A stretch of DNA of 64,000 nucleotides. Origin: Oscillospiraceae bacterium. GTDB taxonomy: Bacteria; Bacillota; Clostridia; Oscillospirales; QAMX01. The notes beneath the pieces were generated by a model that saw only the letters and a list, made by a program, of their open reading frames with translations, did not search any database and had not been told where the DNA came from. Below are positions 1 to 64,000 of the stretch, one piece after another. Every line of letters begins with the position of its first letter. Position 1 is the stretch's first letter. The stretch covers positions 1-64,000 of the forward strand of contig SVLQ01000005.1 of NCBI GenBank assembly GCA_015067825.1. The letters run 5' to 3'. The translations under genes were made by a program, and so were the position numbers.

Positions 1-25
1 CGCCAAATATCTTTTGATCTAACAT
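1..25 (-). CDS. 5' end of a minus-strand CDS running off the left edge (MLDQKIFG...)
   Basis: Reverse strand has GGAGG, a short spacer, then ATG TTA GAT CAA AAG ATA TTT GGC; a TATAAT-like box (rev. complement near 69-74) lies upstream. Only 8 codons visible. Confidence 0.35.
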
Positions 26-156
26 GTTCTATCCTCCAAGATTTTTTTGAGATAGCTATCTTGTAAGCATATTATAGCACGAAGCAAATCAACTTGAAAT
101 AGTAAGAATATTGATTTTTGTTCACATAATTCTACTCAAGGTTGAATTTGAACCAA

Positions 157-197
157 AAAAAGGAACCGGCAATGAAAAATTACCGGTTCCTTTTCGC
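157..197. terminator. intrinsic (possibly bidirectional) terminator
   Basis: AAGGAACCGG...CCGGTTCCTTTT inverted repeat with T-run, downstream of the minus-strand ABC transporter gene. Confidence 0.6.
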
Positions 198-281
198 CTT
201 TTAAGTTTATAAGTTTCAACCTGCTTTATCGCAGGTACGCCAAGGCAGTCCTTTTTGCTTTGATGAGAAGGTATCGTTTCG

Positions 282-2279
282 TCAGTTCAACGGTTCTTCC
301 CTGTGTCTGCGCGGGCCGCGGTGCGGGTGGTCGGCGGGGACTGCGTCGGGGAGCGGGGTCTCGGTGATGTAGCGACTCGCCTGAACGGTGAAGAGCTCGC
401 AGTATTCGCCTTTGGCGTGCATCAGCTCGGCGTGGGTACCGCTCTCGACGACTTCGCCGTTTTTTAAGACGATGATCTGCGAGGCGGTGGTGGCGCTGGA
501 GAGGCGGTGCGAGACGAAAATCGCCGTTTTGCCTTCGCGCAGAGCGTCGAACTGGTTGTAGATCTCCTGCTCGGCGATGGCGTCGAGCGAGGCGGTCGGC
601 TCGTCGAGGATCAGGATATCGGACTGGCTGTAAAATGCGCGGGCGATCGCGACCTTCTGCCACTGACCGATCGAAAGCTCGGTGCCGTTGGGCTCGAAAA
701 TGCGCATCAGCGGTGTATCGAAGCCGTCGGGCAGGCGGTCGATGAAGCCGTCGGCGTTGCCGCGCACGGCCGCCTCGCGCACGTCTTCGTCGGTGCCTTC
801 GCGGTGGATCTCGCCGTAGGTGATGTTCTCGCGGACGGTCACGGCGTACTTGCCGAAGTCCTGGAAAACGATGCCGAAGAGGTCGTAGTATTCCTTCAGA
901 TCGTAGGTTTTGATGTCCCGGCCGTCGAGGTAGATCGTGCCGGAGGTCGGATCGTAGAGGCGCATCAGGAGCTTTAGGAGTGTTGTTTTGCCCGCACCGT
1001 TCAAGCCGACGAGAACGGTCGTTTCACCGGCGTTCATCGTGAAGTTGACGTTGTGGAGCACCTCGCGCGAGGCACCCGGATAGGCAAAACAGACGTTTTC
1101 AAAGCGCAGCGAGTGGCCGATGCCGCGCGTGAGCGGGGCGGTCTGGCCGGCGGGGAGCGAGCGGACGGTGATCGGCTCGTCCATGAAGGCGATCATGTTG
1201 TCGATGAAGAGCGTGCCTTCGTAGATGCCGGCGGTGGTGGAGATCAACGAGGTGACGGCCGCGGCGATCGAGTTCAGCGCTCCGGTATAGAGCGTGTAGT
1301 CACCGACGGTCAGCGTGCCGTCGTAGACCTGATAGGCGATCGAGAGAAAGAGCAGGCAGTTGACGGTGACCGAAACGGCGGTGAGGCTGATGTGCCACGC
1401 GCCTTCGCCGAAGATCAGACGGCGCAGACCGGCGAAATAGCGCTGGAAGACGGAACGGAATTTGTCGATCAGCGTGTCGCCCAGATCGAGCATCCGCACT
1501 TCCTTGACCATGTCTTTGTTGACCATCAGGCCGGAGAAGTAGTCCATCTGACGGCGGTCTTTCGAACGGCGGCGCATGTACATGACGTTTTTGCGGCGGT
1601 AGATAAAGTTGACGATCGCGCTCGGCAGCGAGAGGACGATGATGATCACCGACGACCACGGGCTTACGGCGGCGAGGACGACGATGTAGCTGACCATCGA
1701 AATCACGTTGCTGACGAGGTGGAAGGTCGAGCTTAAAATCTGGATCGGACGGCGGCCGGCCTCTTGATTGGCGTTTTCCAGCTTTTCGTAGAATTCGGGG
1801 CGGTCGAAGCTGGCGAGGTCAAGATCTCTGGCTTTGCGCATGATCTTGAGGCGGATGTGGTTGGTGACGAGCTCACCGGCAAGCCGCGTGACAAAACTGT
1901 CGATCGAGGTGATCATGCGCGTAGCGAAGGTGACGCCGAAGGTGAGGATCAGGAGCGTTAAGATCAGTGTAAAGCCCGTCTCCAACGTGCCGGCGGCGGC
2001 GTCGACGAGGGCGTTGATCAGGTGCTTGGAGATCAGCGAGGAGACGATCGGCAAAACACCGGACAGCACCGAGAGGATGCACATGACGAACAAGATCCAC
2101 GGCCGCGTTTCCCACACGAGGCGGAAGATATAGAACAGGCGCTTGAAGAACCCGCCGAGCACTTTTCGCAGGTATCCGGGCACTTCCTTGAGCGATTTCG
2201 GCTTGGGAATGCGCTGGTTTTTGTTGGGGTCTTTCATCGGACCCATCGGGCCCATCGGGCCTCCCATCATCGGTCCCAT
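282..2279 (-). CDS. ABC transporter, fused permease and ATP-binding protein (exporter type)
   Basis: TM N-terminal half; Walker A GLNGAGKTT, signature LSIGQ, Walker B ILILDEPTASLD. Start chosen at MGPMMGGPMGPM, inside the longer ORF. Confidence 0.9.
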   Translation of the reverse strand: MGPMMGGPMGPMGPMKDPNKNQRIPKPKSLKEVPGYLRKVLGGFFKRLFYIFRLVWETRPWILFVMCILSVLSGVLPIVSSLISKHLINALVDAAAGTLETGFTLILTLLILTFGVTFATRMITSIDSFVTRLAGELVTNHIRLKIMRKARDLDLASFDRPEFYEKLENANQEAGRRPIQILSSTFHLVSNVISMVSYIVVLAAVSPWSSVIIIVLSLPSAIVNFIYRRKNVMYMRRRSKDRRQMDYFSGLMVNKDMVKEVRMLDLGDTLIDKFRSVFQRYFAGLRRLIFGEGAWHISLTAVSVTVNCLLFLSIAYQVYDGTLTVGDYTLYTGALNSIAAAVTSLISTTAGIYEGTLFIDNMIAFMDEPITVRSLPAGQTAPLTRGIGHSLRFENVCFAYPGASREVLHNVNFTMNAGETTVLVGLNGAGKTTLLKLLMRLYDPTSGTIYLDGRDIKTYDLKEYYDLFGIVFQDFGKYAVTVRENITYGEIHREGTDEDVREAAVRGNADGFIDRLPDGFDTPLMRIFEPNGTELSIGQWQKVAIARAFYSQSDILILDEPTASLDAIAEQEIYNQFDALREGKTAIFVSHRLSSATTASQIIVLKNGEVVESGTHAELMHAKGEYCELFTVQASRYITETPLPDAVPADHPHRGPRRHREEPLN

Positions 2280-2476
2280 AGGAATCCACTTCCTTTTCGT
2301 TCTTTTGCAATTATTATACGCCTTTATTAGGAAAAACGCAAATCTTTTAGAGCCTAACAAAATAAAAACGGCACAGAAAAATAAAGTTCGCCGAACGCTT
2401 GACAGCGGCGGTCATCTATGGTAGCATTTACACAAGCACGATCCCCTCTGAAAAACTTGGAAACGAGGTTGGAGAC

Positions 2477-4855
2477 ATGAAGCAGACCACGGAACTGAAA
2501 CACTACGCGATCGGTTTTGACCCGGAAAACGAGCACGCGGCCTTTGCGGCGGGCGTTTTGCAGGAAGAACTGGACAAGCGTACCGGACTGAAATTTGCCT
2601 GCGTTCCGGCAGGAGCGGGTGCGATCGAGCTTTCGATCTCGCAGACACTGGCGCCGGCACCGGAAGGGTATTTTTACGAAGCGAAGGACGGCAGCGTGAC
2701 GATCGCCGGCTACGACCGCTTAGGCATCCTCCACGGCATCGGCCACTTGCTGCGTGAGGCGAACTGGTACGACGGCGGTATTGCCGTCGCCGACGAAACG
2801 CTCTGCACGCATCCCAAGCAGAAGCTCCGCGGCAGCCAGCTCGGCTACCGCAACAAAACCAACGCGTATTCCGCGTGGACCAAAGAGATCTACGCTCAGT
2901 ATATCCGCGAACTGGCGCTTTTCGGCGCGAGTGCGGTCGAATTCCTGCCTCCGCGCACCGACGATAACCCGTCGGCGCCGGTCATGAAATACGAAGCGAT
3001 CGATATGCTCGCCTACACGAGCGAGGTCGCGCACAACTACGGCCTGGAGGTCTGGATCTGGTACCCCAACGTCGTCAAGAATACGAGCAGCTACAAGATC
3101 CCGGCGGAGGGCTATCTGCCCGAAACCGACGACGAAGCCAAAGCGGTCAACGCGATGATCCGCGAAGAAGAAGACTTCCGCGACCGCGACTTTGCGGCCG
3201 TCCCGTACGTCGACCACATTCTGATCCCCGGCGGAGATCCCGGTGAATTGGAACCGGGCGATCTGTTCGCGTTTTCGTCGCGTGTGGCGCGCATTCTGCG
3301 CAAGTATCACCCCAATGCCGGTGTCTGGATCTCGGCGCAGGTGATGAAGAACTCCGACGATTTCAAGTTCCGCTTCTATAGAGAAGTGGCCAAGCGCCCG
3401 GCGTGGCTGACGGGTGTCTGCCATGCGCCGTGGGTGAGCCACACGATCATGGAATGCCGCGAGAGAACGCCGTCGGATATCCCCATCCGTTCGTATCCCG
3501 ATATCTGCCACATGCTCTGCTGCCAGTATCCCGTGCACGCGTGGGATCCGGTCTGGGCGATCACGGCGGGGCGCGAATGCTACAATCCGCGTCCGCGCTG
3601 GCACCGTCAGATGCACCACCTGACCAAACCGTACGCCATCGGCAATCTTGCCTATTCCGAAGGTATCGCCGACGACGTTTCCAAGTTTGTGTGGCTGGAT
3701 GCCGACTGGGACGAATCGATCCCCTACATGAAGACCCTGCGCGACTTTGCGAGCATGTTCATCTCGCCGAAATATGCCGACGAGATCGCCGCGACCATCG
3801 CGCTGTTTGAAGATATTTTCGAAGGCCCGGCCACGGCCAACACCGCCGTGCACGAGGTCTACGCGCAGATGCGCGAACTCGAAGCGCTCTTGAAGGCCGA
3901 ACCGACGCAGCCGGGCTTTGGCGCCGACAGCTACCGTTTCGCGATGCCGATGCTGATGAGCGCGTTCTATTACTACGTCCAGCGCCGCGCGATCCGCGAC
4001 AAAGCCGTCTACGAAGGGCTGTGGCACGGTCTCGATACGGCTACGGATGCCGATGCGTTTGCGGCGAAGATGCGCGTGCGTCTGGCCGAGACCGAGACCA
4101 CGCCCGATGCCGATCTGAAGGCCGAGCTTTGGGCGCTGGCGGACGTCTGTTGGGAAAAGATCTGCTGGAAGCTCTCGACGACCAAACACTTCTCGCCCGA
4201 TTATTCCCGCGGCGGCTTCCTGGATACCGCCGATATCCCGCTCTGTAACGCCTGGTGGCTGAAAGCGCGGCTGGAGGATCTCGCCAACTACGAAACGCAG
4301 GAAGAAAAGCTCGCGTATCTGAAACGCCTGCGCGATTACAAAAAAGCAGGCCCGGGCGGCAAGTACATCTCGTTTGGCGAGCCGGAGTCGATGCACTACC
4401 TGCGGATGCCCAAAACGTGGTGGGAAGAACCGGAAGCGATCACGATCCCGCGCATCGAGCACCACGTCGGGCCGTTTGCACCGGAAAAGAATACGCCGGA
4501 CAACCCGAAGCTGAAGATGACGATGCTGGAACGCGTCTCCTCGATCCTCGGCTACTATCATGCACCGGTGACGCTTGCGATCGACGGGCTGGTGCCCGGC
4601 GCGGCGTACGAAGTGCGCATCGTGTTCCCCATGCGCTTTAACTGGGAAGGTCAGGAGAATATCCCGACGTATCTCGTCGTCAACGGCCAGCGTCTGGAAG
4701 CACTCGGCTGCCTGACCGACGATCCGTGGGTCTACCGTTACGCGATGCCGGCCGGCATGGTCAGCGAAGCGGGCACGGTGGAGATCTCGATCGAACGCGA
4801 CGAGGGCCCGCGCGGCTCCGGCGCAAGCGAGATCTGGATGCTCCTGCAGAAATAA
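2477..4855 (+). CDS. GH67/GH20-like glycosyl hydrolase-related protein, no signal peptide
   Basis: N-terminal alpha/beta domain resembling the non-catalytic domain of GH20/GH67 (GYDRLGILHGIGHLLRE), then TIM-barrel-like segment (RGSQLGYRNKTNAYSAW..YIRELALFGASAVEFLPP). Start set at ATG after GGAGAC. Confidence 0.6.
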   Translation: MKQTTELKHYAIGFDPENEHAAFAAGVLQEELDKRTGLKFACVPAGAGAIELSISQTLAPAPEGYFYEAKDGSVTIAGYDRLGILHGIGHLLREANWYDGGIAVADETLCTHPKQKLRGSQLGYRNKTNAYSAWTKEIYAQYIRELALFGASAVEFLPPRTDDNPSAPVMKYEAIDMLAYTSEVAHNYGLEVWIWYPNVVKNTSSYKIPAEGYLPETDDEAKAVNAMIREEEDFRDRDFAAVPYVDHILIPGGDPGELEPGDLFAFSSRVARILRKYHPNAGVWISAQVMKNSDDFKFRFYREVAKRPAWLTGVCHAPWVSHTIMECRERTPSDIPIRSYPDICHMLCCQYPVHAWDPVWAITAGRECYNPRPRWHRQMHHLTKPYAIGNLAYSEGIADDVSKFVWLDADWDESIPYMKTLRDFASMFISPKYADEIAATIALFEDIFEGPATANTAVHEVYAQMRELEALLKAEPTQPGFGADSYRFAMPMLMSAFYYYVQRRAIRDKAVYEGLWHGLDTATDADAFAAKMRVRLAETETTPDADLKAELWALADVCWEKICWKLSTTKHFSPDYSRGGFLDTADIPLCNAWWLKARLEDLANYETQEEKLAYLKRLRDYKKAGPGGKYISFGEPESMHYLRMPKTWWEEPEAITIPRIEHHVGPFAPEKNTPDNPKLKMTMLERVSSILGYYHAPVTLAIDGLVPGAAYEVRIVFPMRFNWEGQENIPTYLVVNGQRLEALGCLTDDPWVYRYAMPAGMVSEAGTVEISIERDEGPRGSGASEIWMLLQK

Positions 4856-4887
4856 CGCGAACATATATAGAGAAAGGTGAGAAAACC

Positions 4888-5751
4888 ATGAGCAAGTTCA
4901 TCATCTCCGGTTTTGCCGACGAAATTGATCCCTATCTGAACAAACAAATGGACGTTCTGGACCCGCTTGGGATCCGCTACATCGAGATCCGCGGTGCCGA
5001 TGCCAAAAATATCTCCACCGTGACCGAGGCCGAAGCGCACGAAATGCACGCGCGTCTCTCTGCCCGCGGCTATAAGATCAGCGCCATCGGCTCGCCGATC
5101 GGCAAAATGAAGCCCGACGGCGATTTCGACGAGCACCTCGCGCTCTTCAAAAACTGCCTGAATCTGGCGAAGATCTTTGAAGCGCCGTATATCCGTATGT
5201 TCAGCTTCTACCCGGCCGCCGGCGAAGATCTGACGAAGTTCCGCGACGTTGTTCTAAAGCGTTGGGAACTCTTCCTCAAACTGGCCGAGGGTACGGGCGT
5301 GACGCTGCTGCACGAAAACGAAAAAGATATCTACGGCGACATGCCCGAACGCTGCCTCGACCTCGCCGAAACGCTCGGCATCGGTCTTATCTTTGACCCC
5401 GCAAACTTCATCCAGTCGGGCGCGACGACCTATCCCGATGCGTTCCATATGCTCAAAAAGCATATCCGCTATATGCACGTCAAAGACGCACTCGCCGAAA
5501 ACGGCAGCGTCCGTCCGGCCGGCTACGGCGATGCGCAGCTCGGCAAGATCCTCTCGGAACTGAACGAAGACGGCTTCGAAGGCTTCCTGTCGCTGGAACC
5601 GCACCTCGGCCATTTCCACGGCTTTGCCGAACTCGAACCGGCGTCGAAGACCAACATGATGGAAGAAGGCGGCCCGAAGTCCTATACGATCGCGGCCGAA
5701 TCGCTCATCAAGCTGATGCGCTCGGTCGGCATCGAACCGAGCTTCTGCTGA
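4888..5751 (+). CDS. sugar phosphate isomerase/epimerase (AP endonuclease 2-like TIM barrel)
   Basis: MSKFIISGFADEIDPYLNKQMDVLDPLGIRYIEIRG; RBS AGAAAGGTGAG. ORF track start at 4726 is too far upstream (overlaps previous gene). Confidence 0.8.
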   Translation: MSKFIISGFADEIDPYLNKQMDVLDPLGIRYIEIRGADAKNISTVTEAEAHEMHARLSARGYKISAIGSPIGKMKPDGDFDEHLALFKNCLNLAKIFEAPYIRMFSFYPAAGEDLTKFRDVVLKRWELFLKLAEGTGVTLLHENEKDIYGDMPERCLDLAETLGIGLIFDPANFIQSGATTYPDAFHMLKKHIRYMHVKDALAENGSVRPAGYGDAQLGKILSELNEDGFEGFLSLEPHLGHFHGFAELEPASKTNMMEEGGPKSYTIAAESLIKLMRSVGIEPSFC

Positions 5752-5802
5752 AGAAAACCCTGAAAAGTAAAAAATAACAGAGAAACACACGGAGGAATTG
5801 AC

Positions 5803-7077
5803 ATGAAAACACCGAAAATCGTCTTTATCGGCGCAGGCAGCATGTCCTTTGGCGTTCCTACGTTCCGCGATATTTTCTGCAACGAAAAGCTGACGGGCGC
5901 GACGCTCTCGCTCGTCGACATCAACCCCGAAAACCTGGATCGGATGTACGCGCTGGCGCTGAAAATGAACGAAGTCAGCGGCAGGGGACTGAAGATCGAA
6001 AAAACGACCGAACGCAGAGACGTTCTGGCCGGTGCCGACTTCGTCATCAACAGCCTTGCGATCGAACGCTGCGAACTCTGGAAGCACGATTTCCGCGTGC
6101 CGCAGAAGTATGGCGTGCGCCATACGCTCGGCGAAAACGGCGGCCCCGGTGCGCTCTTCTTCACGATGCGCACGCTGCCGGTCATTCTGGACATCATGCG
6201 CGATATGGAAGAGCTCTGCCCGAACGCGTGGTTCTTAAACTTCTCCAACCCCGAAACGCGCGTCGTCCTCGGCGTCAATATGTACTCGAAGATCAAGTGC
6301 ATCGGCCTCTGCCACGGCATTTTCATGGCGCGCGAAGATATCGCCCGGATCCTCGGCCGCTCCGATAAAGAAATCGAGGTCTTTGGCGCGGGTATGAACC
6401 ACTTCCAGTGGATCATGTCGATCCGCGACAAAGCCACCGGCGAAGACCTGTACCCCGAATTCCGCGAAAAAGAAGCGGCCTACGATCCGACCTTCCGCCC
6501 GTACAGCCGCCGTATGTTCCACTTCTTCGGCCTCTATCCGTCCTGCTCCGACGACCATATGGCCGAATATCAGTCCTACGGCTACGAAGCCGGCGAAGAA
6601 GGCTACAACTTCGACGGCGACGAACAGGATCGCGTGCGGATGCGCCGTCAGATCGCCGAAGTGCTCGATGGCACGCGTGACGTGCGCGAGTGGCTCCGCC
6701 CCTCCGGCGAACAGGCGATCGAGGTCATCACCGGTATCTTCTTCAACGAACGGAAGTACATTCCCTCGGCGATCGTCTACAACGATGGCGCGATCAGCCA
6801 GCTCCCGGACGACGTCGCGGTCGAATCGCCGATCATGGTCGATGCCGACGGCGTGCACAAGATCAATGTGCGCGGCTTGCCCGACGGCGTGATCGGCCTC
6901 TTGAATATGCAGGTCTCGGCCCAACGCCTTTCGGTGCGTGCGGCCGCGCAGGGCAGCAAAGAAATCGCGCTGCAGGCGCTCCTTTGCGACCCGGTGATCA
7001 CGAGCTCGTTTGCCGCGGAAAAGATCGTCGACGAGCTGTACGAGATCAATAAGCCGTATATCCGCCGCTGCATTTGA
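5803..7077 (+). CDS. glycoside hydrolase family 4 (alpha-glucosidase/alpha-galactosidase type)
   Basis: NAD-binding [13 protein letters not shown]..., [16 protein letters not shown] and GLCHG motifs of GH4. Confidence 0.85.
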
Positions 7078-7098
7078 GAGGAAAATTGAATTTTCCTC

Positions 7099-7127
7099 TT
7101 GACAAGTGTCGGTAAGGGTGCTATAAT
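7099..7127 (+). promoter_or_regulatory. sigma-A type promoter
   Basis: TTGACA, 17-nt spacer, TATAAT immediately upstream of the T-box leader. Confidence 0.85.
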
Positions 7128-7149
7128 ACAGAAAATATTTTTTGATGCG

Positions 7150-7425
7150 ATGAACAAGAGGAGTAACTGCCGGGAACGGTTCAGAGAGGGTGCGGTCGGC
7201 AAGCCTGCCGGGTGCGAGCCGCCCTATCGGGAAAAGCAGTGAAGGTCGCTTGTGAGCATTCCGGGCTGAAATCTGACGGACGGTAAGCGCGGGACGGGTG
7301 CTCCCGTTACAGGGCAGAGGTTAGATTGACCTTGCAGAGTGTGCGGCATGCCGTAAATTTGGGTGGTACCGCGGGTTTTGTTTTCAAACGCCCGTCCCGA
7401 GTAAAATCGAGGACGGGCGTTATTA
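7150..7425 (+). ncRNA. T-box leader, predicted Val (GUC) specifier, with terminator/antiterminator
   Basis: Stem I ACAAG/CTTGT; specifier loop AGTA opposite GAA-G-GTC-G; T-box GGGTGGTACCGCGG at 7361-7374; terminator CGCCCGTCC...GGACGGGCG followed by T-rich tract. Confidence 0.88.
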
Positions 7426-7477
7426 TTTTTATCCGCCGAAAGATGGATCCGATATATTTTGAAGGAGGCTGGATTTT

Positions 7478-8035
7478 GTGTCTGACCGAGTAAGAGAAAT
7501 TGCCGAACGACTGAAGACGATGCGCGAGATCGCGGGATTATCGGTAGAGGAGCTGGGCGAACGCCTGACGATCACGACCGAAGCATATGCGGAAATGGAA
7601 GCCGGGGAAGTCGATATTCCCATCAGCGTGCTTTGTGAAGCTGCCGATATCTTCGGGATCTCCGTCACCGAGCTGCTGACGGGCGACCGCGCCAAGCTGA
7701 AGATGTACTCTGTTGTCCGCAAGGGCAGGGGAATCGGTGTCGAGCGCACGGCCGGTTACAGCTACTCGGCGCTGGCGCACGGTTTTGCCGACCGCAAGGT
7801 AGAACCGCTGCTGGTAACGATCGAACCCAAATCGGAGACCGCCGAGCTGCATATGAACACGCACAGCGGCCACGAATACCATTACTGCCTGGAAGGCGAG
7901 ATGCGCCTCTACATCGGCGGTCACGAGCTGACGATCCGCGAGGGCGACTCCGTTTATTTTGATTCCAAATATCCGCACGCGATGCGCGCGTTGAGCGATA
8001 AACCGGTCAAGCTGATCGTTATCGTCATCAAGTGA
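7478..8035 (+). CDS. XRE-family HTH plus cupin transcriptional regulator
   Basis: N-terminal HTH (LKTMREIAGLSVEELGERL) and C-terminal cupin (HSGHEYHYCLEGEMRLYIGGHELTIREGDSVYFDSKYPHAMRA). GTG start after GAAGGAGG. Confidence 0.88.
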   Translation: MSDRVREIAERLKTMREIAGLSVEELGERLTITTEAYAEMEAGEVDIPISVLCEAADIFGISVTELLTGDRAKLKMYSVVRKGRGIGVERTAGYSYSALAHGFADRKVEPLLVTIEPKSETAELHMNTHSGHEYHYCLEGEMRLYIGGHELTIREGDSVYFDSKYPHAMRALSDKPVKLIVIVIK

Positions 8036-8069
8036 TCGCCAACGAAACTCTATAATAACGAGGCTTACT

Positions 8070-9728
8070 ATGCTGATTTCTAAATTTTGCGAGACAGATT
8101 TCTCCTCGTACGAGGATTTTAAGGCGCGGTTTGAGATCCGTGTCCCCGAAAATTTCAACTTTGCCTACGACGTGATGGACGAGCTGGCGGCGACCAAGCC
8201 CGATGCACGTGCGCTTGTCTGGTGCGACGACAAGGGCGGGGAAGTGACGCTGACGTTCGGCGACATGAAGCGCCTTTCCGATAAAGCGGCGTCAATGTTC
8301 GCTTCTTACGGGATCGCCAAGGGCGACGTGGTCATGACGCTTCTTCGAAGCAAGTACCAGTACTGGATTTGCGCGCTGGCGCTGCATAAGCTGGGGGCGG
8401 TCTTAGTGCCGGCGACGCATCAGCTCGTAGAGAAGGACCTGAAGTACCGCTTCAACGCCGCGGGTGTCAAGGCGGTCGTGGCGGTCGGCGATGCGCGGCT
8501 TTTGGCGGCGATCGACAATGTGAAGGCCGAAACGCCAACGCTGAAGCACCGCTTTGTGGTCGGTGCGGCGTCGGAAGGCTGGATCGACTTTGACGCGGCG
8601 ATGGAAGCGGCCTCGGCCGAATTCGTGCGCCCGACCGGAGAGATGGCGACGACGAACGACGATCTGATGCTGATGTACTTCACCTCCGGCACGACCGGTA
8701 TGCCCAAAATGGTCGTCCACGACTTCCGTTATCCGCTCGGCCACATCTTAACGGCGAAGTTCTGGCAGAATCTGCAGCCGGGCGACCTGCACTTCACCCA
8801 CGCCGATACCGGCTGGGCGAAGACCTCGTGGGGCAAGATCTACGGCCAGTGGATCAGCGAAGCGGCGATCTTCGTCTACGACTACGAGAATAAGTTTAAG
8901 CCGACCGACCTGCTGCACGTGATCGAAAAGCACAAGGTGACGGTGTTCTGCGCACCTCCGACGGTGTTCCGCTTCCTGATCAAGGCGGATATCGAAAACT
9001 ACGACCTCTCCAGCCTGCGTCACTGCTGTATTGCGGGCGAACCGCTGAACGCGGAAGTTTACAATAAATGGAAGGAAATCACCGGCCTTGAGCTCCGCGA
9101 AGGCTTCGGCCAGACGGAAACGGCCGTTCTGATCGCCAACTTCCCGTGGATCGCCGCCAAACCCGGCTCCACCGGCCGTCCCAGCCCGCACTTCAACGTC
9201 AAGCTGATCGACGAAAACGGCGACGAGGTCGAACCCGGTGACGAAGGCGAGATCTGTATAGACATCTCCAACGGCAGACCGGCGGGTCTTACCTGCGGCT
9301 ACTACAAGAATCCGGAGAAAACGGCGGAGATCATGTACGACGGCTGGTATCACACCGGTGATATGGCGTGGATGGACGAAGACGGTTACCTTTGGTTCGT
9401 CGGCCGCGCCGACGACGTGATCAAGTCGTCGGGCTACCGCATCGGGCCGTTTGAGGTCGAAAGCGCGCTGGTCGAGCACCCCGCCGTTCTGGAAGCGGCG
9501 ATCACGGCTGTGCCGGATCCTGAACGCGGCCAGATCGTCAAAGCGACTGTTGTTCTGGTGAAGGGCTATACGGCGTCCGATGCGCTCAAGAAAGAACTGC
9601 AGGATCACGTCAAGCGCACCACGGCTCCGTACAAATACCCGCGCATCATCGAATTCGTCGACGAAATCCCGAAAACATTCAGTGGAAAGATCAAACGGGC
9701 AGAAATTCGCAAGAACGACGGGAAATAA
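8070..9728 (+). CDS. AMP-forming acyl-CoA synthetase (AMP-binding enzyme)
   Basis: MYFTSGTTGMPKMV, YGQTE-like (GFGQTE), DWYHTGD-like (GWYHTGDMAWMDEDGYLWFVGRADDVIKSSGYRIGPFEVE) and C-terminal KTFSGKIKR motifs. Confidence 0.9.
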   Translation: MLISKFCETDFSSYEDFKARFEIRVPENFNFAYDVMDELAATKPDARALVWCDDKGGEVTLTFGDMKRLSDKAASMFASYGIAKGDVVMTLLRSKYQYWICALALHKLGAVLVPATHQLVEKDLKYRFNAAGVKAVVAVGDARLLAAIDNVKAETPTLKHRFVVGAASEGWIDFDAAMEAASAEFVRPTGEMATTNDDLMLMYFTSGTTGMPKMVVHDFRYPLGHILTAKFWQNLQPGDLHFTHADTGWAKTSWGKIYGQWISEAAIFVYDYENKFKPTDLLHVIEKHKVTVFCAPPTVFRFLIKADIENYDLSSLRHCCIAGEPLNAEVYNKWKEITGLELREGFGQTETAVLIANFPWIAAKPGSTGRPSPHFNVKLIDENGDEVEPGDEGEICIDISNGRPAGLTCGYYKNPEKTAEIMYDGWYHTGDMAWMDEDGYLWFVGRADDVIKSSGYRIGPFEVESALVEHPAVLEAAITAVPDPERGQIVKATVVLVKGYTASDALKKELQDHVKRTTAPYKYPRIIEFVDEIPKTFSGKIKRAEIRKNDGK

Positions 9729-9842
9729 GTCTGAAATAAACGGAAATATACTTTTTGTTGTCATAACGACGTAGAAAAATACAAATAGTTTATTGACGTT
9801 ACAAGTGTTGTTGAACTTGCACAATAAACTTTACTACCTAAC

Positions 9843-9873
9843 GAAAAACGGCGCTTTCGGCGCCGTTTTTCTC
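9843..9873 (+). terminator. intrinsic terminator
   Basis: AAAACGGCGC TTTC GGCGCCGTTTTT hairpin plus T-run. Confidence 0.85.
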
Positions 9874-10026
9874 TTTGGGAGAAGAGAAAAAAACTGCACA
9901 AAGCCCGAAAAAGCATATCTGTCAATTTGACTGAATAGAGTTTTAGAAGATAGGTTTTATTTGTTGCAATTCAACATAGACGGCGAAATTAATAAAAGTT
10001 TAATATCAACAATTTGCTTACAGCTC

Positions 10027-10055
10027 TTGACAAATTGCCACAAATAAAATATCAT
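10027..10055 (+). promoter_or_regulatory. candidate promoter for the solute-binding protein/permease locus
   Basis: TTGACA, 17-nt spacer, TATCAT; ~220-nt 5' UTR to the ATG. Confidence 0.5.
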
Positions 10056-10283
10056 ATTATATGAGCATATTGGACTTTTTTACGGTGAAGCGACGAAAAA
10101 GTGTAAAAAGTGACAGAATAAACAGCTTCTCAAGGGGTTACGGCGTGTTTTCACGGTGTAAATCTTTGATTTATTCTTTTTTTGCGTTAGTGCAAAATAC
10201 ACAAACACTTTTTCGGGCCGGAAACGGCGGGTTTTGCCGTAACAGTCTTATGAAAAGTATCCTGAAGAGGAAAGGGTGGAAGC

Positions 10284-13200
10284 ATGCGGAAGTTTACCAA
10301 AACAGGCGAAAGCCGGACAGCATTCTTCAGCAGAGTGAGAAAGAAACTCACTCGCAGTGTCGAATTCCTTCTCGCGGCGGCTATGCTCATGTCCGTCGCA
10401 ACGGGCGCGCTGAATGTCAGCGTGAGCGCGGCAGAGGGGATCGAATCAGTCGACAAAACGTTTGCCTCGAACAACTTCAAAGAAGGCTCGTATGGCTGGT
10501 ATGAAAGCCAGCACGCCGACAAGCCGCAGTATCAGGGCGATGATATCGTCATTCCTGCTGCCGACTATGTCGACACGAATATGAACCTGAAAGTGTTCGC
10601 CGAGTATGAAGGCCTGCAGAATGTCCTTCTTGTTCCGGAAATGTCCATCGAACAGGAAGAAGCCACTGCCGGCAATACCGGCAACGAAAGTGACCTCGAA
10701 CTGGTCGACTACGACCCGGCTTTTGTTTCCTACAAAGTGACGGTTCCGGAATCGGCGATGTACGAGATCTACTTCAAGTATTTCCCCGTCGAAGGTAAGG
10801 GCGCGGACATTGAACGCGAAATCTACATCGACGGCGAACTCCCGTTCATCGAATCTACTTACCTCGCGTTCTCCCGTATTTGGAAGGACGTTGAGAAAGT
10901 CGGTACCGTCTTTGATACGGCCGGCAACGAAATTCGTCCTTCTACGGTTGAAGCTCCGGAGTGGACGACGAAGTACCTGAATGATGACCGTGGCTACTAT
11001 TTCGATTCGTTCAGCTTCTATCTGGAAGCCGGCGAACACGAAATCAAAGTTGTCTCCATTAAGGAGCCGATGATGCTCGCGGAAATCGGCGTCGGCAATG
11101 AGCCCGAACTGAAGAGCTATGCCGAAGTCAAGGCGGAATATGCCGCCAACGGTTATGTTGCCTCCAACGGCCAGACCGTGAAGATCGAAGCGGAAGATAC
11201 CTACAAGAAGAGTGCTTCTTCTCTGTATCCGTATCACAGCCGTTCCTCCGTCAGCACGACCGGTATGAGCGGCAGCTTCACCTACGACCACACGCAGGTT
11301 AACGTTATCGGCGGCGAACGCTGGGAACAGGCCGGCCAGTGGATTTCGTGGTCTTTGACGGTTCCGGAAAGCGGTCTGTACACGATCTCGCTCCGCGGCC
11401 GCCAGAATGTCAACAAGGGTGAATCTTCGGGTCGATGCCTGCGTATCAACGGCGTCGTTCCGTTTGAAGAAGCCGAGAACTGCGCGTTCTACTACGACGC
11501 GGACTTCCGCTTCTACACGCTTGGTGATGCCGAAGTCGGTGAAGCGTTCCAGTTCTACTTTGAAGCCGGCAAGACCTATGAAATTCAGCTGCAGGCGAAC
11601 CTCGGTATCATCGAAGATCTGGCGCGTCGTCTCGACACGTCCGTTTCTGCTCTGATGACGGTCTACCGCCGCTTGCTGATGCTCATCGGCAACGAACCGG
11701 ACCTTGAACGCGACTACAACTTCCATATGTACATGCCGGAAGAACTGGCGATCATGGGCGAACAGGCGGATGAGCTGATGGCGATCCACAACGAAATGCT
11801 CGAGCTCACCGGCGAACGTACTTCTGATATGGCCACGTTGGAACGCTCCGCGGAACGTCTCTACACGATGTCCACGAAGCAGCACCTGATTGCCAAGAAC
11901 TTCACGCAGTTCAAGAGTGACGTTTCCGCCATCGCGGAATTCATTCTCGACCTGAACTATCAGCCGCTGGAAGTCGACTACTTTATCGTCGCTTCCCCCG
12001 ACGCTGAACTGCCCGAAGCCAATGCCGGCTTCTTCGCCGGTCTCGGCCACGAGCTGAAACTGTTCATCTCCTCGTTCACGACGGACTACACCGCCATCGG
12101 TTCCGAAAGCAGCGCCGAAGACGCGATCACCGTTTGGTTTGCTCCGACCGCGACGGGTAACGCCAACACGCTCTCCGTCGTCGGCGGTGGCCGTGAACAG
12201 GCGCAGATCCTTAAGCAGATGATCGATGACGACTTCCGAGTCAACAATCCGGATATTCCGGTCAACCTCCAGCTGATCGACCTCGGCGCACTGCTGCCGG
12301 CGACGCTGGCCGGCAAAGGCCCGGACGTCGCACTGCAGGTTGCGGGTACCAACCCGGTCCAGTACGCGATGCGTGGCGCGGTCGTTGACCTCGCGCAGTT
12401 TGCTGACTTCGAACAGGTCGCCGATCGTTTCTTCGACAGTTCGCTGGTTCAGTTCACCTATCAGAACGGTGTCTACGCGCTGCCGGAAACCCAGACCTTC
12501 CAGGTTATGTTCTACCGTACCGATATTATGGATGAACTCGGCCTCGAAATTCCGGAGACCTGGTCTGACGTCTACGACATCATCCCCGAACTCCAGAACA
12601 ACTACATGAACTTTGGCTTCCCGGCCAACGTCAACAACTACTACACGCTGCTGTACCAGAACGGCGGTACGCTCTATCGCGGCGAAGGCGAAACCCTCGG
12701 TTATGCCACCAACCTCGACTCGCAGACGGCAATCGAAGCCTTCATTGCCTACGTCGACCTGTACCGCAGCTACAAGATCGACCTGTCGATCGACTTCCAG
12801 AACCGCTTCCGTACCGGTGAAGTTCCGATCGGTGTTTCCGACTTTACGACGATGAACGCCCTGAGCGTTACCGCGCCGGAAATCCGCGGTCTGTGGGACT
12901 TCGCTCTGGTTCCGGGTATCGAACGCGTTGACGAAGAAACCGGCGAAACCTTCATCGACCGTTCCGTCGCGACCAGCGGTAACGGCTGTATCATCCTTGC
13001 GAAGTCCGAGCATCAGGCCAACGCTTGGGAATTCCTCAAGTGGTGGACCTCTGACGGCGCGCAGTCGAGATACTGCCTCGAAGTTGAAGCGACGATGGGT
13101 ATTGCGGCTCGTATCCCGGCGGCGAATATCAACGTCATCGAACAGCAGGCCTGGACGATGGACGAATACAAGCTGCTGATGGCGCAGCGCTCCTGGGCCG

Positions 13201-13388
13201 AAGGTGTTCCGGAAGTTCCGGGCGGCTACTACACCACCCGTCACATGGACAACGCCTTCAACCGTACCTACACCGAAATGACTGACCCGCGCGAAACCCT
13301 GCTCGACTACATTGATGATATCAATAACGAGCTTACCAAGAAGCGTACGGAAATGGGTATCCCCACCGTCGACGATATCATTGAGTAA
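10284..13388 (+). CDS. large secreted extracellular solute-binding protein (family 1) with two N-terminal carbohydrate-binding-like modules
   Basis: Signal peptide (LAAAMLMSVATGALNVSVSAAEG); C-terminal ~400 aa SBP fold (VWFAPTATGN.., YALPETQTFQVMFYRTDIMDELGLEIPETWSDV, ANAWEFLKWWTS). N-terminal duplicated VTVPES..Y...R.YIDG..PF segment. Confidence 0.8.
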   Translation: MRKFTKTGESRTAFFSRVRKKLTRSVEFLLAAAMLMSVATGALNVSVSAAEGIESVDKTFASNNFKEGSYGWYESQHADKPQYQGDDIVIPAADYVDTNMNLKVFAEYEGLQNVLLVPEMSIEQEEATAGNTGNESDLELVDYDPAFVSYKVTVPESAMYEIYFKYFPVEGKGADIEREIYIDGELPFIESTYLAFSRIWKDVEKVGTVFDTAGNEIRPSTVEAPEWTTKYLNDDRGYYFDSFSFYLEAGEHEIKVVSIKEPMMLAEIGVGNEPELKSYAEVKAEYAANGYVASNGQTVKIEAEDTYKKSASSLYPYHSRSSVSTTGMSGSFTYDHTQVNVIGGERWEQAGQWISWSLTVPESGLYTISLRGRQNVNKGESSGRCLRINGVVPFEEAENCAFYYDADFRFYTLGDAEVGEAFQFYFEAGKTYEIQLQANLGIIEDLARRLDTSVSALMTVYRRLLMLIGNEPDLERDYNFHMYMPEELAIMGEQADELMAIHNEMLELTGERTSDMATLERSAERLYTMSTKQHLIAKNFTQFKSDVSAIAEFILDLNYQPLEVDYFIVASPDAELPEANAGFFAGLGHELKLFISSFTTDYTAIGSESSAEDAITVWFAPTATGNANTLSVVGGGREQAQILKQMIDDDFRVNNPDIPVNLQLIDLGALLPATLAGKGPDVALQVAGTNPVQYAMRGAVVDLAQFADFEQVADRFFDSSLVQFTYQNGVYALPETQTFQVMFYRTDIMDELGLEIPETWSDVYDIIPELQNNYMNFGFPANVNNYYTLLYQNGGTLYRGEGETLGYATNLDSQTAIEAFIAYVDLYRSYKIDLSIDFQNRFRTGEVPIGVSDFTTMNALSVTAPEIRGLWDFALVPGIERVDEETGETFIDRSVATSGNGCIILAKSEHQANAWEFLKWWTSDGAQSRYCLEVEATMGIAARIPAANINVIEQQAWTMDEYKLLMAQRSWAEGVPEVPGGYYTTRHMDNAFNRTYTEMTDPRETLLDYIDDINNELTKKRTEMGIPTVDDIIE

Positions 13389-13402
13389 AGGAGGACGACA
13401 TC

Positions 13403-14368
13403 TTGGCTGAAATCAATAAGACTGCCGGCAGAGTTCCTGTGCAGAATACTGCGTGGCAGAACATTGTGAAGTATTTCAAGTACAAGTGGACGGAAATCAA
13501 AAAGGCTCGCGCCTATTACCTCTTCATTCTTCCTTACGGCTTGATCTTCACGACGTTCATTGTTATCCCTGTTGTTGTCTCTGTCGTTTTGAGCTTTACT
13601 GCGTTCAACATGATCCAGAATCCGCGTTGGATCTTCATTGACAACTACTACCAGCTGTTCATGGTCGACGACCTGTTCCTGACGGCTCTCAAGAACACGC
13701 TCGTCTTCTCCGTTATCACCGGTCCTATCGGCTACCTGATGTGCCTGGGATTTGCGTGGCTGATCAACGAAATGCCGCCGAAGGTTCGTGCGGTCATGAC
13801 GCTCCTCTTCTACGCCCCGGCTATCTCCGGTAACAGCTTCGTTATCTTTACGTTCCTCTTCTCCGCCGACGAATACGGCTTCCTGAACTCCCGTCTCCTG
13901 AACTGGGGCTTCATCACCGAAGCGGTTCCATGGCTGAAAGCGGAACAGACCATTCCCGCCTGCGTTATCGTCGTTATCCTCTGGATGTCGCTCGGTACCG
14001 GCTTCCTTTCGCTCATCGCCGGTCTCCAGAGCGTTGACCGTCAGCTTTACGAAGCCGGCGCGATCGACGGTATCAAGAACCGTTGGCAGGAACTTTGGTA
14101 CATCACGCTGCCTTCCATGAAGCAGCACCTGATGTTCGCCGCCGTTATGACGATTACCAGCTCGTTCGGTATGGGTTCGATGATCACCTCGCTCGTCGGC
14201 TTCCCGTCCCCGAACTATGCTGCGCACACGATCGTCCACCACCTCGAGGACTACGGCAACCTGCGTTTCGAAATGGGCTACGCCTCTGCGATCGCAACGA
14301 TGCTCTTCCTGCTGATGGTCGGTTGTAACCAGGTCATCCAGAAGCTCCTCAGAAAGGTAGGTACCTGA
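13403..14368 (+). CDS. sugar ABC transporter permease (MalF/UgpA type)
   Basis: Multi-TM; EAA loop EAGAIDGIKNRWQELWYITLPSMK. TTG start after AAAGGAGG. Confidence 0.88.
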   Translation: MAEINKTAGRVPVQNTAWQNIVKYFKYKWTEIKKARAYYLFILPYGLIFTTFIVIPVVVSVVLSFTAFNMIQNPRWIFIDNYYQLFMVDDLFLTALKNTLVFSVITGPIGYLMCLGFAWLINEMPPKVRAVMTLLFYAPAISGNSFVIFTFLFSADEYGFLNSRLLNWGFITEAVPWLKAEQTIPACVIVVILWMSLGTGFLSLIAGLQSVDRQLYEAGAIDGIKNRWQELWYITLPSMKQHLMFAAVMTITSSFGMGSMITSLVGFPSPNYAAHTIVHHLEDYGNLRFEMGYASAIATMLFLLMVGCNQVIQKLLRKVGT

Positions 14369-14370
14369 TC

Positions 14371-15270
14371 ATGGCGACAAAACTTGAGACTCCGAAGAAG
14401 CGTTTTCACTTCTTTAAATCCAAGGCGGGTAACCGTGTCAACCGTTCGACTTCGGGTGACTTGGGCGTTTTGATCTTCCTGATCTTCTTCGCAGTGATCA
14501 TGGCCCTCCCGCTGTACTACGCGATCATTCAGTCGCTCAAGCCGCTGAATGAACTGTACATCTTCCCGCCGCGTCTGTACGTTACCGACCCGACGATGGA
14601 CAACTACGCCGACCTCTTCCGCTTGATGTCCAACTCTTGGGTTCCGTTCTCCCGCTACATCTTCAATACCGTTATGATTACCGTTGTCGGTACGTTCGGC
14701 CACATCATCCTCGCGTCGATGGCTGCGTATCCGCTTGCGAAGTATCGTTTCCCTGGCAGCACGGCGTTTGCGAATATCGTCCGCTTCTCGCTGATGTTCA
14801 ATGCGACCGTTCTGACGATTCCGGCCTACATCATCATGGCTGCTCTCGGCTGGATCGATACCTACTTTGCGGTTATCATTCCTGCGTTTGGTACGTCCCT
14901 CGGTCTGTACCTGATGCAGAACTTCATGACTGACCTGCCCGACGCGCTGTTCGATGCTGCGAAGATCGACGGTGCGAAGGAAGGCAGAATCTTCTGGAAG
15001 ATCGTTATGCCCAACGTTAAGTCCGGTTGGCTCACGCTGATGATCTTCTCCGTGCAGTCCCTGTGGAATACCAACAACGGTATGTACATCTACAGCGAAC
15101 CGCTCAAGACCCTGCCGTACGCGATCAGCCAGATCACGAGCGGTGGTTACGCCCGCGCCGGTGCTTCGTCCGCGGCCGTCGTCATCATGATGCTCGTTCC
15201 GATCACAGTCTTTATTATCTCCCAGAGCAACGTTCTCGAAACGATGGCGAAATCCGGTATTAAAGAATAA
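14371..15270 (+). CDS. carbohydrate ABC transporter permease (MalG/UgpE type)
   Basis: Multi-TM; EAA loop DAAKIDGAKEGRIFWKIVMPNVK. Confidence 0.88.
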   Translation: MATKLETPKKRFHFFKSKAGNRVNRSTSGDLGVLIFLIFFAVIMALPLYYAIIQSLKPLNELYIFPPRLYVTDPTMDNYADLFRLMSNSWVPFSRYIFNTVMITVVGTFGHIILASMAAYPLAKYRFPGSTAFANIVRFSLMFNATVLTIPAYIIMAALGWIDTYFAVIIPAFGTSLGLYLMQNFMTDLPDALFDAAKIDGAKEGRIFWKIVMPNVKSGWLTLMIFSVQSLWNTNNGMYIYSEPLKTLPYAISQITSGGYARAGASSAAVVIMMLVPITVFIISQSNVLETMAKSGIKE

Positions 15271-15287
15271 AAGGAGGTCGAGTCCGA

Positions 15288-16865
15288 ATGCGGAAAAGAA
15301 TTCTCGCAGTACTCATGTTGCTGATTATGTTTGCAACAATGGCAGTGTCGGTCTTGGCCGCGCCGCCCACGAAATCCTACTACTACAACCCCGAAGGTCT
15401 GCCGGTCAGCGCACCGAACCCGTACTCCTTTGACGTCGAAATCGACGGCAACAGCTACGGCATCGGCCAGTTCATTGAACCGGAAGACATGATCGTTGAC
15501 AGTGATAACAACATCTATATTCTCGACTCGGGCAATAAGCGTGTTGTTATCTTCAACAGCGACAAAGAACTTGTCCGCGTGATCACCGAGTTCATGTACA
15601 AGGGCGAAGCTCTTGAGCTGAACGGTCCGCAGGGCCTGTTCATCTACGAACACTTCGACAACAAGATGCTCTATGTTGCCGACACGGAAAACAGCCGTAT
15701 TTTCCGCTGCGACCTGCAGTACGAGCTCAAGGGCGAAGTTGCAGTCGATGCCCCGGTCATCGTTGACAAAATGTACACCAAGCCGACGATCGACATCATC
15801 GCCGCGGAAACCCCGTACTACCCCACCAAATTTGTCGTTGACCGTGCGGAGCGTATCTTCGTTCTCGGCCGTACGATCAACCGCGGTATCATCAAGCTGA
15901 CGGAAGACGGTGCCTTCGACTCGTTCTTTGGCGCCCCGGACGTTCAGTATACCTTTGCCGAAAAGATTTGGCGTATGATCTCCACGGATGCCCAGCGTGA
16001 AAAGATGCTGAAGTATGTTCCGACGGAATATTCGAACATCGCAGTCGACACGCGCGGCTTCATCTACGTGACGATCTCCAACATCGACCGTCAGAAGTTG
16101 TATGCTACGTTTAATTCTGAACCGACCGACGTCGATGGCCGTAAGCAGGTTGCCGTTATCAAGAAACTGGCAGCCGACGGTACGGATATCCTCGCGAGAA
16201 CCGGTATCTTCCCGCCGGTCGGCGACCTTTCGGTCTTTGACCCGGAAGCGACGGAAGCGGTTCTTGCCGGTATGTCGTCGTTTGTTGACGTTTGTATCAA
16301 CAACTACGACGTCTACACGATCATTGATGACCAGCGCTGCAAAGTCTTTACCTACGACAACGAAGGCAACATGCTCTTCTGCTTCGGTGGTAAGGGTACG
16401 CAGTACGGTACGTTCCAGAAGCCGGTTGCGGTCTCCTACTTCAAGGATAACCAGGTCTGCATTCTGGATAAGCGTTCCGCGTCTGTCTCGTTCTTCCAGC
16501 CCACCGACTACGGTGCCAACATCCTCGGTGCTGTTCAGGCATACAGCGACGGTGAATACGAGAAGTCCGAAGAGATGTGGGTTCGCGTTCTGGAAATGAA
16601 CTCCAACATGACGCAGGCCTACTCCGGCGTCGGTAAGTCGATGCTCCGTGCCGGTGAATTCAGAGAAGCGATGCAGTGCTTCAAGATCGCTAAGAACCTC
16701 GAGTACTATTCGAAGGCCCTTGAAGAATACATCTCCGAACTGATCGGCAACAGCTTTACGTACATCTTCTTGGTCATTGTTGGTGCGTACCTGCTCTTCA
16801 CGGGCTTCAAGGCGGTCAAACGTTTCAGAAGATTCCTGCGTGAAGGCGTTAAGAAGGTGGTGTAA
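15288..16865 (+). CDS. secreted/membrane-anchored NHL-repeat protein with C-terminal TPR-like segment and TM helix
   Basis: Signal peptide; NHL-type repeats (PEDMIVDSDNNIYILDSGNKRVVIFNSD; GPQGLFIYEHFDNKMLYVADTENSRIFRCD); TPR-like QAYSDGEYEKSEEMWVRVLEMNSNMTQAYSGVGKSMLRAGEFREAMQCFKIA; C-terminal TM then basic tail. Confidence 0.75.
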   Translation: MRKRILAVLMLLIMFATMAVSVLAAPPTKSYYYNPEGLPVSAPNPYSFDVEIDGNSYGIGQFIEPEDMIVDSDNNIYILDSGNKRVVIFNSDKELVRVITEFMYKGEALELNGPQGLFIYEHFDNKMLYVADTENSRIFRCDLQYELKGEVAVDAPVIVDKMYTKPTIDIIAAETPYYPTKFVVDRAERIFVLGRTINRGIIKLTEDGAFDSFFGAPDVQYTFAEKIWRMISTDAQREKMLKYVPTEYSNIAVDTRGFIYVTISNIDRQKLYATFNSEPTDVDGRKQVAVIKKLAADGTDILARTGIFPPVGDLSVFDPEATEAVLAGMSSFVDVCINNYDVYTIIDDQRCKVFTYDNEGNMLFCFGGKGTQYGTFQKPVAVSYFKDNQVCILDKRSASVSFFQPTDYGANILGAVQAYSDGEYEKSEEMWVRVLEMNSNMTQAYSGVGKSMLRAGEFREAMQCFKIAKNLEYYSKALEEYISELIGNSFTYIFLVIVGAYLLFTGFKAVKRFRRFLREGVKKVV

Positions 16866-16868
16866 AAG

Positions 16869-17501
16869 ATGGCGACTCTTTGGAAACAGTTACGTTATTC
16901 GACCCATGTCATGTTCCACCCGTTCGACGGTTTCTGGGATTTGAAGCACGAACACCGCGGCAGCACGAAGTCCGCTACGGTCATCGTTTTACTCCTGGTC
17001 CTCAACGGAATCCTGTCGACGCAGTTCACGGGCTTCCTTTACAACCCGGATTATGACGGCGTCAGCCTCAATATCCTCAGCGAGTTCTTCTCCACGGTCG
17101 GTACATTCCTTCTGTACTGCATCGCCAACTGGGCTCTGACGACCCTGATGGATGGCGAAGGCCGCTTCAGCGATATCTACATGGTCAGTGCTTACGCACT
17201 GATGCCGATGGTTCTGCTGGGCATCCCGCTGACCTTCATCAGCAACGCGATGTCGCTCGACTATGCGGCATTCTACTCGATCGTCAACGCGATCATCTAT
17301 GTCTGGTGCGGCTTCCTGCTCCTGAGCAGCCTGCTCGTTGTTCACCAGTACACGCTCGGCAAGACGCTCCTGACGGCCATCCTGATCGTTGTCGGTATGG
17401 CGATCATCGTCTTCCTGGGCCTCCTGTTCTTCAACCTGATTTCGCAGTTGGTCGGCTTCATCGTCGAACTGTACTGGGAAATCTCGCTCAGATTCTTCTA
17501 A
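16869..17501 (+). CDS. Yip1-like integral membrane protein
   Basis: 210 aa, N-terminal LRYSTHVMFHPFDGFWDLKHEHRGS typical of Yip1-family proteins next to sugar transporters, then ~5 TM segments. Confidence 0.65.
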   Translation: MATLWKQLRYSTHVMFHPFDGFWDLKHEHRGSTKSATVIVLLLVLNGILSTQFTGFLYNPDYDGVSLNILSEFFSTVGTFLLYCIANWALTTLMDGEGRFSDIYMVSAYALMPMVLLGIPLTFISNAMSLDYAAFYSIVNAIIYVWCGFLLLSSLLVVHQYTLGKTLLTAILIVVGMAIIVFLGLLFFNLISQLVGFIVELYWEISLRFF

Positions 17502-17516
17502 AGGGGAGGTGTTTGG

Positions 17517-20468
17517 ATGAAGTTAAGAAAATATGCGGTTATCTGCTATATTCTGGCTCTGGCAATGATCTTGCCGCTCAGCACTATGGCAGCTACCGTT
17601 CTCAGCGCCGAATTCGTTGCCCCTGATTATGTCGATCCGTACATTGAAGGCCTGGGTCAGCAGTCTCCGCTCTCGATCAGCATTGACCATGTGGTCGGTG
17701 AAGTTCTGAACATCAAAGTAACCGATTCCCGCACCGGCAAAGTTTGGGAGTCCAACCCGGTTTTCACCAGCGGTGATAAGGCCGGTACGACCGAAGCGAA
17801 GTCCAACGAACTGCATTCGCAGATTGTTCTGACTTACACCTATGACAAGAACGGTAGCGCGGATAAGCTTGCGGATATCGGTTATGTTGCCTCGGCAACC
17901 ACCGAAGCGACGTTCTTCAGCCATCAGGAATCGGTCGTGAAGAATCAGCTCACGATCTACAACATTCTCGACAACGGCGAACTCCTCAGCTACTATGTTG
18001 ATGCGACAGCCGACCCCCTCGAACTCAGCCCGATTCCGGCCGGCCGCACCGTCGTTGGCTACAAAGTCATCTACGGTTTCGGTGACCGTGACCCGGCGCT
18101 CTATCCGATGATGATCACCGAAAGCCGTATGGACCAGTTTGTCTCGCAGATTCAGGTCTTTGCGGAAGACGGTGTGACGCTTGACGAAGAAGCGACCGAA
18201 AAAATGAAGGAAACGCTTCTCAAAAAATATCGCCACGTGAACTACGAAAGCATGCTGGAAGATATTGAGAAAAAAGTCAAGCGTAAGAAGACCGATGCCG
18301 AAAAAGAAGCTCTTCGTAAACAGCTCGAAGAGGAACTTGACAAATACGTCGCCGAATACCCGATCATTATGACCGAAGGTATCTACGAACTGTATTCCGA
18401 CGCGATCAGCACGACGCGTAACAAAAAGCTCCTCATCAGCTACTGGGCCGCAGCCGGTTATACCCGCAGCGATCTGGAATCCGACCACCAGATGGTTGGT
18501 TACGTTTCGAACAGCGGCGGTGTCGCGTTTGACGTCCCGGTCGAATACATCATCGAAGGTAGCACGTTCCGTGCTTCCGTCGTTACCGACGAAATCGTTT
18601 ACCCCTCCGAAGTCGGTATCACCCGTCTGAACTTCCTGCCCGGTTTTGGCGCAGCTGACGACACGGTTGTCGAAGGCTACTCGCTCGTTCCGGACGGCTG
18701 CGGTGCTTTGATCCCGGTGAACGCCGAAGACCAGCGCCAGACCGGTTATCAGGTTCCGGTCATCGGCCGCCACAGAGATGAAGCGCTCTCGCAGAACGGC
18801 AGAGACTATTCGGATATCCCGTACTACGAAACCACGATGCTCCCGGTCTTTGGTCAGAAGCAGGATGATAACGCTTTCTTCTGCATCATCGAAGAGGGCT
18901 ACGAATTCTCGAACGTTGTCGCTTATGTTGCTGACCGTTTCACGAAGTACAACACGGCGTTTGCCGCGTTCTTCCCCACGGTTACCGACGACATCTACTA
19001 TGCCTCCGGCAGCACCAGCGGCATCAAGATGTTCCCGAAGGTTGAAGTTGAAGAAATTGAAACCCGTACGGAACGTTCCATCGACAAAGAAACCGGCGAA
19101 GTCGTGATCGAAGAAGTGGTTAAAGCGGTTGTCAACAATTACTGCCGTCTGCCCGCCACTAACCTCACGCTCCGCTATTCGTTCCTCTCCGGCGACAAGG
19201 CCGACTACGTCGGTATGGCCGAATACTACAGAACTTACCTGATGAATACCCATGGTATGGAAAAGCTGGAAGCGACCGATTCGACCGCTTTCTACGCTGA
19301 CCTGTACGGTATCATGGATAAGAAAGTCAGCTATGTTGGTTTCCCGATCAACACGAAGTATGCGCTCACTACCTTTGAAGAAGCCGAAGAAATCGTCAAC
19401 GGTCTCCTCGGTCTGGGCGTCGAAGATCTCACCGTTCGCTATGTCGGTATGATCAACGGCGGTCTTAACCAGCGTTATGCCGGTAGCTTCAAGGTCGAAC
19501 GCAACCTCGGCGGCAAGAGCGGCTACAAGGATTTCCTTACGAGCATGAGCGCCCTCGGTGTCAATGTTTACCCCGATATCGATGCGATCCATGTCTATCA
19601 GGATAGACTCTTTGACGGCTTCTCGCCGGACAACGATACGGTCATTACCCTCGGTAAGACCGAATCCATCATCTTCGACACCAACATCGCAACTGGTAGA
19701 AAAGACAAACTCGAAGATAGCGAATACTATCATCCGCGTTGGGTCGTTTCGCCGAAGGTCTACGAAGAACTCTTCGATGAGATCGACGAAAACCTTCAGG
19801 ATTTCGACAACAAGAACGTGTCGTTCGGTACGCTGGGTTATCGTCTTGCTTCGGACTACGATCTCGACATGATTATCGACCGTGGCCAGAGCGCCCGCGT
19901 CGTCGCCGATCAGCTGAGACAGCTGGAAGAAAGCGGCTACGACATCATGGTCGAAAGAGGCTTTGTCTACACGCTGCCGTACGTTTCCACCGTGTTGAAT
20001 ATCCCGATGACCTCCAGTGACTTCACCGTTGCTTTGAACGACGTTCCGTTCATGCAGATGGTTATCCACGGCCTCATCGAATTCGCCGGTGAACCCTTCA
20101 ACGTCACGCAGGACGTCCAGTACAACATTCTGAAGTGCCTCGAATACGGCGCGGGTGTCTACGCCAGATTCATGCACGAAGACGACTCTGTCTTCCAGAA
20201 TACGTACTTCCTCAACCTGTTCTCCATGAACTACAAGAACTGGATGGACGAAGCAAAGACGATCTACAGCGAAGTCAACGCTGCGATCGGCGACGTGCAG
20301 AATCAGTTCATCGTGGATCATGAATGCCTGGCTGAAAATGTTTACCGCACCACCTACGAAGGCGGCAAACAGGTCATCGTGAACTACAACACGGCTGACT
20401 TCGTCATCGAAGAACTCGGTGTCACGGTCGGTGCCAGAAATTATGTGGTTATGGGAGGTGCACAGTAA
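17517..20468 (+). CDS. large secreted protein, DUF5696-like, possibly glycan-active
   Basis: Signal peptide (YILALAMILPLSTMAATVLSAE); beta-rich N-terminal region, coiled-coil insertion (KKTDAEKEALRKQLEEELDKY), C-terminal TIM-barrel-like part (MAEYYRTYLM; ALGVNVYPDIDAIHVY). Confidence 0.6.
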   Translation: MKLRKYAVICYILALAMILPLSTMAATVLSAEFVAPDYVDPYIEGLGQQSPLSISIDHVVGEVLNIKVTDSRTGKVWESNPVFTSGDKAGTTEAKSNELHSQIVLTYTYDKNGSADKLADIGYVASATTEATFFSHQESVVKNQLTIYNILDNGELLSYYVDATADPLELSPIPAGRTVVGYKVIYGFGDRDPALYPMMITESRMDQFVSQIQVFAEDGVTLDEEATEKMKETLLKKYRHVNYESMLEDIEKKVKRKKTDAEKEALRKQLEEELDKYVAEYPIIMTEGIYELYSDAISTTRNKKLLISYWAAAGYTRSDLESDHQMVGYVSNSGGVAFDVPVEYIIEGSTFRASVVTDEIVYPSEVGITRLNFLPGFGAADDTVVEGYSLVPDGCGALIPVNAEDQRQTGYQVPVIGRHRDEALSQNGRDYSDIPYYETTMLPVFGQKQDDNAFFCIIEEGYEFSNVVAYVADRFTKYNTAFAAFFPTVTDDIYYASGSTSGIKMFPKVEVEEIETRTERSIDKETGEVVIEEVVKAVVNNYCRLPATNLTLRYSFLSGDKADYVGMAEYYRTYLMNTHGMEKLEATDSTAFYADLYGIMDKKVSYVGFPINTKYALTTFEEAEEIVNGLLGLGVEDLTVRYVGMINGGLNQRYAGSFKVERNLGGKSGYKDFLTSMSALGVNVYPDIDAIHVYQDRLFDGFSPDNDTVITLGKTESIIFDTNIATGRKDKLEDSEYYHPRWVVSPKVYEELFDEIDENLQDFDNKNVSFGTLGYRLASDYDLDMIIDRGQSARVVADQLRQLEESGYDIMVERGFVYTLPYVSTVLNIPMTSSDFTVALNDVPFMQMVIHGLIEFAGEPFNVTQDVQYNILKCLEYGAGVYARFMHEDDSVFQNTYFLNLFSMNYKNWMDEAKTIYSEVNAAIGDVQNQFIVDHECLAENVYRTTYEGGKQVIVNYNTADFVIEELGVTVGARNYVVMGGAQ

Positions 20469-21481
20469 TGGCTGCTAACGTCCAGAAAAAAGAAGGCGTT
20501 TGGTATAAGATCAAGATGTTCATCCTCAGAGCCTTGAAAATGGACCTGATGGAGCGTCGAAATCTTGCAGGCTACGTTTTTGTTCTGCCGTTCGTCCTCG
20601 GTTTTGTGCTGATCTTCCTGCCCTCGATCGTCCAGTCCTTCCGTTTCAGCTTGAGTGAAATCATCATCCGTGCTGACGGTACCGGCTACGATCTGCAGTC
20701 CAGAGGCTTTGCGCATTACTACGATGCGTTCTTTACCGACGTCGACTTCCGCGTGAAGTTGGTCGAGACGCTGCGCGACATCATCATCAACCTTCCGGTT
20801 ATTTTGATCTTCTCCTTCTTTATGGCGTTGCTTCTGAACCGGAAAAAGTTCCCGGGTCGTACGGTGTTCCGTATCATCTTCTTCCTGCCGGTTATCATCT
20901 ACACCGGTATCGCTTCTTCCGCCGGTATCACTTCCGGCGCTGGCGGCGGCGAAGCTGCTGAAGCAGCTGCGCAAGTTTTCGCCGACCCGACCATAGGTCA
21001 GGAAGGCATGCAATCAGGTGTCACCAGTATTATCGGTATGGCCATGAACATTCAGGTCATCATCCAGAACCTAGGCCTTGGTCAGACGCTGATGAACTTC
21101 ATCATGCTCTCGATCAGCCGTCTGGAATGGATCATTCAGTCCTCCGGTGTTCAGATCCTCGTCTTCCTTGCCGCGCTGCAGGGTGTTCCGACCTCGATCT
21201 TTGAAGCCGCGAGCGTTGAGGGTCTGACCAGCTGGGAAATGTTCTGGAAGATCACTCTGCCGATGATCAGCCCGCAGATCTTGGTTAACACGATCTATAC
21301 GGTCGTTGACTCCTTCACCAATAACCGTTACGAAGTTCTGTCCTACATCCAGAAGGTTTCCTTCTCGAATGCGAACTACGGTCTCGGTTCGGCTTTGTCA
21401 TTCATTTACTTCGTGTGTACGTTGATCTTGATCGGTTTGGTCACAGTTCTGATCTCGAGATTCGTATTCTACAACGAATAG
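20468..21481 (+). CDS. sugar ABC transporter permease (second pair)
   Basis: Multi-TM; EAA loop EAASVEGLTSWEMFWKITLPMISP. Start ATG overlaps the upstream stop (TAATG). Confidence 0.85.
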   Translation: MAANVQKKEGVWYKIKMFILRALKMDLMERRNLAGYVFVLPFVLGFVLIFLPSIVQSFRFSLSEIIIRADGTGYDLQSRGFAHYYDAFFTDVDFRVKLVETLRDIIINLPVILIFSFFMALLLNRKKFPGRTVFRIIFFLPVIIYTGIASSAGITSGAGGGEAAEAAAQVFADPTIGQEGMQSGVTSIIGMAMNIQVIIQNLGLGQTLMNFIMLSISRLEWIIQSSGVQILVFLAALQGVPTSIFEAASVEGLTSWEMFWKITLPMISPQILVNTIYTVVDSFTNNRYEVLSYIQKVSFSNANYGLGSALSFIYFVCTLILIGLVTVLISRFVFYNE

Positions 21482-21494
21482 GAGGGTGAGCGTA

Positions 21495-22472
21495 ATGGAA
21501 AAGACCCAAAAGACCTATCGCGAAATTGAAAACCTCTCCCATCGTGAAACGACTCGTAAAGAACGTGCGAAGGCCAAGTATCTCTCTTGGAAGTTTGCCG
21601 CCACCGTGTTCGGCAACCTCTTTGCCTATGTTCTGATCATCGGTATCGCGTTCGTTATCGTGTACCCGCTGCTGCGCCGTCTCGGTAACGCGTTCAAGCC
21701 GGTCGAAGAGTTCTACGACACCTCGATCGTCTACTTCCCGAGAAACCCCACCTTCGAGATCATCAAGCAGTCGTTCCAGCGCCTGAACTTTAGACAGGTC
21801 GGTTGGCCGTCGTTCCTGATGGCTCTGTACGTCGGTTTGTTCCAGATGCTGGTTTCGCTGGTTGTCGGTTACGGCTTTGCTCGCTTTAAGTTCAGAGGTT
21901 CCAAGGTCCTGTTCTTCTGCGTCATCCTGACCCTCATCATCCCGCCGAACACCATCCTCATTCCGCTGTACCTGCGTTTCCGTTTCTTCGACATCTTCGG
22001 TATCTTCGAGCTGATCCTTGGTCACTCGCTGAGCTTGATCGACACCTACTGGTGCCAGATCCTGCTTTCCGCACTCGGCCTCGGCTGGAAGAACGGTCTG
22101 TACATCTACCTGATGCGTCAGTACTTCCGCGGTGTTCCGAAGGAACTCGAAGAAGCCGCCTATATCGACGGTGCGCGTACCTTCAAGGCGTTTATTCGCG
22201 TCATGGTGCCCTCGGCTCTGCCGATGATGCTGACGGTGTTCCTGTTCTCCTTCTCGTGGCAGTGGACCGATACGTTCTACACCGGTACCTTCCTCATCAA
22301 GAAGAAGCTGCTGGCGACGAGCGTTAACTCCATCCAGCACGACAACGAACTGATGCAGTTCAACCTGCAGCAGACGGCGATCCTGATCATCCTGATCCCG
22401 TTGATTCTCCTCTTCGTTGTCACGCAGCGCTACTTCGTTGAAGGTATCGAACGTTCCGGTCTGACCGGCTGA
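21495..22472 (+). CDS. carbohydrate ABC transporter permease (second pair)
   Basis: Multi-TM; EAA loop EAAYIDGARTFKAFIRVMVPSALP. ATG at 21495 preferred because the upstream GTG overlaps the RBS GGAGGGTG. Confidence 0.85.
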   Translation: MEKTQKTYREIENLSHRETTRKERAKAKYLSWKFAATVFGNLFAYVLIIGIAFVIVYPLLRRLGNAFKPVEEFYDTSIVYFPRNPTFEIIKQSFQRLNFRQVGWPSFLMALYVGLFQMLVSLVVGYGFARFKFRGSKVLFFCVILTLIIPPNTILIPLYLRFRFFDIFGIFELILGHSLSLIDTYWCQILLSALGLGWKNGLYIYLMRQYFRGVPKELEEAAYIDGARTFKAFIRVMVPSALPMMLTVFLFSFSWQWTDTFYTGTFLIKKKLLATSVNSIQHDNELMQFNLQQTAILIILIPLILLFVVTQRYFVEGIERSGLTG

Positions 22473-22509
22473 TATCCGACAGCAACTCAAACGCAACAAC
22501 TCCTCGAGC

Positions 22510-22548
22510 GGCGAAACGGTTTATTCCGTTTCGCCGTTCTTTTTCTTT
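22510..22548 (+). terminator. intrinsic terminator of the transporter locus
   Basis: GGCGAAACGG TTTATT CCGTTTCGCC followed by GTTCTTTTTCTTT. Confidence 0.8.
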
Positions 22549-22570
22549 GCCCCGGGATTGGCTGCAGGGT

Positions 22571-22599
22571 TTGACGAGGGGAGGGGCTTGTGATATAAT
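22571..22599 (+). promoter_or_regulatory. sigma-A type promoter upstream of zapA
   Basis: TTGACG, 17-nt spacer, TATAAT. Confidence 0.75.
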
Positions 22600-22665
22600 A
22601 TAATTGGTATAGTAGATGTTTTGTTGCCGCGGACTCCGCGGTATCCGGATACAGGAGGAAGAACG

Positions 22666-22995
22666 ATGGCAAATCGTATTTCTGTCAAGATCGGCGGTAT
22701 GACCTATTCGCTGATCGCCGATGAATCAGAGGACTATGTGGAGAAGCTTGCCGCGCGTTTGGATCAGCACTATCCGCGCGAGAACAGTGTGCCGAACATG
22801 ACGGCGGCAATTCTGGCAGGGATTGCGCTGGCGGATGAGCTGACAAAACTGGAAGATAAAACCAAGGAAACATTCGCACAGGTGCGGGAGTACGAGGCCG
22901 AAACGGTGCGCCTGCGCCGCGAGGTTGACGCACTGAAGCGTGAGAATCGCTACCTGCAATCGCTGCACGAAGGCGAGGCGATGCAAAATGGCTGA
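22666..22995 (+). CDS. zapA: cell division protein ZapA
   Basis: MANRISVKIGGMTYSLIADESEDYVEKLAARLDQ plus coiled-coil C-terminus; RBS AGGAGGAAG. Confidence 0.88.
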   Translation: MANRISVKIGGMTYSLIADESEDYVEKLAARLDQHYPRENSVPNMTAAILAGIALADELTKLEDKTKETFAQVREYEAETVRLRREVDALKRENRYLQSLHEGEAMQNG

Positions 22996-23581
22996 ACCGA
23001 ATGCGCTGCCGGTGATTCTGGCGTCGAAATCGCCGCGCCGATCCGAATTGCTCACCCGCATGGGTGTCGATTTTGTGGTAGCGCCGGCTGATGTCGATGA
23101 GAGCGTTGATGCGGCGCTGACTCCGGCCGAGGCCGTTGCGGAGATTTCGGCGCGGAAAGCGCAGGCCGTTTGCGCGGCGGCGCAAACGGGACAAATCGTC
23201 ATCGCCTGCGATACGGTTGTTGCACTCGACGGGAAAATTTTCGGCAAACCGACAGATCGTGCCGATGCGGCGGCAATGCTGCGGGCACTTTCCGGCCGCA
23301 CGCACGAGGTCTTTTCCGGCCTGACGGTTTGCACCGCAACGCACACTGAAACGGTATGCGAGCGCACGGCGGTTAAGTTTAGAGAACTGGACGACCGCGA
23401 AATCGAGGCCTATCTGCAAACCGGCGAACCCTTTGACAAAGCCGGCGCGTACGGAATTCAAGGTGTCGGTGCGCTGCTGATCTCGGCGATCGACGGTGAT
23501 TATTACAATGTGATGGGCCTGCCGGTGTGCAGACTGCTCGCGCTTTTGCGCGCATTTGGGATGCAGGTTTTCGGCATCTGA
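22988..23581 (+). CDS. maf: Maf-like nucleoside triphosphate pyrophosphatase
   Basis: LASKSPRRSELLTRMG, ACDTVVALDGKIFGKP, GAYGIQGVGALLISAIDGDYYNVMGLPV; start overlaps zapA end. Confidence 0.92.
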   Translation: MAEPNALPVILASKSPRRSELLTRMGVDFVVAPADVDESVDAALTPAEAVAEISARKAQAVCAAAQTGQIVIACDTVVALDGKIFGKPTDRADAAAMLRALSGRTHEVFSGLTVCTATHTETVCERTAVKFRELDDREIEAYLQTGEPFDKAGAYGIQGVGALLISAIDGDYYNVMGLPVCRLLALLRAFGMQVFGI

Positions 23582-23601
23582 CGAAACGAGAGGTGAACGG
23601 C

Positions 23602-24447
23602 TTGAAACGATTATTTCAAAATAGGGCGCTGGTAGTCGTTATGGTCATTGTCGCGGTCGTTCTGATCGCTTCGGCGGCGCTGTCGATTTTCTCCGACGGG
23701 ACGTCGGTCGCGCATAAGGTGGCCAATGCGATTGTTTCGCCGTTTGAAAAAGTGTTCACTTCGATCAAAAACGGTGTCGCATCCCTTTGGGAAGCGCAGA
23801 CGCAGTATGATGAACTGTTGGCGGAAAATGAAGAACTGCGCGATGAGATCCGCGAGCTGGAGAAGCTGATTGGCGATGCCGAGCTGTACCGCGCGGAAAA
23901 CGAAGAATTGCGCGCACTGCTCGATATCCGCCGGAGCTATGTCGATCTTTCAATCGATACGGCAACGATCATTGCCTGGAACGACACGAGCTGGGCTTCG
24001 ACGTTTACAATCAACAAAGGTATCCGCGACGGTGTGCAGGAACAGACCTGCGTGATTACCAAGGATGGACTGGTTGGCGTGGTTGAACGTGTGGAGAACA
24101 GCTACGCCGAGGTGCGCACACTGATCGATACGAAGTTCAGCACCGGTGTGCGCCTGAAACGCACGAATTTGTTTGCGGTGGCCAACGGTGAATTTACACT
24201 GATGAAAGACGGTTTGCTGCGCGTGGAGATGTTGCCGCTGGATAGCGATGTCAAAGTCGGCGATCAGCTCGTGACATCCGGTGTCAGCGACTTGTTCCCG
24301 CCGGATATCGTGATCGGCACGGTGACCGCTGTCGATACCGAGGATGGGGGCATGACAATGTATGCCGAGGTGGCGCCGGCGGTGGTGCTGGATGAGCTGA
24401 CGCAGGTGTTTGTGGTGCTCGGCTATGAGGCCGACGCAGCGGAATAA
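23602..24447 (+). CDS. mreC: rod shape-determining protein MreC
   Basis: N-terminal TM, coiled coil, beta domain (IIAWNDTSWASTFTINKGIRDGVQEQTCVIT..GLVGVVERV). TTG start after GAGAGGTG. Confidence 0.9.
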   Translation: MKRLFQNRALVVVMVIVAVVLIASAALSIFSDGTSVAHKVANAIVSPFEKVFTSIKNGVASLWEAQTQYDELLAENEELRDEIRELEKLIGDAELYRAENEELRALLDIRRSYVDLSIDTATIIAWNDTSWASTFTINKGIRDGVQEQTCVITKDGLVGVVERVENSYAEVRTLIDTKFSTGVRLKRTNLFAVANGEFTLMKDGLLRVEMLPLDSDVKVGDQLVTSGVSDLFPPDIVIGTVTAVDTEDGGMTMYAEVAPAVVLDELTQVFVVLGYEADAAE

Positions 24448-24479
24448 CACGAAATTTTCATGGAAAGGGGAGAGTACCG

Positions 24480-25007
24480 ATGAATATCGCTCGTAAAGAT
24501 CTTTTGGTCAAGGTTTTCACAGTGCTGCTGCTGACGATTCTGACGGCTGCGCTGGAAGTTTCGGTGCTTTCCTCGCTGCCTGTCTTCGGCGTGACGCCAA
24601 CGCTGCTCTTTTTCATCGTGGCGGCGGTCGCTGTGTTTGAGGGCCCGACGGCCGGTTCGCTGTGCGGTTTGCTGGCTGGGATCTTTATGGATGGTCTGGG
24701 TGCCAAAACGCTCTGCTGGTACACCGTTGCTTCGGTCGGTACGGCCTTTTTAATCGGTGTGTTGTCGCCGCTCTATTTTCGGCGCCGTATTCCGACTGCG
24801 ATGCTTTGGGGCGCGGTCTTTTGGTTGCTGATCGAATTTTGCCGCTTCTTTTTCTCGTTCTATGTCTTTTCGGAAGCGGAATTTGCGGTGGTGTTCACGG
24901 TGATCCTGCCGCAAACGCTCTATTCGCTGGTGCTTTCGCCAATTGTGATTGCGCCGATTTCACATGTGCACCGCAAGTGGGCACAGGAGCCGGGACTGTT
25001 CCGGTAA
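24480..25007 (+). CDS. mreD: rod shape-determining protein MreD
   Basis: ~175 aa multi-TM protein between mreC and a class B PBP. Confidence 0.85.
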   Translation: MNIARKDLLVKVFTVLLLTILTAALEVSVLSSLPVFGVTPTLLFFIVAAVAVFEGPTAGSLCGLLAGIFMDGLGAKTLCWYTVASVGTAFLIGVLSPLYFRRRIPTAMLWGAVFWLLIEFCRFFFSFYVFSEAEFAVVFTVILPQTLYSLVLSPIVIAPISHVHRKWAQEPGLFR

Positions 25008-25044
25008 TAAAGCTTAGATTTGATAGGTGAGGGAGGTGACGTGC

Positions 25045-27099
25045 ATGGGAAAAACACAGCACATGCTGTGGCGAATTTGTCTGGTGGCGATGTTGGCGCT
25101 GGCGTTGACAGTCACGATGGCGGTGCGCCTGCTGAAGCTGCAGCTTTCGGTGGCGGCGACGGAATCCGCCGAGAATAAGGCCGGAACCGTCGGCAAAACG
25201 ACGCTGTACACGCAGTCACTCGGTGCCATGCGCGGCGAAATCCTCGATCGCTACGGTCGGCCGCTCGTCACCAATGTGGTGCACTACGACCTGCAGTTTG
25301 AATACCCGCTCTGGAACAAAAAAACGCCGAACGAAACGATTCTTGCGCTGTTTGCCTTGTGCGATCGCTTCGACCTTGTATACACCGATGATTTGCCGCT
25401 TTCGCTGCTGTCGGAGAGCTATTTGACCGACCGTACCGGGGCGGACGCGATCGACCGGCGGCTGACGGCATTTTTGGAAGACCGCGGATGGGATACGACG
25501 ATTGAGGCCGACGAACTGATCCACCGCCTGCGCCAGCACTATGGCGTTGATGCGTCGCTTTCCTACGAAGAGGCGCGCCGTCTGGTCGGGCTGCGCTATG
25601 ATCTGGACTGCCAGAGTTTTTCTGCAGCCAACCCGTTTGTCTTTTTGGAAGATGTGCCGATGGAACTGGTGATGCTTGTGGCCGAAGCGCAGGATCAATT
25701 GCCCGGTGTGCGCACGATCACCTCGTACGAACGCATCTACGAGACCGAATATGCGGCGCATCTGCTCGGCTACATGGGCGGCATCTACCGCGATGAATAT
25801 GAAAAACTCAAAGCCGAGGGGTATTCGCTGACCGACCGCATCGGCAAAGACGGTGCGGAAAAGGCATTTGAACCGTACCTGCGCGGAATCGACGGTTATC
25901 GTAAACTGCGACTCGACAGCGACGGCAGAGTTGTGGAGATCGTTGGGGAACAGGCCGCACAAGCCGGCAGCAACGTGATGCTGACGATCGATATCCGCCT
26001 GCAGGCCGTCGTGGAGCAGGCTCTGGCCGATCAGATCGAGCTGATGGTGGCCGAAGGGATCGAAGATCCCGAAAAGGCGCAGGATGTCGGCGGCGGTGCG
26101 GCGGTTGTCATCGATATTGCAACAGGTGATATTTTAGCGAGCGCGTCATACCCGACCTTTGATGTGTCCGAGTTTTATGCGCTCTACAACAGTTTGGCGG
26201 CTGATCCGCTCAAGCCGATGCTCAACCGCGCGGTCGGCGGCATCTATTCGCCCGGCTCGATCTTCAAAATGGTCACATCGGTGGCCGGACTGGAGCAGGG
26301 CGTCATCACGCCCGAAACGATCATCCCGGACACGGGCGTCTATCGCTACTACAAAGACTACCAGCCGACGTGTTGGCTCTATACGTCTTCCTACGGCCTG
26401 ACGCACGGCGACGAGACCGTTGTCGGTGCGCTGCGCGACTCCTGCAACATCTTCTTCTTTGATGTTGGACGGCAGCTCGGCATCGAACAGCTGTCGGCGT
26501 ATGCGCGGGCATTCGGCTTCGGCGACTACACCGGCATCGAGCTCAGCGGTGAATCGCGCGGATATGTCGCATCGCCGGAGGCGAAGAGAAAGCTGGAAGG
26601 CCATGCATGGGTCGACGGCGATACGCTGGCAGCGGCCATCGGTCAGTCGTCGAACCTCTTTACGCCGCTGCAGATGGCAAACTATATCGCCACGCTTGCC
26701 AACGGCGGCACGCGCTACGAAACGCATCTTTTGAAGTACGTCTGCGCCTACGACTATTCGTCGGTGCTGTCCGCGTCGCAGTCGGTGATTGCCGGGCGCG
26801 TGGAGATGTCGGATCTGACATACCGGACGGTCATGGAAGGGATGTCGGAGGTTACCGAAAACGGTACGGCGGCCGGCGCGTTTAAGAATTACGATATCCA
26901 TGTCGGCGGTAAAACCGGTTCGGCACAGGTCGCATCGGGCACGGCCAACAGCGTGTTCGCGGCGTTCGCGCCGTTTGAGGATCCACAGATCGCCGTCGTC
27001 GTCATCGTTGAGCACGGCGGATCGGGCAACCGCATTGCGCCGATCGCGCGCAATATTTTCGACGCTTATTTTGCACTGAACGATACAATCGGACAGTAA
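25045..27099 (+). CDS. mrdA: penicillin-binding protein 2 (class B transpeptidase)
   Basis: SPGSIFKM (SxxK), SCN (SxN), KTGS motifs; PBP dimerisation domain; adjacent to mreCD. Confidence 0.9.
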   Translation: MGKTQHMLWRICLVAMLALALTVTMAVRLLKLQLSVAATESAENKAGTVGKTTLYTQSLGAMRGEILDRYGRPLVTNVVHYDLQFEYPLWNKKTPNETILALFALCDRFDLVYTDDLPLSLLSESYLTDRTGADAIDRRLTAFLEDRGWDTTIEADELIHRLRQHYGVDASLSYEEARRLVGLRYDLDCQSFSAANPFVFLEDVPMELVMLVAEAQDQLPGVRTITSYERIYETEYAAHLLGYMGGIYRDEYEKLKAEGYSLTDRIGKDGAEKAFEPYLRGIDGYRKLRLDSDGRVVEIVGEQAAQAGSNVMLTIDIRLQAVVEQALADQIELMVAEGIEDPEKAQDVGGGAAVVIDIATGDILASASYPTFDVSEFYALYNSLAADPLKPMLNRAVGGIYSPGSIFKMVTSVAGLEQGVITPETIIPDTGVYRYYKDYQPTCWLYTSSYGLTHGDETVVGALRDSCNIFFFDVGRQLGIEQLSAYARAFGFGDYTGIELSGESRGYVASPEAKRKLEGHAWVDGDTLAAAIGQSSNLFTPLQMANYIATLANGGTRYETHLLKYVCAYDYSSVLSASQSVIAGRVEMSDLTYRTVMEGMSEVTENGTAAGAFKNYDIHVGGKTGSAQVASGTANSVFAAFAPFEDPQIAVVVIVEHGGSGNRIAPIARNIFDAYFALNDTIGQ

Positions 27100-27125
27100 A
27101 CAGGTTTGAAACGGGAGGATCACGT

Positions 27126-27866
27126 ATGAAAAAATCCAACTGCTATGCCGTGGTTTCCGGCAAAGGCGGAACGGGCAAAACAACCGTTTGCGCGGCATTG
27201 GCGTCGGCATTGTCGATACTCTCGCGCAAGGTGTGCGTGATCGATCTCGATGTGGGGCTGCACAACCTCGATTTGGCGTTGGGTCTGCAGGACCGGGCGC
27301 TTTTTGATCTCGGTGATGTGCTGGCCGGAAGGATTCCGCTCGACGAAGCGCTGCTCACGCGCGGCGATCTGCCGAATCTTGCAATGCTCGCGGCTCCGGC
27401 GGATTATGAATTTCTCGGGGATCCCGATCGGTTTTCGGCATTGGTTGCCGAACTCTGCGGCCGTTTTGACTATTGCCTGATCGATGCGCCGGCGGGGCTG
27501 GGACGCGGGTTTTCGCTGGCGACGATGTGTGCCGGCCGGGCGCTGGTGGTGTCGACGCCGGATACGCCGTGCATGAGCGACTCTGCGGCGGCAGCCGGGG
27601 TGTTGGCCGAAGCCGGGATCGAGGATGTGCGGCTGGTGCTCAACCGTGTGGTCAAGCCGCTGATCCGTCGGAAACGCGCGTTTAATGTGGACGAGGCGAT
27701 GGATTTTGTCGGTCTGCCGCTGGCTGGGATCGTGATGGAGGAACGGGCGGTGACGGCTGCGTTCAACCGCTGCGAACCACTGATGCTCACCAAGGCGAAA
27801 GCGGCCAAGGAATTCACCGAAATTGCCAAGCGGCTGGAAGGGATTCCGGTGCGGCCGAAATTTTAA
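27126..27866 (+). CDS. minD: MinD-like P-loop ATPase
   Basis: Deviant Walker A SGKGGTGKTT, DLDVGLHNLDLALGL; follows mreCD-PBP2. Confidence 0.8.
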   Translation: MKKSNCYAVVSGKGGTGKTTVCAALASALSILSRKVCVIDLDVGLHNLDLALGLQDRALFDLGDVLAGRIPLDEALLTRGDLPNLAMLAAPADYEFLGDPDRFSALVAELCGRFDYCLIDAPAGLGRGFSLATMCAGRALVVSTPDTPCMSDSAAAAGVLAEAGIEDVRLVLNRVVKPLIRRKRAFNVDEAMDFVGLPLAGIVMEERAVTAAFNRCEPLMLTKAKAAKEFTEIAKRLEGIPVRPKF

Positions 27867-28007
27867 GAGCCTGCTGCCGTTTTTTTATCAATTTAGTCTT
27901 GCAAATTTTCGAAAATATTGTATAATAGAATAGGGGCGTTTTTCTTGACCCCGGCTCGCGCAATCCCGCCGAGGCCACCGCAATTCTGGAAGAAATGGAG
28001 TACGAGC

Positions 28008-28412
28008 ATGAATATTGCCCTGATCGCACACGACAAGAAAAAAGAGTTGATGGTCCAGATCTGTATCGCCTACTGCGGTATTCTGTCGAAGCACAGTATC
28101 TTTGCGACGGAAACCACCGGTAAGCTCGTGGCGGAAGCCACCGGTCTGAAGGTGCATCGTTTTCTGTCCGGCGCGCAGGGCGGCGATCAGCAGATCGGTG
28201 CGCGTATCGTCTATGACGAGATCGACCTTGTGCTCTTCTTCCGCGATCCGCTGACGCCGGGCATCAATGAACCGGATGTCCATGAACTGATCCGCCTCTG
28301 CGACCTGCACAACGTCCCGATCGCAACCAACGTCGCCACCGCTGAAGTGCTGATTCTCGGCTTGAGCCGCGGCGATCTGGATTGGCGCGATATCATCAAC
28401 CCCAAACACTGA
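28008..28412 (+). CDS. mgsA: methylglyoxal synthase
   Basis: [50 protein letters not shown]. Confidence 0.93.
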
Positions 28413-28452
28413 AAATATTTCGCATTCCGCAGAAAAAGTTGTGGGAAAAGTA

Positions 28453-28480
28453 TTGACTTTTTTTCAAAGTGTGCTATAAT
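28453..28480 (+). promoter_or_regulatory. promoter for rpmG-secE-nusG
   Basis: TTGACT, 16-nt spacer, TATAAT. Confidence 0.7.
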
Positions 28481-28558
28481 AATAGTACCTATGAAAGAAG
28501 GTCTTATTTTTTTGGCCTTTTTTAGGGAGGCAAAACTTTAAGGAGGTGCCGTTAGAAG

Positions 28559-28708
28559 ATGAGAGTCAGAATCACTCTCGCCTGCACGGAGTGCAAACAG
28601 CGAAACTATGACACGATGAAAAACAAAAAGCATACCCCTGACCGGCTTGAGCGGAACAAATACTGCAGATTCTGCCGCAAGCATACCCTGCACAGAGAGA
28701 CGAAGTAA
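28559..28708 (+). CDS. rpmG: 50S ribosomal protein L33 (bL33)
   Basis: 49 codons, absent from ORF track: [49 protein letters not shown]; four Cys (C+ type); precedes secE. Confidence 0.93.
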
Positions 28709-28735
28709 TCGTCTTCCTGCTATGAAAAAGAAAGG

Positions 28736-29038
28736 GTGAAGAAAGTGGCGGATCACAAAACGGACAAGCTGGAAGCTGCTGAACTGAAAAAGAACAGCGG
28801 CAAAAACGCTCCCGAAAAAGAGAAGAAACCCGGTTTCTTCAAGCGCATCGGTGCGCGTTTCAAGAAGTGGTTCAAAGAGCTGAAGAGCGAAGCGAAAAAA
28901 GTTTCTTGGCCGACCTTTAAGCAGGTCGTCAACAACTCGCTGGTTGTTTTGGCTGTCGTCGTTATCATCGGCGCGGTCATCATGCTGGCTGACGTCGCTT
29001 TCAGAAACAGCCTCGATCTGTTCATCAGCCTATTTTAG
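28736..29038 (+). CDS. secE: preprotein translocase subunit SecE
   Basis: FKELKSEAKKVSWPTFKQVVNNSLVVLAVVVIIG motif, between rpmG and nusG. Confidence 0.92.
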   Translation: MKKVADHKTDKLEAAELKKNSGKNAPEKEKKPGFFKRIGARFKKWFKELKSEAKKVSWPTFKQVVNNSLVVLAVVVIIGAVIMLADVAFRNSLDLFISLF

Positions 29039-29069
29039 CGCTTAACTGCTGAACAAAAGGAGTACCTTC

Positions 29070-29612
29070 ATGTCGGAAGAAGCCAAGTGGTATGTAATTC
29101 ACACCTATTCGGGTTACGAAAATAAGGTGGCCAAGACAATTGAAAAGACCGTTGAGAACCGTCATCTGGAAGAACTCTTCCCGGATATCATGATTCCGAC
29201 GGAAAAAGTCACCGAGACCCATGAGAGCAAGGACGGAACGAAAACCGAGGTTCAGGTCGAACGCAAGACTTACCCGGGCTACGTGCTTGTGAAAATGGTG
29301 ATGAATGACGAAACATGGCATGTCGTGCGCAATGTGCGCGGCGTGACGAGTTTTGTCGGCCCCGGCTCGAAACCGGTTCCGCTGTCGGAAGCGGAAGTTG
29401 CCAAGCTCTGCGGCGTCGAACGCGTCGAAGTTGCCCCGCCGGCCTACGGTGTGGGGGATACCGTGCGTATCTGCGACGGTATGCTGGAAGGCTTCCTCGG
29501 AACGGTGGAAACTGTTGCCGCCGACAATACAACTGTGCGCGTGAAGGTCATGATGTTTGGCCGAGAACAGGTTGTCGAACTCGACACTGACCAAGTCGAG
29601 CTGGATGCATAA
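29070..29612 (+). CDS. nusG: transcription termination/antitermination protein NusG
   Basis: EAKWYVIHTYSGYENKVAKTIE, YPGYVLVKMVMNDETWHVVRNVRGVTSFVG, KOW domain. Confidence 0.95.
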   Translation: MSEEAKWYVIHTYSGYENKVAKTIEKTVENRHLEELFPDIMIPTEKVTETHESKDGTKTEVQVERKTYPGYVLVKMVMNDETWHVVRNVRGVTSFVGPGSKPVPLSEAEVAKLCGVERVEVAPPAYGVGDTVRICDGMLEGFLGTVETVAADNTTVRVKVMMFGREQVVELDTDQVELDA

Positions 29613-29672
29613 TTGCGTCCAAATACCACAGCAAATTTTGTTTTTTAGATTGTTAGGAGGTTTCGCAATACC

Positions 29673-30098
29673 ATGGCGCAGAAAGTAACAGCTGTTATCA
29701 AATTCCAGATCAACGCCGGCAAAGCGGTCGCAGGTCCTCCGGTCGGCCCTGCCCTGGCCCCGCACGGTGTCAGTCTGCCGAGCTTTGTCAAGGAATTCAA
29801 CGAACGCACGAAGAATGACGTCGGCTTCAAAATCCCGGTCGTCGTAACGGTTTATGCTGACCGTTCCTTTACCTTTATCACCAAGTCGCCCCCGGCCGCC
29901 GCGCTGATCAAGAAGGCGTGCAACATCGAAAGCGGCTCCGGCGTTCCGAACAAGACGAAGGTCGCGACCATCAGCAAGGAAGATATCCGCAAGATCGCGG
30001 AAACGAAGATGAAGGACCTGAACGCCAAGGACATCGAAGGCGCTATGAGCATGATCGCGGGTACTTGCCGCAGCATGGGCGTCGTCGTCAAAGACTAA
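29673..30098 (+). CDS. rplK: 50S ribosomal protein L11
   Basis: [37 protein letters not shown]. Confidence 0.97.
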
Positions 30099-30139
30099 TT
30101 TGATAGAGGCTTTTGGAAAAAAGCTCTCCTGATATGATG

Positions 30140-30200
30140 CGGGACAAGGTTGTCCCTGCGGTGGGAGGATTATTCCGAAGTACCACTTTGAGGAGGAAAC
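30140..30200 (+). promoter_or_regulatory. candidate L1 autoregulatory mRNA element in the rplK-rplA gap
   Basis: GGGACAAGGTTGTCCC hairpin followed by GTGGGAGGA...CCAC pairing just before the rplA RBS. Confidence 0.4.
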
Positions 30201-30204
30201 AAAA

Positions 30205-30906
30205 GTGCACAGAGGCAAAAAATACCTTGATAGCGTAAAAGCTTATGATAAGCAGACTCAGTTCGAACCGGCCGAAGCGCTGAATCTCGTGATCCAGAAC
30301 GCGAAGGCTAAGTTCGACGAAACCGTCGAGCTCCACATCCGTTTGGGTGTTGACTCGCGTCACGCCGACCAGCAGGTCCGCGGTGCGGTCGTTCTGCCGC
30401 ACGGTACGGGCAAAAAGGTCCGCGTCCTCGTTTTCGCCCGCGACGCCAAGGCCGCCGAAGCTCTCGAAGCCGGTGCCGATATCGTCGGTGCGGAAGACAT
30501 TGTCCAGAGAATCCAGAAAGAAAACTTCTTCGACTTCGACGCCGTCGTCGCGACCCCGGATATGATGGGTGTCGTCGGCCGCATCGGTCGAATCCTCGGC
30601 CCCAAGGGTCTCATGCCGAACCCGAAGGCCGGCACGGTCACGCCGAACGTTGCGCAGGCCGTTAAGGATCTGAAAGCCGGTAAGATCGAATACCGTCTCG
30701 ACAGAACCAACATCATCCACTGCCCGATCGGCAAGGTTTCCTTCGGCGTCGAAAAGCTGACCGAAAACCTGCTGACGCTGACCAACGCTGTCGTCCGTGC
30801 GAAGCCGGCCGCTGCGAAGGGCCAGTACATCCGCTCCTGTGTCGCTACCTCGACCATGGGCCCTGGTGTCAAGATCAGCACCGCCCGTGTTTCCGAGCTC
30901 AACTAA
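30205..30906 (+). CDS. rplA: 50S ribosomal protein L1
   Basis: [38 protein letters not shown] start. Confidence 0.97.
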
Positions 30907-30959
30907 CACAGAGCAGAACCTTTTGATTATCTGCGGTAAACGCCGCTGATAATAAATCC

Positions 30960-31082
30960 AAAAAGCCTTTTCCAAAGACAGCAGGTCGCCCCAGTGGTGT
31001 AAACGGAACCTGCCGAGGAGAGTAGGGTTATTTTTGACCTGACAGCTCCTCGTGTGTCTTCGGACAAACGAGGAGCTTTCTT
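30960..31082 (+). ncRNA. ribosomal protein L10 leader with attenuator hairpin
   Basis: AAAGACAGCAGGT..CCTGCCGAGGAGAG followed by AGCTCCTCGT..ACGAGGAGCTTTC hairpin, directly upstream of rplJ. Confidence 0.85.
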
Positions 31083-31135
31083 CATAGAATTCTTTTTCGA
31101 AAAGGCTTTCATCTACTATTACGGAGGTGAAAACT

Positions 31136-31672
31136 ATGCCCACCAACAAAGTCTTGGCTGAAAAGCAGGCAGTCGTTGACGCTCTGACCGAGCGCCTCCA
31201 GAACGCTCAGGCCGGTGTTCTCTGTGAATACAAGGGTATCACCGTCGAAGCGGATACTGCTCTGCGCCGTGAACTGCGCGAAGCCGGTGTCACCTACACC
31301 GTCGTCAAGAACACGCTTCTGCGCCGCGCGGCCAACAACTGCGGCTACGGCGAGCTGGATTCCGTCCTGCACGGTACCACCGCTCTGGCGACCTCGGATT
31401 CCGATCTGACCGCCCCGGCCCGCATCATTGCTGAGTACGTCAAAAAGTCCAAGTCGCAGTTTGCGATCAAGGCCGGTATCCTGGAAGGTAAGGTCATTGA
31501 CATCGCAACGGTCGAAAAGCTGGCGACGCTGCCCAATCGTGAAACGCTTCTGTCCATGCTCCTTTCGGCCCTCACCGGCAACCTGCGCGGTCTCGCCGTC
31601 GCCATCAACGCGATCGTCGAGAAGGAAAACGGCGGCCCTGTCGAATCCGAAGAGGCCCCGGCCAACGAGTAA
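31136..31672 (+). CDS. rplJ: 50S ribosomal protein L10
   Basis: L10 N-terminal domain (EYKGITVEADTALRRELREAGVTYTVVKNTLLRRA); ATG 8 nt after GGAGG. Confidence 0.95.
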   Translation: MPTNKVLAEKQAVVDALTERLQNAQAGVLCEYKGITVEADTALRRELREAGVTYTVVKNTLLRRAANNCGYGELDSVLHGTTALATSDSDLTAPARIIAEYVKKSKSQFAIKAGILEGKVIDIATVEKLATLPNRETLLSMLLSALTGNLRGLAVAINAIVEKENGGPVESEEAPANE

Positions 31673-31718
31673 TTTACTCGAACTAACTTTAATTCATCAT
31701 TAATGGAGGAAAAACAAA

Positions 31719-32093
31719 ATGGCTAGCGAAAAAATCACTGCTATTATCGACGCCGTTAAGGCTCTGACTGTTCTTGAACTCTCCGATCTGGTTAAGGCCA
31801 TCGAAGAAGAATTTGGTGTTACCGCCGCTGCTCCGGTCGCCGTTATGGGCGTCGCCGCTGCTGCTCCGGCCGAAGAAGAAAAGACCGAGTTCACCCCGGT
31901 TCTCGCCGATTTCGGCGCGAAGAAGCTGGATGTCATCAAGGTCATCCGCGAAATCACTGGTCTTGGCCTCAAGGAAGCCAAAGAGTTCGTCGAAAGCTGC
32001 CCGAAGCCGGTTAAGGAAAACGTCTCCAAGGACGAAGCCGAATCCGTCAAGGCCAAGCTGGAAGCTGCTGGCGCGAAAGTCGAAATCAAGTAA
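31719..32093 (+). CDS. rplL: 50S ribosomal protein L7/L12
   Basis: C-terminal [41 protein letters not shown]. Confidence 0.97.
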
Positions 32094-32126
32094 GTTTTCA
32101 TACTTATCTGACAGACAAAGATCTGC

Positions 32127-32160
32127 CGGGAAAAGCAAAGTTGCTTTTCCCGGCTTTTTC
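32127..32160 (+). terminator. intrinsic terminator after rplL
   Basis: CCGGGAAAAGCAA AGT TGCTTTTCCCGG CTTTTTCTTTT. Confidence 0.85.
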
Positions 32161-32303
32161 TTTTGCCCGAAGTTGTGACTGATTTTGCGCTCGTCCTGCG
32201 GTATTATTGCTTTTATGGCGATCACAGTATATTTTTTGCTGCGAATGCACATAATGGATGCAAGAACAAAACCGTGCAAACGCGCGGAAACGGGGGACAA
32301 TGC

Positions 32304-34634
32304 ATGAAAGCTTGTATACTTGCCGGCGGCGAAGGTCGGCGCCTGCGGCCGCTGACCTCGCATATGCCAAAACCGCTGGTTCCGATTTTGGGTAAACCGG
32401 TCATCGTGCGGATCATCGAGCAGCTGCGCGCACATGCGGTTACCGATATGGCTGTGACGATGATGTACCTGCCGGAGATGATCCGGGCGGAATTGCAGGA
32501 TGGCAGCGAATGGGGTGCTAACCTGCATTATTTTGAAGAAAAGCACCCGCTCGGCACGGCCGGCGGTGTGCGCGCGTGCAAAGATTTTCTTGCCGGCGAC
32601 GATTTTATCGTCATCAGCGGCGATGCGGTCTGTGATTTTGACCTATCCGAGGCGTTCCGGTTTCACCGCGAGCATCATGCCGACGCGACAATCATTCTGA
32701 CACGGCAGGATAATCCTTTGGAGTATGGTTTGGTGCAGACGGATCGCGACGGGCAAATTTTACGTTTTACCGAAAAACCAGCATGGGGCGAGGTGTTCAC
32801 CGATGTGGTCAACACCGGGATCTACATTCTCTCGCCACACATTCTAGACGAGATCCCCTCCGATCAGCCCTACGATTTCTCCAAGGACCTCTTCCCAAAG
32901 CTGCTTGCACGCGGCGCAAGACTGATGGGCTGTGAACTCCGCGGCTATTGGTGCGATATCGGCGATACGGCGGCGTATTTGCGCTGCTCGCTGGATGCTC
33001 TGCAAGGGACAGTACAACTGTCACCTCCGGAAAGCGTAGAAACGGTTGAGGGTGTGACAAAACCGCGCAATATGCTGCTCACGGAGGGTGCGGTGCTCAA
33101 AGCACCGGTTCAGATAGAACCCGGTGCGGTCATTATGCCGGGGGCACAGATCGGGCCGAATGTTTGGCTGGGATCACAGAGCTATGTCGGCGAAAATGCC
33201 GTCGTCACCGACTCGGTGATTTCCGGCACGTTGGCCGCACAATGCGAGGCTGAAGGTGCCGTTATCGGCCCGGGCAGCTATATCGGCAGCGGAACGGTAC
33301 TTTGCCGCAATGCGGTGATTGGCAGCGGTGTGCGCATCGGAGATCATTGCTTTATCGGCGGTGGTGTGCGCGTGTATCCCGATATTCGCGTGGCTGACGG
33401 CGCGGTTGTGCGCTCCACGCTGACTGCGGGCGAGGGGACGCGGGTGGTTTTTGAGGATGGTGCGGTAACCGGCGTGTTCGGCAGCGGCCTGACGGCCGAA
33501 GCGGCGTCCGCGTTGGGGGCAGCCTGTGCAGAAATTGTGCCGTCGGCTCGGGTGGCTTTGGGGGCGACCGGTGGTGCCGATGCGCAGAGCCTTGCTCAGT
33601 CGCTGCTGGGCGGCCTGACGGCGGCCGGATGCAGCGTGTACACGCACGATGCGGCCTTTGCAGCCGGTGCGGCGGCGATGACGCATTTGCTGAAGGTGCC
33701 GCTGTCGGTGTTTGTGGACAGCGCAGACGAACTGGCAATCCGACTGTACGGTGCTGACGGAACAACACTGTCGACCTCGCTCCAACGCAAGATCGAAGGG
33801 ATTGTTGCCCGCGGAGAACTGCGGCGGGTTCCGTCGCCGGCAGCCGGCCGACAGCTGCCGGTCAGTGGGGTTCGCGATCTGTTTGCGGCTGCGGCCGGTG
33901 CGGCACATGCGCCGCGCAAGCTGCAGGTCGCTGTGCATGGCCATCACCCGGCGGCCATGGCGTTGGCGGCGGCATTGGTTGCGGCCGGCTTTTCGGTTCC
34001 GACCCAGCCGGCGCTCTATTTTGAGGGTCTGACCGTTTCAATCTCGCGCGATGGTTTCCACTTTTCCGTGGCCGATACGCAATGTCGGCTCGACTGCCGC
34101 GAAACAGAAGCGCTTGTTTTGCTGGCGGCAATGCAGGAACACAGCGGCCGCGCGATCGCAATCGTCTCTGATGCACCGGAGGTGTATGAAAAAATGGCCG
34201 TCGAATACGGCGCGAAGATTCTGCGTTTGGGGCGCGATAAGGGTGCGGAGGAAGCATATGCGGCTCAGCACTTTACGCAAAATGCCGTCGCCGGTGCGGT
34301 TTCGCTGCTGTGCTTTCTGGATGCGCGCGGTACAACGCTTTCGGCGTTGCGGCAATTGCTGCCGACCTTCGGCACCCATACCGAGTCGGTCGACTGTTCG
34401 TGTGAGCGCGGTACACTGATGCGGCGGTTGGCGGAGGAATGCGGTGCATGTGCCGGGGATCGCGGACGCGGTCTTTGTTTCCGGTTTGAACAGGGGACAG
34501 TACGTGTGCAGCCGAGTGCGGCCAGGCAGGCACTGAAAATCTTTGCGGAGGGTGCATCCGAAGAAATTGCCCGGGAATTGGCGGCGGATGTGCGTACGAT
34601 TGCAGAGCGAATTGGGCGGGAATCGACAGACTGA
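32304..34634 (+). CDS. sugar-phosphate nucleotidyltransferase fused to LbH and degenerate phosphomannomutase-like domains
   Basis: MKACILAGGEGRRLRPLTSHMPKPLVPILGKP; hexapeptide repeats; C-terminal PGM/PMM-like region lacking catalytic motifs. Confidence 0.82.
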   Translation: MKACILAGGEGRRLRPLTSHMPKPLVPILGKPVIVRIIEQLRAHAVTDMAVTMMYLPEMIRAELQDGSEWGANLHYFEEKHPLGTAGGVRACKDFLAGDDFIVISGDAVCDFDLSEAFRFHREHHADATIILTRQDNPLEYGLVQTDRDGQILRFTEKPAWGEVFTDVVNTGIYILSPHILDEIPSDQPYDFSKDLFPKLLARGARLMGCELRGYWCDIGDTAAYLRCSLDALQGTVQLSPPESVETVEGVTKPRNMLLTEGAVLKAPVQIEPGAVIMPGAQIGPNVWLGSQSYVGENAVVTDSVISGTLAAQCEAEGAVIGPGSYIGSGTVLCRNAVIGSGVRIGDHCFIGGGVRVYPDIRVADGAVVRSTLTAGEGTRVVFEDGAVTGVFGSGLTAEAASALGAACAEIVPSARVALGATGGADAQSLAQSLLGGLTAAGCSVYTHDAAFAAGAAAMTHLLKVPLSVFVDSADELAIRLYGADGTTLSTSLQRKIEGIVARGELRRVPSPAAGRQLPVSGVRDLFAAAAGAAHAPRKLQVAVHGHHPAAMALAAALVAAGFSVPTQPALYFEGLTVSISRDGFHFSVADTQCRLDCRETEALVLLAAMQEHSGRAIAIVSDAPEVYEKMAVEYGAKILRLGRDKGAEEAYAAQHFTQNAVAGAVSLLCFLDARGTTLSALRQLLPTFGTHTESVDCSCERGTLMRRLAEECGACAGDRGRGLCFRFEQGTVRVQPSAARQALKIFAEGASEEIARELAADVRTIAERIGRESTD

Positions 34635-34637
34635 TAC

Positions 34638-34666
34638 TTTACAAAAACCGCAATTTATGGTATAAT
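34638..34666 (+). promoter_or_regulatory. promoter upstream of RNase J gene
   Basis: TTTACA, 17-nt spacer, TATAAT. Confidence 0.7.
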
Positions 34667-34682
34667 TATCAAGATCATTATG

Positions 34683-34721
34683 CTGTATGTGAGGTATGGC
34701 GCGGCCATATCTCACATACAG
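34683..34721 (+). other. long 5'UTR hairpin (18 bp, 3-nt loop)
   Basis: CTGTATGTGAGGTATGGC / GCCATATCTCACATACAG, one G-U pair; no following U-tract. Confidence 0.85.
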
Positions 34722-34903
34722 ATAAGAGAAACGCCGAAAGGCACGGATTACATAGCGCTCCCTGCGACGGGCGAGGCGGAGTCGTCGGTCGGATCGGAGG
34801 CAGTCTTTTTACCGATATGGGCATGTTTGCCCTTTCTTTTGTCGCGCTTTTTTGCGTTTTTTATGTGATCGATCTTTTATCAATACAGCAAACAGGAGAA
34901 TTT

Positions 34904-36586
34904 ATGGCACACAAATTGAAAATTATTCCGCTTGGCGGCTTGAACGAAATCGGCAAAAATATCACGCTCTACGAGTACAACGGCGATATCATCATCGTCG
35001 ACTCCGGTCTGGCGTTTCCTGATGAGGAAATGTACGGCGTCGATCTGGTGATTCCGGATTTTACCTACCTTGCCGAGCACAAAAAGAAGGTACGCGCGGT
35101 TTTTCTGACCCACGGCCACGAAGACCACATCGGCTCGATCCCGTATCTGATGCGTGTGATCGACGCGCCGATCTACTGCACGCAGCTCACCGCCGGTCTG
35201 GTCGAGCTCAAGCTCGCCGAGCATAAGCTCTTGAGCAAGGTCGAGCTCCACCGCGTACAGCCGCGTGACGTGATCGAAGCGGGCGTGTTCTCGGTCGAAT
35301 TCATCGCCGTCAACCACTCGATTGCCGACAGCTGTGCGCTGGCGATCAAAACGCCGCTGGGTACGGTCGTGCAGACGGGCGACTTCAAGATCGACACGAC
35401 GCCGATCGACGGCAAGATGATCGACCTCACGCGCTTTGGCGAACTCGGCAACGAGGGCGTTCTGATGCTCCTGTCGGATTCGACAAACGTCGAACGCCCG
35501 GGCATGGCGATGTCCGAGCGCATGGTCGGCGAATCGTTCCGCTCGATCTTTAAAGACTGCGACAAGCGCATCATCGTCGCATCGTTTGCCTCCAACGTCC
35601 ACCGCATTCAGCAGATCATCGACGCCGCCGTCGAAAATGGGCGTAAGGTTGCCGTTTCCGGGCGCAGCATGGAAAATATCCTCAATCTGGGCTTGGAGCT
35701 CGGCCATATCCGCGTCAATCCCGAGTGTCTGATCGATATCAGCGACGTCGACCGCTACAACAAAAAGAAACTCTGCATCATCACCACCGGCAGTCAGGGC
35801 GAGCCGATGTCCGCGCTGGCGCGCATGGCTTCCGACAACCACAAGCAGGTGGAGATCTCGTCGGGCGACCTCGTCATTTTCTCGTCCAGCCCGATCCCCG
35901 GCAACGAAAAAACGGTCTACCATCTGGTCAACGAGCTCTTCAAAAAAGGCGCAGAAGTCATCTACGAGCGTCTGGCGGACGTCCACGTTTCCGGTCACGC
36001 CTGTCGGGAAGAGCTGAAGATGATGCTCGCGCTGACGAAACCGAAGTATTTTATGCCGGTTCACGGCGAATACCGCCACCTCGCCAGTCACGCAAACCTC
36101 GCCAAAACCTGCGGCATCCCCAAAAACAACATCTTTATCTCCGAAATCGGCCGCATTCTGGAGGTCAACAAAGACGGCAATGCCAAGCTCGGCGGCACGG
36201 TGGCCTCCGGCAAGGTGCTTGTCGACGGCTTGGGCATTGGTGACGTTGGCAGTGTCGTTCTGCGCGACAGAAAGCTCCTTTCCCAGGACGGCATCATCGT
36301 CGTGGCGTTTTCGCTTTCCGATGTCGATGGATCGATCCTCGCCGGCCCCGATATCATCACCCGCGGATTCGTCTACGCCAAGGAGGCCGAACCGATCATC
36401 GCGCAGCTCAAGGATCAGGCGATCCGCACGGTCGAAAGCTGCAGCCTTGGACGCGGCCACGATTGGGCGTCGATCAAAAACGAGCTGCGTGCTTCGCTCT
36501 CGTCGTTCCTCTATAAGCAGACCCGCCGTTCGCCGATGATCCTGCCCGTGCTGATGGGTATTTCGGATCAGGATTATACCTGGTAA
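34904..36586 (+). CDS. rnj: ribonuclease J
   Basis: MBL motifs HGHEDHIGS; LSDSTNVERPG; ITTGSQGEPMSALARMA; HVSGHACREEL; VHGEYRHL. Confidence 0.93.
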   Translation: MAHKLKIIPLGGLNEIGKNITLYEYNGDIIIVDSGLAFPDEEMYGVDLVIPDFTYLAEHKKKVRAVFLTHGHEDHIGSIPYLMRVIDAPIYCTQLTAGLVELKLAEHKLLSKVELHRVQPRDVIEAGVFSVEFIAVNHSIADSCALAIKTPLGTVVQTGDFKIDTTPIDGKMIDLTRFGELGNEGVLMLLSDSTNVERPGMAMSERMVGESFRSIFKDCDKRIIVASFASNVHRIQQIIDAAVENGRKVAVSGRSMENILNLGLELGHIRVNPECLIDISDVDRYNKKKLCIITTGSQGEPMSALARMASDNHKQVEISSGDLVIFSSSPIPGNEKTVYHLVNELFKKGAEVIYERLADVHVSGHACREELKMMLALTKPKYFMPVHGEYRHLASHANLAKTCGIPKNNIFISEIGRILEVNKDGNAKLGGTVASGKVLVDGLGIGDVGSVVLRDRKLLSQDGIIVVAFSLSDVDGSILAGPDIITRGFVYAKEAEPIIAQLKDQAIRTVESCSLGRGHDWASIKNELRASLSSFLYKQTRRSPMILPVLMGISDQDYTW

Positions 36587-36591
36587 AATGC

Positions 36592-36622
36592 GCTCTCCGG
36601 ATAGCCTCCGGAGAGCCTTTTT
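36592..36622 (+). terminator. intrinsic terminator
   Basis: GCTCTCCGGA TAGC CTCCGGAGAGC CTTTTTT. Confidence 0.85.
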
Positions 36623-36699
36623 TGCGTGCAGAAAAGTGCAAGTGCGGCTATGCCGCTACCGTCGGCGCTTGGTATAATAATAGCATGGGAGGCGATACG

Positions 36700-37866
36700 A
36701 TGCAATGGGAAGTTATGATGAATCGGGCGATGGATTATATCGAGGAAAATTTGGCGGGCAAGATCGATTTTGCGCGTGCGGCGCGGGTTGCGGCGTGCTC
36801 GAAGTGGGAGTTCAGCCGGGCTTTTTCGATGGCGGCGTCTGTTTCGGTTGCGGAATACGTGCGCGGTCGGCGAATGACTTTGGCGGCAGTTGATTTAAAA
36901 AACGGCGAAAAAGTGATCGATGTTGCGGTAAAATACGGCTATGAATCGTCGACGGCGTTTTCGCGCGCGTTTCGGAGGTTCCACCAAATGTCACCGACCG
37001 AAGCTCGAACGCATCATGGCGTGCTGAATGGGATTCCGAAGATCGTTTTCAAAGCCGCCGCGGAAAAAGAACAAAACGGGAAAACCATCGGTGTGATCGG
37101 AGCGGTGACGGTCGATCGGGTGGTGACCGAAAACGCGGAAGTGCAGCAAATTCACCGAACAAACCGAAATTTCTGGGACGGGTGCGGCGAAGAACAGTTG
37201 GGGCGGATCACTCTGCCGCAATGGGGCGCTTTTTTGGGTGAGAAGACTTGCGGCTTTTTGCGGGATTTACGCGGGAAGCGCGTGTTGGAAATTGCCTGCG
37301 GAGACGGCCGATCGCTGTGCTGGTGCGCAAAACAGGGGGCCGCAGAGCTTTGGGGCATTGATTTGTCGGGGGTGCAGTTAGCGCAGGCGCGAGAAAGTTT
37401 GCAGGGAGAGCCATGTCCGGTCTTTCTCCTGCAAACTGCGATGGAAACGTTGGAAGGTGTTCCGGAACAGTATTTTGACATCGTCTTTTCGGTTTACGGG
37501 ATCGGTTGGGCGACGGATCTGGCCGCGACGTTCCGACGGATTGCCGCCGTTCTAAAGCCGAACGGCACGTTTCAATTCAGCTGGTCGCATCCGTTTCACA
37601 AATGTACCTCCTTCCAAAGCGGCAGTTTGACGGTACACAAGAGTTATCATGACGAAAGCTGGTATTCTTTGCAGGTACCCGGCGGGGATGTCTGTATGCG
37701 CGACCGGACGGTTTCGAGCTATATCAATGCCTTGATCGGGGCCGGGTTTTCAGTAGAACGCATGATTGAAGATGCCGGGAATATCCCGGAAGACGGTGTG
37801 TCACTTTTTGTGGAAAAAGCGCGGATGATTCCGATTACACTGGCGATTCAAGCTCGAAAGTGCTGA
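36700..37866 (+). CDS. AraC-type HTH domain fused to class I SAM-dependent methyltransferase
   Basis: N-terminal AraC HTH (YIEENLAGKIDFARAARVAACSKWEFSRAFS..VIDVAVKYGYESSTAFSRAFRRFHQMSPTE); C-terminal MTase motif VLEIACGDGRSLCWCAKQGAAELWGIDLS. Confidence 0.8.
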   Translation: MQWEVMMNRAMDYIEENLAGKIDFARAARVAACSKWEFSRAFSMAASVSVAEYVRGRRMTLAAVDLKNGEKVIDVAVKYGYESSTAFSRAFRRFHQMSPTEARTHHGVLNGIPKIVFKAAAEKEQNGKTIGVIGAVTVDRVVTENAEVQQIHRTNRNFWDGCGEEQLGRITLPQWGAFLGEKTCGFLRDLRGKRVLEIACGDGRSLCWCAKQGAAELWGIDLSGVQLAQARESLQGEPCPVFLLQTAMETLEGVPEQYFDIVFSVYGIGWATDLAATFRRIAAVLKPNGTFQFSWSHPFHKCTSFQSGSLTVHKSYHDESWYSLQVPGGDVCMRDRTVSSYINALIGAGFSVERMIEDAGNIPEDGVSLFVEKARMIPITLAIQARKC

Positions 37867-37948
37867 AAAACAAGAAAACAGACACGTGAAAAAACTGCAT
37901 ACCTTTGCATAAATCCGCGAAAAAAATTGCAAAGAGAAAAAAATCTTA

Positions 37949-37977
37949 TTGAATTGTCGGGGGAAATCCTGTATAAT
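37949..37977 (+). promoter_or_regulatory. sigma-A type promoter for the isomerase/sulfatase-like cluster
   Basis: TTGAAT, 17-nt spacer, TATAAT. Confidence 0.65.
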
Positions 37978-38041
37978 GTAGTTGTGGCTTTTTCGAAGTA
38001 AAGCCGCATGAATTTGAAAGCTCTGAACGGAGGAAAGTCCT

Positions 38042-38839
38042 ATGATCCAGCTTGGCGTCAATACTGTTTTGTACAAAGCGTATTCCCTGCGGGAAGCGGT
38101 GGAAAACCTCAAAAAGATCGGCTACGACGGTTTTGAAATCTCGGCGATCGAAGGCATGTGTGAACACCTGAAGCTCAGCGAGTGGAAAGACCAGAAAAAC
38201 GAAATTAAAGAACTCTGCGAAGAATTTGATATGAAGATCCTCGCCTCCGAGGTTGCTTCCAGCGATCCGGCGCGTCTGACGCTTGCGTTTGAAGCGGCCA
38301 AAGAGATCGGCATCCCGGTCATCAACATCGGCCCGCGCGGCAAATCCAACGTCGAAGAAGACCTCGTCGAATGTATCAACCACATGGAAATGCTCGCCAA
38401 GCTCGCCGAGAGCTACGAAGTGACGCTCTGCATGAAGGCGCACGTCGGCGCCAGCGTATTCAGCACGCCGACCACGCTCCGTCTGATCGAAAAAGTGCAG
38501 AATCCGTACTTCGGCATCGATATGGACCCGAGCCATATCTTCCGCTGCGGAGAAGAACCGGAAGAAGCCCTGTCGGCCGTTCTGCCGTATATGCGCCACA
38601 TCCACATCCGTGACTGCATCGAACGCCAGTCCTCTCCGGGTATGCCGCTGCAGCAGACCTGCGGCGTGGGCAACATCAACCTCCGCGGCTACGTCGCCGA
38701 AATGGTCAAGCAGGGCTACAACGGCCCGGTCGACCTCGAAGTCATCGGCCCGGATCAGCCGCTCGCCGACGCCAACATCATCGCCGCCGAAAGCTACGGC
38801 TACCTGAACGCCTGCCTGAAAGCGCTGGGCGCCAGATAA
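38042..38839 (+). CDS. sugar phosphate isomerase/epimerase (IolE-like TIM barrel)
   Basis: LREAVENLKKIGYDGFEISA; GIDMDPSHIFRCGEEPEEAL; HIHIRDC. Confidence 0.82.
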   Translation: MIQLGVNTVLYKAYSLREAVENLKKIGYDGFEISAIEGMCEHLKLSEWKDQKNEIKELCEEFDMKILASEVASSDPARLTLAFEAAKEIGIPVINIGPRGKSNVEEDLVECINHMEMLAKLAESYEVTLCMKAHVGASVFSTPTTLRLIEKVQNPYFGIDMDPSHIFRCGEEPEEALSAVLPYMRHIHIRDCIERQSSPGMPLQQTCGVGNINLRGYVAEMVKQGYNGPVDLEVIGPDQPLADANIIAAESYGYLNACLKALGAR

Positions 38840-38909
38840 GTTTGTCGGTCGGAAAACGGACCGAATTTACAATCGTAAAGCGAATCAAAGATAAAGGAGA
38901 CAACCGAGC

Positions 38910-40295
38910 ATGAAAAAGAAAAAGAACGTACTCTTTCTGGGAATCGACTCCTGCCGCTCGCTGAATCTGAGCCTTTGCGGCTACCACCGTCAGACGACTC
39001 CGCACATCGACCGCCTGGCCGAAGACGGCGTCAACTTTGTCAACTGCTTCTCGCCGAGCATCCCGACCCCTCCGGGCTACTCTGCGCTTCTGACCGGCCG
39101 TGACTGCTTCGGCACCGGCATCGTCACCCTGCGCAACGTCCCGCAGCTCCCCGAAGGCATCACCCTGCAGGAAGAACTGGCCAGAAACGGCTATAACTGC
39201 ACCTGCATCGGCTTCGGCGACGGCGAATACACCCACGGCTTCCACAACTACATCAATTACTCCGGCTGGGGCGCCGACCGCGCCGACGGCAAATCGCACA
39301 AGGCCGAAAATATGAACGACGTGGCGATCCCCGAACTGAAGCGCCTTGCCGCCGAAGACAAGCCGTTCTTCCTCTTCCTCCGCCACATGGATCCGCACTC
39401 GCCGTACCTCCCGCCCGCACCGTTCGACAGAATGTTCTACGGCGGCGACGAATGCGATCCCGAAAACCACTCCCTCGACGAACTCTACGACTTCAAGCCC
39501 TTCCGCGACTACTTCCGCGAATGGTTCCCGGCGGGCTGCACCGATAAGGAATACATCAACGCCCAGTACGACGGTGCCATCGCCTACATGGACAGCTGCA
39601 TCCAGAATATCTTCGCCACGCTGACCGCGCTCGGCATCGAGGAAGAAACGCTGGTCGTCGTCACCAGTGACCACGGCGAAACGCTCGACGAGCACAGCTG
39701 CTACTACGATCACCACGGCCTCTACGAAGGCACGCTGCACGTTCCGCTGGTGTTCAAGCTGCCCGGTGTCGTTCCGGAAGGCTACGTCTTTGACGACTAT
39801 GTCCAGCAGAAGGACGTCATGCCGACGATCCTTGATATCCTCGGCATCAAATCGAAGCTCAAGTTCGACGGCCGCAGCCTGACCCCGATGTGGAACGGCG
39901 GCGAACGCGAAGCCGAACCCGAAATGTACCTCACCGAAGCGACCTGGATGCGCAAGCACGGCTGGCGTACGCCGGAATGGAAGCTCATCGTCGCGCTCGA
40001 ACCCGACTTCCACTTCAAGCCGCAGGTCGAGCTCTATAACCTCATCAAAGACCCGCTCGAGCTCGAAAACGTCGCCGACAAAGAACCGGCCGTCGTCAAG
40101 ATGCTGATGAAGCGCATGGAGAAACACATCGCCAAGCGCAAGAAGGCCTACAAGCTGGAAGAAGCGCCGATCGAGACGGCCGGCAGAACCTGGAACGGTA
40201 TGGATCGCCCGTTTGCAAGCAGCGAAGAAGCCTACAACACCATGCATATCGGCGATCCGGCTGCTGCCCAGAAGCTGCAGGAACAGAAACGATAA
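38910..40295 (+). CDS. sulfatase-fold hydrolase with Thr at the nucleophile position
   Basis: NVLFLGIDSCRSLNLSLCGYHRQTTPHIDRLAEDGV; PTPPGYSALLTGR; LVVVTSDHGETLDEH. Confidence 0.85.
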   Translation: MKKKKNVLFLGIDSCRSLNLSLCGYHRQTTPHIDRLAEDGVNFVNCFSPSIPTPPGYSALLTGRDCFGTGIVTLRNVPQLPEGITLQEELARNGYNCTCIGFGDGEYTHGFHNYINYSGWGADRADGKSHKAENMNDVAIPELKRLAAEDKPFFLFLRHMDPHSPYLPPAPFDRMFYGGDECDPENHSLDELYDFKPFRDYFREWFPAGCTDKEYINAQYDGAIAYMDSCIQNIFATLTALGIEEETLVVVTSDHGETLDEHSCYYDHHGLYEGTLHVPLVFKLPGVVPEGYVFDDYVQQKDVMPTILDILGIKSKLKFDGRSLTPMWNGGEREAEPEMYLTEATWMRKHGWRTPEWKLIVALEPDFHFKPQVELYNLIKDPLELENVADKEPAVVKMLMKRMEKHIAKRKKAYKLEEAPIETAGRTWNGMDRPFASSEEAYNTMHIGDPAAAQKLQEQKR

Positions 40296-40320
40296 CGAGT
40301 AAGAAACCGGAGAGAACAAT

Positions 40321-41322
40321 ATGTTGAGAGTCTGTGTCATCGGTCTCGGACACATCGGCAATCTGCATTCGCGCATCTACATGGGCTGCGAAGAAGCGGA
40401 ACTGGTCGGTGTCTGCGACCTGATCGAAGAACGTGCCGCCGCGGCCGGCAAGGCCTACGGTGTGCCGTATTATCTGGATGCCCAGCAGATGCTGGACGAA
40501 CTGAAACCGGACCTCTGCAGCGTGGCAACGGGCGGTTACGAGTACAGCTCGGACCACTACAAGCCCTCGATGCAGGTTCTGGCTTCCGGGTCGCACCTTC
40601 TGTGCGAAAAACCGATCTCCAACGATATCGGCCACGCGCGCGAAATGGTCGCGCTGGCAGAGAAGAATAACCTCTGCTTTGGTCTTGACTTCAACCACCG
40701 CTTTACGCCGGCCGCGTTCGAGGCTGAAAAGTGGATGGCGGAAGGCCGCCTCGGCGATCTGCTCTTCTGCAACATGGCGCTGTGGATCGGCAAGCCCGGC
40801 GAATTCGAATCGCCCTACTACCATCTCAAAGCGCTCAACCCGCACAGCGTCGACATCATGCGCCACTTTATGGGCGACGTCGAAAAGGTGCAGTGCTTTG
40901 CGATGAAGGCGCCCGGCAGAAATATCTGGTCGTCGGCGTCGATCAATATGTACTTCAAAAACGGCCAGATCGGCCACCTGACCTCCAGCTACGACCTTGC
41001 CCGCGGTCATCCGATGGAACGCTGCGAGATCGCCGGCACGAAGGGCCGCATGGTTATCGAGGATATGTGGCGTCAGTCGACGCTGTATCCGGCCGATAAC
41101 ATGACCAAGCTCTGCTACACGAACCCTGTCTTCGGCGGCTATTCGAACTTCGACGATACGTTCCGCTGCCGTATCGAGACGTTTGTGAAGCAGGTGAATG
41201 CCGGCGTGAAGCCCGCCGACATCAACGGCACGGGCCGCGACGGTCTGGAAGCCCAGCGCGTGATCCACGCGGCGATCAAGAGCCTGGATGAAGGCCGCAT
41301 CGTCGAAGTCGCGGAGATTTAA
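40321..41322 (+). CDS. Gfo/Idh/MocA family oxidoreductase
   Basis: Rossmann RVCVIGLGHIGNLHSRIY; LLCEKPISNDIGHAREMVALAEKN. Confidence 0.88.
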   Translation: MLRVCVIGLGHIGNLHSRIYMGCEEAELVGVCDLIEERAAAAGKAYGVPYYLDAQQMLDELKPDLCSVATGGYEYSSDHYKPSMQVLASGSHLLCEKPISNDIGHAREMVALAEKNNLCFGLDFNHRFTPAAFEAEKWMAEGRLGDLLFCNMALWIGKPGEFESPYYHLKALNPHSVDIMRHFMGDVEKVQCFAMKAPGRNIWSSASINMYFKNGQIGHLTSSYDLARGHPMERCEIAGTKGRMVIEDMWRQSTLYPADNMTKLCYTNPVFGGYSNFDDTFRCRIETFVKQVNAGVKPADINGTGRDGLEAQRVIHAAIKSLDEGRIVEVAEI

Positions 41323-41392
41323 GGACGAACCGAAATTTTAGCGGTCCGACGGAACGTCGGATCGACAAACAGAAAAAAAGGAGCTGACCATT

Positions 41393-42505
41393 ATGGCAAT
41401 CAAAGTTGGCGTCGTCGGTATGGGCGGCATTGGTCATACCCACGCACGTGCCTACGCGAACGATCCGCTGGCCGAGCTGATCGCGGTTTGCGATATCAAC
41501 CGTGAAAAGGCCGACAAAGCGGCAGAAGAATTTGGCGTCAAGGCGTACTACTCCCTCAAGGAAATGATCGAAGACCTGCCGGATCTGGAAGCGGTCTCGA
41601 TCTGCACCAGCGGTTACGAAAACGGCTCGTTCCACTTCGAACCGGCGATGGAAGCCCTTTCCTACGGCAAGAAGGTCCTCTGCGAGAAGCCCCTCTGCGC
41701 CGATATCCGCGATGCCCGCGAGCTCGTCAAATACGCCGCGGACAACAAGCTCTACCTCGGCTGCAACCTGAACCACTACTTCACCGACATCGCCGCCAAA
41801 GCGAAGAAAATGCAGGAAGACGGCGAGATCGGCGAATTGGCGTACTGCCTGCATAAGGTCGGCTTCGACGGCAGCGACTACGGCTACGGCGGCGTGGGCG
41901 ATCTGAAGTCCCGTTGGCTCAAGCCCTATTCGCACTGCAAAGCCTTCCTCACGCATCCCTTCTCGGTCATGCGCTACTTCTGCGGCGATATCACCCACGT
42001 CCAGGCGTTCCTTGACCGTCCGGGTGTCCGCAAGACCGCGGGCGATCCGATGCTGTCGATCAACAGCGTCAACTGCAAGTTCGAAAAAGGCGGCGTCGGT
42101 GTCCTGATCAGCCAGCGCGGCGATGCGCGTTTTGGTCTCGGCGGTTGGTGGAGCTATGAGCACGCCGGCACGAAGGGCACCTTCTGCATCGAAAACTGCG
42201 TCGAAAAGCTGACCTATTGGCCCGGCCACAGAAAAGACGACGAAGGCAAACTCTATATGCCCGAACCGGAAATCACCGATACCGGCATCAAGAGCTTCGA
42301 CGCCACGTTCCCGGCCCGTATCCACGCCTGGCTCGAAGACCTCACCAACAAGGTGCATTACGAATTCATCCGTTCGTCCGGCCGCGACGCGCTGGCGACC
42401 CTCGAATACATCGAAGCGGTCATCCAGTCCTACGAGCAGGGCGGCGAGATGGTTCGCCCGCATCCGCTGCCGGCCATCCACGGTACGCCGGAATACATCC
42501 ACTAA
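41393..42505 (+). CDS. Gfo/Idh/MocA family oxidoreductase
   Basis: VGVVGMGGIGHTHARAY; KVLCEKPLCADIRDARELVKYAADN. Confidence 0.88.
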   Translation: MAIKVGVVGMGGIGHTHARAYANDPLAELIAVCDINREKADKAAEEFGVKAYYSLKEMIEDLPDLEAVSICTSGYENGSFHFEPAMEALSYGKKVLCEKPLCADIRDARELVKYAADNKLYLGCNLNHYFTDIAAKAKKMQEDGEIGELAYCLHKVGFDGSDYGYGGVGDLKSRWLKPYSHCKAFLTHPFSVMRYFCGDITHVQAFLDRPGVRKTAGDPMLSINSVNCKFEKGGVGVLISQRGDARFGLGGWWSYEHAGTKGTFCIENCVEKLTYWPGHRKDDEGKLYMPEPEITDTGIKSFDATFPARIHAWLEDLTNKVHYEFIRSSGRDALATLEYIEAVIQSYEQGGEMVRPHPLPAIHGTPEYIH

Positions 42506-42511
42506 GGATTA

Positions 42512-42598
42512 CCCCACAAATCCAAGATTTGCGGGGACCCCGGAATCAGCCCCACAAATCCAAGATTTGCGGGGGCCCCGGGAGCAAGCCCCACAAAG
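42512..42598. repeat. short palindromic repeats (two complete units and one truncated unit)
   Basis: CCCCACAAATCCAAGATTTGCGGGG at 42512-42536 and 42550-42574; CCCCACAAA start of a third at ~42589. Confidence 0.9.
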
Positions 42599-42678
42599 AA
42601 CCGATCAAAGCAGCGCACGGAATCTCCGTGCGCTGCTTTTTCGACAGACAGTTTTTTTAAAAAAAATTATTTTAGGGG

Positions 42679-42707
42679 TTGACAAATGCAGGCGAATTTG
42701 GTATAAT
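42679..42707 (+). promoter_or_regulatory. consensus sigma-A promoter of tRNA-Gly
   Basis: TTGACA, 17-nt spacer, TATAAT. Confidence 0.9.
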
Positions 42708-42740
42708 ATCAAAGTAAGGTTTGCGGTAAGCAAAACAAAT

Positions 42741-42816
42741 GCGGATTTAGCTCATCTGGTAGAGCGCCACCTTGCCAAGGTGGAGGTAGCGAGTTCGAGC
42801 CTCGTAATCCGCTCCA
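42741..42816 (+). tRNA. tRNA-Gly (GCC), CCA encoded
   Basis: Acceptor GCGGATT/AATCCGC, anticodon arm CCACCTTGCCAAGGTGG, T arm GCGAGTTCGAGCCTCG-like, discriminator T, CCA end. Confidence 0.95.
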
Positions 42817-42818
42817 TA

Positions 42819-42851
42819 AAAACCACGTACGGTTGTACGTGGTTTTTTTGT
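42819..42851 (+). terminator. intrinsic terminator after tRNA-Gly
   Basis: AAAACCACGTAC GGTT GTACGTGGTTTTTTT. Confidence 0.88.
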
Positions 42852-42974
42852 TGTAAAAAAAATCAACCTGTGGTAGATTTTGCAGTCAACGAAAATTCAA
42901 ATCGTCCCTTGTTGAAGTGTTCCGCAATTTATGCTATAATGAAGTCAAGGACAAATACAGTTTGGAGGGATCGT

Positions 42975-43421
42975 ATGAAAACTTGCGGATTTTTGAAGTT
43001 TGTCGCGGGGTATACTGCTGGCGTGATGGCCACCGTTGCGGGATCGTCGGCGCTCAAAAAGATTGTCAAGGAGATCAAAAATGATCTGCACAATGAACGT
43101 ACTTTTGTCTCGCCCGATGGCGACCACCGCGTAGAGCTGCTTTATGGTTCGTCGGAAACGGCTAAGGGCCTGACGTATATCAAGATCACCGTCTCGACCG
43201 AGAATGGACACGGTTGTAAGTTGGTTGTTCTCTCGAGAAAATGCGGTGATTTCGTGAATGCCGTGTGCGAATGGTTTGATAACGATCATTTTCGATTGCT
43301 GGTTGGAAACGGAAAGCACCGACAGTGCTGGGATGTAAACTTTGATGGAGAGGACGTCGCAGCATATTATCATATTCAGAAGGTTGACTCGGGGAGTGAC
43401 TCGGTTCAAGTGTCGTTCTGA
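42975..43421 (+). CDS. small uncharacterised N-terminally membrane-anchored protein
   Basis: GGAGGGATCGT-ATG; 148 aa, N-terminal hydrophobic segment FLKFVAGYTAGVMATVAGSSALKK. Confidence 0.65.
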   Translation: MKTCGFLKFVAGYTAGVMATVAGSSALKKIVKEIKNDLHNERTFVSPDGDHRVELLYGSSETAKGLTYIKITVSTENGHGCKLVVLSRKCGDFVNAVCEWFDNDHFRLLVGNGKHRQCWDVNFDGEDVAAYYHIQKVDSGSDSVQVSF

Positions 43422-43439
43422 AAGAAAATGTACACAGAA

Positions 43440-43475
43440 GCTCTGCCTTGCGAACGCGGGACAGAGCTTTTGCTT
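43440..43475 (+). terminator. intrinsic terminator
   Basis: AGCTCTG...CAGAGCTTTTGCTTTTTT. Confidence 0.6.
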
Positions 43476-43593
43476 TTTTAGCTTTGGTTTGGCTTTTGGT
43501 ATGAAGATCGCGGAAATCTCTTGTATTTGAGGCTGTTTTCCTGTATAATATGGGTGTGGCAAGAACAAAACAGAATATGGGAGCGTGACGAAT

Positions 43594-44442
43594 ATGCCGA
43601 ACTTTCCCGAAAAACAAGTTGTCTGTTACAAAACGATCGATGGCGTTGAGCTGAGCGCCGACGTCTATTTGCCCGAGGGCGCGGCCAAGCCGATGCCGCT
43701 CTACTTCTACATGCATGGCGGCGGCTGGATCAAAGGAAATGCCGACGAACCGCTGGCGGTTTGCCCGGAATTGATGGAGCGGCTGTTCGCCGACGGCGCA
43801 GCGCTTGTTTCGATCCGCTACCGCTTTGTCAAGAACGGTCTCGATTTTCACGCGCCGATCACCGACTGCGTGGATGCGCTGCGCTTCTTTTACGACCGTG
43901 CCGATGAGTTTGGCTTCGATCGCGATCGGATTTTTGTCGGCGGTGCATCAGCCGGCGGTCATCTTTCGCTGATGGTCGCGTTCGCGCAACGTGCGTTTGG
44001 AACCGATCGGACGCGTGCGGAAATCCCGATCAAAGCGATCGTGGATCTTTGCGGCCCGGTGAATTTTATGAGTCACGGTTTGGTTCGCTCACAGGAAGAC
44101 AGCGATTCGCTGATGGTGAATTTCCTCGGCGGAACGCCCGAAGAGAGGATAGCGCGGGCGGAAGAAGCGAGCCCGATCACCTATATCCGCGCTTGCCCGC
44201 CGGAAAAGCTCGTGCCGATCATCGCCGTCCACGGCACGCTCGACGAGCTCGTGCACCATTCGCAGCCGCACTTTATCGAAGCGGTCTATGCCGCTGTCGA
44301 CGGCGATTTCACGCTGATTACCGTGGAAAACGGGCGCCATGACTTCGGCCCGGTCGAGGGATTCCCGCCGCCGTCGCTGACCTACCACGAGCTCCAAGAA
44401 AAAGTATATGCGTTTTTGCAAAGAACGGTTTTTGGTAAATAA
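43594..44442 (+). CDS. alpha/beta hydrolase (acetyl esterase-like)
   Basis: YMHGGGWIKG (HGGG oxyanion), GGASAGGHLS nucleophile elbow, C-terminal HGTLDELV and RHDFG. Confidence 0.85.
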   Translation: MPNFPEKQVVCYKTIDGVELSADVYLPEGAAKPMPLYFYMHGGGWIKGNADEPLAVCPELMERLFADGAALVSIRYRFVKNGLDFHAPITDCVDALRFFYDRADEFGFDRDRIFVGGASAGGHLSLMVAFAQRAFGTDRTRAEIPIKAIVDLCGPVNFMSHGLVRSQEDSDSLMVNFLGGTPEERIARAEEASPITYIRACPPEKLVPIIAVHGTLDELVHHSQPHFIEAVYAAVDGDFTLITVENGRHDFGPVEGFPPPSLTYHELQEKVYAFLQRTVFGK

Positions 44443-44468
44443 TACAACCGATTTATCAGGAGGTTTTT

Positions 44469-45011
44469 ATGGAATACTATAAGATCAACGTTGCCGGGGT
44501 CGAACGCGACCTGCCGATCGTGCCCATCAGCGACAAGCTTTCGATCGCCGCATTCGTCATTTTCGGCGATACCGACGTCGTGGAGCCCTGCGCCCGCGCG
44601 CTGGCTGAAAAGCTGCCGCCGGTCGACTATCTGATCACCGCCGAAGCGAAAAGCATCCCGCTGATCTATGAGATGGCCAAAGTCATGAAGATGCCGCGCT
44701 ACGTCATCGCCCGCAAATCGGTCAAGGGCTACATGGCGAACCCCATCATCACCCACGTCAACTCCATCACGACCAAAAACGAGCAGATCCTCTGCCTCGA
44801 CGAAGAAGACGTCGAACGCATCCGCGGCAAGCGTGTCGCCATCATCGACGACGTTATCTCCACCGGTGCGTCGCTGGCGGCTCTCGAACAGCTGATCGCC
44901 GAAGCCGGCGGCGAGATCGTTGCCCGTGCGGCGATCCTGACCGAAGGCGATGCCAACGACCGCGAAGATCTGATCGCGCTGGGCCAGATCCCGCTCTTTT
45001 TCAAAGATTAA
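44469..45011 (+). CDS. phosphoribosyltransferase (adenine/xanthine PRTase-like)
   Basis: VAIIDDVISTGASLAALEQLI PRPP-binding motif. Confidence 0.85.
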   Translation: MEYYKINVAGVERDLPIVPISDKLSIAAFVIFGDTDVVEPCARALAEKLPPVDYLITAEAKSIPLIYEMAKVMKMPRYVIARKSVKGYMANPIITHVNSITTKNEQILCLDEEDVERIRGKRVAIIDDVISTGASLAALEQLIAEAGGEIVARAAILTEGDANDREDLIALGQIPLFFKD

Positions 45012-45155
45012 TCTCCGTAAATTTGCCGCTTTAGAGCGATAAAATTCCACAAACCGCGGAAATTTCGCGGCGTTTCTCCTGTTCAATCTGCCAAAATTGG
45101 CGCCCAACGCAAACTTTTTGTTGAAAATAGGGCAGAGTAGGAGTATAATGAATAA

Positions 45156-46553
<1,398 letters not shown>

Positions 46554-46555
46554 TA

Positions 46556-46616
46556 CCCCACAAAACAAAGTTTTGCGGGGGCCCCGAATTGCCCCACAAA
46601 TCGGAGATTTGCGGGG
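46556..46616. repeat. two more short palindromic repeats of the 42512 family
   Basis: CCCCACAAAACAAAGTTTTGCGGGG (46556-46580) and CCCCACAAATCGGAGATTTGCGGGG (46592-46616). Confidence 0.9.
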
Positions 46617-46667
46617 ACCCCCGGAAAAGTGATCAAAATTTTTAATTTTGATCGGGATCTATAAGGA

Positions 46668-46708
46668 CAAAAATCGCATTGCGGCAAAGCTGCAATCCGA
46701 TTTTTTTT
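46668..46708 (+). terminator. probable terminator downstream of gdhA
   Basis: ATCGCATTGC..GCAATCCGAT stem followed by T-run. Confidence 0.6.
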
Positions 46709-46874
46709 AGATTGGTGAGTGAGGATAGACAGAAAAGCGGAAATGTGATATTGAGCAAAGGGACAATTTTTTTGTGTAAGTAGACAAAAATAGGGGGGGC
46801 TTGCAGAAGCAGGTGGATTATGCTAAAATAAGGACGAAGGGATATATGATTTTTGTGAAAGTGAGGGATGCCCA

Positions 46875-47636
46875 ATGTGGAAAAAGAAGAAGTTTTTTGT
46901 GATTTGCGTTCTCTTTCTCGCTCTTTTGGCAGCCTGTGCGGCGCGTCCGGCCGAAACGTTGCCAAAGCAGACGACGACCGTTTCGACAGTGGCAACTTCT
47001 GCTACCGAGCCGTCTGTTCCTGAAGCATCACGTTCCTCTGTTACAACAGTGCCGACGGAAGCGTTGACGACGGCGGGAACGACAGATCCGATCACGACAC
47101 AGGAATATTCGTTCCTTTCTCCGGAAGAAAATGGCGCGGTGAATACCGTGATCGAATTCCTGTCGAAATCGGCGTGGAATGAATACACGGGGGACGAGCC
47201 GTACGACTTGGAAAAATACCTCTATCAAGCTGAAATTGTGGTTAACGCCTACCCGGGCTTTGCGGAGGATCCGAGCTTCGTTCCCGAAATTCTTTCCTAC
47301 CCGACGGAGAATATGCAGGCGTATTTGACGCTGATCGCAGAGCGACGGGAAGATCGGATGTCTCGCGGGGCAGTGTGTGATGATTTTAGGGTATCTTACA
47401 GCAAAATCGTCTGTGCGTACGATCCGCTATCGGCGACGTCTTCGGTCACGCTTTTTGAAGAAAGTGCGTATTATTTGAGTGGGGGCTGGGTTTCTGCCCG
47501 CGGAGGATTCTATACGGTCGAATTGACGACAGATATGGGTCGGTGGCAAATTATTTCCGTGGTTCCGCATAACGATGCGGAATATCTTGCAATCATAGGA
47601 GAGACCGGTGAAGAGCCCGTACAGAGTATTTCGTAA
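46875..47636 (+). CDS. hypothetical lipoprotein
   Basis: Signal with lipobox LAAC; Thr/Ser-rich linker; unknown C-terminal domain. Confidence 0.7.
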   Translation: MWKKKKFFVICVLFLALLAACAARPAETLPKQTTTVSTVATSATEPSVPEASRSSVTTVPTEALTTAGTTDPITTQEYSFLSPEENGAVNTVIEFLSKSAWNEYTGDEPYDLEKYLYQAEIVVNAYPGFAEDPSFVPEILSYPTENMQAYLTLIAERREDRMSRGAVCDDFRVSYSKIVCAYDPLSATSSVTLFEESAYYLSGGWVSARGGFYTVELTTDMGRWQIISVVPHNDAEYLAIIGETGEEPVQSIS

Positions 47637-47663
47637 TATTCTGAATATGATCTGATCAAAACA

Positions 47664-47700
47664 GGGGCATTGCGGCTTTGCCGCAATGCCCCTGTTTTCC
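47664..47700. terminator. intrinsic terminator between convergent genes
   Basis: ACAGGGGCATTGCGG CTTT GCCGCAATGCCCCTGTTTT. Confidence 0.85.
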
Positions 47701-47728
47701 GCTTATTTTCGCTTAAAATGCTTGCATT

Positions 47729-48955
47729 TTAAGCAAGTGTCACTTTGTGGTAGATCTTCTTGCCCTTGCGCAGGACAACGCCTTCGCCGGCGAAATCGTC
47801 GGCCGTGAATTTCTTGTCGATGCCGCCGACCTTTTCGTTGTTGGCCGAAACACCGCCCTGCTGGATCAAGCGACGGGCTTCGCCCTTCGAGGCGGCCAGA
47901 CCGCACTTGACCATCAGGCTCATCACGTCGATCGCGCCGTCGACGAGGTCGTCGGCGGTGATGGTGGTCTGCGGCATATTTTCGGTCGAGCCGCCGCCGG
48001 CAAACAGGCCGCGGGCGGTCTGCTGGGCCTTTTCGGCTTCTTCTTCGCCGTGGACCATCTTGGTCAGCTCGAAGGCGAGGATCTCTTTGGCGCGGTTGAG
48101 CTCGCTGCCTTCCCATTTGTCCATTTCGTCGATCTGTTCGATCGGCAGGAAGGTGAGCATGCGGATGCACTTCAGAACGTCGGCGTCGGCCACGTTGCGC
48201 CAGTACTGGTAGAATTCGAACGGACTCGTCTTGTTCGGGTCGAGCCACACGGCGTTGCCGGCGGTCTTGCCCATCTTCTTGCCCTGCGAGTCGGTCAGCA
48301 GGGTGATCGTCATGGCGTGAGCGTCCTTGCCGAGCTTGCGGCGGATGAGTTCCGTGCCGCCGAGCATGTTCGACCACTGGTCGTCGCCGCCAAACTGCAT
48401 GTTGCAGCCGTAGGTCTTGAACAGGTAGTAGAAGTCGTAGGACTGCATGATCATGTAGTTGAATTCCAGGAAGGAAAGGCCTTTTTCCATGCGCTGCTTG
48501 TAGCATTCGGCGCGCAGCATGTTGTTGACGGAGAAGCAGGCGCCGACTTCGCGCAGCATTTCGATGTAGTTCAGGTTCAAAAGCCAGTCGGCGTTGTTGA
48601 TCATCATCGCCTTGCCTTCGCCGAAGTCGATGAAACGTTCCATTTGGCGCTTGAAGCATTCGGCGTTGTGGTCGATGTCTTCTTTGGTGAGCATTTTACG
48701 CATATCGGTACGGCCGGAGGGGTCGCCGATCATGGTCGTGCCGCCGCCGATCAGGGCGATCGGCTTGTTGCCGGCGAGCTGCAGGCGCTTCATCAGCGTG
48801 AGGGCCATGAAGTGGCCTGCGGTCAGGCTGTCGGCGGTGCAGTCAAAGCCAATGTAGAAGGTGGCTTTGCCGTTGTTGATCATTTCGCGGATGTGTTCTT
48901 CGTCGGTGACCTGCGCGATCAAGCCGCGGGCGACGAGTTCTTCGTAGATTTGCAT
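47729..48955 (-). CDS. tyrS: tyrosyl-tRNA synthetase
   Basis: YIGFDCTADSLTAGHFMAL (HIGH-like), KMGKTAGNAVWLDP (KMSKS-like), C-terminal S4 domain; Tyr T-box upstream. Confidence 0.93.
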   Translation of the reverse strand: MQIYEELVARGLIAQVTDEEHIREMINNGKATFYIGFDCTADSLTAGHFMALTLMKRLQLAGNKPIALIGGGTTMIGDPSGRTDMRKMLTKEDIDHNAECFKRQMERFIDFGEGKAMMINNADWLLNLNYIEMLREVGACFSVNNMLRAECYKQRMEKGLSFLEFNYMIMQSYDFYYLFKTYGCNMQFGGDDQWSNMLGGTELIRRKLGKDAHAMTITLLTDSQGKKMGKTAGNAVWLDPNKTSPFEFYQYWRNVADADVLKCIRMLTFLPIEQIDEMDKWEGSELNRAKEILAFELTKMVHGEEEAEKAQQTARGLFAGGGSTENMPQTTITADDLVDGAIDVMSLMVKCGLAASKGEARRLIQQGGVSANNEKVGGIDKKFTADDFAGEGVVLRKGKKIYHKVTLA

Positions 48956-48993
48956 CGTTCTTTCTCCTTTTTTGAGTGCGCGGAGCGGTAAAT

Positions 48994-49265
48994 AAAAAAG
49001 CCCTCCGCAAAATATTTGCAGAGGGCAGTCAGTTCTGACCGCGGTACCACCTCTTTCACAGCTGCCTCACGGCAAGCTGCCTCACGGCGTCGTCCGAAGA
49101 AAACGCCCGGCGCTTAACGCGCGCGCACGGCACGGCCTACACAGATCACTCCTTCAGCCTGCGGCTCGGGGATGTATTTCCTGCAAAACCGTCTCCGCCT
49201 TTCACCCAAACGGCGGCTCTCTGCACACGCTTTTTGCGCTACTTCTTCCCGTCAAAGCCTTTGAC
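48994..49265 (-). ncRNA. T-box leader with Tyr (UAC) specifier, upstream of tyrS
   Basis: Reverse strand: AGTA opposite GAA-A-TAC-A (UAC at 49174-49176); GGTGGTACCGCGG at 49039-49051; terminator GCCCTCTGC..GCGGAGGGCTTTTTT. Confidence 0.95.
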
Positions 49266-49271
49266 ATATTA

Positions 49272-49299
49272 ATTATACCGAAAAAACGAATTTTGTCAA
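49272..49299 (-). promoter_or_regulatory. promoter of the tyrS T-box transcript
   Basis: Reverse strand TTGACA, 16-nt spacer, TATAAT. Confidence 0.8.
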
Positions 49300-49403
49300 G
49301 CCGAAACGCAGAAAAAATGCAAAAATGTTGGGGAAGAAAGGTTGCGCGCGGCGGAAAAATCCTGTATAATGGACGCAAACGGCGGCATAGGAGGATTTTT
49401 GCG

Positions 49404-51455
49404 ATGAGCTTGACGGAGTTTGTCAACGTATTTCAGGGGAACGGCGCGATCGATCTGCCCGAGCCGCAAGGTGTGGCGTCGACGTGGCATTTTATCAAGG
49501 CGCTGACCGGCAATACCCATCCGGGCGCGGCACGGCCGTTCGGCAAGCTGACGGCTTGCTGCTATTCTGCCGGCTATTCCTCCGGCTACGGCACGCATCG
49601 GATCAACTGCGGCGGACCGATCCGACCGCTTTATGACGAAAAAAAGTTTGTTGGCGTGTCGCATCTGCACCAAAGCGGCATCGGCGCGCTGGGCTTTTAC
49701 TATAACTACGCCCTGACGATTCCGTTCCTCGGTGAGCTGACCGCTGAAAATGCCGTCCGCGCGATCACCTCCGAAGCCGGCGAACCGGGGTACTACACGG
49801 TGACGGCGGAGGACGGGATCACGGCCGAACTGACGGTGAGCGAGCGGTGTGCGCGCCATCGCTATCGATTCCCGCGCGAGGGCGGCAAAATCGCAGTGGA
49901 TTTTACCAACGACGGCCTTTATGACGGGGAAGACGTGAATGCCCGGCCAAGGAGTTGGCGCGTGCGGCGCGTTTCGGACGATGCTGCGGAGGCGGAAGTT
50001 TTGCTGCAGGGCGTGAGGCTTTCCTTTTTCGTCTCCTGCAAGGGTGCGGAGGCGTGCTCGATATGGAAGGATAGAGTCGGCGCGGTTGCCGGAGACGAAA
50101 CCGAAGGTACAGCGGAACGCGGCGGCTGCCTGTTTACGCTGGCTGGGGCAGATGCGGAGATGACCGTTTCGGTTTCGCTGCGGTCGGCTGCCCGTGCAAG
50201 GATGCTGGCCGACGAGGAGACGCAGCCGTTTGACGAAGTACGGGCGGCGGCAAAGGAAGCTTGGGAGGCCGCACTTTCCAAAATCGAGATCGAAACCGAC
50301 GATGCGCGTGAAAAAGAGATCTTTTATTCCAATTTCTACCATACGCTGATCAAACCGTGCGACTGGAGCGGCGAAAGCTGGCTCTACGAAGCCGACGCTT
50401 TCATGCTCGATTTCTGCACGCTTTGGGATATCTACAAAACGCAGTTGCCGCTGGTCTTTTCGCTGTACGGCGAAGTCGGCGAAAAAATCGTCGCCACGTT
50501 TGAAAATCTCAGCCGTGCGCTGGGGATTCTGCCGCACACCTTCGTGCTCTGCGACCGCTTCCGCATCGAATCGAAGCAGGCGCAGATGTTGGGCGTGTAC
50601 CTGCTCTACGATGCGTTTGTCCGCGGGATCGGTGATGCGAAGGAGATCCTTGCGGCGATCCGTCGGGATCTGACGCGCGAGGAGTATGCGCCGTATTTTG
50701 CCGAGGGAAAATGCGAAAAAACCACGCATACCTTGGATATCGGCGAGGGCTGCTGCATGATCGCCGATATCGCGCGGGCCTGCGGCGATACCGCCTTGGC
50801 TGCGGAGATGGATGCTGCGGCCGAGAATGTCTGGTCGGCCTTTGACCCAGCGACCGGGCTTTTACGCGAGGACGCCGACTACTACGAAGGCAACCGCTGG
50901 AACTATTCGTTCCGCCTGATGCGCGATATGCCGCGGCGCATCGCGTTGTGCGGCTCTGAGAACGCGTTTGCAGCATACTGCGACCGCTTTTTCGGCTATA
51001 CGCACCCGGAGGACACGTCGGCGCGCTTCGAGGGCTTCAACAACGAGACCGATATGGAAACACCGTATGCCTACGCCTATGCCGGCCGCCACGACCACCT
51101 CTGCGAGGTGGTAACGGCGGGGACGGAGAGCATGTTCACGACCGGAGCGGGCGGGATTCCGGGCAACAACGATTCCGGCGGGCTGTCGGCCTGTTATCTG
51201 TGGAACGTGCTCGGCATCTTCCCGGTCAGCGGACAGGATCGGATGCTGATCGGTTCACCGCGATATGCGTGCGCAACGCTCCACTTAAACGGTGGCCGCG
51301 ACTTTCAGGTTCGCCGCAGTGGCGAGGGGATCTATGTGCGGGAAGCGCGGTTGGATGGGGAAGTCCTCGCCGATCTGGCGCTGTCGGCCTCACGGATGAT
51401 GCGCGGCGGGATATTGGAAGTGACGATGAGCACAGAACCGTGCGTGGAACAATAA
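49404..51455 (+). CDS. GH92-like glycoside hydrolase, no obvious signal peptide
   Basis: FVNVFQGNG..THPGAARPFGKL; GFNNETDMETPYAYAYAGRHD; GIPGNNDSGGLSACYLWNVLGIFPVSGQD. Confidence 0.78.
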   Translation: MSLTEFVNVFQGNGAIDLPEPQGVASTWHFIKALTGNTHPGAARPFGKLTACCYSAGYSSGYGTHRINCGGPIRPLYDEKKFVGVSHLHQSGIGALGFYYNYALTIPFLGELTAENAVRAITSEAGEPGYYTVTAEDGITAELTVSERCARHRYRFPREGGKIAVDFTNDGLYDGEDVNARPRSWRVRRVSDDAAEAEVLLQGVRLSFFVSCKGAEACSIWKDRVGAVAGDETEGTAERGGCLFTLAGADAEMTVSVSLRSAARARMLADEETQPFDEVRAAAKEAWEAALSKIEIETDDAREKEIFYSNFYHTLIKPCDWSGESWLYEADAFMLDFCTLWDIYKTQLPLVFSLYGEVGEKIVATFENLSRALGILPHTFVLCDRFRIESKQAQMLGVYLLYDAFVRGIGDAKEILAAIRRDLTREEYAPYFAEGKCEKTTHTLDIGEGCCMIADIARACGDTALAAEMDAAAENVWSAFDPATGLLREDADYYEGNRWNYSFRLMRDMPRRIALCGSENAFAAYCDRFFGYTHPEDTSARFEGFNNETDMETPYAYAYAGRHDHLCEVVTAGTESMFTTGAGGIPGNNDSGGLSACYLWNVLGIFPVSGQDRMLIGSPRYACATLHLNGGRDFQVRRSGEGIYVREARLDGEVLADLALSASRMMRGGILEVTMSTEPCVEQ

Positions 51456-51497
51456 AAAACGACCGATTTCTCGCGGGGAAATCGGTCGTTTTTTAAC
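51456..51497 (+). terminator. intrinsic terminator
   Basis: AACGACCGATTTC..GAAATCGGTCGTTTTTT. Confidence 0.88.
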
Positions 51498-51576
51498 GAA
51501 AATACCGTTGCAAAAGAGCGCAAAGTGTATTATAATTAGAATGATATGGTATTTGCTTTGTTGGGAGGGCTGAAAC

Positions 51577-52359
51577 GTGAAGATCTACTTTTTCGGTACC
51601 TGCTCCGGCACCCAACCGGTTGCCGGAACGCACCATCTTTCGTTTGCGATCGAGACCGGCGGCGGTTACTACTGGTTCGATGCGGGCGAGACCTGTTCGT
51701 ACACGGCCCATCTGATGGGCGTTGATCTGCTGAAGATCCGCAAGATCTTCATCTCCCACCCGCACATGGATCACGTCGGCGGTTTGGGTAATCTCCTGTG
51801 GACGGTCCGCAAGCTGACCCAAGGGAAAAACGGACGTCAAAAAGACGGCGATATCCATATCCACATCCCCGACATGACAACGCTGGACGGCTTCATGCAG
51901 GTCCTCAAAAATACCGAAGGCAATTTTGAGATCGATTTTCAGATCCATGGCCACGAAGTGGTCGACGGATTGGTCGCCGACGACGGTATCCTGCGCGTGA
52001 CGGCGCAACATAACGGCCACTTGCCCCACGAAGACGGCACGCCGTGGCGCTCGTTTTCTTATCTGATCGAGGCTGAGGGCAAGCGCATCGTGTTTTCCGG
52101 CGATATCAAAGCGGTTTCTGACCTTGCGCCGCTGATGGAAAACGGCTGCGACGCGCTGATCATGGAGACAGGGCACCACAAGGTTGCCGATGCCTGTGCG
52201 GAGTTGGCGGCAACGGACTGGCCGATCAAGCGGCTGTGGTTTGCCCACAACGGCCCGGATATCTTAAAAGACGTTCCGGCGGCGGCCGAACGCGCTGCGC
52301 AAAGCGCGTTTGCGGGCGAAAAACACATCTGCTGGGACGGCGAGACCTTGGAACTGTGA
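51577..52359 (+). CDS. MBL-fold metallo-hydrolase (RNase Z-like fold)
   Basis: FISHPHMDHVGGLGNLL; FSGDIKAVSDL; WFAHNGPD. Confidence 0.82.
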   Translation: MKIYFFGTCSGTQPVAGTHHLSFAIETGGGYYWFDAGETCSYTAHLMGVDLLKIRKIFISHPHMDHVGGLGNLLWTVRKLTQGKNGRQKDGDIHIHIPDMTTLDGFMQVLKNTEGNFEIDFQIHGHEVVDGLVADDGILRVTAQHNGHLPHEDGTPWRSFSYLIEAEGKRIVFSGDIKAVSDLAPLMENGCDALIMETGHHKVADACAELAATDWPIKRLWFAHNGPDILKDVPAAAERAAQSAFAGEKHICWDGETLEL

Positions 52360-52372
52360 CAGGAGGATGGAT

Positions 52373-53068
52373 ATGCAGGGCAGAAAAATTTTTACGATGA
52401 GCTACGACGACGGCGTGATCTGGGACGAGCCGTTTCTCAAGATTCTGAACAAATACGGCATCAAAGCGACGTTTAATTTAAACAGCGGCCTCCTCGGCGA
52501 CCGCGTCGATCTGACGCAGATGGGCATCACCTTCAACCACGATAAGGTCGAACCGCAGGCGGTCAAGGCGCTGTATGCCGGACACGAAGTGGCGACGCAT
52601 TCGGCGACGCACCCGGTGCTGACAAAGCTGGACGACGAGGCGCTCGTGCGCCAGATCATGGACGACCGTGCCGCGCTGAGCGAGCTGGTCGGCTACGACG
52701 TCGACGGCCATGCATATCCTTGCGGTCCGTACGATGACCGCGTGGCCAAGGTGCTCCGCGAGCGCTGCGGCATCCGCTATGCCCGTACCGTTGATGCCCA
52801 CCGCACCTTTGCGGTCCCCGAAAACCCGATGACCTGGCATCCGACCTGCCACCACGGCGATGCGGCTCTTTTTGAACTTGCCGAGAAATTTTTGGCGGCG
52901 AAGCCTGCCGAGGGCGAAGATCTCCTCTTTTACGTTTGGGGACACACGTATGAATTCAATATCCACGACGATTGGGATCGCATCGAGCGGTTCTGCCAAA
53001 TGATCAGCGGCCACGCCGACGTGATCTACGCGACCAATCGGGAAACGATGGATTTGCTGGGAAAATAG
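52373..53068 (+). CDS. polysaccharide deacetylase family protein
   Basis: FTMSYDDGVIWDE; HEVATHSATHPVLTKL; YAYPCGPYDD-like metal/active-site motifs. Confidence 0.82.
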   Translation: MQGRKIFTMSYDDGVIWDEPFLKILNKYGIKATFNLNSGLLGDRVDLTQMGITFNHDKVEPQAVKALYAGHEVATHSATHPVLTKLDDEALVRQIMDDRAALSELVGYDVDGHAYPCGPYDDRVAKVLRERCGIRYARTVDAHRTFAVPENPMTWHPTCHHGDAALFELAEKFLAAKPAEGEDLLFYVWGHTYEFNIHDDWDRIERFCQMISGHADVIYATNRETMDLLGK

Positions 53069-53108
53069 AACGCTTACTGCGACGGATGGAAGGAAAGGAA
53101 CCTGCGAA

Positions 53109-54116
53109 ATGAGCAAATTGCAGATCCCGCAAGGGTATACGCCGAAGCTTGGTGCGTACGATACGCAGCGAGCGATCGGTATGATCAAGAGAATGTTTGA
53201 AGATCAGCTTTCGGCTGCGCTGAATTTAAAGCGCGTTTCCGCGCCGCTGTTTGTCGATCCGGCAACGGGCCTGAACGACGACCTCAATGGCGTTGAGCGC
53301 GCGGTTGCCTTCGATATCGCCGAGACCGGCGGCGTGGCTGCCGTCGTGCATTCGCTGGCGAAGTGGAAACGCATGGCGCTCGATAAGTACGGGTTTGCTG
53401 TGGGGCAGGGGCTGTATACTGATATGAATGCGATCCGCCGCGACGAAGAGATGGACAACATCCATTCGATCTACGTCGACCAGTGGGACTGGGAACGTGT
53501 GATTTCGGCAGAGGACCGCACATTGGACTTTTTAAAAGAGATCGTCAGGAAGATCGTCCGTGCCATCCTTTCTACGCACGACGCAGTTGCGGCAAAATAT
53601 CCGGCGCTGACAACGGATCTGACCCCGGAGGTTGCGTTTATCACGACGCAAGAGTTGGAAGATCTTTACCCCGATATGACGGGCAAGGAACGCGAAAACG
53701 CCTTCCTCAAGGAAAAGAAAACCGCCTTCATCATGCAGATCGGCGACAAGCTGCGTTCCGGCAAGCCGCACGATGGCCGTGCACCCGACTACGATGACTG
53801 GCGCTTAAACGGCGACCTGATGTTTTGGAACGAGACGCTGGGGATCGCTTTTGAGATCTCGTCGATGGGCATTCGCGTCGATCCGAAATCGCTCGACGAA
53901 CAGCTGACAAAAGCCGGTGCCGACGACAGAAGATCGCTGCCGTTCCACAAGATGCTGCTGGAAAACAAACTGCCGCTGACGATCGGCGGCGGTATCGGTC
54001 AGTCGCGCCTCTGCATGCTGATGCTGGAAAAAGCCCACGTGGGCGAGGTGCAGGTTTCGATCTGGGACGAAGAAACGCTGGATGGCTGCCGCGAAGCGGG
54101 CATCCCACTTCTTTGA
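53109..54116 (+). CDS. asnA: aspartate-ammonia ligase
   Basis: YDTQRAIGMIKRMFEDQLSAALNLKRVSAPLFVDPATGLNDDLNGVERAVAFD; GGGIGQSRLCMLMLEKAHVGEVQVSIW. Confidence 0.95.
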   Translation: MSKLQIPQGYTPKLGAYDTQRAIGMIKRMFEDQLSAALNLKRVSAPLFVDPATGLNDDLNGVERAVAFDIAETGGVAAVVHSLAKWKRMALDKYGFAVGQGLYTDMNAIRRDEEMDNIHSIYVDQWDWERVISAEDRTLDFLKEIVRKIVRAILSTHDAVAAKYPALTTDLTPEVAFITTQELEDLYPDMTGKERENAFLKEKKTAFIMQIGDKLRSGKPHDGRAPDYDDWRLNGDLMFWNETLGIAFEISSMGIRVDPKSLDEQLTKAGADDRRSLPFHKMLLENKLPLTIGGGIGQSRLCMLMLEKAHVGEVQVSIWDEETLDGCREAGIPLL

Positions 54117-54151
54117 TCGCACACTCCGGAAAAACGAAAGGATAAACGAGA

Positions 54152-56251
54152 ATGGCCAACATTCATGAAATTTTTGGAAGCAACGTTTTCAATGAGCCTG
54201 TGATGAAAGCGCGGCTTCCGCGCGATACCTATAAAGCCCTCAAGAGCACGATCGCCAAGGGCAAAGCGCTCGATCCCGAGATCGCCAACATCGTTGCCAA
54301 TGCCATGAAGGAATGGGCGCTGGAAAAGGGCGCGACGCACTTCACACATTGGTTCCAGCCGCTGACCGGTGTTACCGCCGAAAAACACGACAGCTTCGTC
54401 GCGCCCGATTCGGAAGGGCGCGTGATCATGGAGTTCTCGGGCAAGGCGCTCGTTCAGGGCGAACCCGATGCCTCCAGCTTCCCCTCCGGCGGTCTGCGCG
54501 CTGTGTTTGAAGCGCGCGGCTATACCGCTTGGGACCCGACCAGCTACGCGTTCATCAAAGACGGCACGCTCTGCATCCCTACGGCGTTCTGCTCGTATTC
54601 CGGCGAGGCGCTCGACCAGAAAACGCCGCTGCTGCGTTCGATGGAAGCGATCGAAAAACAGGCGATGCGCCTGCTCTCGCTGTTTCCGGGCAACACGGCC
54701 AAGCGCGTGATCACGACGGTTGGCGCAGAGCAGGAGTACTTCCTGATCGACAAAGCCGTCTATGAAAAGCGCCCTGACCTGATGTACTGCGGCCGATCGC
54801 TCTTCGGTGCACGCCCGCCCAAGGGTCAGGAACTCGACGACCACTACTTCGGTGCGATCAAGCCGCGCGTTGCCGCTTTTATGCGCGAACTCGACGAAGA
54901 GCTTTGGAAGCTCGGTGTGCTCGCCAAGACCGAACACAATGAAGTCGCTCCGGCGCAGCACGAGCTGGCGCCGATCTATACGACGACGAATATCTCCGCC
55001 GACCACAACCAGCTGACGATGGAATGCATGAAGCGCATCGCCGATCGCCATGGGCTCGTGTGTCTGCTGCACGAAAAGCCGTTTGCCGGCGTCAACGGCA
55101 GCGGTAAGCACAACAACTGGGCGCTCTCGACCGACGAAGGTCGCAACCTGCTCGACCCGGGCAAAAATCCGTCGCAGAATCTGCACTTCCTGCTGTTCCT
55201 GACGGCTGTGATCAAAGCGGTCGACCTGCACCAGGATCTGCTGCGCATCTCTGTTGCCACCGCCGGCAACGACCACCGCCTGGGCGCCAATGAAGCGCCG
55301 CCGGCGATCGTTTCGATGTTTTTGGGCGATGAGCTCACGGAGATCCTGGAATCGATCCGCACGGGCGAGGCCTACACCGAACGCAAGGGCGATACCCTGA
55401 AGATCGGCGCGAAAGTGCTGCCGAACTTTATGCGCGATACGACCGACCGTAACCGCACGTCCCCGATGGCCTTCACCGGCAACAAGTTTGAATTCCGCAT
55501 GGTCGGCTCGGCGGCGTCGATCTCGTCGCCCAACGTCGTTCTGAACACGGCCGTCGCCGATGTGCTCGCCGAATTTGCCGCAGAGCTCAAAGACGTTCCG
55601 GAGGCCGATTTTGAACGCGCGGTGCGCAAACTGATCGCCAAAACGATCGATGTCCACGGCCGCATCATTTTCAACGGCAACAACTATTCGGAAGAATGGG
55701 TCGAGGAAGCCGAACGCAGAGGTCTTCTGAACCTGAAGAGCACGGTCGATGCGCTGCCGTATCTCGTCAGCGAAAAGAACGTTGCGCTCTTTGAGCGCCA
55801 CGGCGTACTCCGTGCGAGCGAATTGGTCGCGCGCCACGAGATCTACCTCGAAAACTACTGCAAAACCGTCCATATCGAAGCGCTGACGATGATCGACATG
55901 GTCAAACGCAAGATCCTGCCGACGGCGATTTCGTACCAGGGCAAGCTCGCCGACGTCATCGTCAAGAAAAATGCCTGCGGCATTGCGTTACCCATCTCCG
56001 TGGAAGAGACGCAGCTGAAAAAGCTGGCCGGTCTGACCGAGGCGATGTACGCAAAGCTCGCCGAGCTGGAAGTGACCGCTGCCAACACCAACTGCGGCTG
56101 CGACATCGAGGCGACCGCCCGTACGACCCGCGATGGCATCTGCCGCGAAATGGCCGAGCTCCGCGAGATCGTCGATGCGATCGAAATGCTCGTTTCCGGC
56201 GAGGATTGGCCGTATCCGACCTACGCAGAAATTCTTTACAGCGTTCGCTAA
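54152..56251 (+). CDS. glnN: type III glutamine synthetase
   Basis: ~700 aa; [53 protein letters not shown]. Confidence 0.92.
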
Positions 56252-56255
56252 ATCA

Positions 56256-56298
56256 AAAAGCGTTCGGCCGATCATTGTCGGCCGAACGCTTTTTTGCA
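56256..56298 (+). terminator. intrinsic terminator
   Basis: AAAAGCGTTCGGCCGA TCATTG TCGGCCGAACGCTTTTTT. Confidence 0.9.
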
Positions 56299-56390
56299 TA
56301 GAATGCTGCAGGAATCTTTAAAAATATATTGTGCTGTGGGCGGATTTTGTGGTATAATGTAAAGGTGAACTGTTGCCGGAGGTGAACGGG

Positions 56391-57515
56391 TTGGAAGATA
56401 AGTCTCTGTATAAATTATTGCGTCCGCTGATTTTGCTGTGCTATGCCGTGTTGGCGATTTTGGCGGTGAAATACCTGATGAGCCATGTGCTCAGCTGGTT
56501 TATGCCGTTTATCATTGCGTTTTTTGTTTCGCGCCTAGCTTTGCCGCTTGCGCGCGGGATGAAGAAAAAACTCCGCTTCCCGCACGGTGTGGCCTGCGTG
56601 ACGGGGACGATTTTGGTGATGCTGGCTGCTATTGTCGTCGTCGGGCTGCTTGGGTTCTTCATCGCACTGCGCTTGATTCCGTTTTTCAAGGATCTACCCA
56701 ATACGTACGCGAATGCGATGGCCGAAGTTTCAGTGCTCGGGGATCGGTTGTCGGCCGCGCTTGGCGGTCTGCCGCAGTCGGTTGTCGATGGCATCAACAA
56801 CGCGATCACCAATCTGCCTGAAAAAATTGACCTGTACGCGCTTCTCGGCCAGCCGCTTCTGAATGTGGCCAGCAGCGTGCCCAATGCGATTTTGGCGACG
56901 GTGGCAACGGTGGTCGGTTCATTCCTGCTGACGATCTACGACGATGCCGTTGGAAAGTTCCTGCGCTCGTTTATGCCGGGGCCGTGGCACGAAAAGGTTG
57001 CGCGCACCTACCATCACCTGATCACGTCGCTCGGCAACTGGCTGAAGGCGCAGTGCATCATGTGCAGCATCTGTTTGGTCGAATTGTTCGTCGGCTTCTG
57101 GATCATGGGGTTTGCCAGTCCGTTTTTGCTGGCGGTGATCATCGCGTGGATCGACTTCCTGCCGGTGCTGGGCGCAGGTACGGTGTTGATTCCGTGGGCG
57201 CTGATTTCGCTCATTTTGGGGAACTTCAAGCTGGGGATCTCGCTGGCGGTGCTGTACGCGGTGATTCTGGTCGTACGCAATCTGGTCGAACCGCACGTAG
57301 TGGCGCATCAGATCGGCCTGCACCCGCTGGTGACGCTGATGGGCATCTGCGTCGGGTTCCGCATGTTTGGCTTTATGGGCATGTTCATCGTGCCGCTGAT
57401 TCTGCTGTGCGTTGTCAAGCTCAACGAATGGGGTTATATCCATCTGTGGCAGGTGGAAACGCCGCCCTCGCCGGAAAACGAGATTTTGTCGATCGAATCG
57501 GCGGAAAAAGAATAA
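56391..57515 (+). CDS. AI-2E family / YtvI-like integral membrane protein
   Basis: Multi-TM; WIDFLPVLGAGTVLIPWALISLILGN..VEPHVVAHQIGLHPLVTLMGICVGFRMFGFMG. TTG start after GGAGGTG. Confidence 0.78.
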   Translation: MEDKSLYKLLRPLILLCYAVLAILAVKYLMSHVLSWFMPFIIAFFVSRLALPLARGMKKKLRFPHGVACVTGTILVMLAAIVVVGLLGFFIALRLIPFFKDLPNTYANAMAEVSVLGDRLSAALGGLPQSVVDGINNAITNLPEKIDLYALLGQPLLNVASSVPNAILATVATVVGSFLLTIYDDAVGKFLRSFMPGPWHEKVARTYHHLITSLGNWLKAQCIMCSICLVELFVGFWIMGFASPFLLAVIIAWIDFLPVLGAGTVLIPWALISLILGNFKLGISLAVLYAVILVVRNLVEPHVVAHQIGLHPLVTLMGICVGFRMFGFMGMFIVPLILLCVVKLNEWGYIHLWQVETPPSPENEILSIESAEKE

Positions 57516-57556
57516 AAAATCGTCCGCAGGCGAAAAGCCTGCGGACGATTTCTTGT
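57516..57556. terminator. bidirectional intrinsic terminator between convergent genes
   Basis: AATCGTCCGCAGGC GAAAA GCCTGCGGACGATT. Confidence 0.88.
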
Positions 57557-57567
57557 TTTTTGAGGAA

Positions 57568-58854
57568 TCAGACAACTTTGGCAAACGGCGTACCGTCCTT
57601 GGGGACAACGCGGATGTCGGCGCCGATCTTTTGCAGCTTGCCGACAATGTCCTCGTAACCGCGTTCGATGTGGGTAATGCCATCGATCTCGGTTTTGCCG
57701 CGGGCAGCCATTGCAGAGATCACGAGCGCCACACCTGCGCGCAGGTCACACGCGCAAACCGGTGCACCGGTGAATTCGCTGATCGGTGAGACGATCGCGG
57801 TGCGGCCGTCGACCTTGATTTTCGCGCCCATGCGCGCGAGCTCGTCGACATAGCGGAAGCGGCCGTCGTAGATGCCGTCGGTGACTACGCTGGTACCGCC
57901 GGCGAGGCACAAAACCGCAACAGCCTGCGGCTGCATGTCGGTGGGGAATCCGGGATAGGGGATCGCGCGGATGTTGGTCGGCGAGAGCGGGCCCTTGCGC
58001 GAAACGCGCAGGTAATCGTCGCCTTCAAAAATCGTCACGCCCATTTCCTCAAATTTGGCAGTGATGCATTCGAGGTGCTTGGGGATGATATTGTTGATGA
58101 TAATTTCACCGCCAGTGGCAGCCACTGCGGCGATAAAGGTGCCGGCTTCGATCTGGTCGGGGATGATCGAATAGGTGCCGCCGTGGAGATGCGAAACGCC
58201 GCGGACTTTGATCACATCGGTGCCGGCACCGCGAATGGTCGCGCCCATGGAGTTCAAGAAGTTGGCGACGTCGACGACGTGCGGCTCTTTGGCGCAGTTT
58301 TCGATCACGGTCGTGCCCGGTGCACGGACAGCGGCGAGCATCATGTTGATCGTCGCGCCGACGGAGCTTTCGTCGAAGTAAATGTTGCCGCTTTGAATGC
58401 CGTGATCGGTTTCGGCGCAGAGAATACCGTTTTCCACGCGCACATTCGCGCCGAGCGCCTCAAAGCCTTTGATGTGGCGGTCGATCGGACGGCCGCCGAA
58501 ATCGCATCCGCCCGGCAGACCCGCGCGCGCCCAACCGTAGCGACCGAGCATAGCACCGACGAGGTAGTAAGAAGCGCGCATCCGGCGCATCAGGTCGTAC
58601 GGCGGTTCTTCGCAGCGGAGATCAGAGGTGTCGATTTCCAAAGTGGAGGCGTTCAGGTAGGACACGCGCGCGCCGATCGACTGCAGAATATCGCACCAAA
58701 GACGAACGTCGCTGATCTGCGGGACGTTTTCGATGCGGCAAATGCCTTCGACAAGGATCGTCGCCGGGATAATGCCCACGGCGGCGTTCTTCATACCTGC
58801 AATATTCACTGTGCCATAAAGCGGCTTTCCGCCGTTTATAACATATTTATTCAA
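57568..58854 (-). CDS. murA: UDP-N-acetylglucosamine 1-carboxyvinyltransferase
   Basis: NKYVINGGKPLYGTVNIAGMKNAAVGIIPATIL; LPGGCDFGGRPIDRHIKGFEALGA; catalytic-loop region. TTG start after AGAGGG. Confidence 0.92.
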   Translation of the reverse strand: MNKYVINGGKPLYGTVNIAGMKNAAVGIIPATILVEGICRIENVPQISDVRLWCDILQSIGARVSYLNASTLEIDTSDLRCEEPPYDLMRRMRASYYLVGAMLGRYGWARAGLPGGCDFGGRPIDRHIKGFEALGANVRVENGILCAETDHGIQSGNIYFDESSVGATINMMLAAVRAPGTTVIENCAKEPHVVDVANFLNSMGATIRGAGTDVIKVRGVSHLHGGTYSIIPDQIEAGTFIAAVAATGGEIIINNIIPKHLECITAKFEEMGVTIFEGDDYLRVSRKGPLSPTNIRAIPYPGFPTDMQPQAVAVLCLAGGTSVVTDGIYDGRFRYVDELARMGAKIKVDGRTAIVSPISEFTGAPVCACDLRAGVALVISAMAARGKTEIDGITHIERGYEDIVGKLQKIGADIRVVPKDGTPFAKVV

Positions 58855-59128
58855 ACGATAACCCTCTTTCACGGGGATGCCCCCGACAGATCGGATCAAG
58901 GGGAACAAGCCTTGTTTTGGAGGCGGTCGTGCGGCGAAAATGGACGCAATAAGACCGCATAAAACACTCTGTTAAATTATAACACGCTTTCCGACTCTTG
59001 TCAACTGTCGGGAGAAGAGAAGACGGCGAAAACATGCACGAAAAGGAAAAGATAGAGGCGGAAAAACGAGGATTTTTGGAAAATATGCACTTCCCCTGTT
59101 GATACAGTATGCGCAGATGCGGAGAGGT

Positions 59129-60490
59129 CTATTCTTCGGAGCGTGTGAGAACGCGGATCCAACGGTAACGGTTGACTTTGACGACGGCAACCGCGCATTT
59201 CAAGATCTGGTCGGACTTCAGACAGGCGAAGGTGACGACACTCGGCAGCTTCAGCACGAAAGCGGAAACGGCCGAAACGGGCAGAACGATGCACCACATG
59301 AAGATGATATCGTTGAAAAGCACGAATTTCGTCTCGCCGCCGCCGGAGACGATGCCGGTCAAAACAGGCATCTGGTAGGAGGTGCCGATGACGGTCACGC
59401 AGAGAACGAGGATGAAATCATGTGCAAGCGCGGCGCTTTCAGCGGTGACCTTGTAAAGATCGACGATGAACTGCTTGGCCCCCAAAAGTGCGGCGCTGGT
59501 CAGAACGCCGACGATCAGAAAGATCACCTGCAGCGTTTTGGCGTAGGCCTTGACATCGTCGATGCGTCCTTCGCCGACCGTTTTGCCGATCACAACGCCG
59601 GAAGCGGTGGCGATCCCGTAGGAGACGACGGTGATAACCTGAAAGATCGTGGTGGCAATGCTGGAGGCCGAGATCGCAGCTTCGCCCAAACGGCCGATGA
59701 TCGCCGTTTGGATCGACATGGCAATGCCCCACGAGGTGCTCGAAAGCACGAGCGGCATGCCGGAACGGAGGAAATCGCGTGCGTAGGAGGCCGAGAGGCC
59801 GAGGAGATGGCGCAGGCGCAGACGGAGCTTGCGGTCTACAAGGCCGACGTAAACTAAGATCACGGCGAATTCGACGATGCGGCTGATGAGCGTGGCGATG
59901 GCAGCACCCTCAACGCCGAGTTCCGGTAACCCGAAGTGGCCGTAGATCAGACAATAGTTCAAAGAGATATTGACAACCAAAGAGAGCAGCGAAACGTAGA
60001 ACCCGATGCGGACGGTCTCCACGCTGCGCAAGGTGCCCAAAAGGATCGTAGTCACGCTGAAAATGCAGTAGGAGAAGCAAATGATGCGCAGGTATTTCGC
60101 GCCTTCGGCGATGGCGGAAGCTTCGTTGGTCAAAAGTGAAAGCGTCTGCGAGGGGAAGAAGAAGGCAACGAGGGTGAGGAGAACGGAGAAAGCGATCCCC
60201 AGCCAAAATCCGACGGCAAAGATCTTGCGGATCGGTTCGATATCGCGTTTGCCCCAGTACTGCGCAGCGATGACGACAATGCCGTTGGCGACGCCGCCGG
60301 CAAACATCTGCAGCAAAAACTGGATCTGGTTGACGAGGGCAACGCCGTTTAGGGCGGCCTGACTGTAGCCGCCGATCATCACGTTGTCGGCAAGGTTGAC
60401 GCCGAAGGTGATGAGGTTCTGCAGCGCGATCACCGCAGTCAGCGAGGCGAGCGAGGCATAAAATTTCCGGTCTTTGACGAACAAACGCAT
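59129..60490 (-). CDS. MATE family efflux transporter
   Basis: ~12 TM; ALQNLITFGVNLADNVMIGGYSQAALNGVALVNQ; two-fold repeat architecture. Confidence 0.88.
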   Translation of the reverse strand: MRLFVKDRKFYASLASLTAVIALQNLITFGVNLADNVMIGGYSQAALNGVALVNQIQFLLQMFAGGVANGIVVIAAQYWGKRDIEPIRKIFAVGFWLGIAFSVLLTLVAFFFPSQTLSLLTNEASAIAEGAKYLRIICFSYCIFSVTTILLGTLRSVETVRIGFYVSLLSLVVNISLNYCLIYGHFGLPELGVEGAAIATLISRIVEFAVILVYVGLVDRKLRLRLRHLLGLSASYARDFLRSGMPLVLSSTSWGIAMSIQTAIIGRLGEAAISASSIATTIFQVITVVSYGIATASGVVIGKTVGEGRIDDVKAYAKTLQVIFLIVGVLTSAALLGAKQFIVDLYKVTAESAALAHDFILVLCVTVIGTSYQMPVLTGIVSGGGETKFVLFNDIIFMWCIVLPVSAVSAFVLKLPSVVTFACLKSDQILKCAVAVVKVNRYRWIRVLTRSEE

Positions 60491-60663
60491 GGTTATCCTT
60501 CTCCGTTGGTGTGATCTTTCGCGCGGCTGCCAAAAAGCGGAAGCCGCAGTCCGTGACGGTAAAAGAGTTTACCACAGAATGGACAAATAGTCAAGAGCAG
60601 ACGGAAAAATCACGGTATGGAGTGGGAAAATATTGTTTTTTGAATCGTTTTCCGCACACTTGA

Positions 60664-60692
60664 TTTCGCTTGCCGCATATGATATAATTAAG
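60664..60692 (+). promoter_or_regulatory. candidate promoter upstream of mazF
   Basis: TTGATT-like box, about 17-nt spacer, TATAAT. Confidence 0.5.
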
Positions 60693-60875
60693 ATGCATCT
60701 TTGCAGTGTCTCCACATCTGCCCGTCTGCATAGAATGACAGGGGGAGAAAACCGCCGATGGCTCGCAGCCGCACAAAAAACTGTGCGGACAGGTTTAAAA
60801 TACTGCGGACCAAGGAACAATAGAGACGAGTGCTGTGTTACATAATACGGTACCGAATCTATTTGTCGGTGGAGT

Positions 60876-61244
60876 GTGAGATTTGTGGATATAACTGTCA
60901 GAAGAGGCGATATTTACTATGCCGACCTCAGTCCGGTGGTCGGCAGCGAGCAGGGCGGTGTGCGCCCTGTGCTCATTGTGCAAAACGATGTGGGCAACCG
61001 CCACAGCCCGACGGTGATCGCCGCGGCGATTACCTCGCAAACGGGCAAAGCGCGGCTGCCGACGCACATTGAACTGGCAGCGCAGAGCTACGGGCTCTCG
61101 CGCGACAGTGTTGTGCTTTTGGAGCAGATCCGGACGATTGATAAGAAGCGGCTGAAGGAACGTATGGGCAGAGTCGACGATGGGATGATGGATAAGATCG
61201 ACACAGCCATTGCGGTCAGCTTCGGCCTTTCAAGCGAAGGATAG
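60876..61244 (+). CDS. MazF/PemK-family mRNA interferase (EndoA-like)
   Basis: [48 protein letters not shown]. Start may instead be GTG at 60885. Confidence 0.9.
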
Positions 61245-61277
61245 CGCCGGGATTTGGCCGGCGCAGAGGAAATGCTT

Positions 61278-61919
61278 ATGAAACAGAAGAAAATGCGCTG
61301 GCTGGTAGCTGTGGCGGTGCTGATCATCGTTTTGCTGACGAGCGGACTGATCGTTGCCATTGCGGATAAAGAAGGAACGGCGGACGACCCGCTGATCGCC
61401 AAAAGCTACCTCGACGAGGTCTTCACACCGCAGATTTTGGCGGTCGTCGATGAGGCGGTTGCGAAAATTGAGGAAGGCTATGTCGGCGAAATCGACACGC
61501 TGATCGAAGAATATACGGCGGTGATCGACCAGAAAATCAGCGAGCTGAACGCGCAAACCGGCACGGTTGTGTCGAATGCGGAGTTTGTCGCGCTGCTGGA
61601 AACGAAGCTCGCTGAAAAGGTCGCTTCGGCCTCGGTGACGCCGTCGAGCGATGGCCAAACCTTCCGCGTGATCACGTTGAAGGCCGGACAAAAGGTTGTC
61701 TGCGAGGTCGGCTGTGAGGTGATGCTGCGCATCGGTTCAGCTGCGGCCTCCGGTAGCTCCAACCCGATTCTGATCGATCTGGTGCACAACACCACGCTGG
61801 CCAGCGGCACAGCATTGGTCAAAAACGTGCTTTATATGGTGACGATCAAAAATAACGGCTTTACGGCAGGTGTGGACAACACAAAAGTTTTGATCCGCGG
61901 CACCTATACCGTGCAATAA
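61278..61919 (+). CDS. uncharacterised secreted/membrane-anchored protein
   Basis: N-terminal TM (WLVAVAVLIIVLLTSGLIVAI), coiled-coil-like segment, C-terminal beta-rich domain; ATG after AGAGGA. Confidence 0.65.
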   Translation: MKQKKMRWLVAVAVLIIVLLTSGLIVAIADKEGTADDPLIAKSYLDEVFTPQILAVVDEAVAKIEEGYVGEIDTLIEEYTAVIDQKISELNAQTGTVVSNAEFVALLETKLAEKVASASVTPSSDGQTFRVITLKAGQKVVCEVGCEVMLRIGSAAASGSSNPILIDLVHNTTLASGTALVKNVLYMVTIKNNGFTAGVDNTKVLIRGTYTVQ

Positions 61920-62077
61920 CGATTTTTTTATGGGCAGTCCTGCACATTATTGATGCGGGGCTGTCCATTTTTTTGCCGGAAAAAGAACGGTGCAGAACTT
62001 GACAAACCGCGATAGTTTTGGTATAAATAAAGCAGTACTTTGCTGTATTTGACCATCGAGAAAGAGGTTGAGAGACG

Positions 62078-62746
62078 ATGAATTTGCTGTTCCCGAAATT
62101 ACCGACACCGAAAATGCATCCCGCCAACATCGGCCATGACCTTGAGCGTGACGGCGGCCCGCTGTCGGAACGCCTGTGGGCGATGTACCGCGACCGCGTT
62201 CTGTGTCTGACGATGTTTGAAGGTGATTTGAAAAACGTGATGGACGACCTGTACACGGTGTTTTTGACCGGTGCGAAGATCGTCTCTGCGGCCGCCGCGC
62301 CCAAAACGATGGGCCCGTGGGAGGCCGAACGCCTGAAAACGGTCAAGTTTTATATCGACCTTGCCCATTCGCTCGATCCTGAATTGATTTTTGACGTCTG
62401 CCTCTCCGATCAGATGACGCCAACCGCTGCGCTCGTGCAGGTTCCGGCCGAGGCCTTTGCGGCGTTTGGTCTGCCGGTGGAAGAGCGGCCGTTTGACGCG
62501 GAAAAATGCGATGACCCAACCGAACGCAAGCTTTGGCTTTATGCGCGGGCGAAGATGTACCGCGATGCCGGGTTTGAAAGCCTGACGCTGGGAGCGGATA
62601 CGCCGGTGGAGGTTGTCGAGAAGCTGAAAACGATCACGCCAATCGTTTCCGTCGGTGCGATGGCGGCAGCTGCCGAAGATCCGTGTGTGACCGACCCTGT
62701 GGCGATCGCTGAAAAGTGGATCGCGCAGAAGCAAAAAGAGCAGTAA
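62078..62746 (+). CDS. uncharacterised protein, short homologue of the next gene
   Basis: FPKLPTPKMHPANIGHDLERDGG; VPAEAFAAFGLPVEERPF; good RBS (AAAGAGGTTGAGAG). Confidence 0.65.
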   Translation: MNLLFPKLPTPKMHPANIGHDLERDGGPLSERLWAMYRDRVLCLTMFEGDLKNVMDDLYTVFLTGAKIVSAAAAPKTMGPWEAERLKTVKFYIDLAHSLDPELIFDVCLSDQMTPTAALVQVPAEAFAAFGLPVEERPFDAEKCDDPTERKLWLYARAKMYRDAGFESLTLGADTPVEVVEKLKTITPIVSVGAMAAAAEDPCVTDPVAIAEKWIAQKQKEQ

Positions 62747-62760
62747 GGAGGGCTTTTTCG

Positions 62761-64000
62761 ATGAATCCGATGTTTCCCGATCTTCCCGATTGTGACAAAC
62801 ACCCTGCCACCGTCGGCATGGATTTCCATTTTGATCAAAACGGCATTTCCGAAGAAGTGCTCCGCAACTATCTCTCCCGTGCCCAAAACTGCAACGTGTT
62901 TAACGATCCCGAAATCACCGAAGAAGACCTGCGGATGCTGTTTACGACCGGCGCAAAGATGTGGAGCAGGGCGTACACGCCGTGGAAAATGACCGGTGCG
63001 GAATACAAGAGCTTTGACTGGATGCGCAAAACGATGGCGGCGGTACACGAAGCCGATCCGGATATCGTGTTTGAAAACTGTATTTTCGAGACCGCCTACA
63101 GAAGCGTCGAAGAGATCGCGATCCCGCCGGAAACGTTCCGTGCGTTCGGTCTGGAGCCCGAAGAACGCAATTTCTCGTACGAGGCGATGTGTTTCCCGGA
63201 CGGCCGCTTCCTCGGTTGGTGGGGGCCGGACACCAGCGTGCCGGATATCACCCAACTCGAAACGCAGCTTTGGTTCTACCATCGCGCGTGCTTGTTTATC
63301 GATCTGGGCTTTGAATGCATCCACTTCGGGCAGATGATGCTCGTTTGCAAGGACGACGTGGGTTTTGTGATCTTCGACCGGATCATCCGCATGATCCGCG
63401 ATTACGCCCGCGACCATGCCCGCCGCGGCTGGATTTTGGTCAACGCGCATATCTACGACGACCGCGTTGGCAACACCGACCGCTTGATCTGCGATTTCCA
63501 TATTTCGCCGACGCGCGGCCTGCCGCCGATCGGCTCGGTCGCGCATAAGCCGACCGAATACGCGCAGGAGATCGAGCTGCTGGCCGGACATTTTGATGCG
63601 ATCTATCTCGACAGCGTCGGCGGCGTGACGCCGAGCGGCTGGCGCACCTCGTCGTTGCCGTATCTGATCGAGCTCGACAACGCCGGCGGCTTTGAGGAAA
63701 ACGAATGGCTGGATGCGCCGTGCTGGCCCAAGCAGACCGAATGGTACAAAGGCGGCTGGTGGGGCTACGACGAGATCGGTTGGTTTGCAATCCAACCGGG
63801 CGACTACCGCCGGAAATGGCTGCGTTACGCATGGCATTGGATCAAGAACATCGACGGCTTCGGCTATTGCCAGATGCCGGGCCACCGTCCGGCAGTCGGC
63901 TATGCCGGCCCGAACGGCGAACTGTGCAACGAAGTGCAGTACCTCGCGCACCGCGTCGGCGACGTGGAGACGATGGCGCAGATCTGGCTGGAGGACCACG
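62761..64000 (+). CDS. uncharacterised protein, possibly TIM-barrel glycan-active; truncated by window end
   Basis: Open from ATG after AAGGAGGG to window end: MNPMFPDLPDCDKHPATVGMDFHFDQNGISEEVLRNYLSRAQ...; similar to the upstream protein; not in ORF track because it has no stop in the window. Confidence 0.75.
   Translation, partial: MNPMFPDLPDCDKHPATVGMDFHFDQNGISEEVLRNYLSRAQNCNVFNDPEITEEDLRMLFTTGAKMWSRAYTPWKMTGAEYKSFDWMRKTMAAVHEADPDIVFENCIFETAYRSVEEIAIPPETFRAFGLEPEERNFSYEAMCFPDGRFLGWWGPDTSVPDITQLETQLWFYHRACLFIDLGFECIHFGQMMLVCKDDVGFVIFDRIIRMIRDYARDHARRGWILVNAHIYDDRVGNTDRLICDFHISPTRGLPPIGSVAHKPTEYAQEIELLAGHFDAIYLDSVGGVTPSGWRTSSLPYLIELDNAGGFEENEWLDAPCWPKQTEWYKGGWWGYDEIGWFAIQPGDYRRKWLRYAWHWIKNIDGFGYCQMPGHRPAVGYAGPNGELCNEVQYLAHRVGDVETMAQIWLEDH

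Follow-up and report, generated by a model that had tools for sequence, protein, structure and literature searches.

The window analysed here, a stretch of 64,000 nucleotides from an Oscillospiraceae bacterium, carries eight collinear ORFs on the + strand at positions 10284-22472, with the places and strand given by the original prediction. The question raised by this locus is whether these genes are only a coincidental cluster or a single conserved system, bigger than the usual CUT1 operon, with the NHL, Yip1 and DUF5696 proteins as genuine partners of the permeases. The features are as follows:

10027..10055, + strand: candidate sigma-70-type promoter, TTGACA-17-TATCAT (11/12 consensus)
10284..13388, + strand: giant SBP, 1034 aa, with SBP_bac_1 at 640-927 (predicted structure, pLDDT 85)
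13403..14368, + strand: PermA, CUT1 permease, MalF/UgpA-like (Pfam/NCBIfam; EAA loop)
14371..15270, + strand: PermB, CUT1 permease, MalG/UgpE-like (Pfam/NCBIfam; EAA loop)
15288..16865, + strand: NHL beta-propeller/TPR protein with a signal peptide and a C-terminal TM helix at 485-503 (Pfam NHL)
16869..17501, + strand: Yip1-domain multi-spanning membrane protein (Pfam Yip1)
17517..20468, + strand: DUF5696 protein, 983 aa, secreted or membrane-anchored (Pfam DUF5696, 6e-160; predicted structure, pLDDT 82.8)
20468..21481, + strand: PermC, permease in MalF position (NCBIfam models and synteny; EAA loop)
21486..22472, + strand: PermD, CUT1 permease, MalG-like (Pfam/NCBIfam; EAA loop)
22506..22539, + strand: intrinsic terminator, 14-bp stem followed by a T-run

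The gaps between these genes are 14, 2, 17, 3, 15, -1 and 4 bp in gene order, the -1 gap being a TAATG overlap between the DUF5696 and PermC genes, and a plausible RBS precedes all eight. This confirms the predicted layout of collinear genes with short gaps (-1 to 17 bp) and a TAATG overlap. The strong terminator predicted at 22510 was also borne out, as it is the strongest of the 23 terminator-like hits in the region. Because no + strand terminator of comparable strength was found inside, it is likely that the eight genes form one operon. The predicted promoter at 10027 fits in its position, but promoter-like sites occur in the region at chance rate (10 found versus 9.6 expected). Long antisense ORFs were also considered as coding, with no evidence in favour.

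To examine the conservation of the locus, we surveyed gene neighbourhoods using the DUF5696 gene as anchor. The survey comprised 117 non-redundant loci from Bacilli, Clostridia and Treponema (Spirochaetes); it covers NHL/Yip1 genes and relatives of the first three genes only where they accompany DUF5696. All parts were present in the same order in 98 of the 117 loci, that is, in 98 of the 107 untruncated ones, ten loci being cut by contig ends, and the median gap within conserved loci was 5 bp. In every complete locus the NHL/Yip1/DUF5696 trio is located between two permease pairs, and the outcome that would have spoken against the prediction, a trio seldom linked to permeases, was not observed. 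Thus, the cassette is conserved across distantly related bacteria, its synteny rules out a coincidental cluster, and the claim of a single system that goes beyond the usual CUT1 operon is supported.

The cassette is also modular. A half-cassette of consistent form (NHL~YIP-DUF5696-PermC-PermD) was found in 7 of the 117 loci, most of them with a canonical SBP, here named SBP2, alongside. In locus L149, module A (giant SBP, PermA and PermB) and module B (NHL/TPR propeller, Yip1, DUF5696, PermC and PermD) are in swapped order. On the basis of these arrangements, the trio belongs with PermC/PermD and SBP2. The NHL and Yip1 proteins are fused into a single protein in 14 complete loci as well as in half-cassettes, which indicates that they work together. 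The Yip1 assignment itself is clear (9e-17; 62 bits versus a cut-off of 28.6).

Three features of a CUT1 ABC importer were found: permeases with EAA loops, an SBP_bac_1 protein and an available MalK-type ATPase. The EAA motif is present in 4/4 permease sequences. BPD_transp_1 (Pfam) was detected in the permeases, in PermC only below the cut-off; PermC matched several permease models of NCBIfam, and synteny supports the same assignment. The locus contains no MalK-type ATPase gene, and the genome has exactly one OB_MalK match (G000:C5:174817), outside the locus, whose product is probably common to both permease pairs. From these parts, we infer that the cassette carries out ATP-driven sugar uptake.

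The giant SBP consists of an N-terminal hydrophobic helix lacking a lipobox, two duplicated CBM35-like beta-sandwich domains, a helical linker and SBP_bac_1 (PF01547, 9.7e-26). Its predicted fold matches oligosaccharide SBPs; among solved structures, its domains come closest to SBPs of this kind and to CBM35 modules, and the closest solved relative of its C-terminal domain is the Lin1841-type beta-1,2-glucooligosaccharide SBP (5YSB series), a 397-residue construct without CBM-like N-terminal domains. The term CBM35-like is used here because these sequences are not members of CBM35 by profile: the N-terminal region of an orthologue scored 14.3 bits against CBM_35, under the 28-bit Pfam cut-off, and PDB profile matches to CBM35-bearing proteins reached only E 1e-4.

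The predicted fold of the DUF5696 protein matches ZgGH129-like proteins and NagBb (E 1e-29 to 1e-21; 5opq, 1e-29; 5wzn, 1e-22), and its profile similarity to the GH129/GH101 type is significant (5e-14). The acid/base residue of GH129 is taken here to be Glu478. DUF5696 has the overall GH129 fold and shares the beta-sandwich, TIM barrel and C-terminal beta-sandwich of GH129/ZgGH129-like (DagB, PMC5698469) and GH101 enzymes; the nucleophile Asp435 of GH129 is conserved between families (PMC5698469), whereas the catalytic Asp/Glu pair is not conserved in DUF5696. Catalytic positions were mapped in 41 DUF5696 members by profile alignment through GH129-like paralogues. Asp occupies the nucleophile position in 27 of the 41, D/E the acid/base position in only 13, and both carboxylates are kept in only four, which could be active. 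The protein of the window has T772 and E813 at these positions and thus lacks the GH129 pair, and the residues that are conserved in DUF5696 (R789, N816 and D780) do not correspond to it. It is probably a pseudo-glycosidase, and because of the missing pair the enzymatic processing role suggested by the original prediction is not supported.

Regarding the substrate, the genes downstream of homologous loci (n=74) include GH10 in 14 and GH43 in 9 cases, and the flanks elsewhere encode plant-polysaccharide enzymes (GH10, GH43, GH53, GH26, GH3 and GH9) that vary between lineages. In the window, an acyl-CoA ligase-like gene lies upstream and maf-mreC-(mreD-like)-PBP2 directly downstream, and an attempt to assign a substrate from these neighbours failed since they are housekeeping genes. 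With variable enzymes elsewhere and unrelated neighbours here, no single substrate is indicated. The predicted role in glycan uptake is supported by the two CBM35-like domains, the beta-1,2-glucooligosaccharide SBP relative and the glycosidase neighbours elsewhere; no result supported the sensing role that had been proposed with it.

The original prediction had missed a second, canonical SBP, which adjoins most of the homologous loci, as well as the orphan paralogues of this SBP here. Of 121 loci, 80 have SBP2 as the immediate neighbour of the cassette, and outside the order of this bacterium most cassettes have one alongside. This genome lacks an SBP2 gene by the cassette but has ten orphan paralogues of SBP2 that are not accompanied by permeases. 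A related genome gave 73 SBP2-type matches, and the only CUT1-like permeases found there are those of the cassette. The orphans cluster with cassette-adjacent SBP2s; SBPs equipped with permeases of their own fall outside this group. An SBP-count test gave Mann-Whitney p = 0.012, a weak result given that the draft genomes are related and that some matches in cassette-free genomes fall in a T-rich linker.

With moderate confidence, we propose that the products of the locus make up a single conserved envelope machine that takes up glycans and in which two CUT1-type ABC importers are coupled by an extracytoplasmic scaffold into a physical complex. In module A, the CBM35-like domains of the membrane-tethered giant SBP would hold glycans and its SBP domain would load oligosaccharides. 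In module B, the propeller-Yip1 pair would be a docking platform anchored in the membrane, and the glycosidase-fold DUF5696 protein may bind glycan ends without cutting and aid ligand delivery. PermC/PermD would pair with, and receive ligand from, lipoprotein SBP2s, cassette-adjacent in most lineages and dispersed as orphans here, and a single MalK/MsmX-type ATPase would drive both permease pairs.

Other readings of the cassette are less probable. It is unlikely that two CUT1 importers, independent of each other and serving related sugars, are co-transcribed by happenstance, with NHL, Yip1 and DUF5696 as ordinary accessories lacking a common mechanism: the modules are separable, as the half-cassettes and L149 demonstrate, and an EAA loop is found in every permease, but the order and near-zero spacing in 98/107 untruncated loci of Bacilli, Clostridia and Spirochaetes, the NHL~YIP fusions and the constant position of the trio argue against such independence. 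A capture-and-process machine, in which DUF5696 is an active GH129/GH101-type glycosidase trimming the captured glycan, would agree with the fold and profile similarities, the frequent nucleophile Asp and the four members with both carboxylates; it appears very unlikely in view of the scarce acid/base residue, the Thr at the nucleophile position in the window and the different set of conserved residues. Slightly less likely still is a role in recycling polymers of the cell's own envelope (exopolysaccharide or wall glycan) rather than in the use of foreign glycans. All parts are envelope-associated and the cassette lies directly upstream of maf-mreC-(mreD-like)-PBP2 here, but this neighbourhood is not conserved and the flanks elsewhere encode the glycoside hydrolases listed above.

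As a tentative extension of the envelope machine, whose chance we place somewhat below even, the cassette may act as a hub importer in the Clostridia-like order to which this bacterium belongs: one scaffolded four-permease cassette with a shared ATPase would serve a large family of dispersed, exchangeable orphan SBP2 lipoproteins, and NHL/Yip1/DUF5696 would form the docking platform on which exchange depends. If this is true, genome-based counts of transport capacity would have to be made in another way. The orphans might instead be surface adhesins or sensor partners and not importer subunits, in which case the hub fails and the cassette is still a real importer. Orphan binding proteins elsewhere can feed chemoreceptors or kinases, and several orphan SBP2 genes, without permeases, adjoin housekeeping genes (alaS, mutS2 and smc). 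We regard this as rather doubtful, as the orphans share a clade with cassette-adjacent SBP2 and some lie beside sugar-catabolic genes (GH2 and arabinofuranosidase here; GH4 and an oxidoreductase in genome G345).

No published description of the cassette was found in the literature, nor any paper on DUF5696 or on combinations of Yip1 with sugar ABC transporters, and neither Yip1 nor NHL appears in the transcriptome paper on Paenibacillus JDR-2. The cassette would assign a role to DUF5696 and bacterial Yip1 proteins, and its fixed order suggests a counterpart of the machines by which Bacteroidetes capture glycans at their outer membrane, with large glycans held at the surface during import. In Bacteroidetes SusCD surface capture is coupled to import, and in ECF hub transporters one engine serves many substrate-capturing subunits; the likeness is a functional analogy, and no homology is claimed. 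The cassette resembles CUT1 importers (MalEFGK2 and MsmEFGK/MsmX) in its EAA-loop permeases, SBP_bac_1 domain and MalK-type ATPase from elsewhere in the genome, and differs from them in its four permeases, its giant membrane-anchored SBP bearing CBM-like domains, and the NHL/TPR, Yip1 and DUF5696 proteins in fixed order. In Anaerocellum bescii, two SBPs of different specificity work on one permease pair with a shared ATPase (Athe_0595-0598; PMC12838199). That system has just two SBPs and two permeases and no scaffold proteins, whereas the number of orphan SBPs proposed to serve the cassette can reach dozens.

The predicted run of eight collinear genes at 10284-22472 was borne out: eight + strand ORFs, each preceded by a plausible ribosome-binding site and separated by 14, 2, 17, 3, 15, -1 and 4 bp, encode a giant solute-binding protein (SBP), PermA, PermB, an NHL/TPR protein, Yip1, DUF5696, PermC and PermD. 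Pfam and NCBIfam confirmed the named domains (SBP_bac_1, permeases, NHL, Yip1 and DUF5696), with the Pfam permease match of PermC only under cut-off and a weak additional TPR match in the NHL protein. The terminator proposed 3' of the cassette (22506-22539) outranks all others of the region in strength; the promoter suggested at 10027 is suitably positioned, but such promoter-like sites are as frequent as chance. The cassette is likely a single transcript. Antisense to the giant SBP gene and the DUF5696 gene lie two long ORFs of 932 aa each, at 10446-13244 (-) and 17523-20321 (-), respectively; no coding evidence was found for either, and both are probably a by-product of codon usage.

Of 59 relatives, 34 scored above cut-off for DUF5696, as did 26 of 300 genomes sampled from the phylum. 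With DUF5696 as the anchor for every locus, we collected up to 20 kb around 40 matches, together with 80 named loci that a scan of a genome collection had yielded; in both sets, genes were called and labelled by profiles made from the window proteins. After near-identical loci were dropped, 117 remained, the window among them, and the complete order SBP-PermA-PermB-NHL-YIP-DUF5696-PermC-PermD was present in 98 (separate Yip1 gene in 81, NHL~YIP fusion in 14, Yip1 uncalled in 3). The others comprised 10 loci cut by contig or stretch ends, 7 half-cassettes and 2 without one permease call. Intergenic gaps had a median of 5 bp and were at most 50 bp in 97%. Named carriers include Paenibacillus, Cohnella, Alkalihalobacillus, Gracilibacillus, Amphibacillus, Lachnospiraceae, Butyrivibrio, Halothermothrix and Treponema. 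Several DUF5696 genes occur in single genomes (six in G329; also G040, G062, G082, G136 and G166 of the phylum sample), which suggests substrate-specific paralogous cassettes.

All half-cassettes retain NHL~YIP-DUF5696-PermC-PermD and have lost the giant SBP and PermA/PermB, while one locus (L149) carries the two modules in reversed order. A second, canonical SBP (SBP2), usually a lipoprotein, directly adjoins 80 of 121 loci (36 upstream, 44 downstream). Thus, the accessory trio of NHL, Yip1 and DUF5696 proteins belongs with PermC/PermD and SBP2; PermA/PermB go with the giant SBP.

No SBP2 gene was found beside the window cassette; ten full-length SBP2-type lipoproteins, which have a lipobox and a T-rich linker in common, are encoded elsewhere in the same genome, none with permeases nearby.

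Orphan SBP2 genes in the genome of the window (loci L184-L188)
C5:108.6-113.7k, three genes
C14:110.8-118.1k, four genes
C13:28.4k and 79.2k, two genes
C18:20.7k, one gene

SBP2 matches were more numerous in relatives (73 in G345, 45 in G350, 39 in G303, 36 in G337 and 31 in G324). In G345, the PermD query matched only two proteins, both cassette members, and PF00528 detected eleven permeases, four in the cassette and seven missed by that query; among the SBP2 positions listed, which are part of the 73, not one lay within 5 kb of a permease. At least 14 SBP2 matches were observed in 9 of 28 cassette genomes versus 1 of 30 others, which is indicative only as these are related draft genomes. In an SBP tree built by a quick method (split support 93, control group supported by a starred branch), 40 of 43 orphans grouped with 48 of 54 cassette-adjacent SBP2 proteins, and all SBPs with their own permeases clustered together with four outlying adjacent SBPs. 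Certain orphans adjoin sugar-catabolic genes. The four-gene cluster adjoins alaS, as do SBP2 genes of G345 (L236).

The AlphaFold2 model of the giant SBP (pLDDT 85) runs from an N-terminal helix through two beta-sandwich domains and a helical linker to the SBP domain, whose nearest solved relative is the beta-1,2-glucooligosaccharide SBP Lin1841. The beta-sandwich pair is an internal duplication (hhalign probability 99.5), and a search with its profile gave weak matches to CBM35-bearing proteins (best E 1.4e-4). Most family members have an N-terminal hydrophobic segment without a lipobox.

For DUF5696 (model pLDDT 82.8), the best fold match was a ZgGH129-like 3,6-anhydro-D-galactosidase (E 1e-29), followed by the GH129 enzyme NagBb and then GH101, GH31 and GH36; a profile search also recovered ZgGH129-like at 5e-14. 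We take Glu478 to be the acid/base of NagBb. Its nucleophile, Asp435, is the sole residue common to NagBb and DagB (PMC5698469). Transferred by profile alignment via a paralogue family of about 600 aa from relatives of the window, the catalytic positions map to T772 and E813 in the window protein. Among 41 members, 27 have Asp at the nucleophile position and 13 D/E at the acid/base, with both filled in only 4; we therefore do not assign DUF5696 to GH129, and its most likely role is glycan binding with no GH129-type catalysis. The separate DUF5696-like paralogues in the taxonomic family of the window (about 600-660 aa; L059, L239-L247) include one, L059, that retains both positions when aligned to NagBb and so may be an active enzyme.

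Glycosidase genes beside cassettes in other genomes support plant-type glycans, differing by lineage, as the substrate class: 74 downstream neighbours included GH10 (14), GH43 (9), GH53 (5), GH3, GH9 and GH5, and a second sample GH26, GH43, GH31, GH35, GH3 and GH16. The window flanks (upstream, an acyl-CoA ligase-like gene; downstream, maf-mreC-PBP2) do not point to one substrate. This maf-mreC-(mreD-like)-PBP2 group (22940-27099) lies directly past the terminator and is absent as a conserved neighbour of homologous cassettes. At 4726-7077, 3-6 kb upstream, a xylose-isomerase-like TIM-barrel (sugar-isomerase-like) gene and a GH4 glycosidase gene form a small sugar-catabolic group with the HTH-cupin regulator that follows (7478-8035). 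An 818-aa ORF at 2399-4864 (+) has no Pfam match and is overlapped by a 714-aa antisense ORF.

As regards complex formation, transport and SBP-permease pairing, we infer that surface glycan would be held by the CBM35-like domains of the giant SBP and by DUF5696. The NHL/TPR propeller would be the docking site, with its C-terminal helix as anchor and Yip1 as its paired or fused partner; the giant SBP would deliver to PermA/PermB, and a local or orphan SBP2 to PermC/PermD. One common ATPase would power both pairs. The locus contains no ATPase gene, and the genome encodes exactly one MalK-type ATPase, outside it at C5:174817.

The cassette would work like CUT1 importers and agrees with them in the testable features of that class, but it stands apart in having four permeases plus three further conserved proteins; our literature search found no published description of such a variant. 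Importers with two SBPs are already known, e.g. Athe_0595-0598 (PMC12838199), but these differ from the cassette in architecture and scale.
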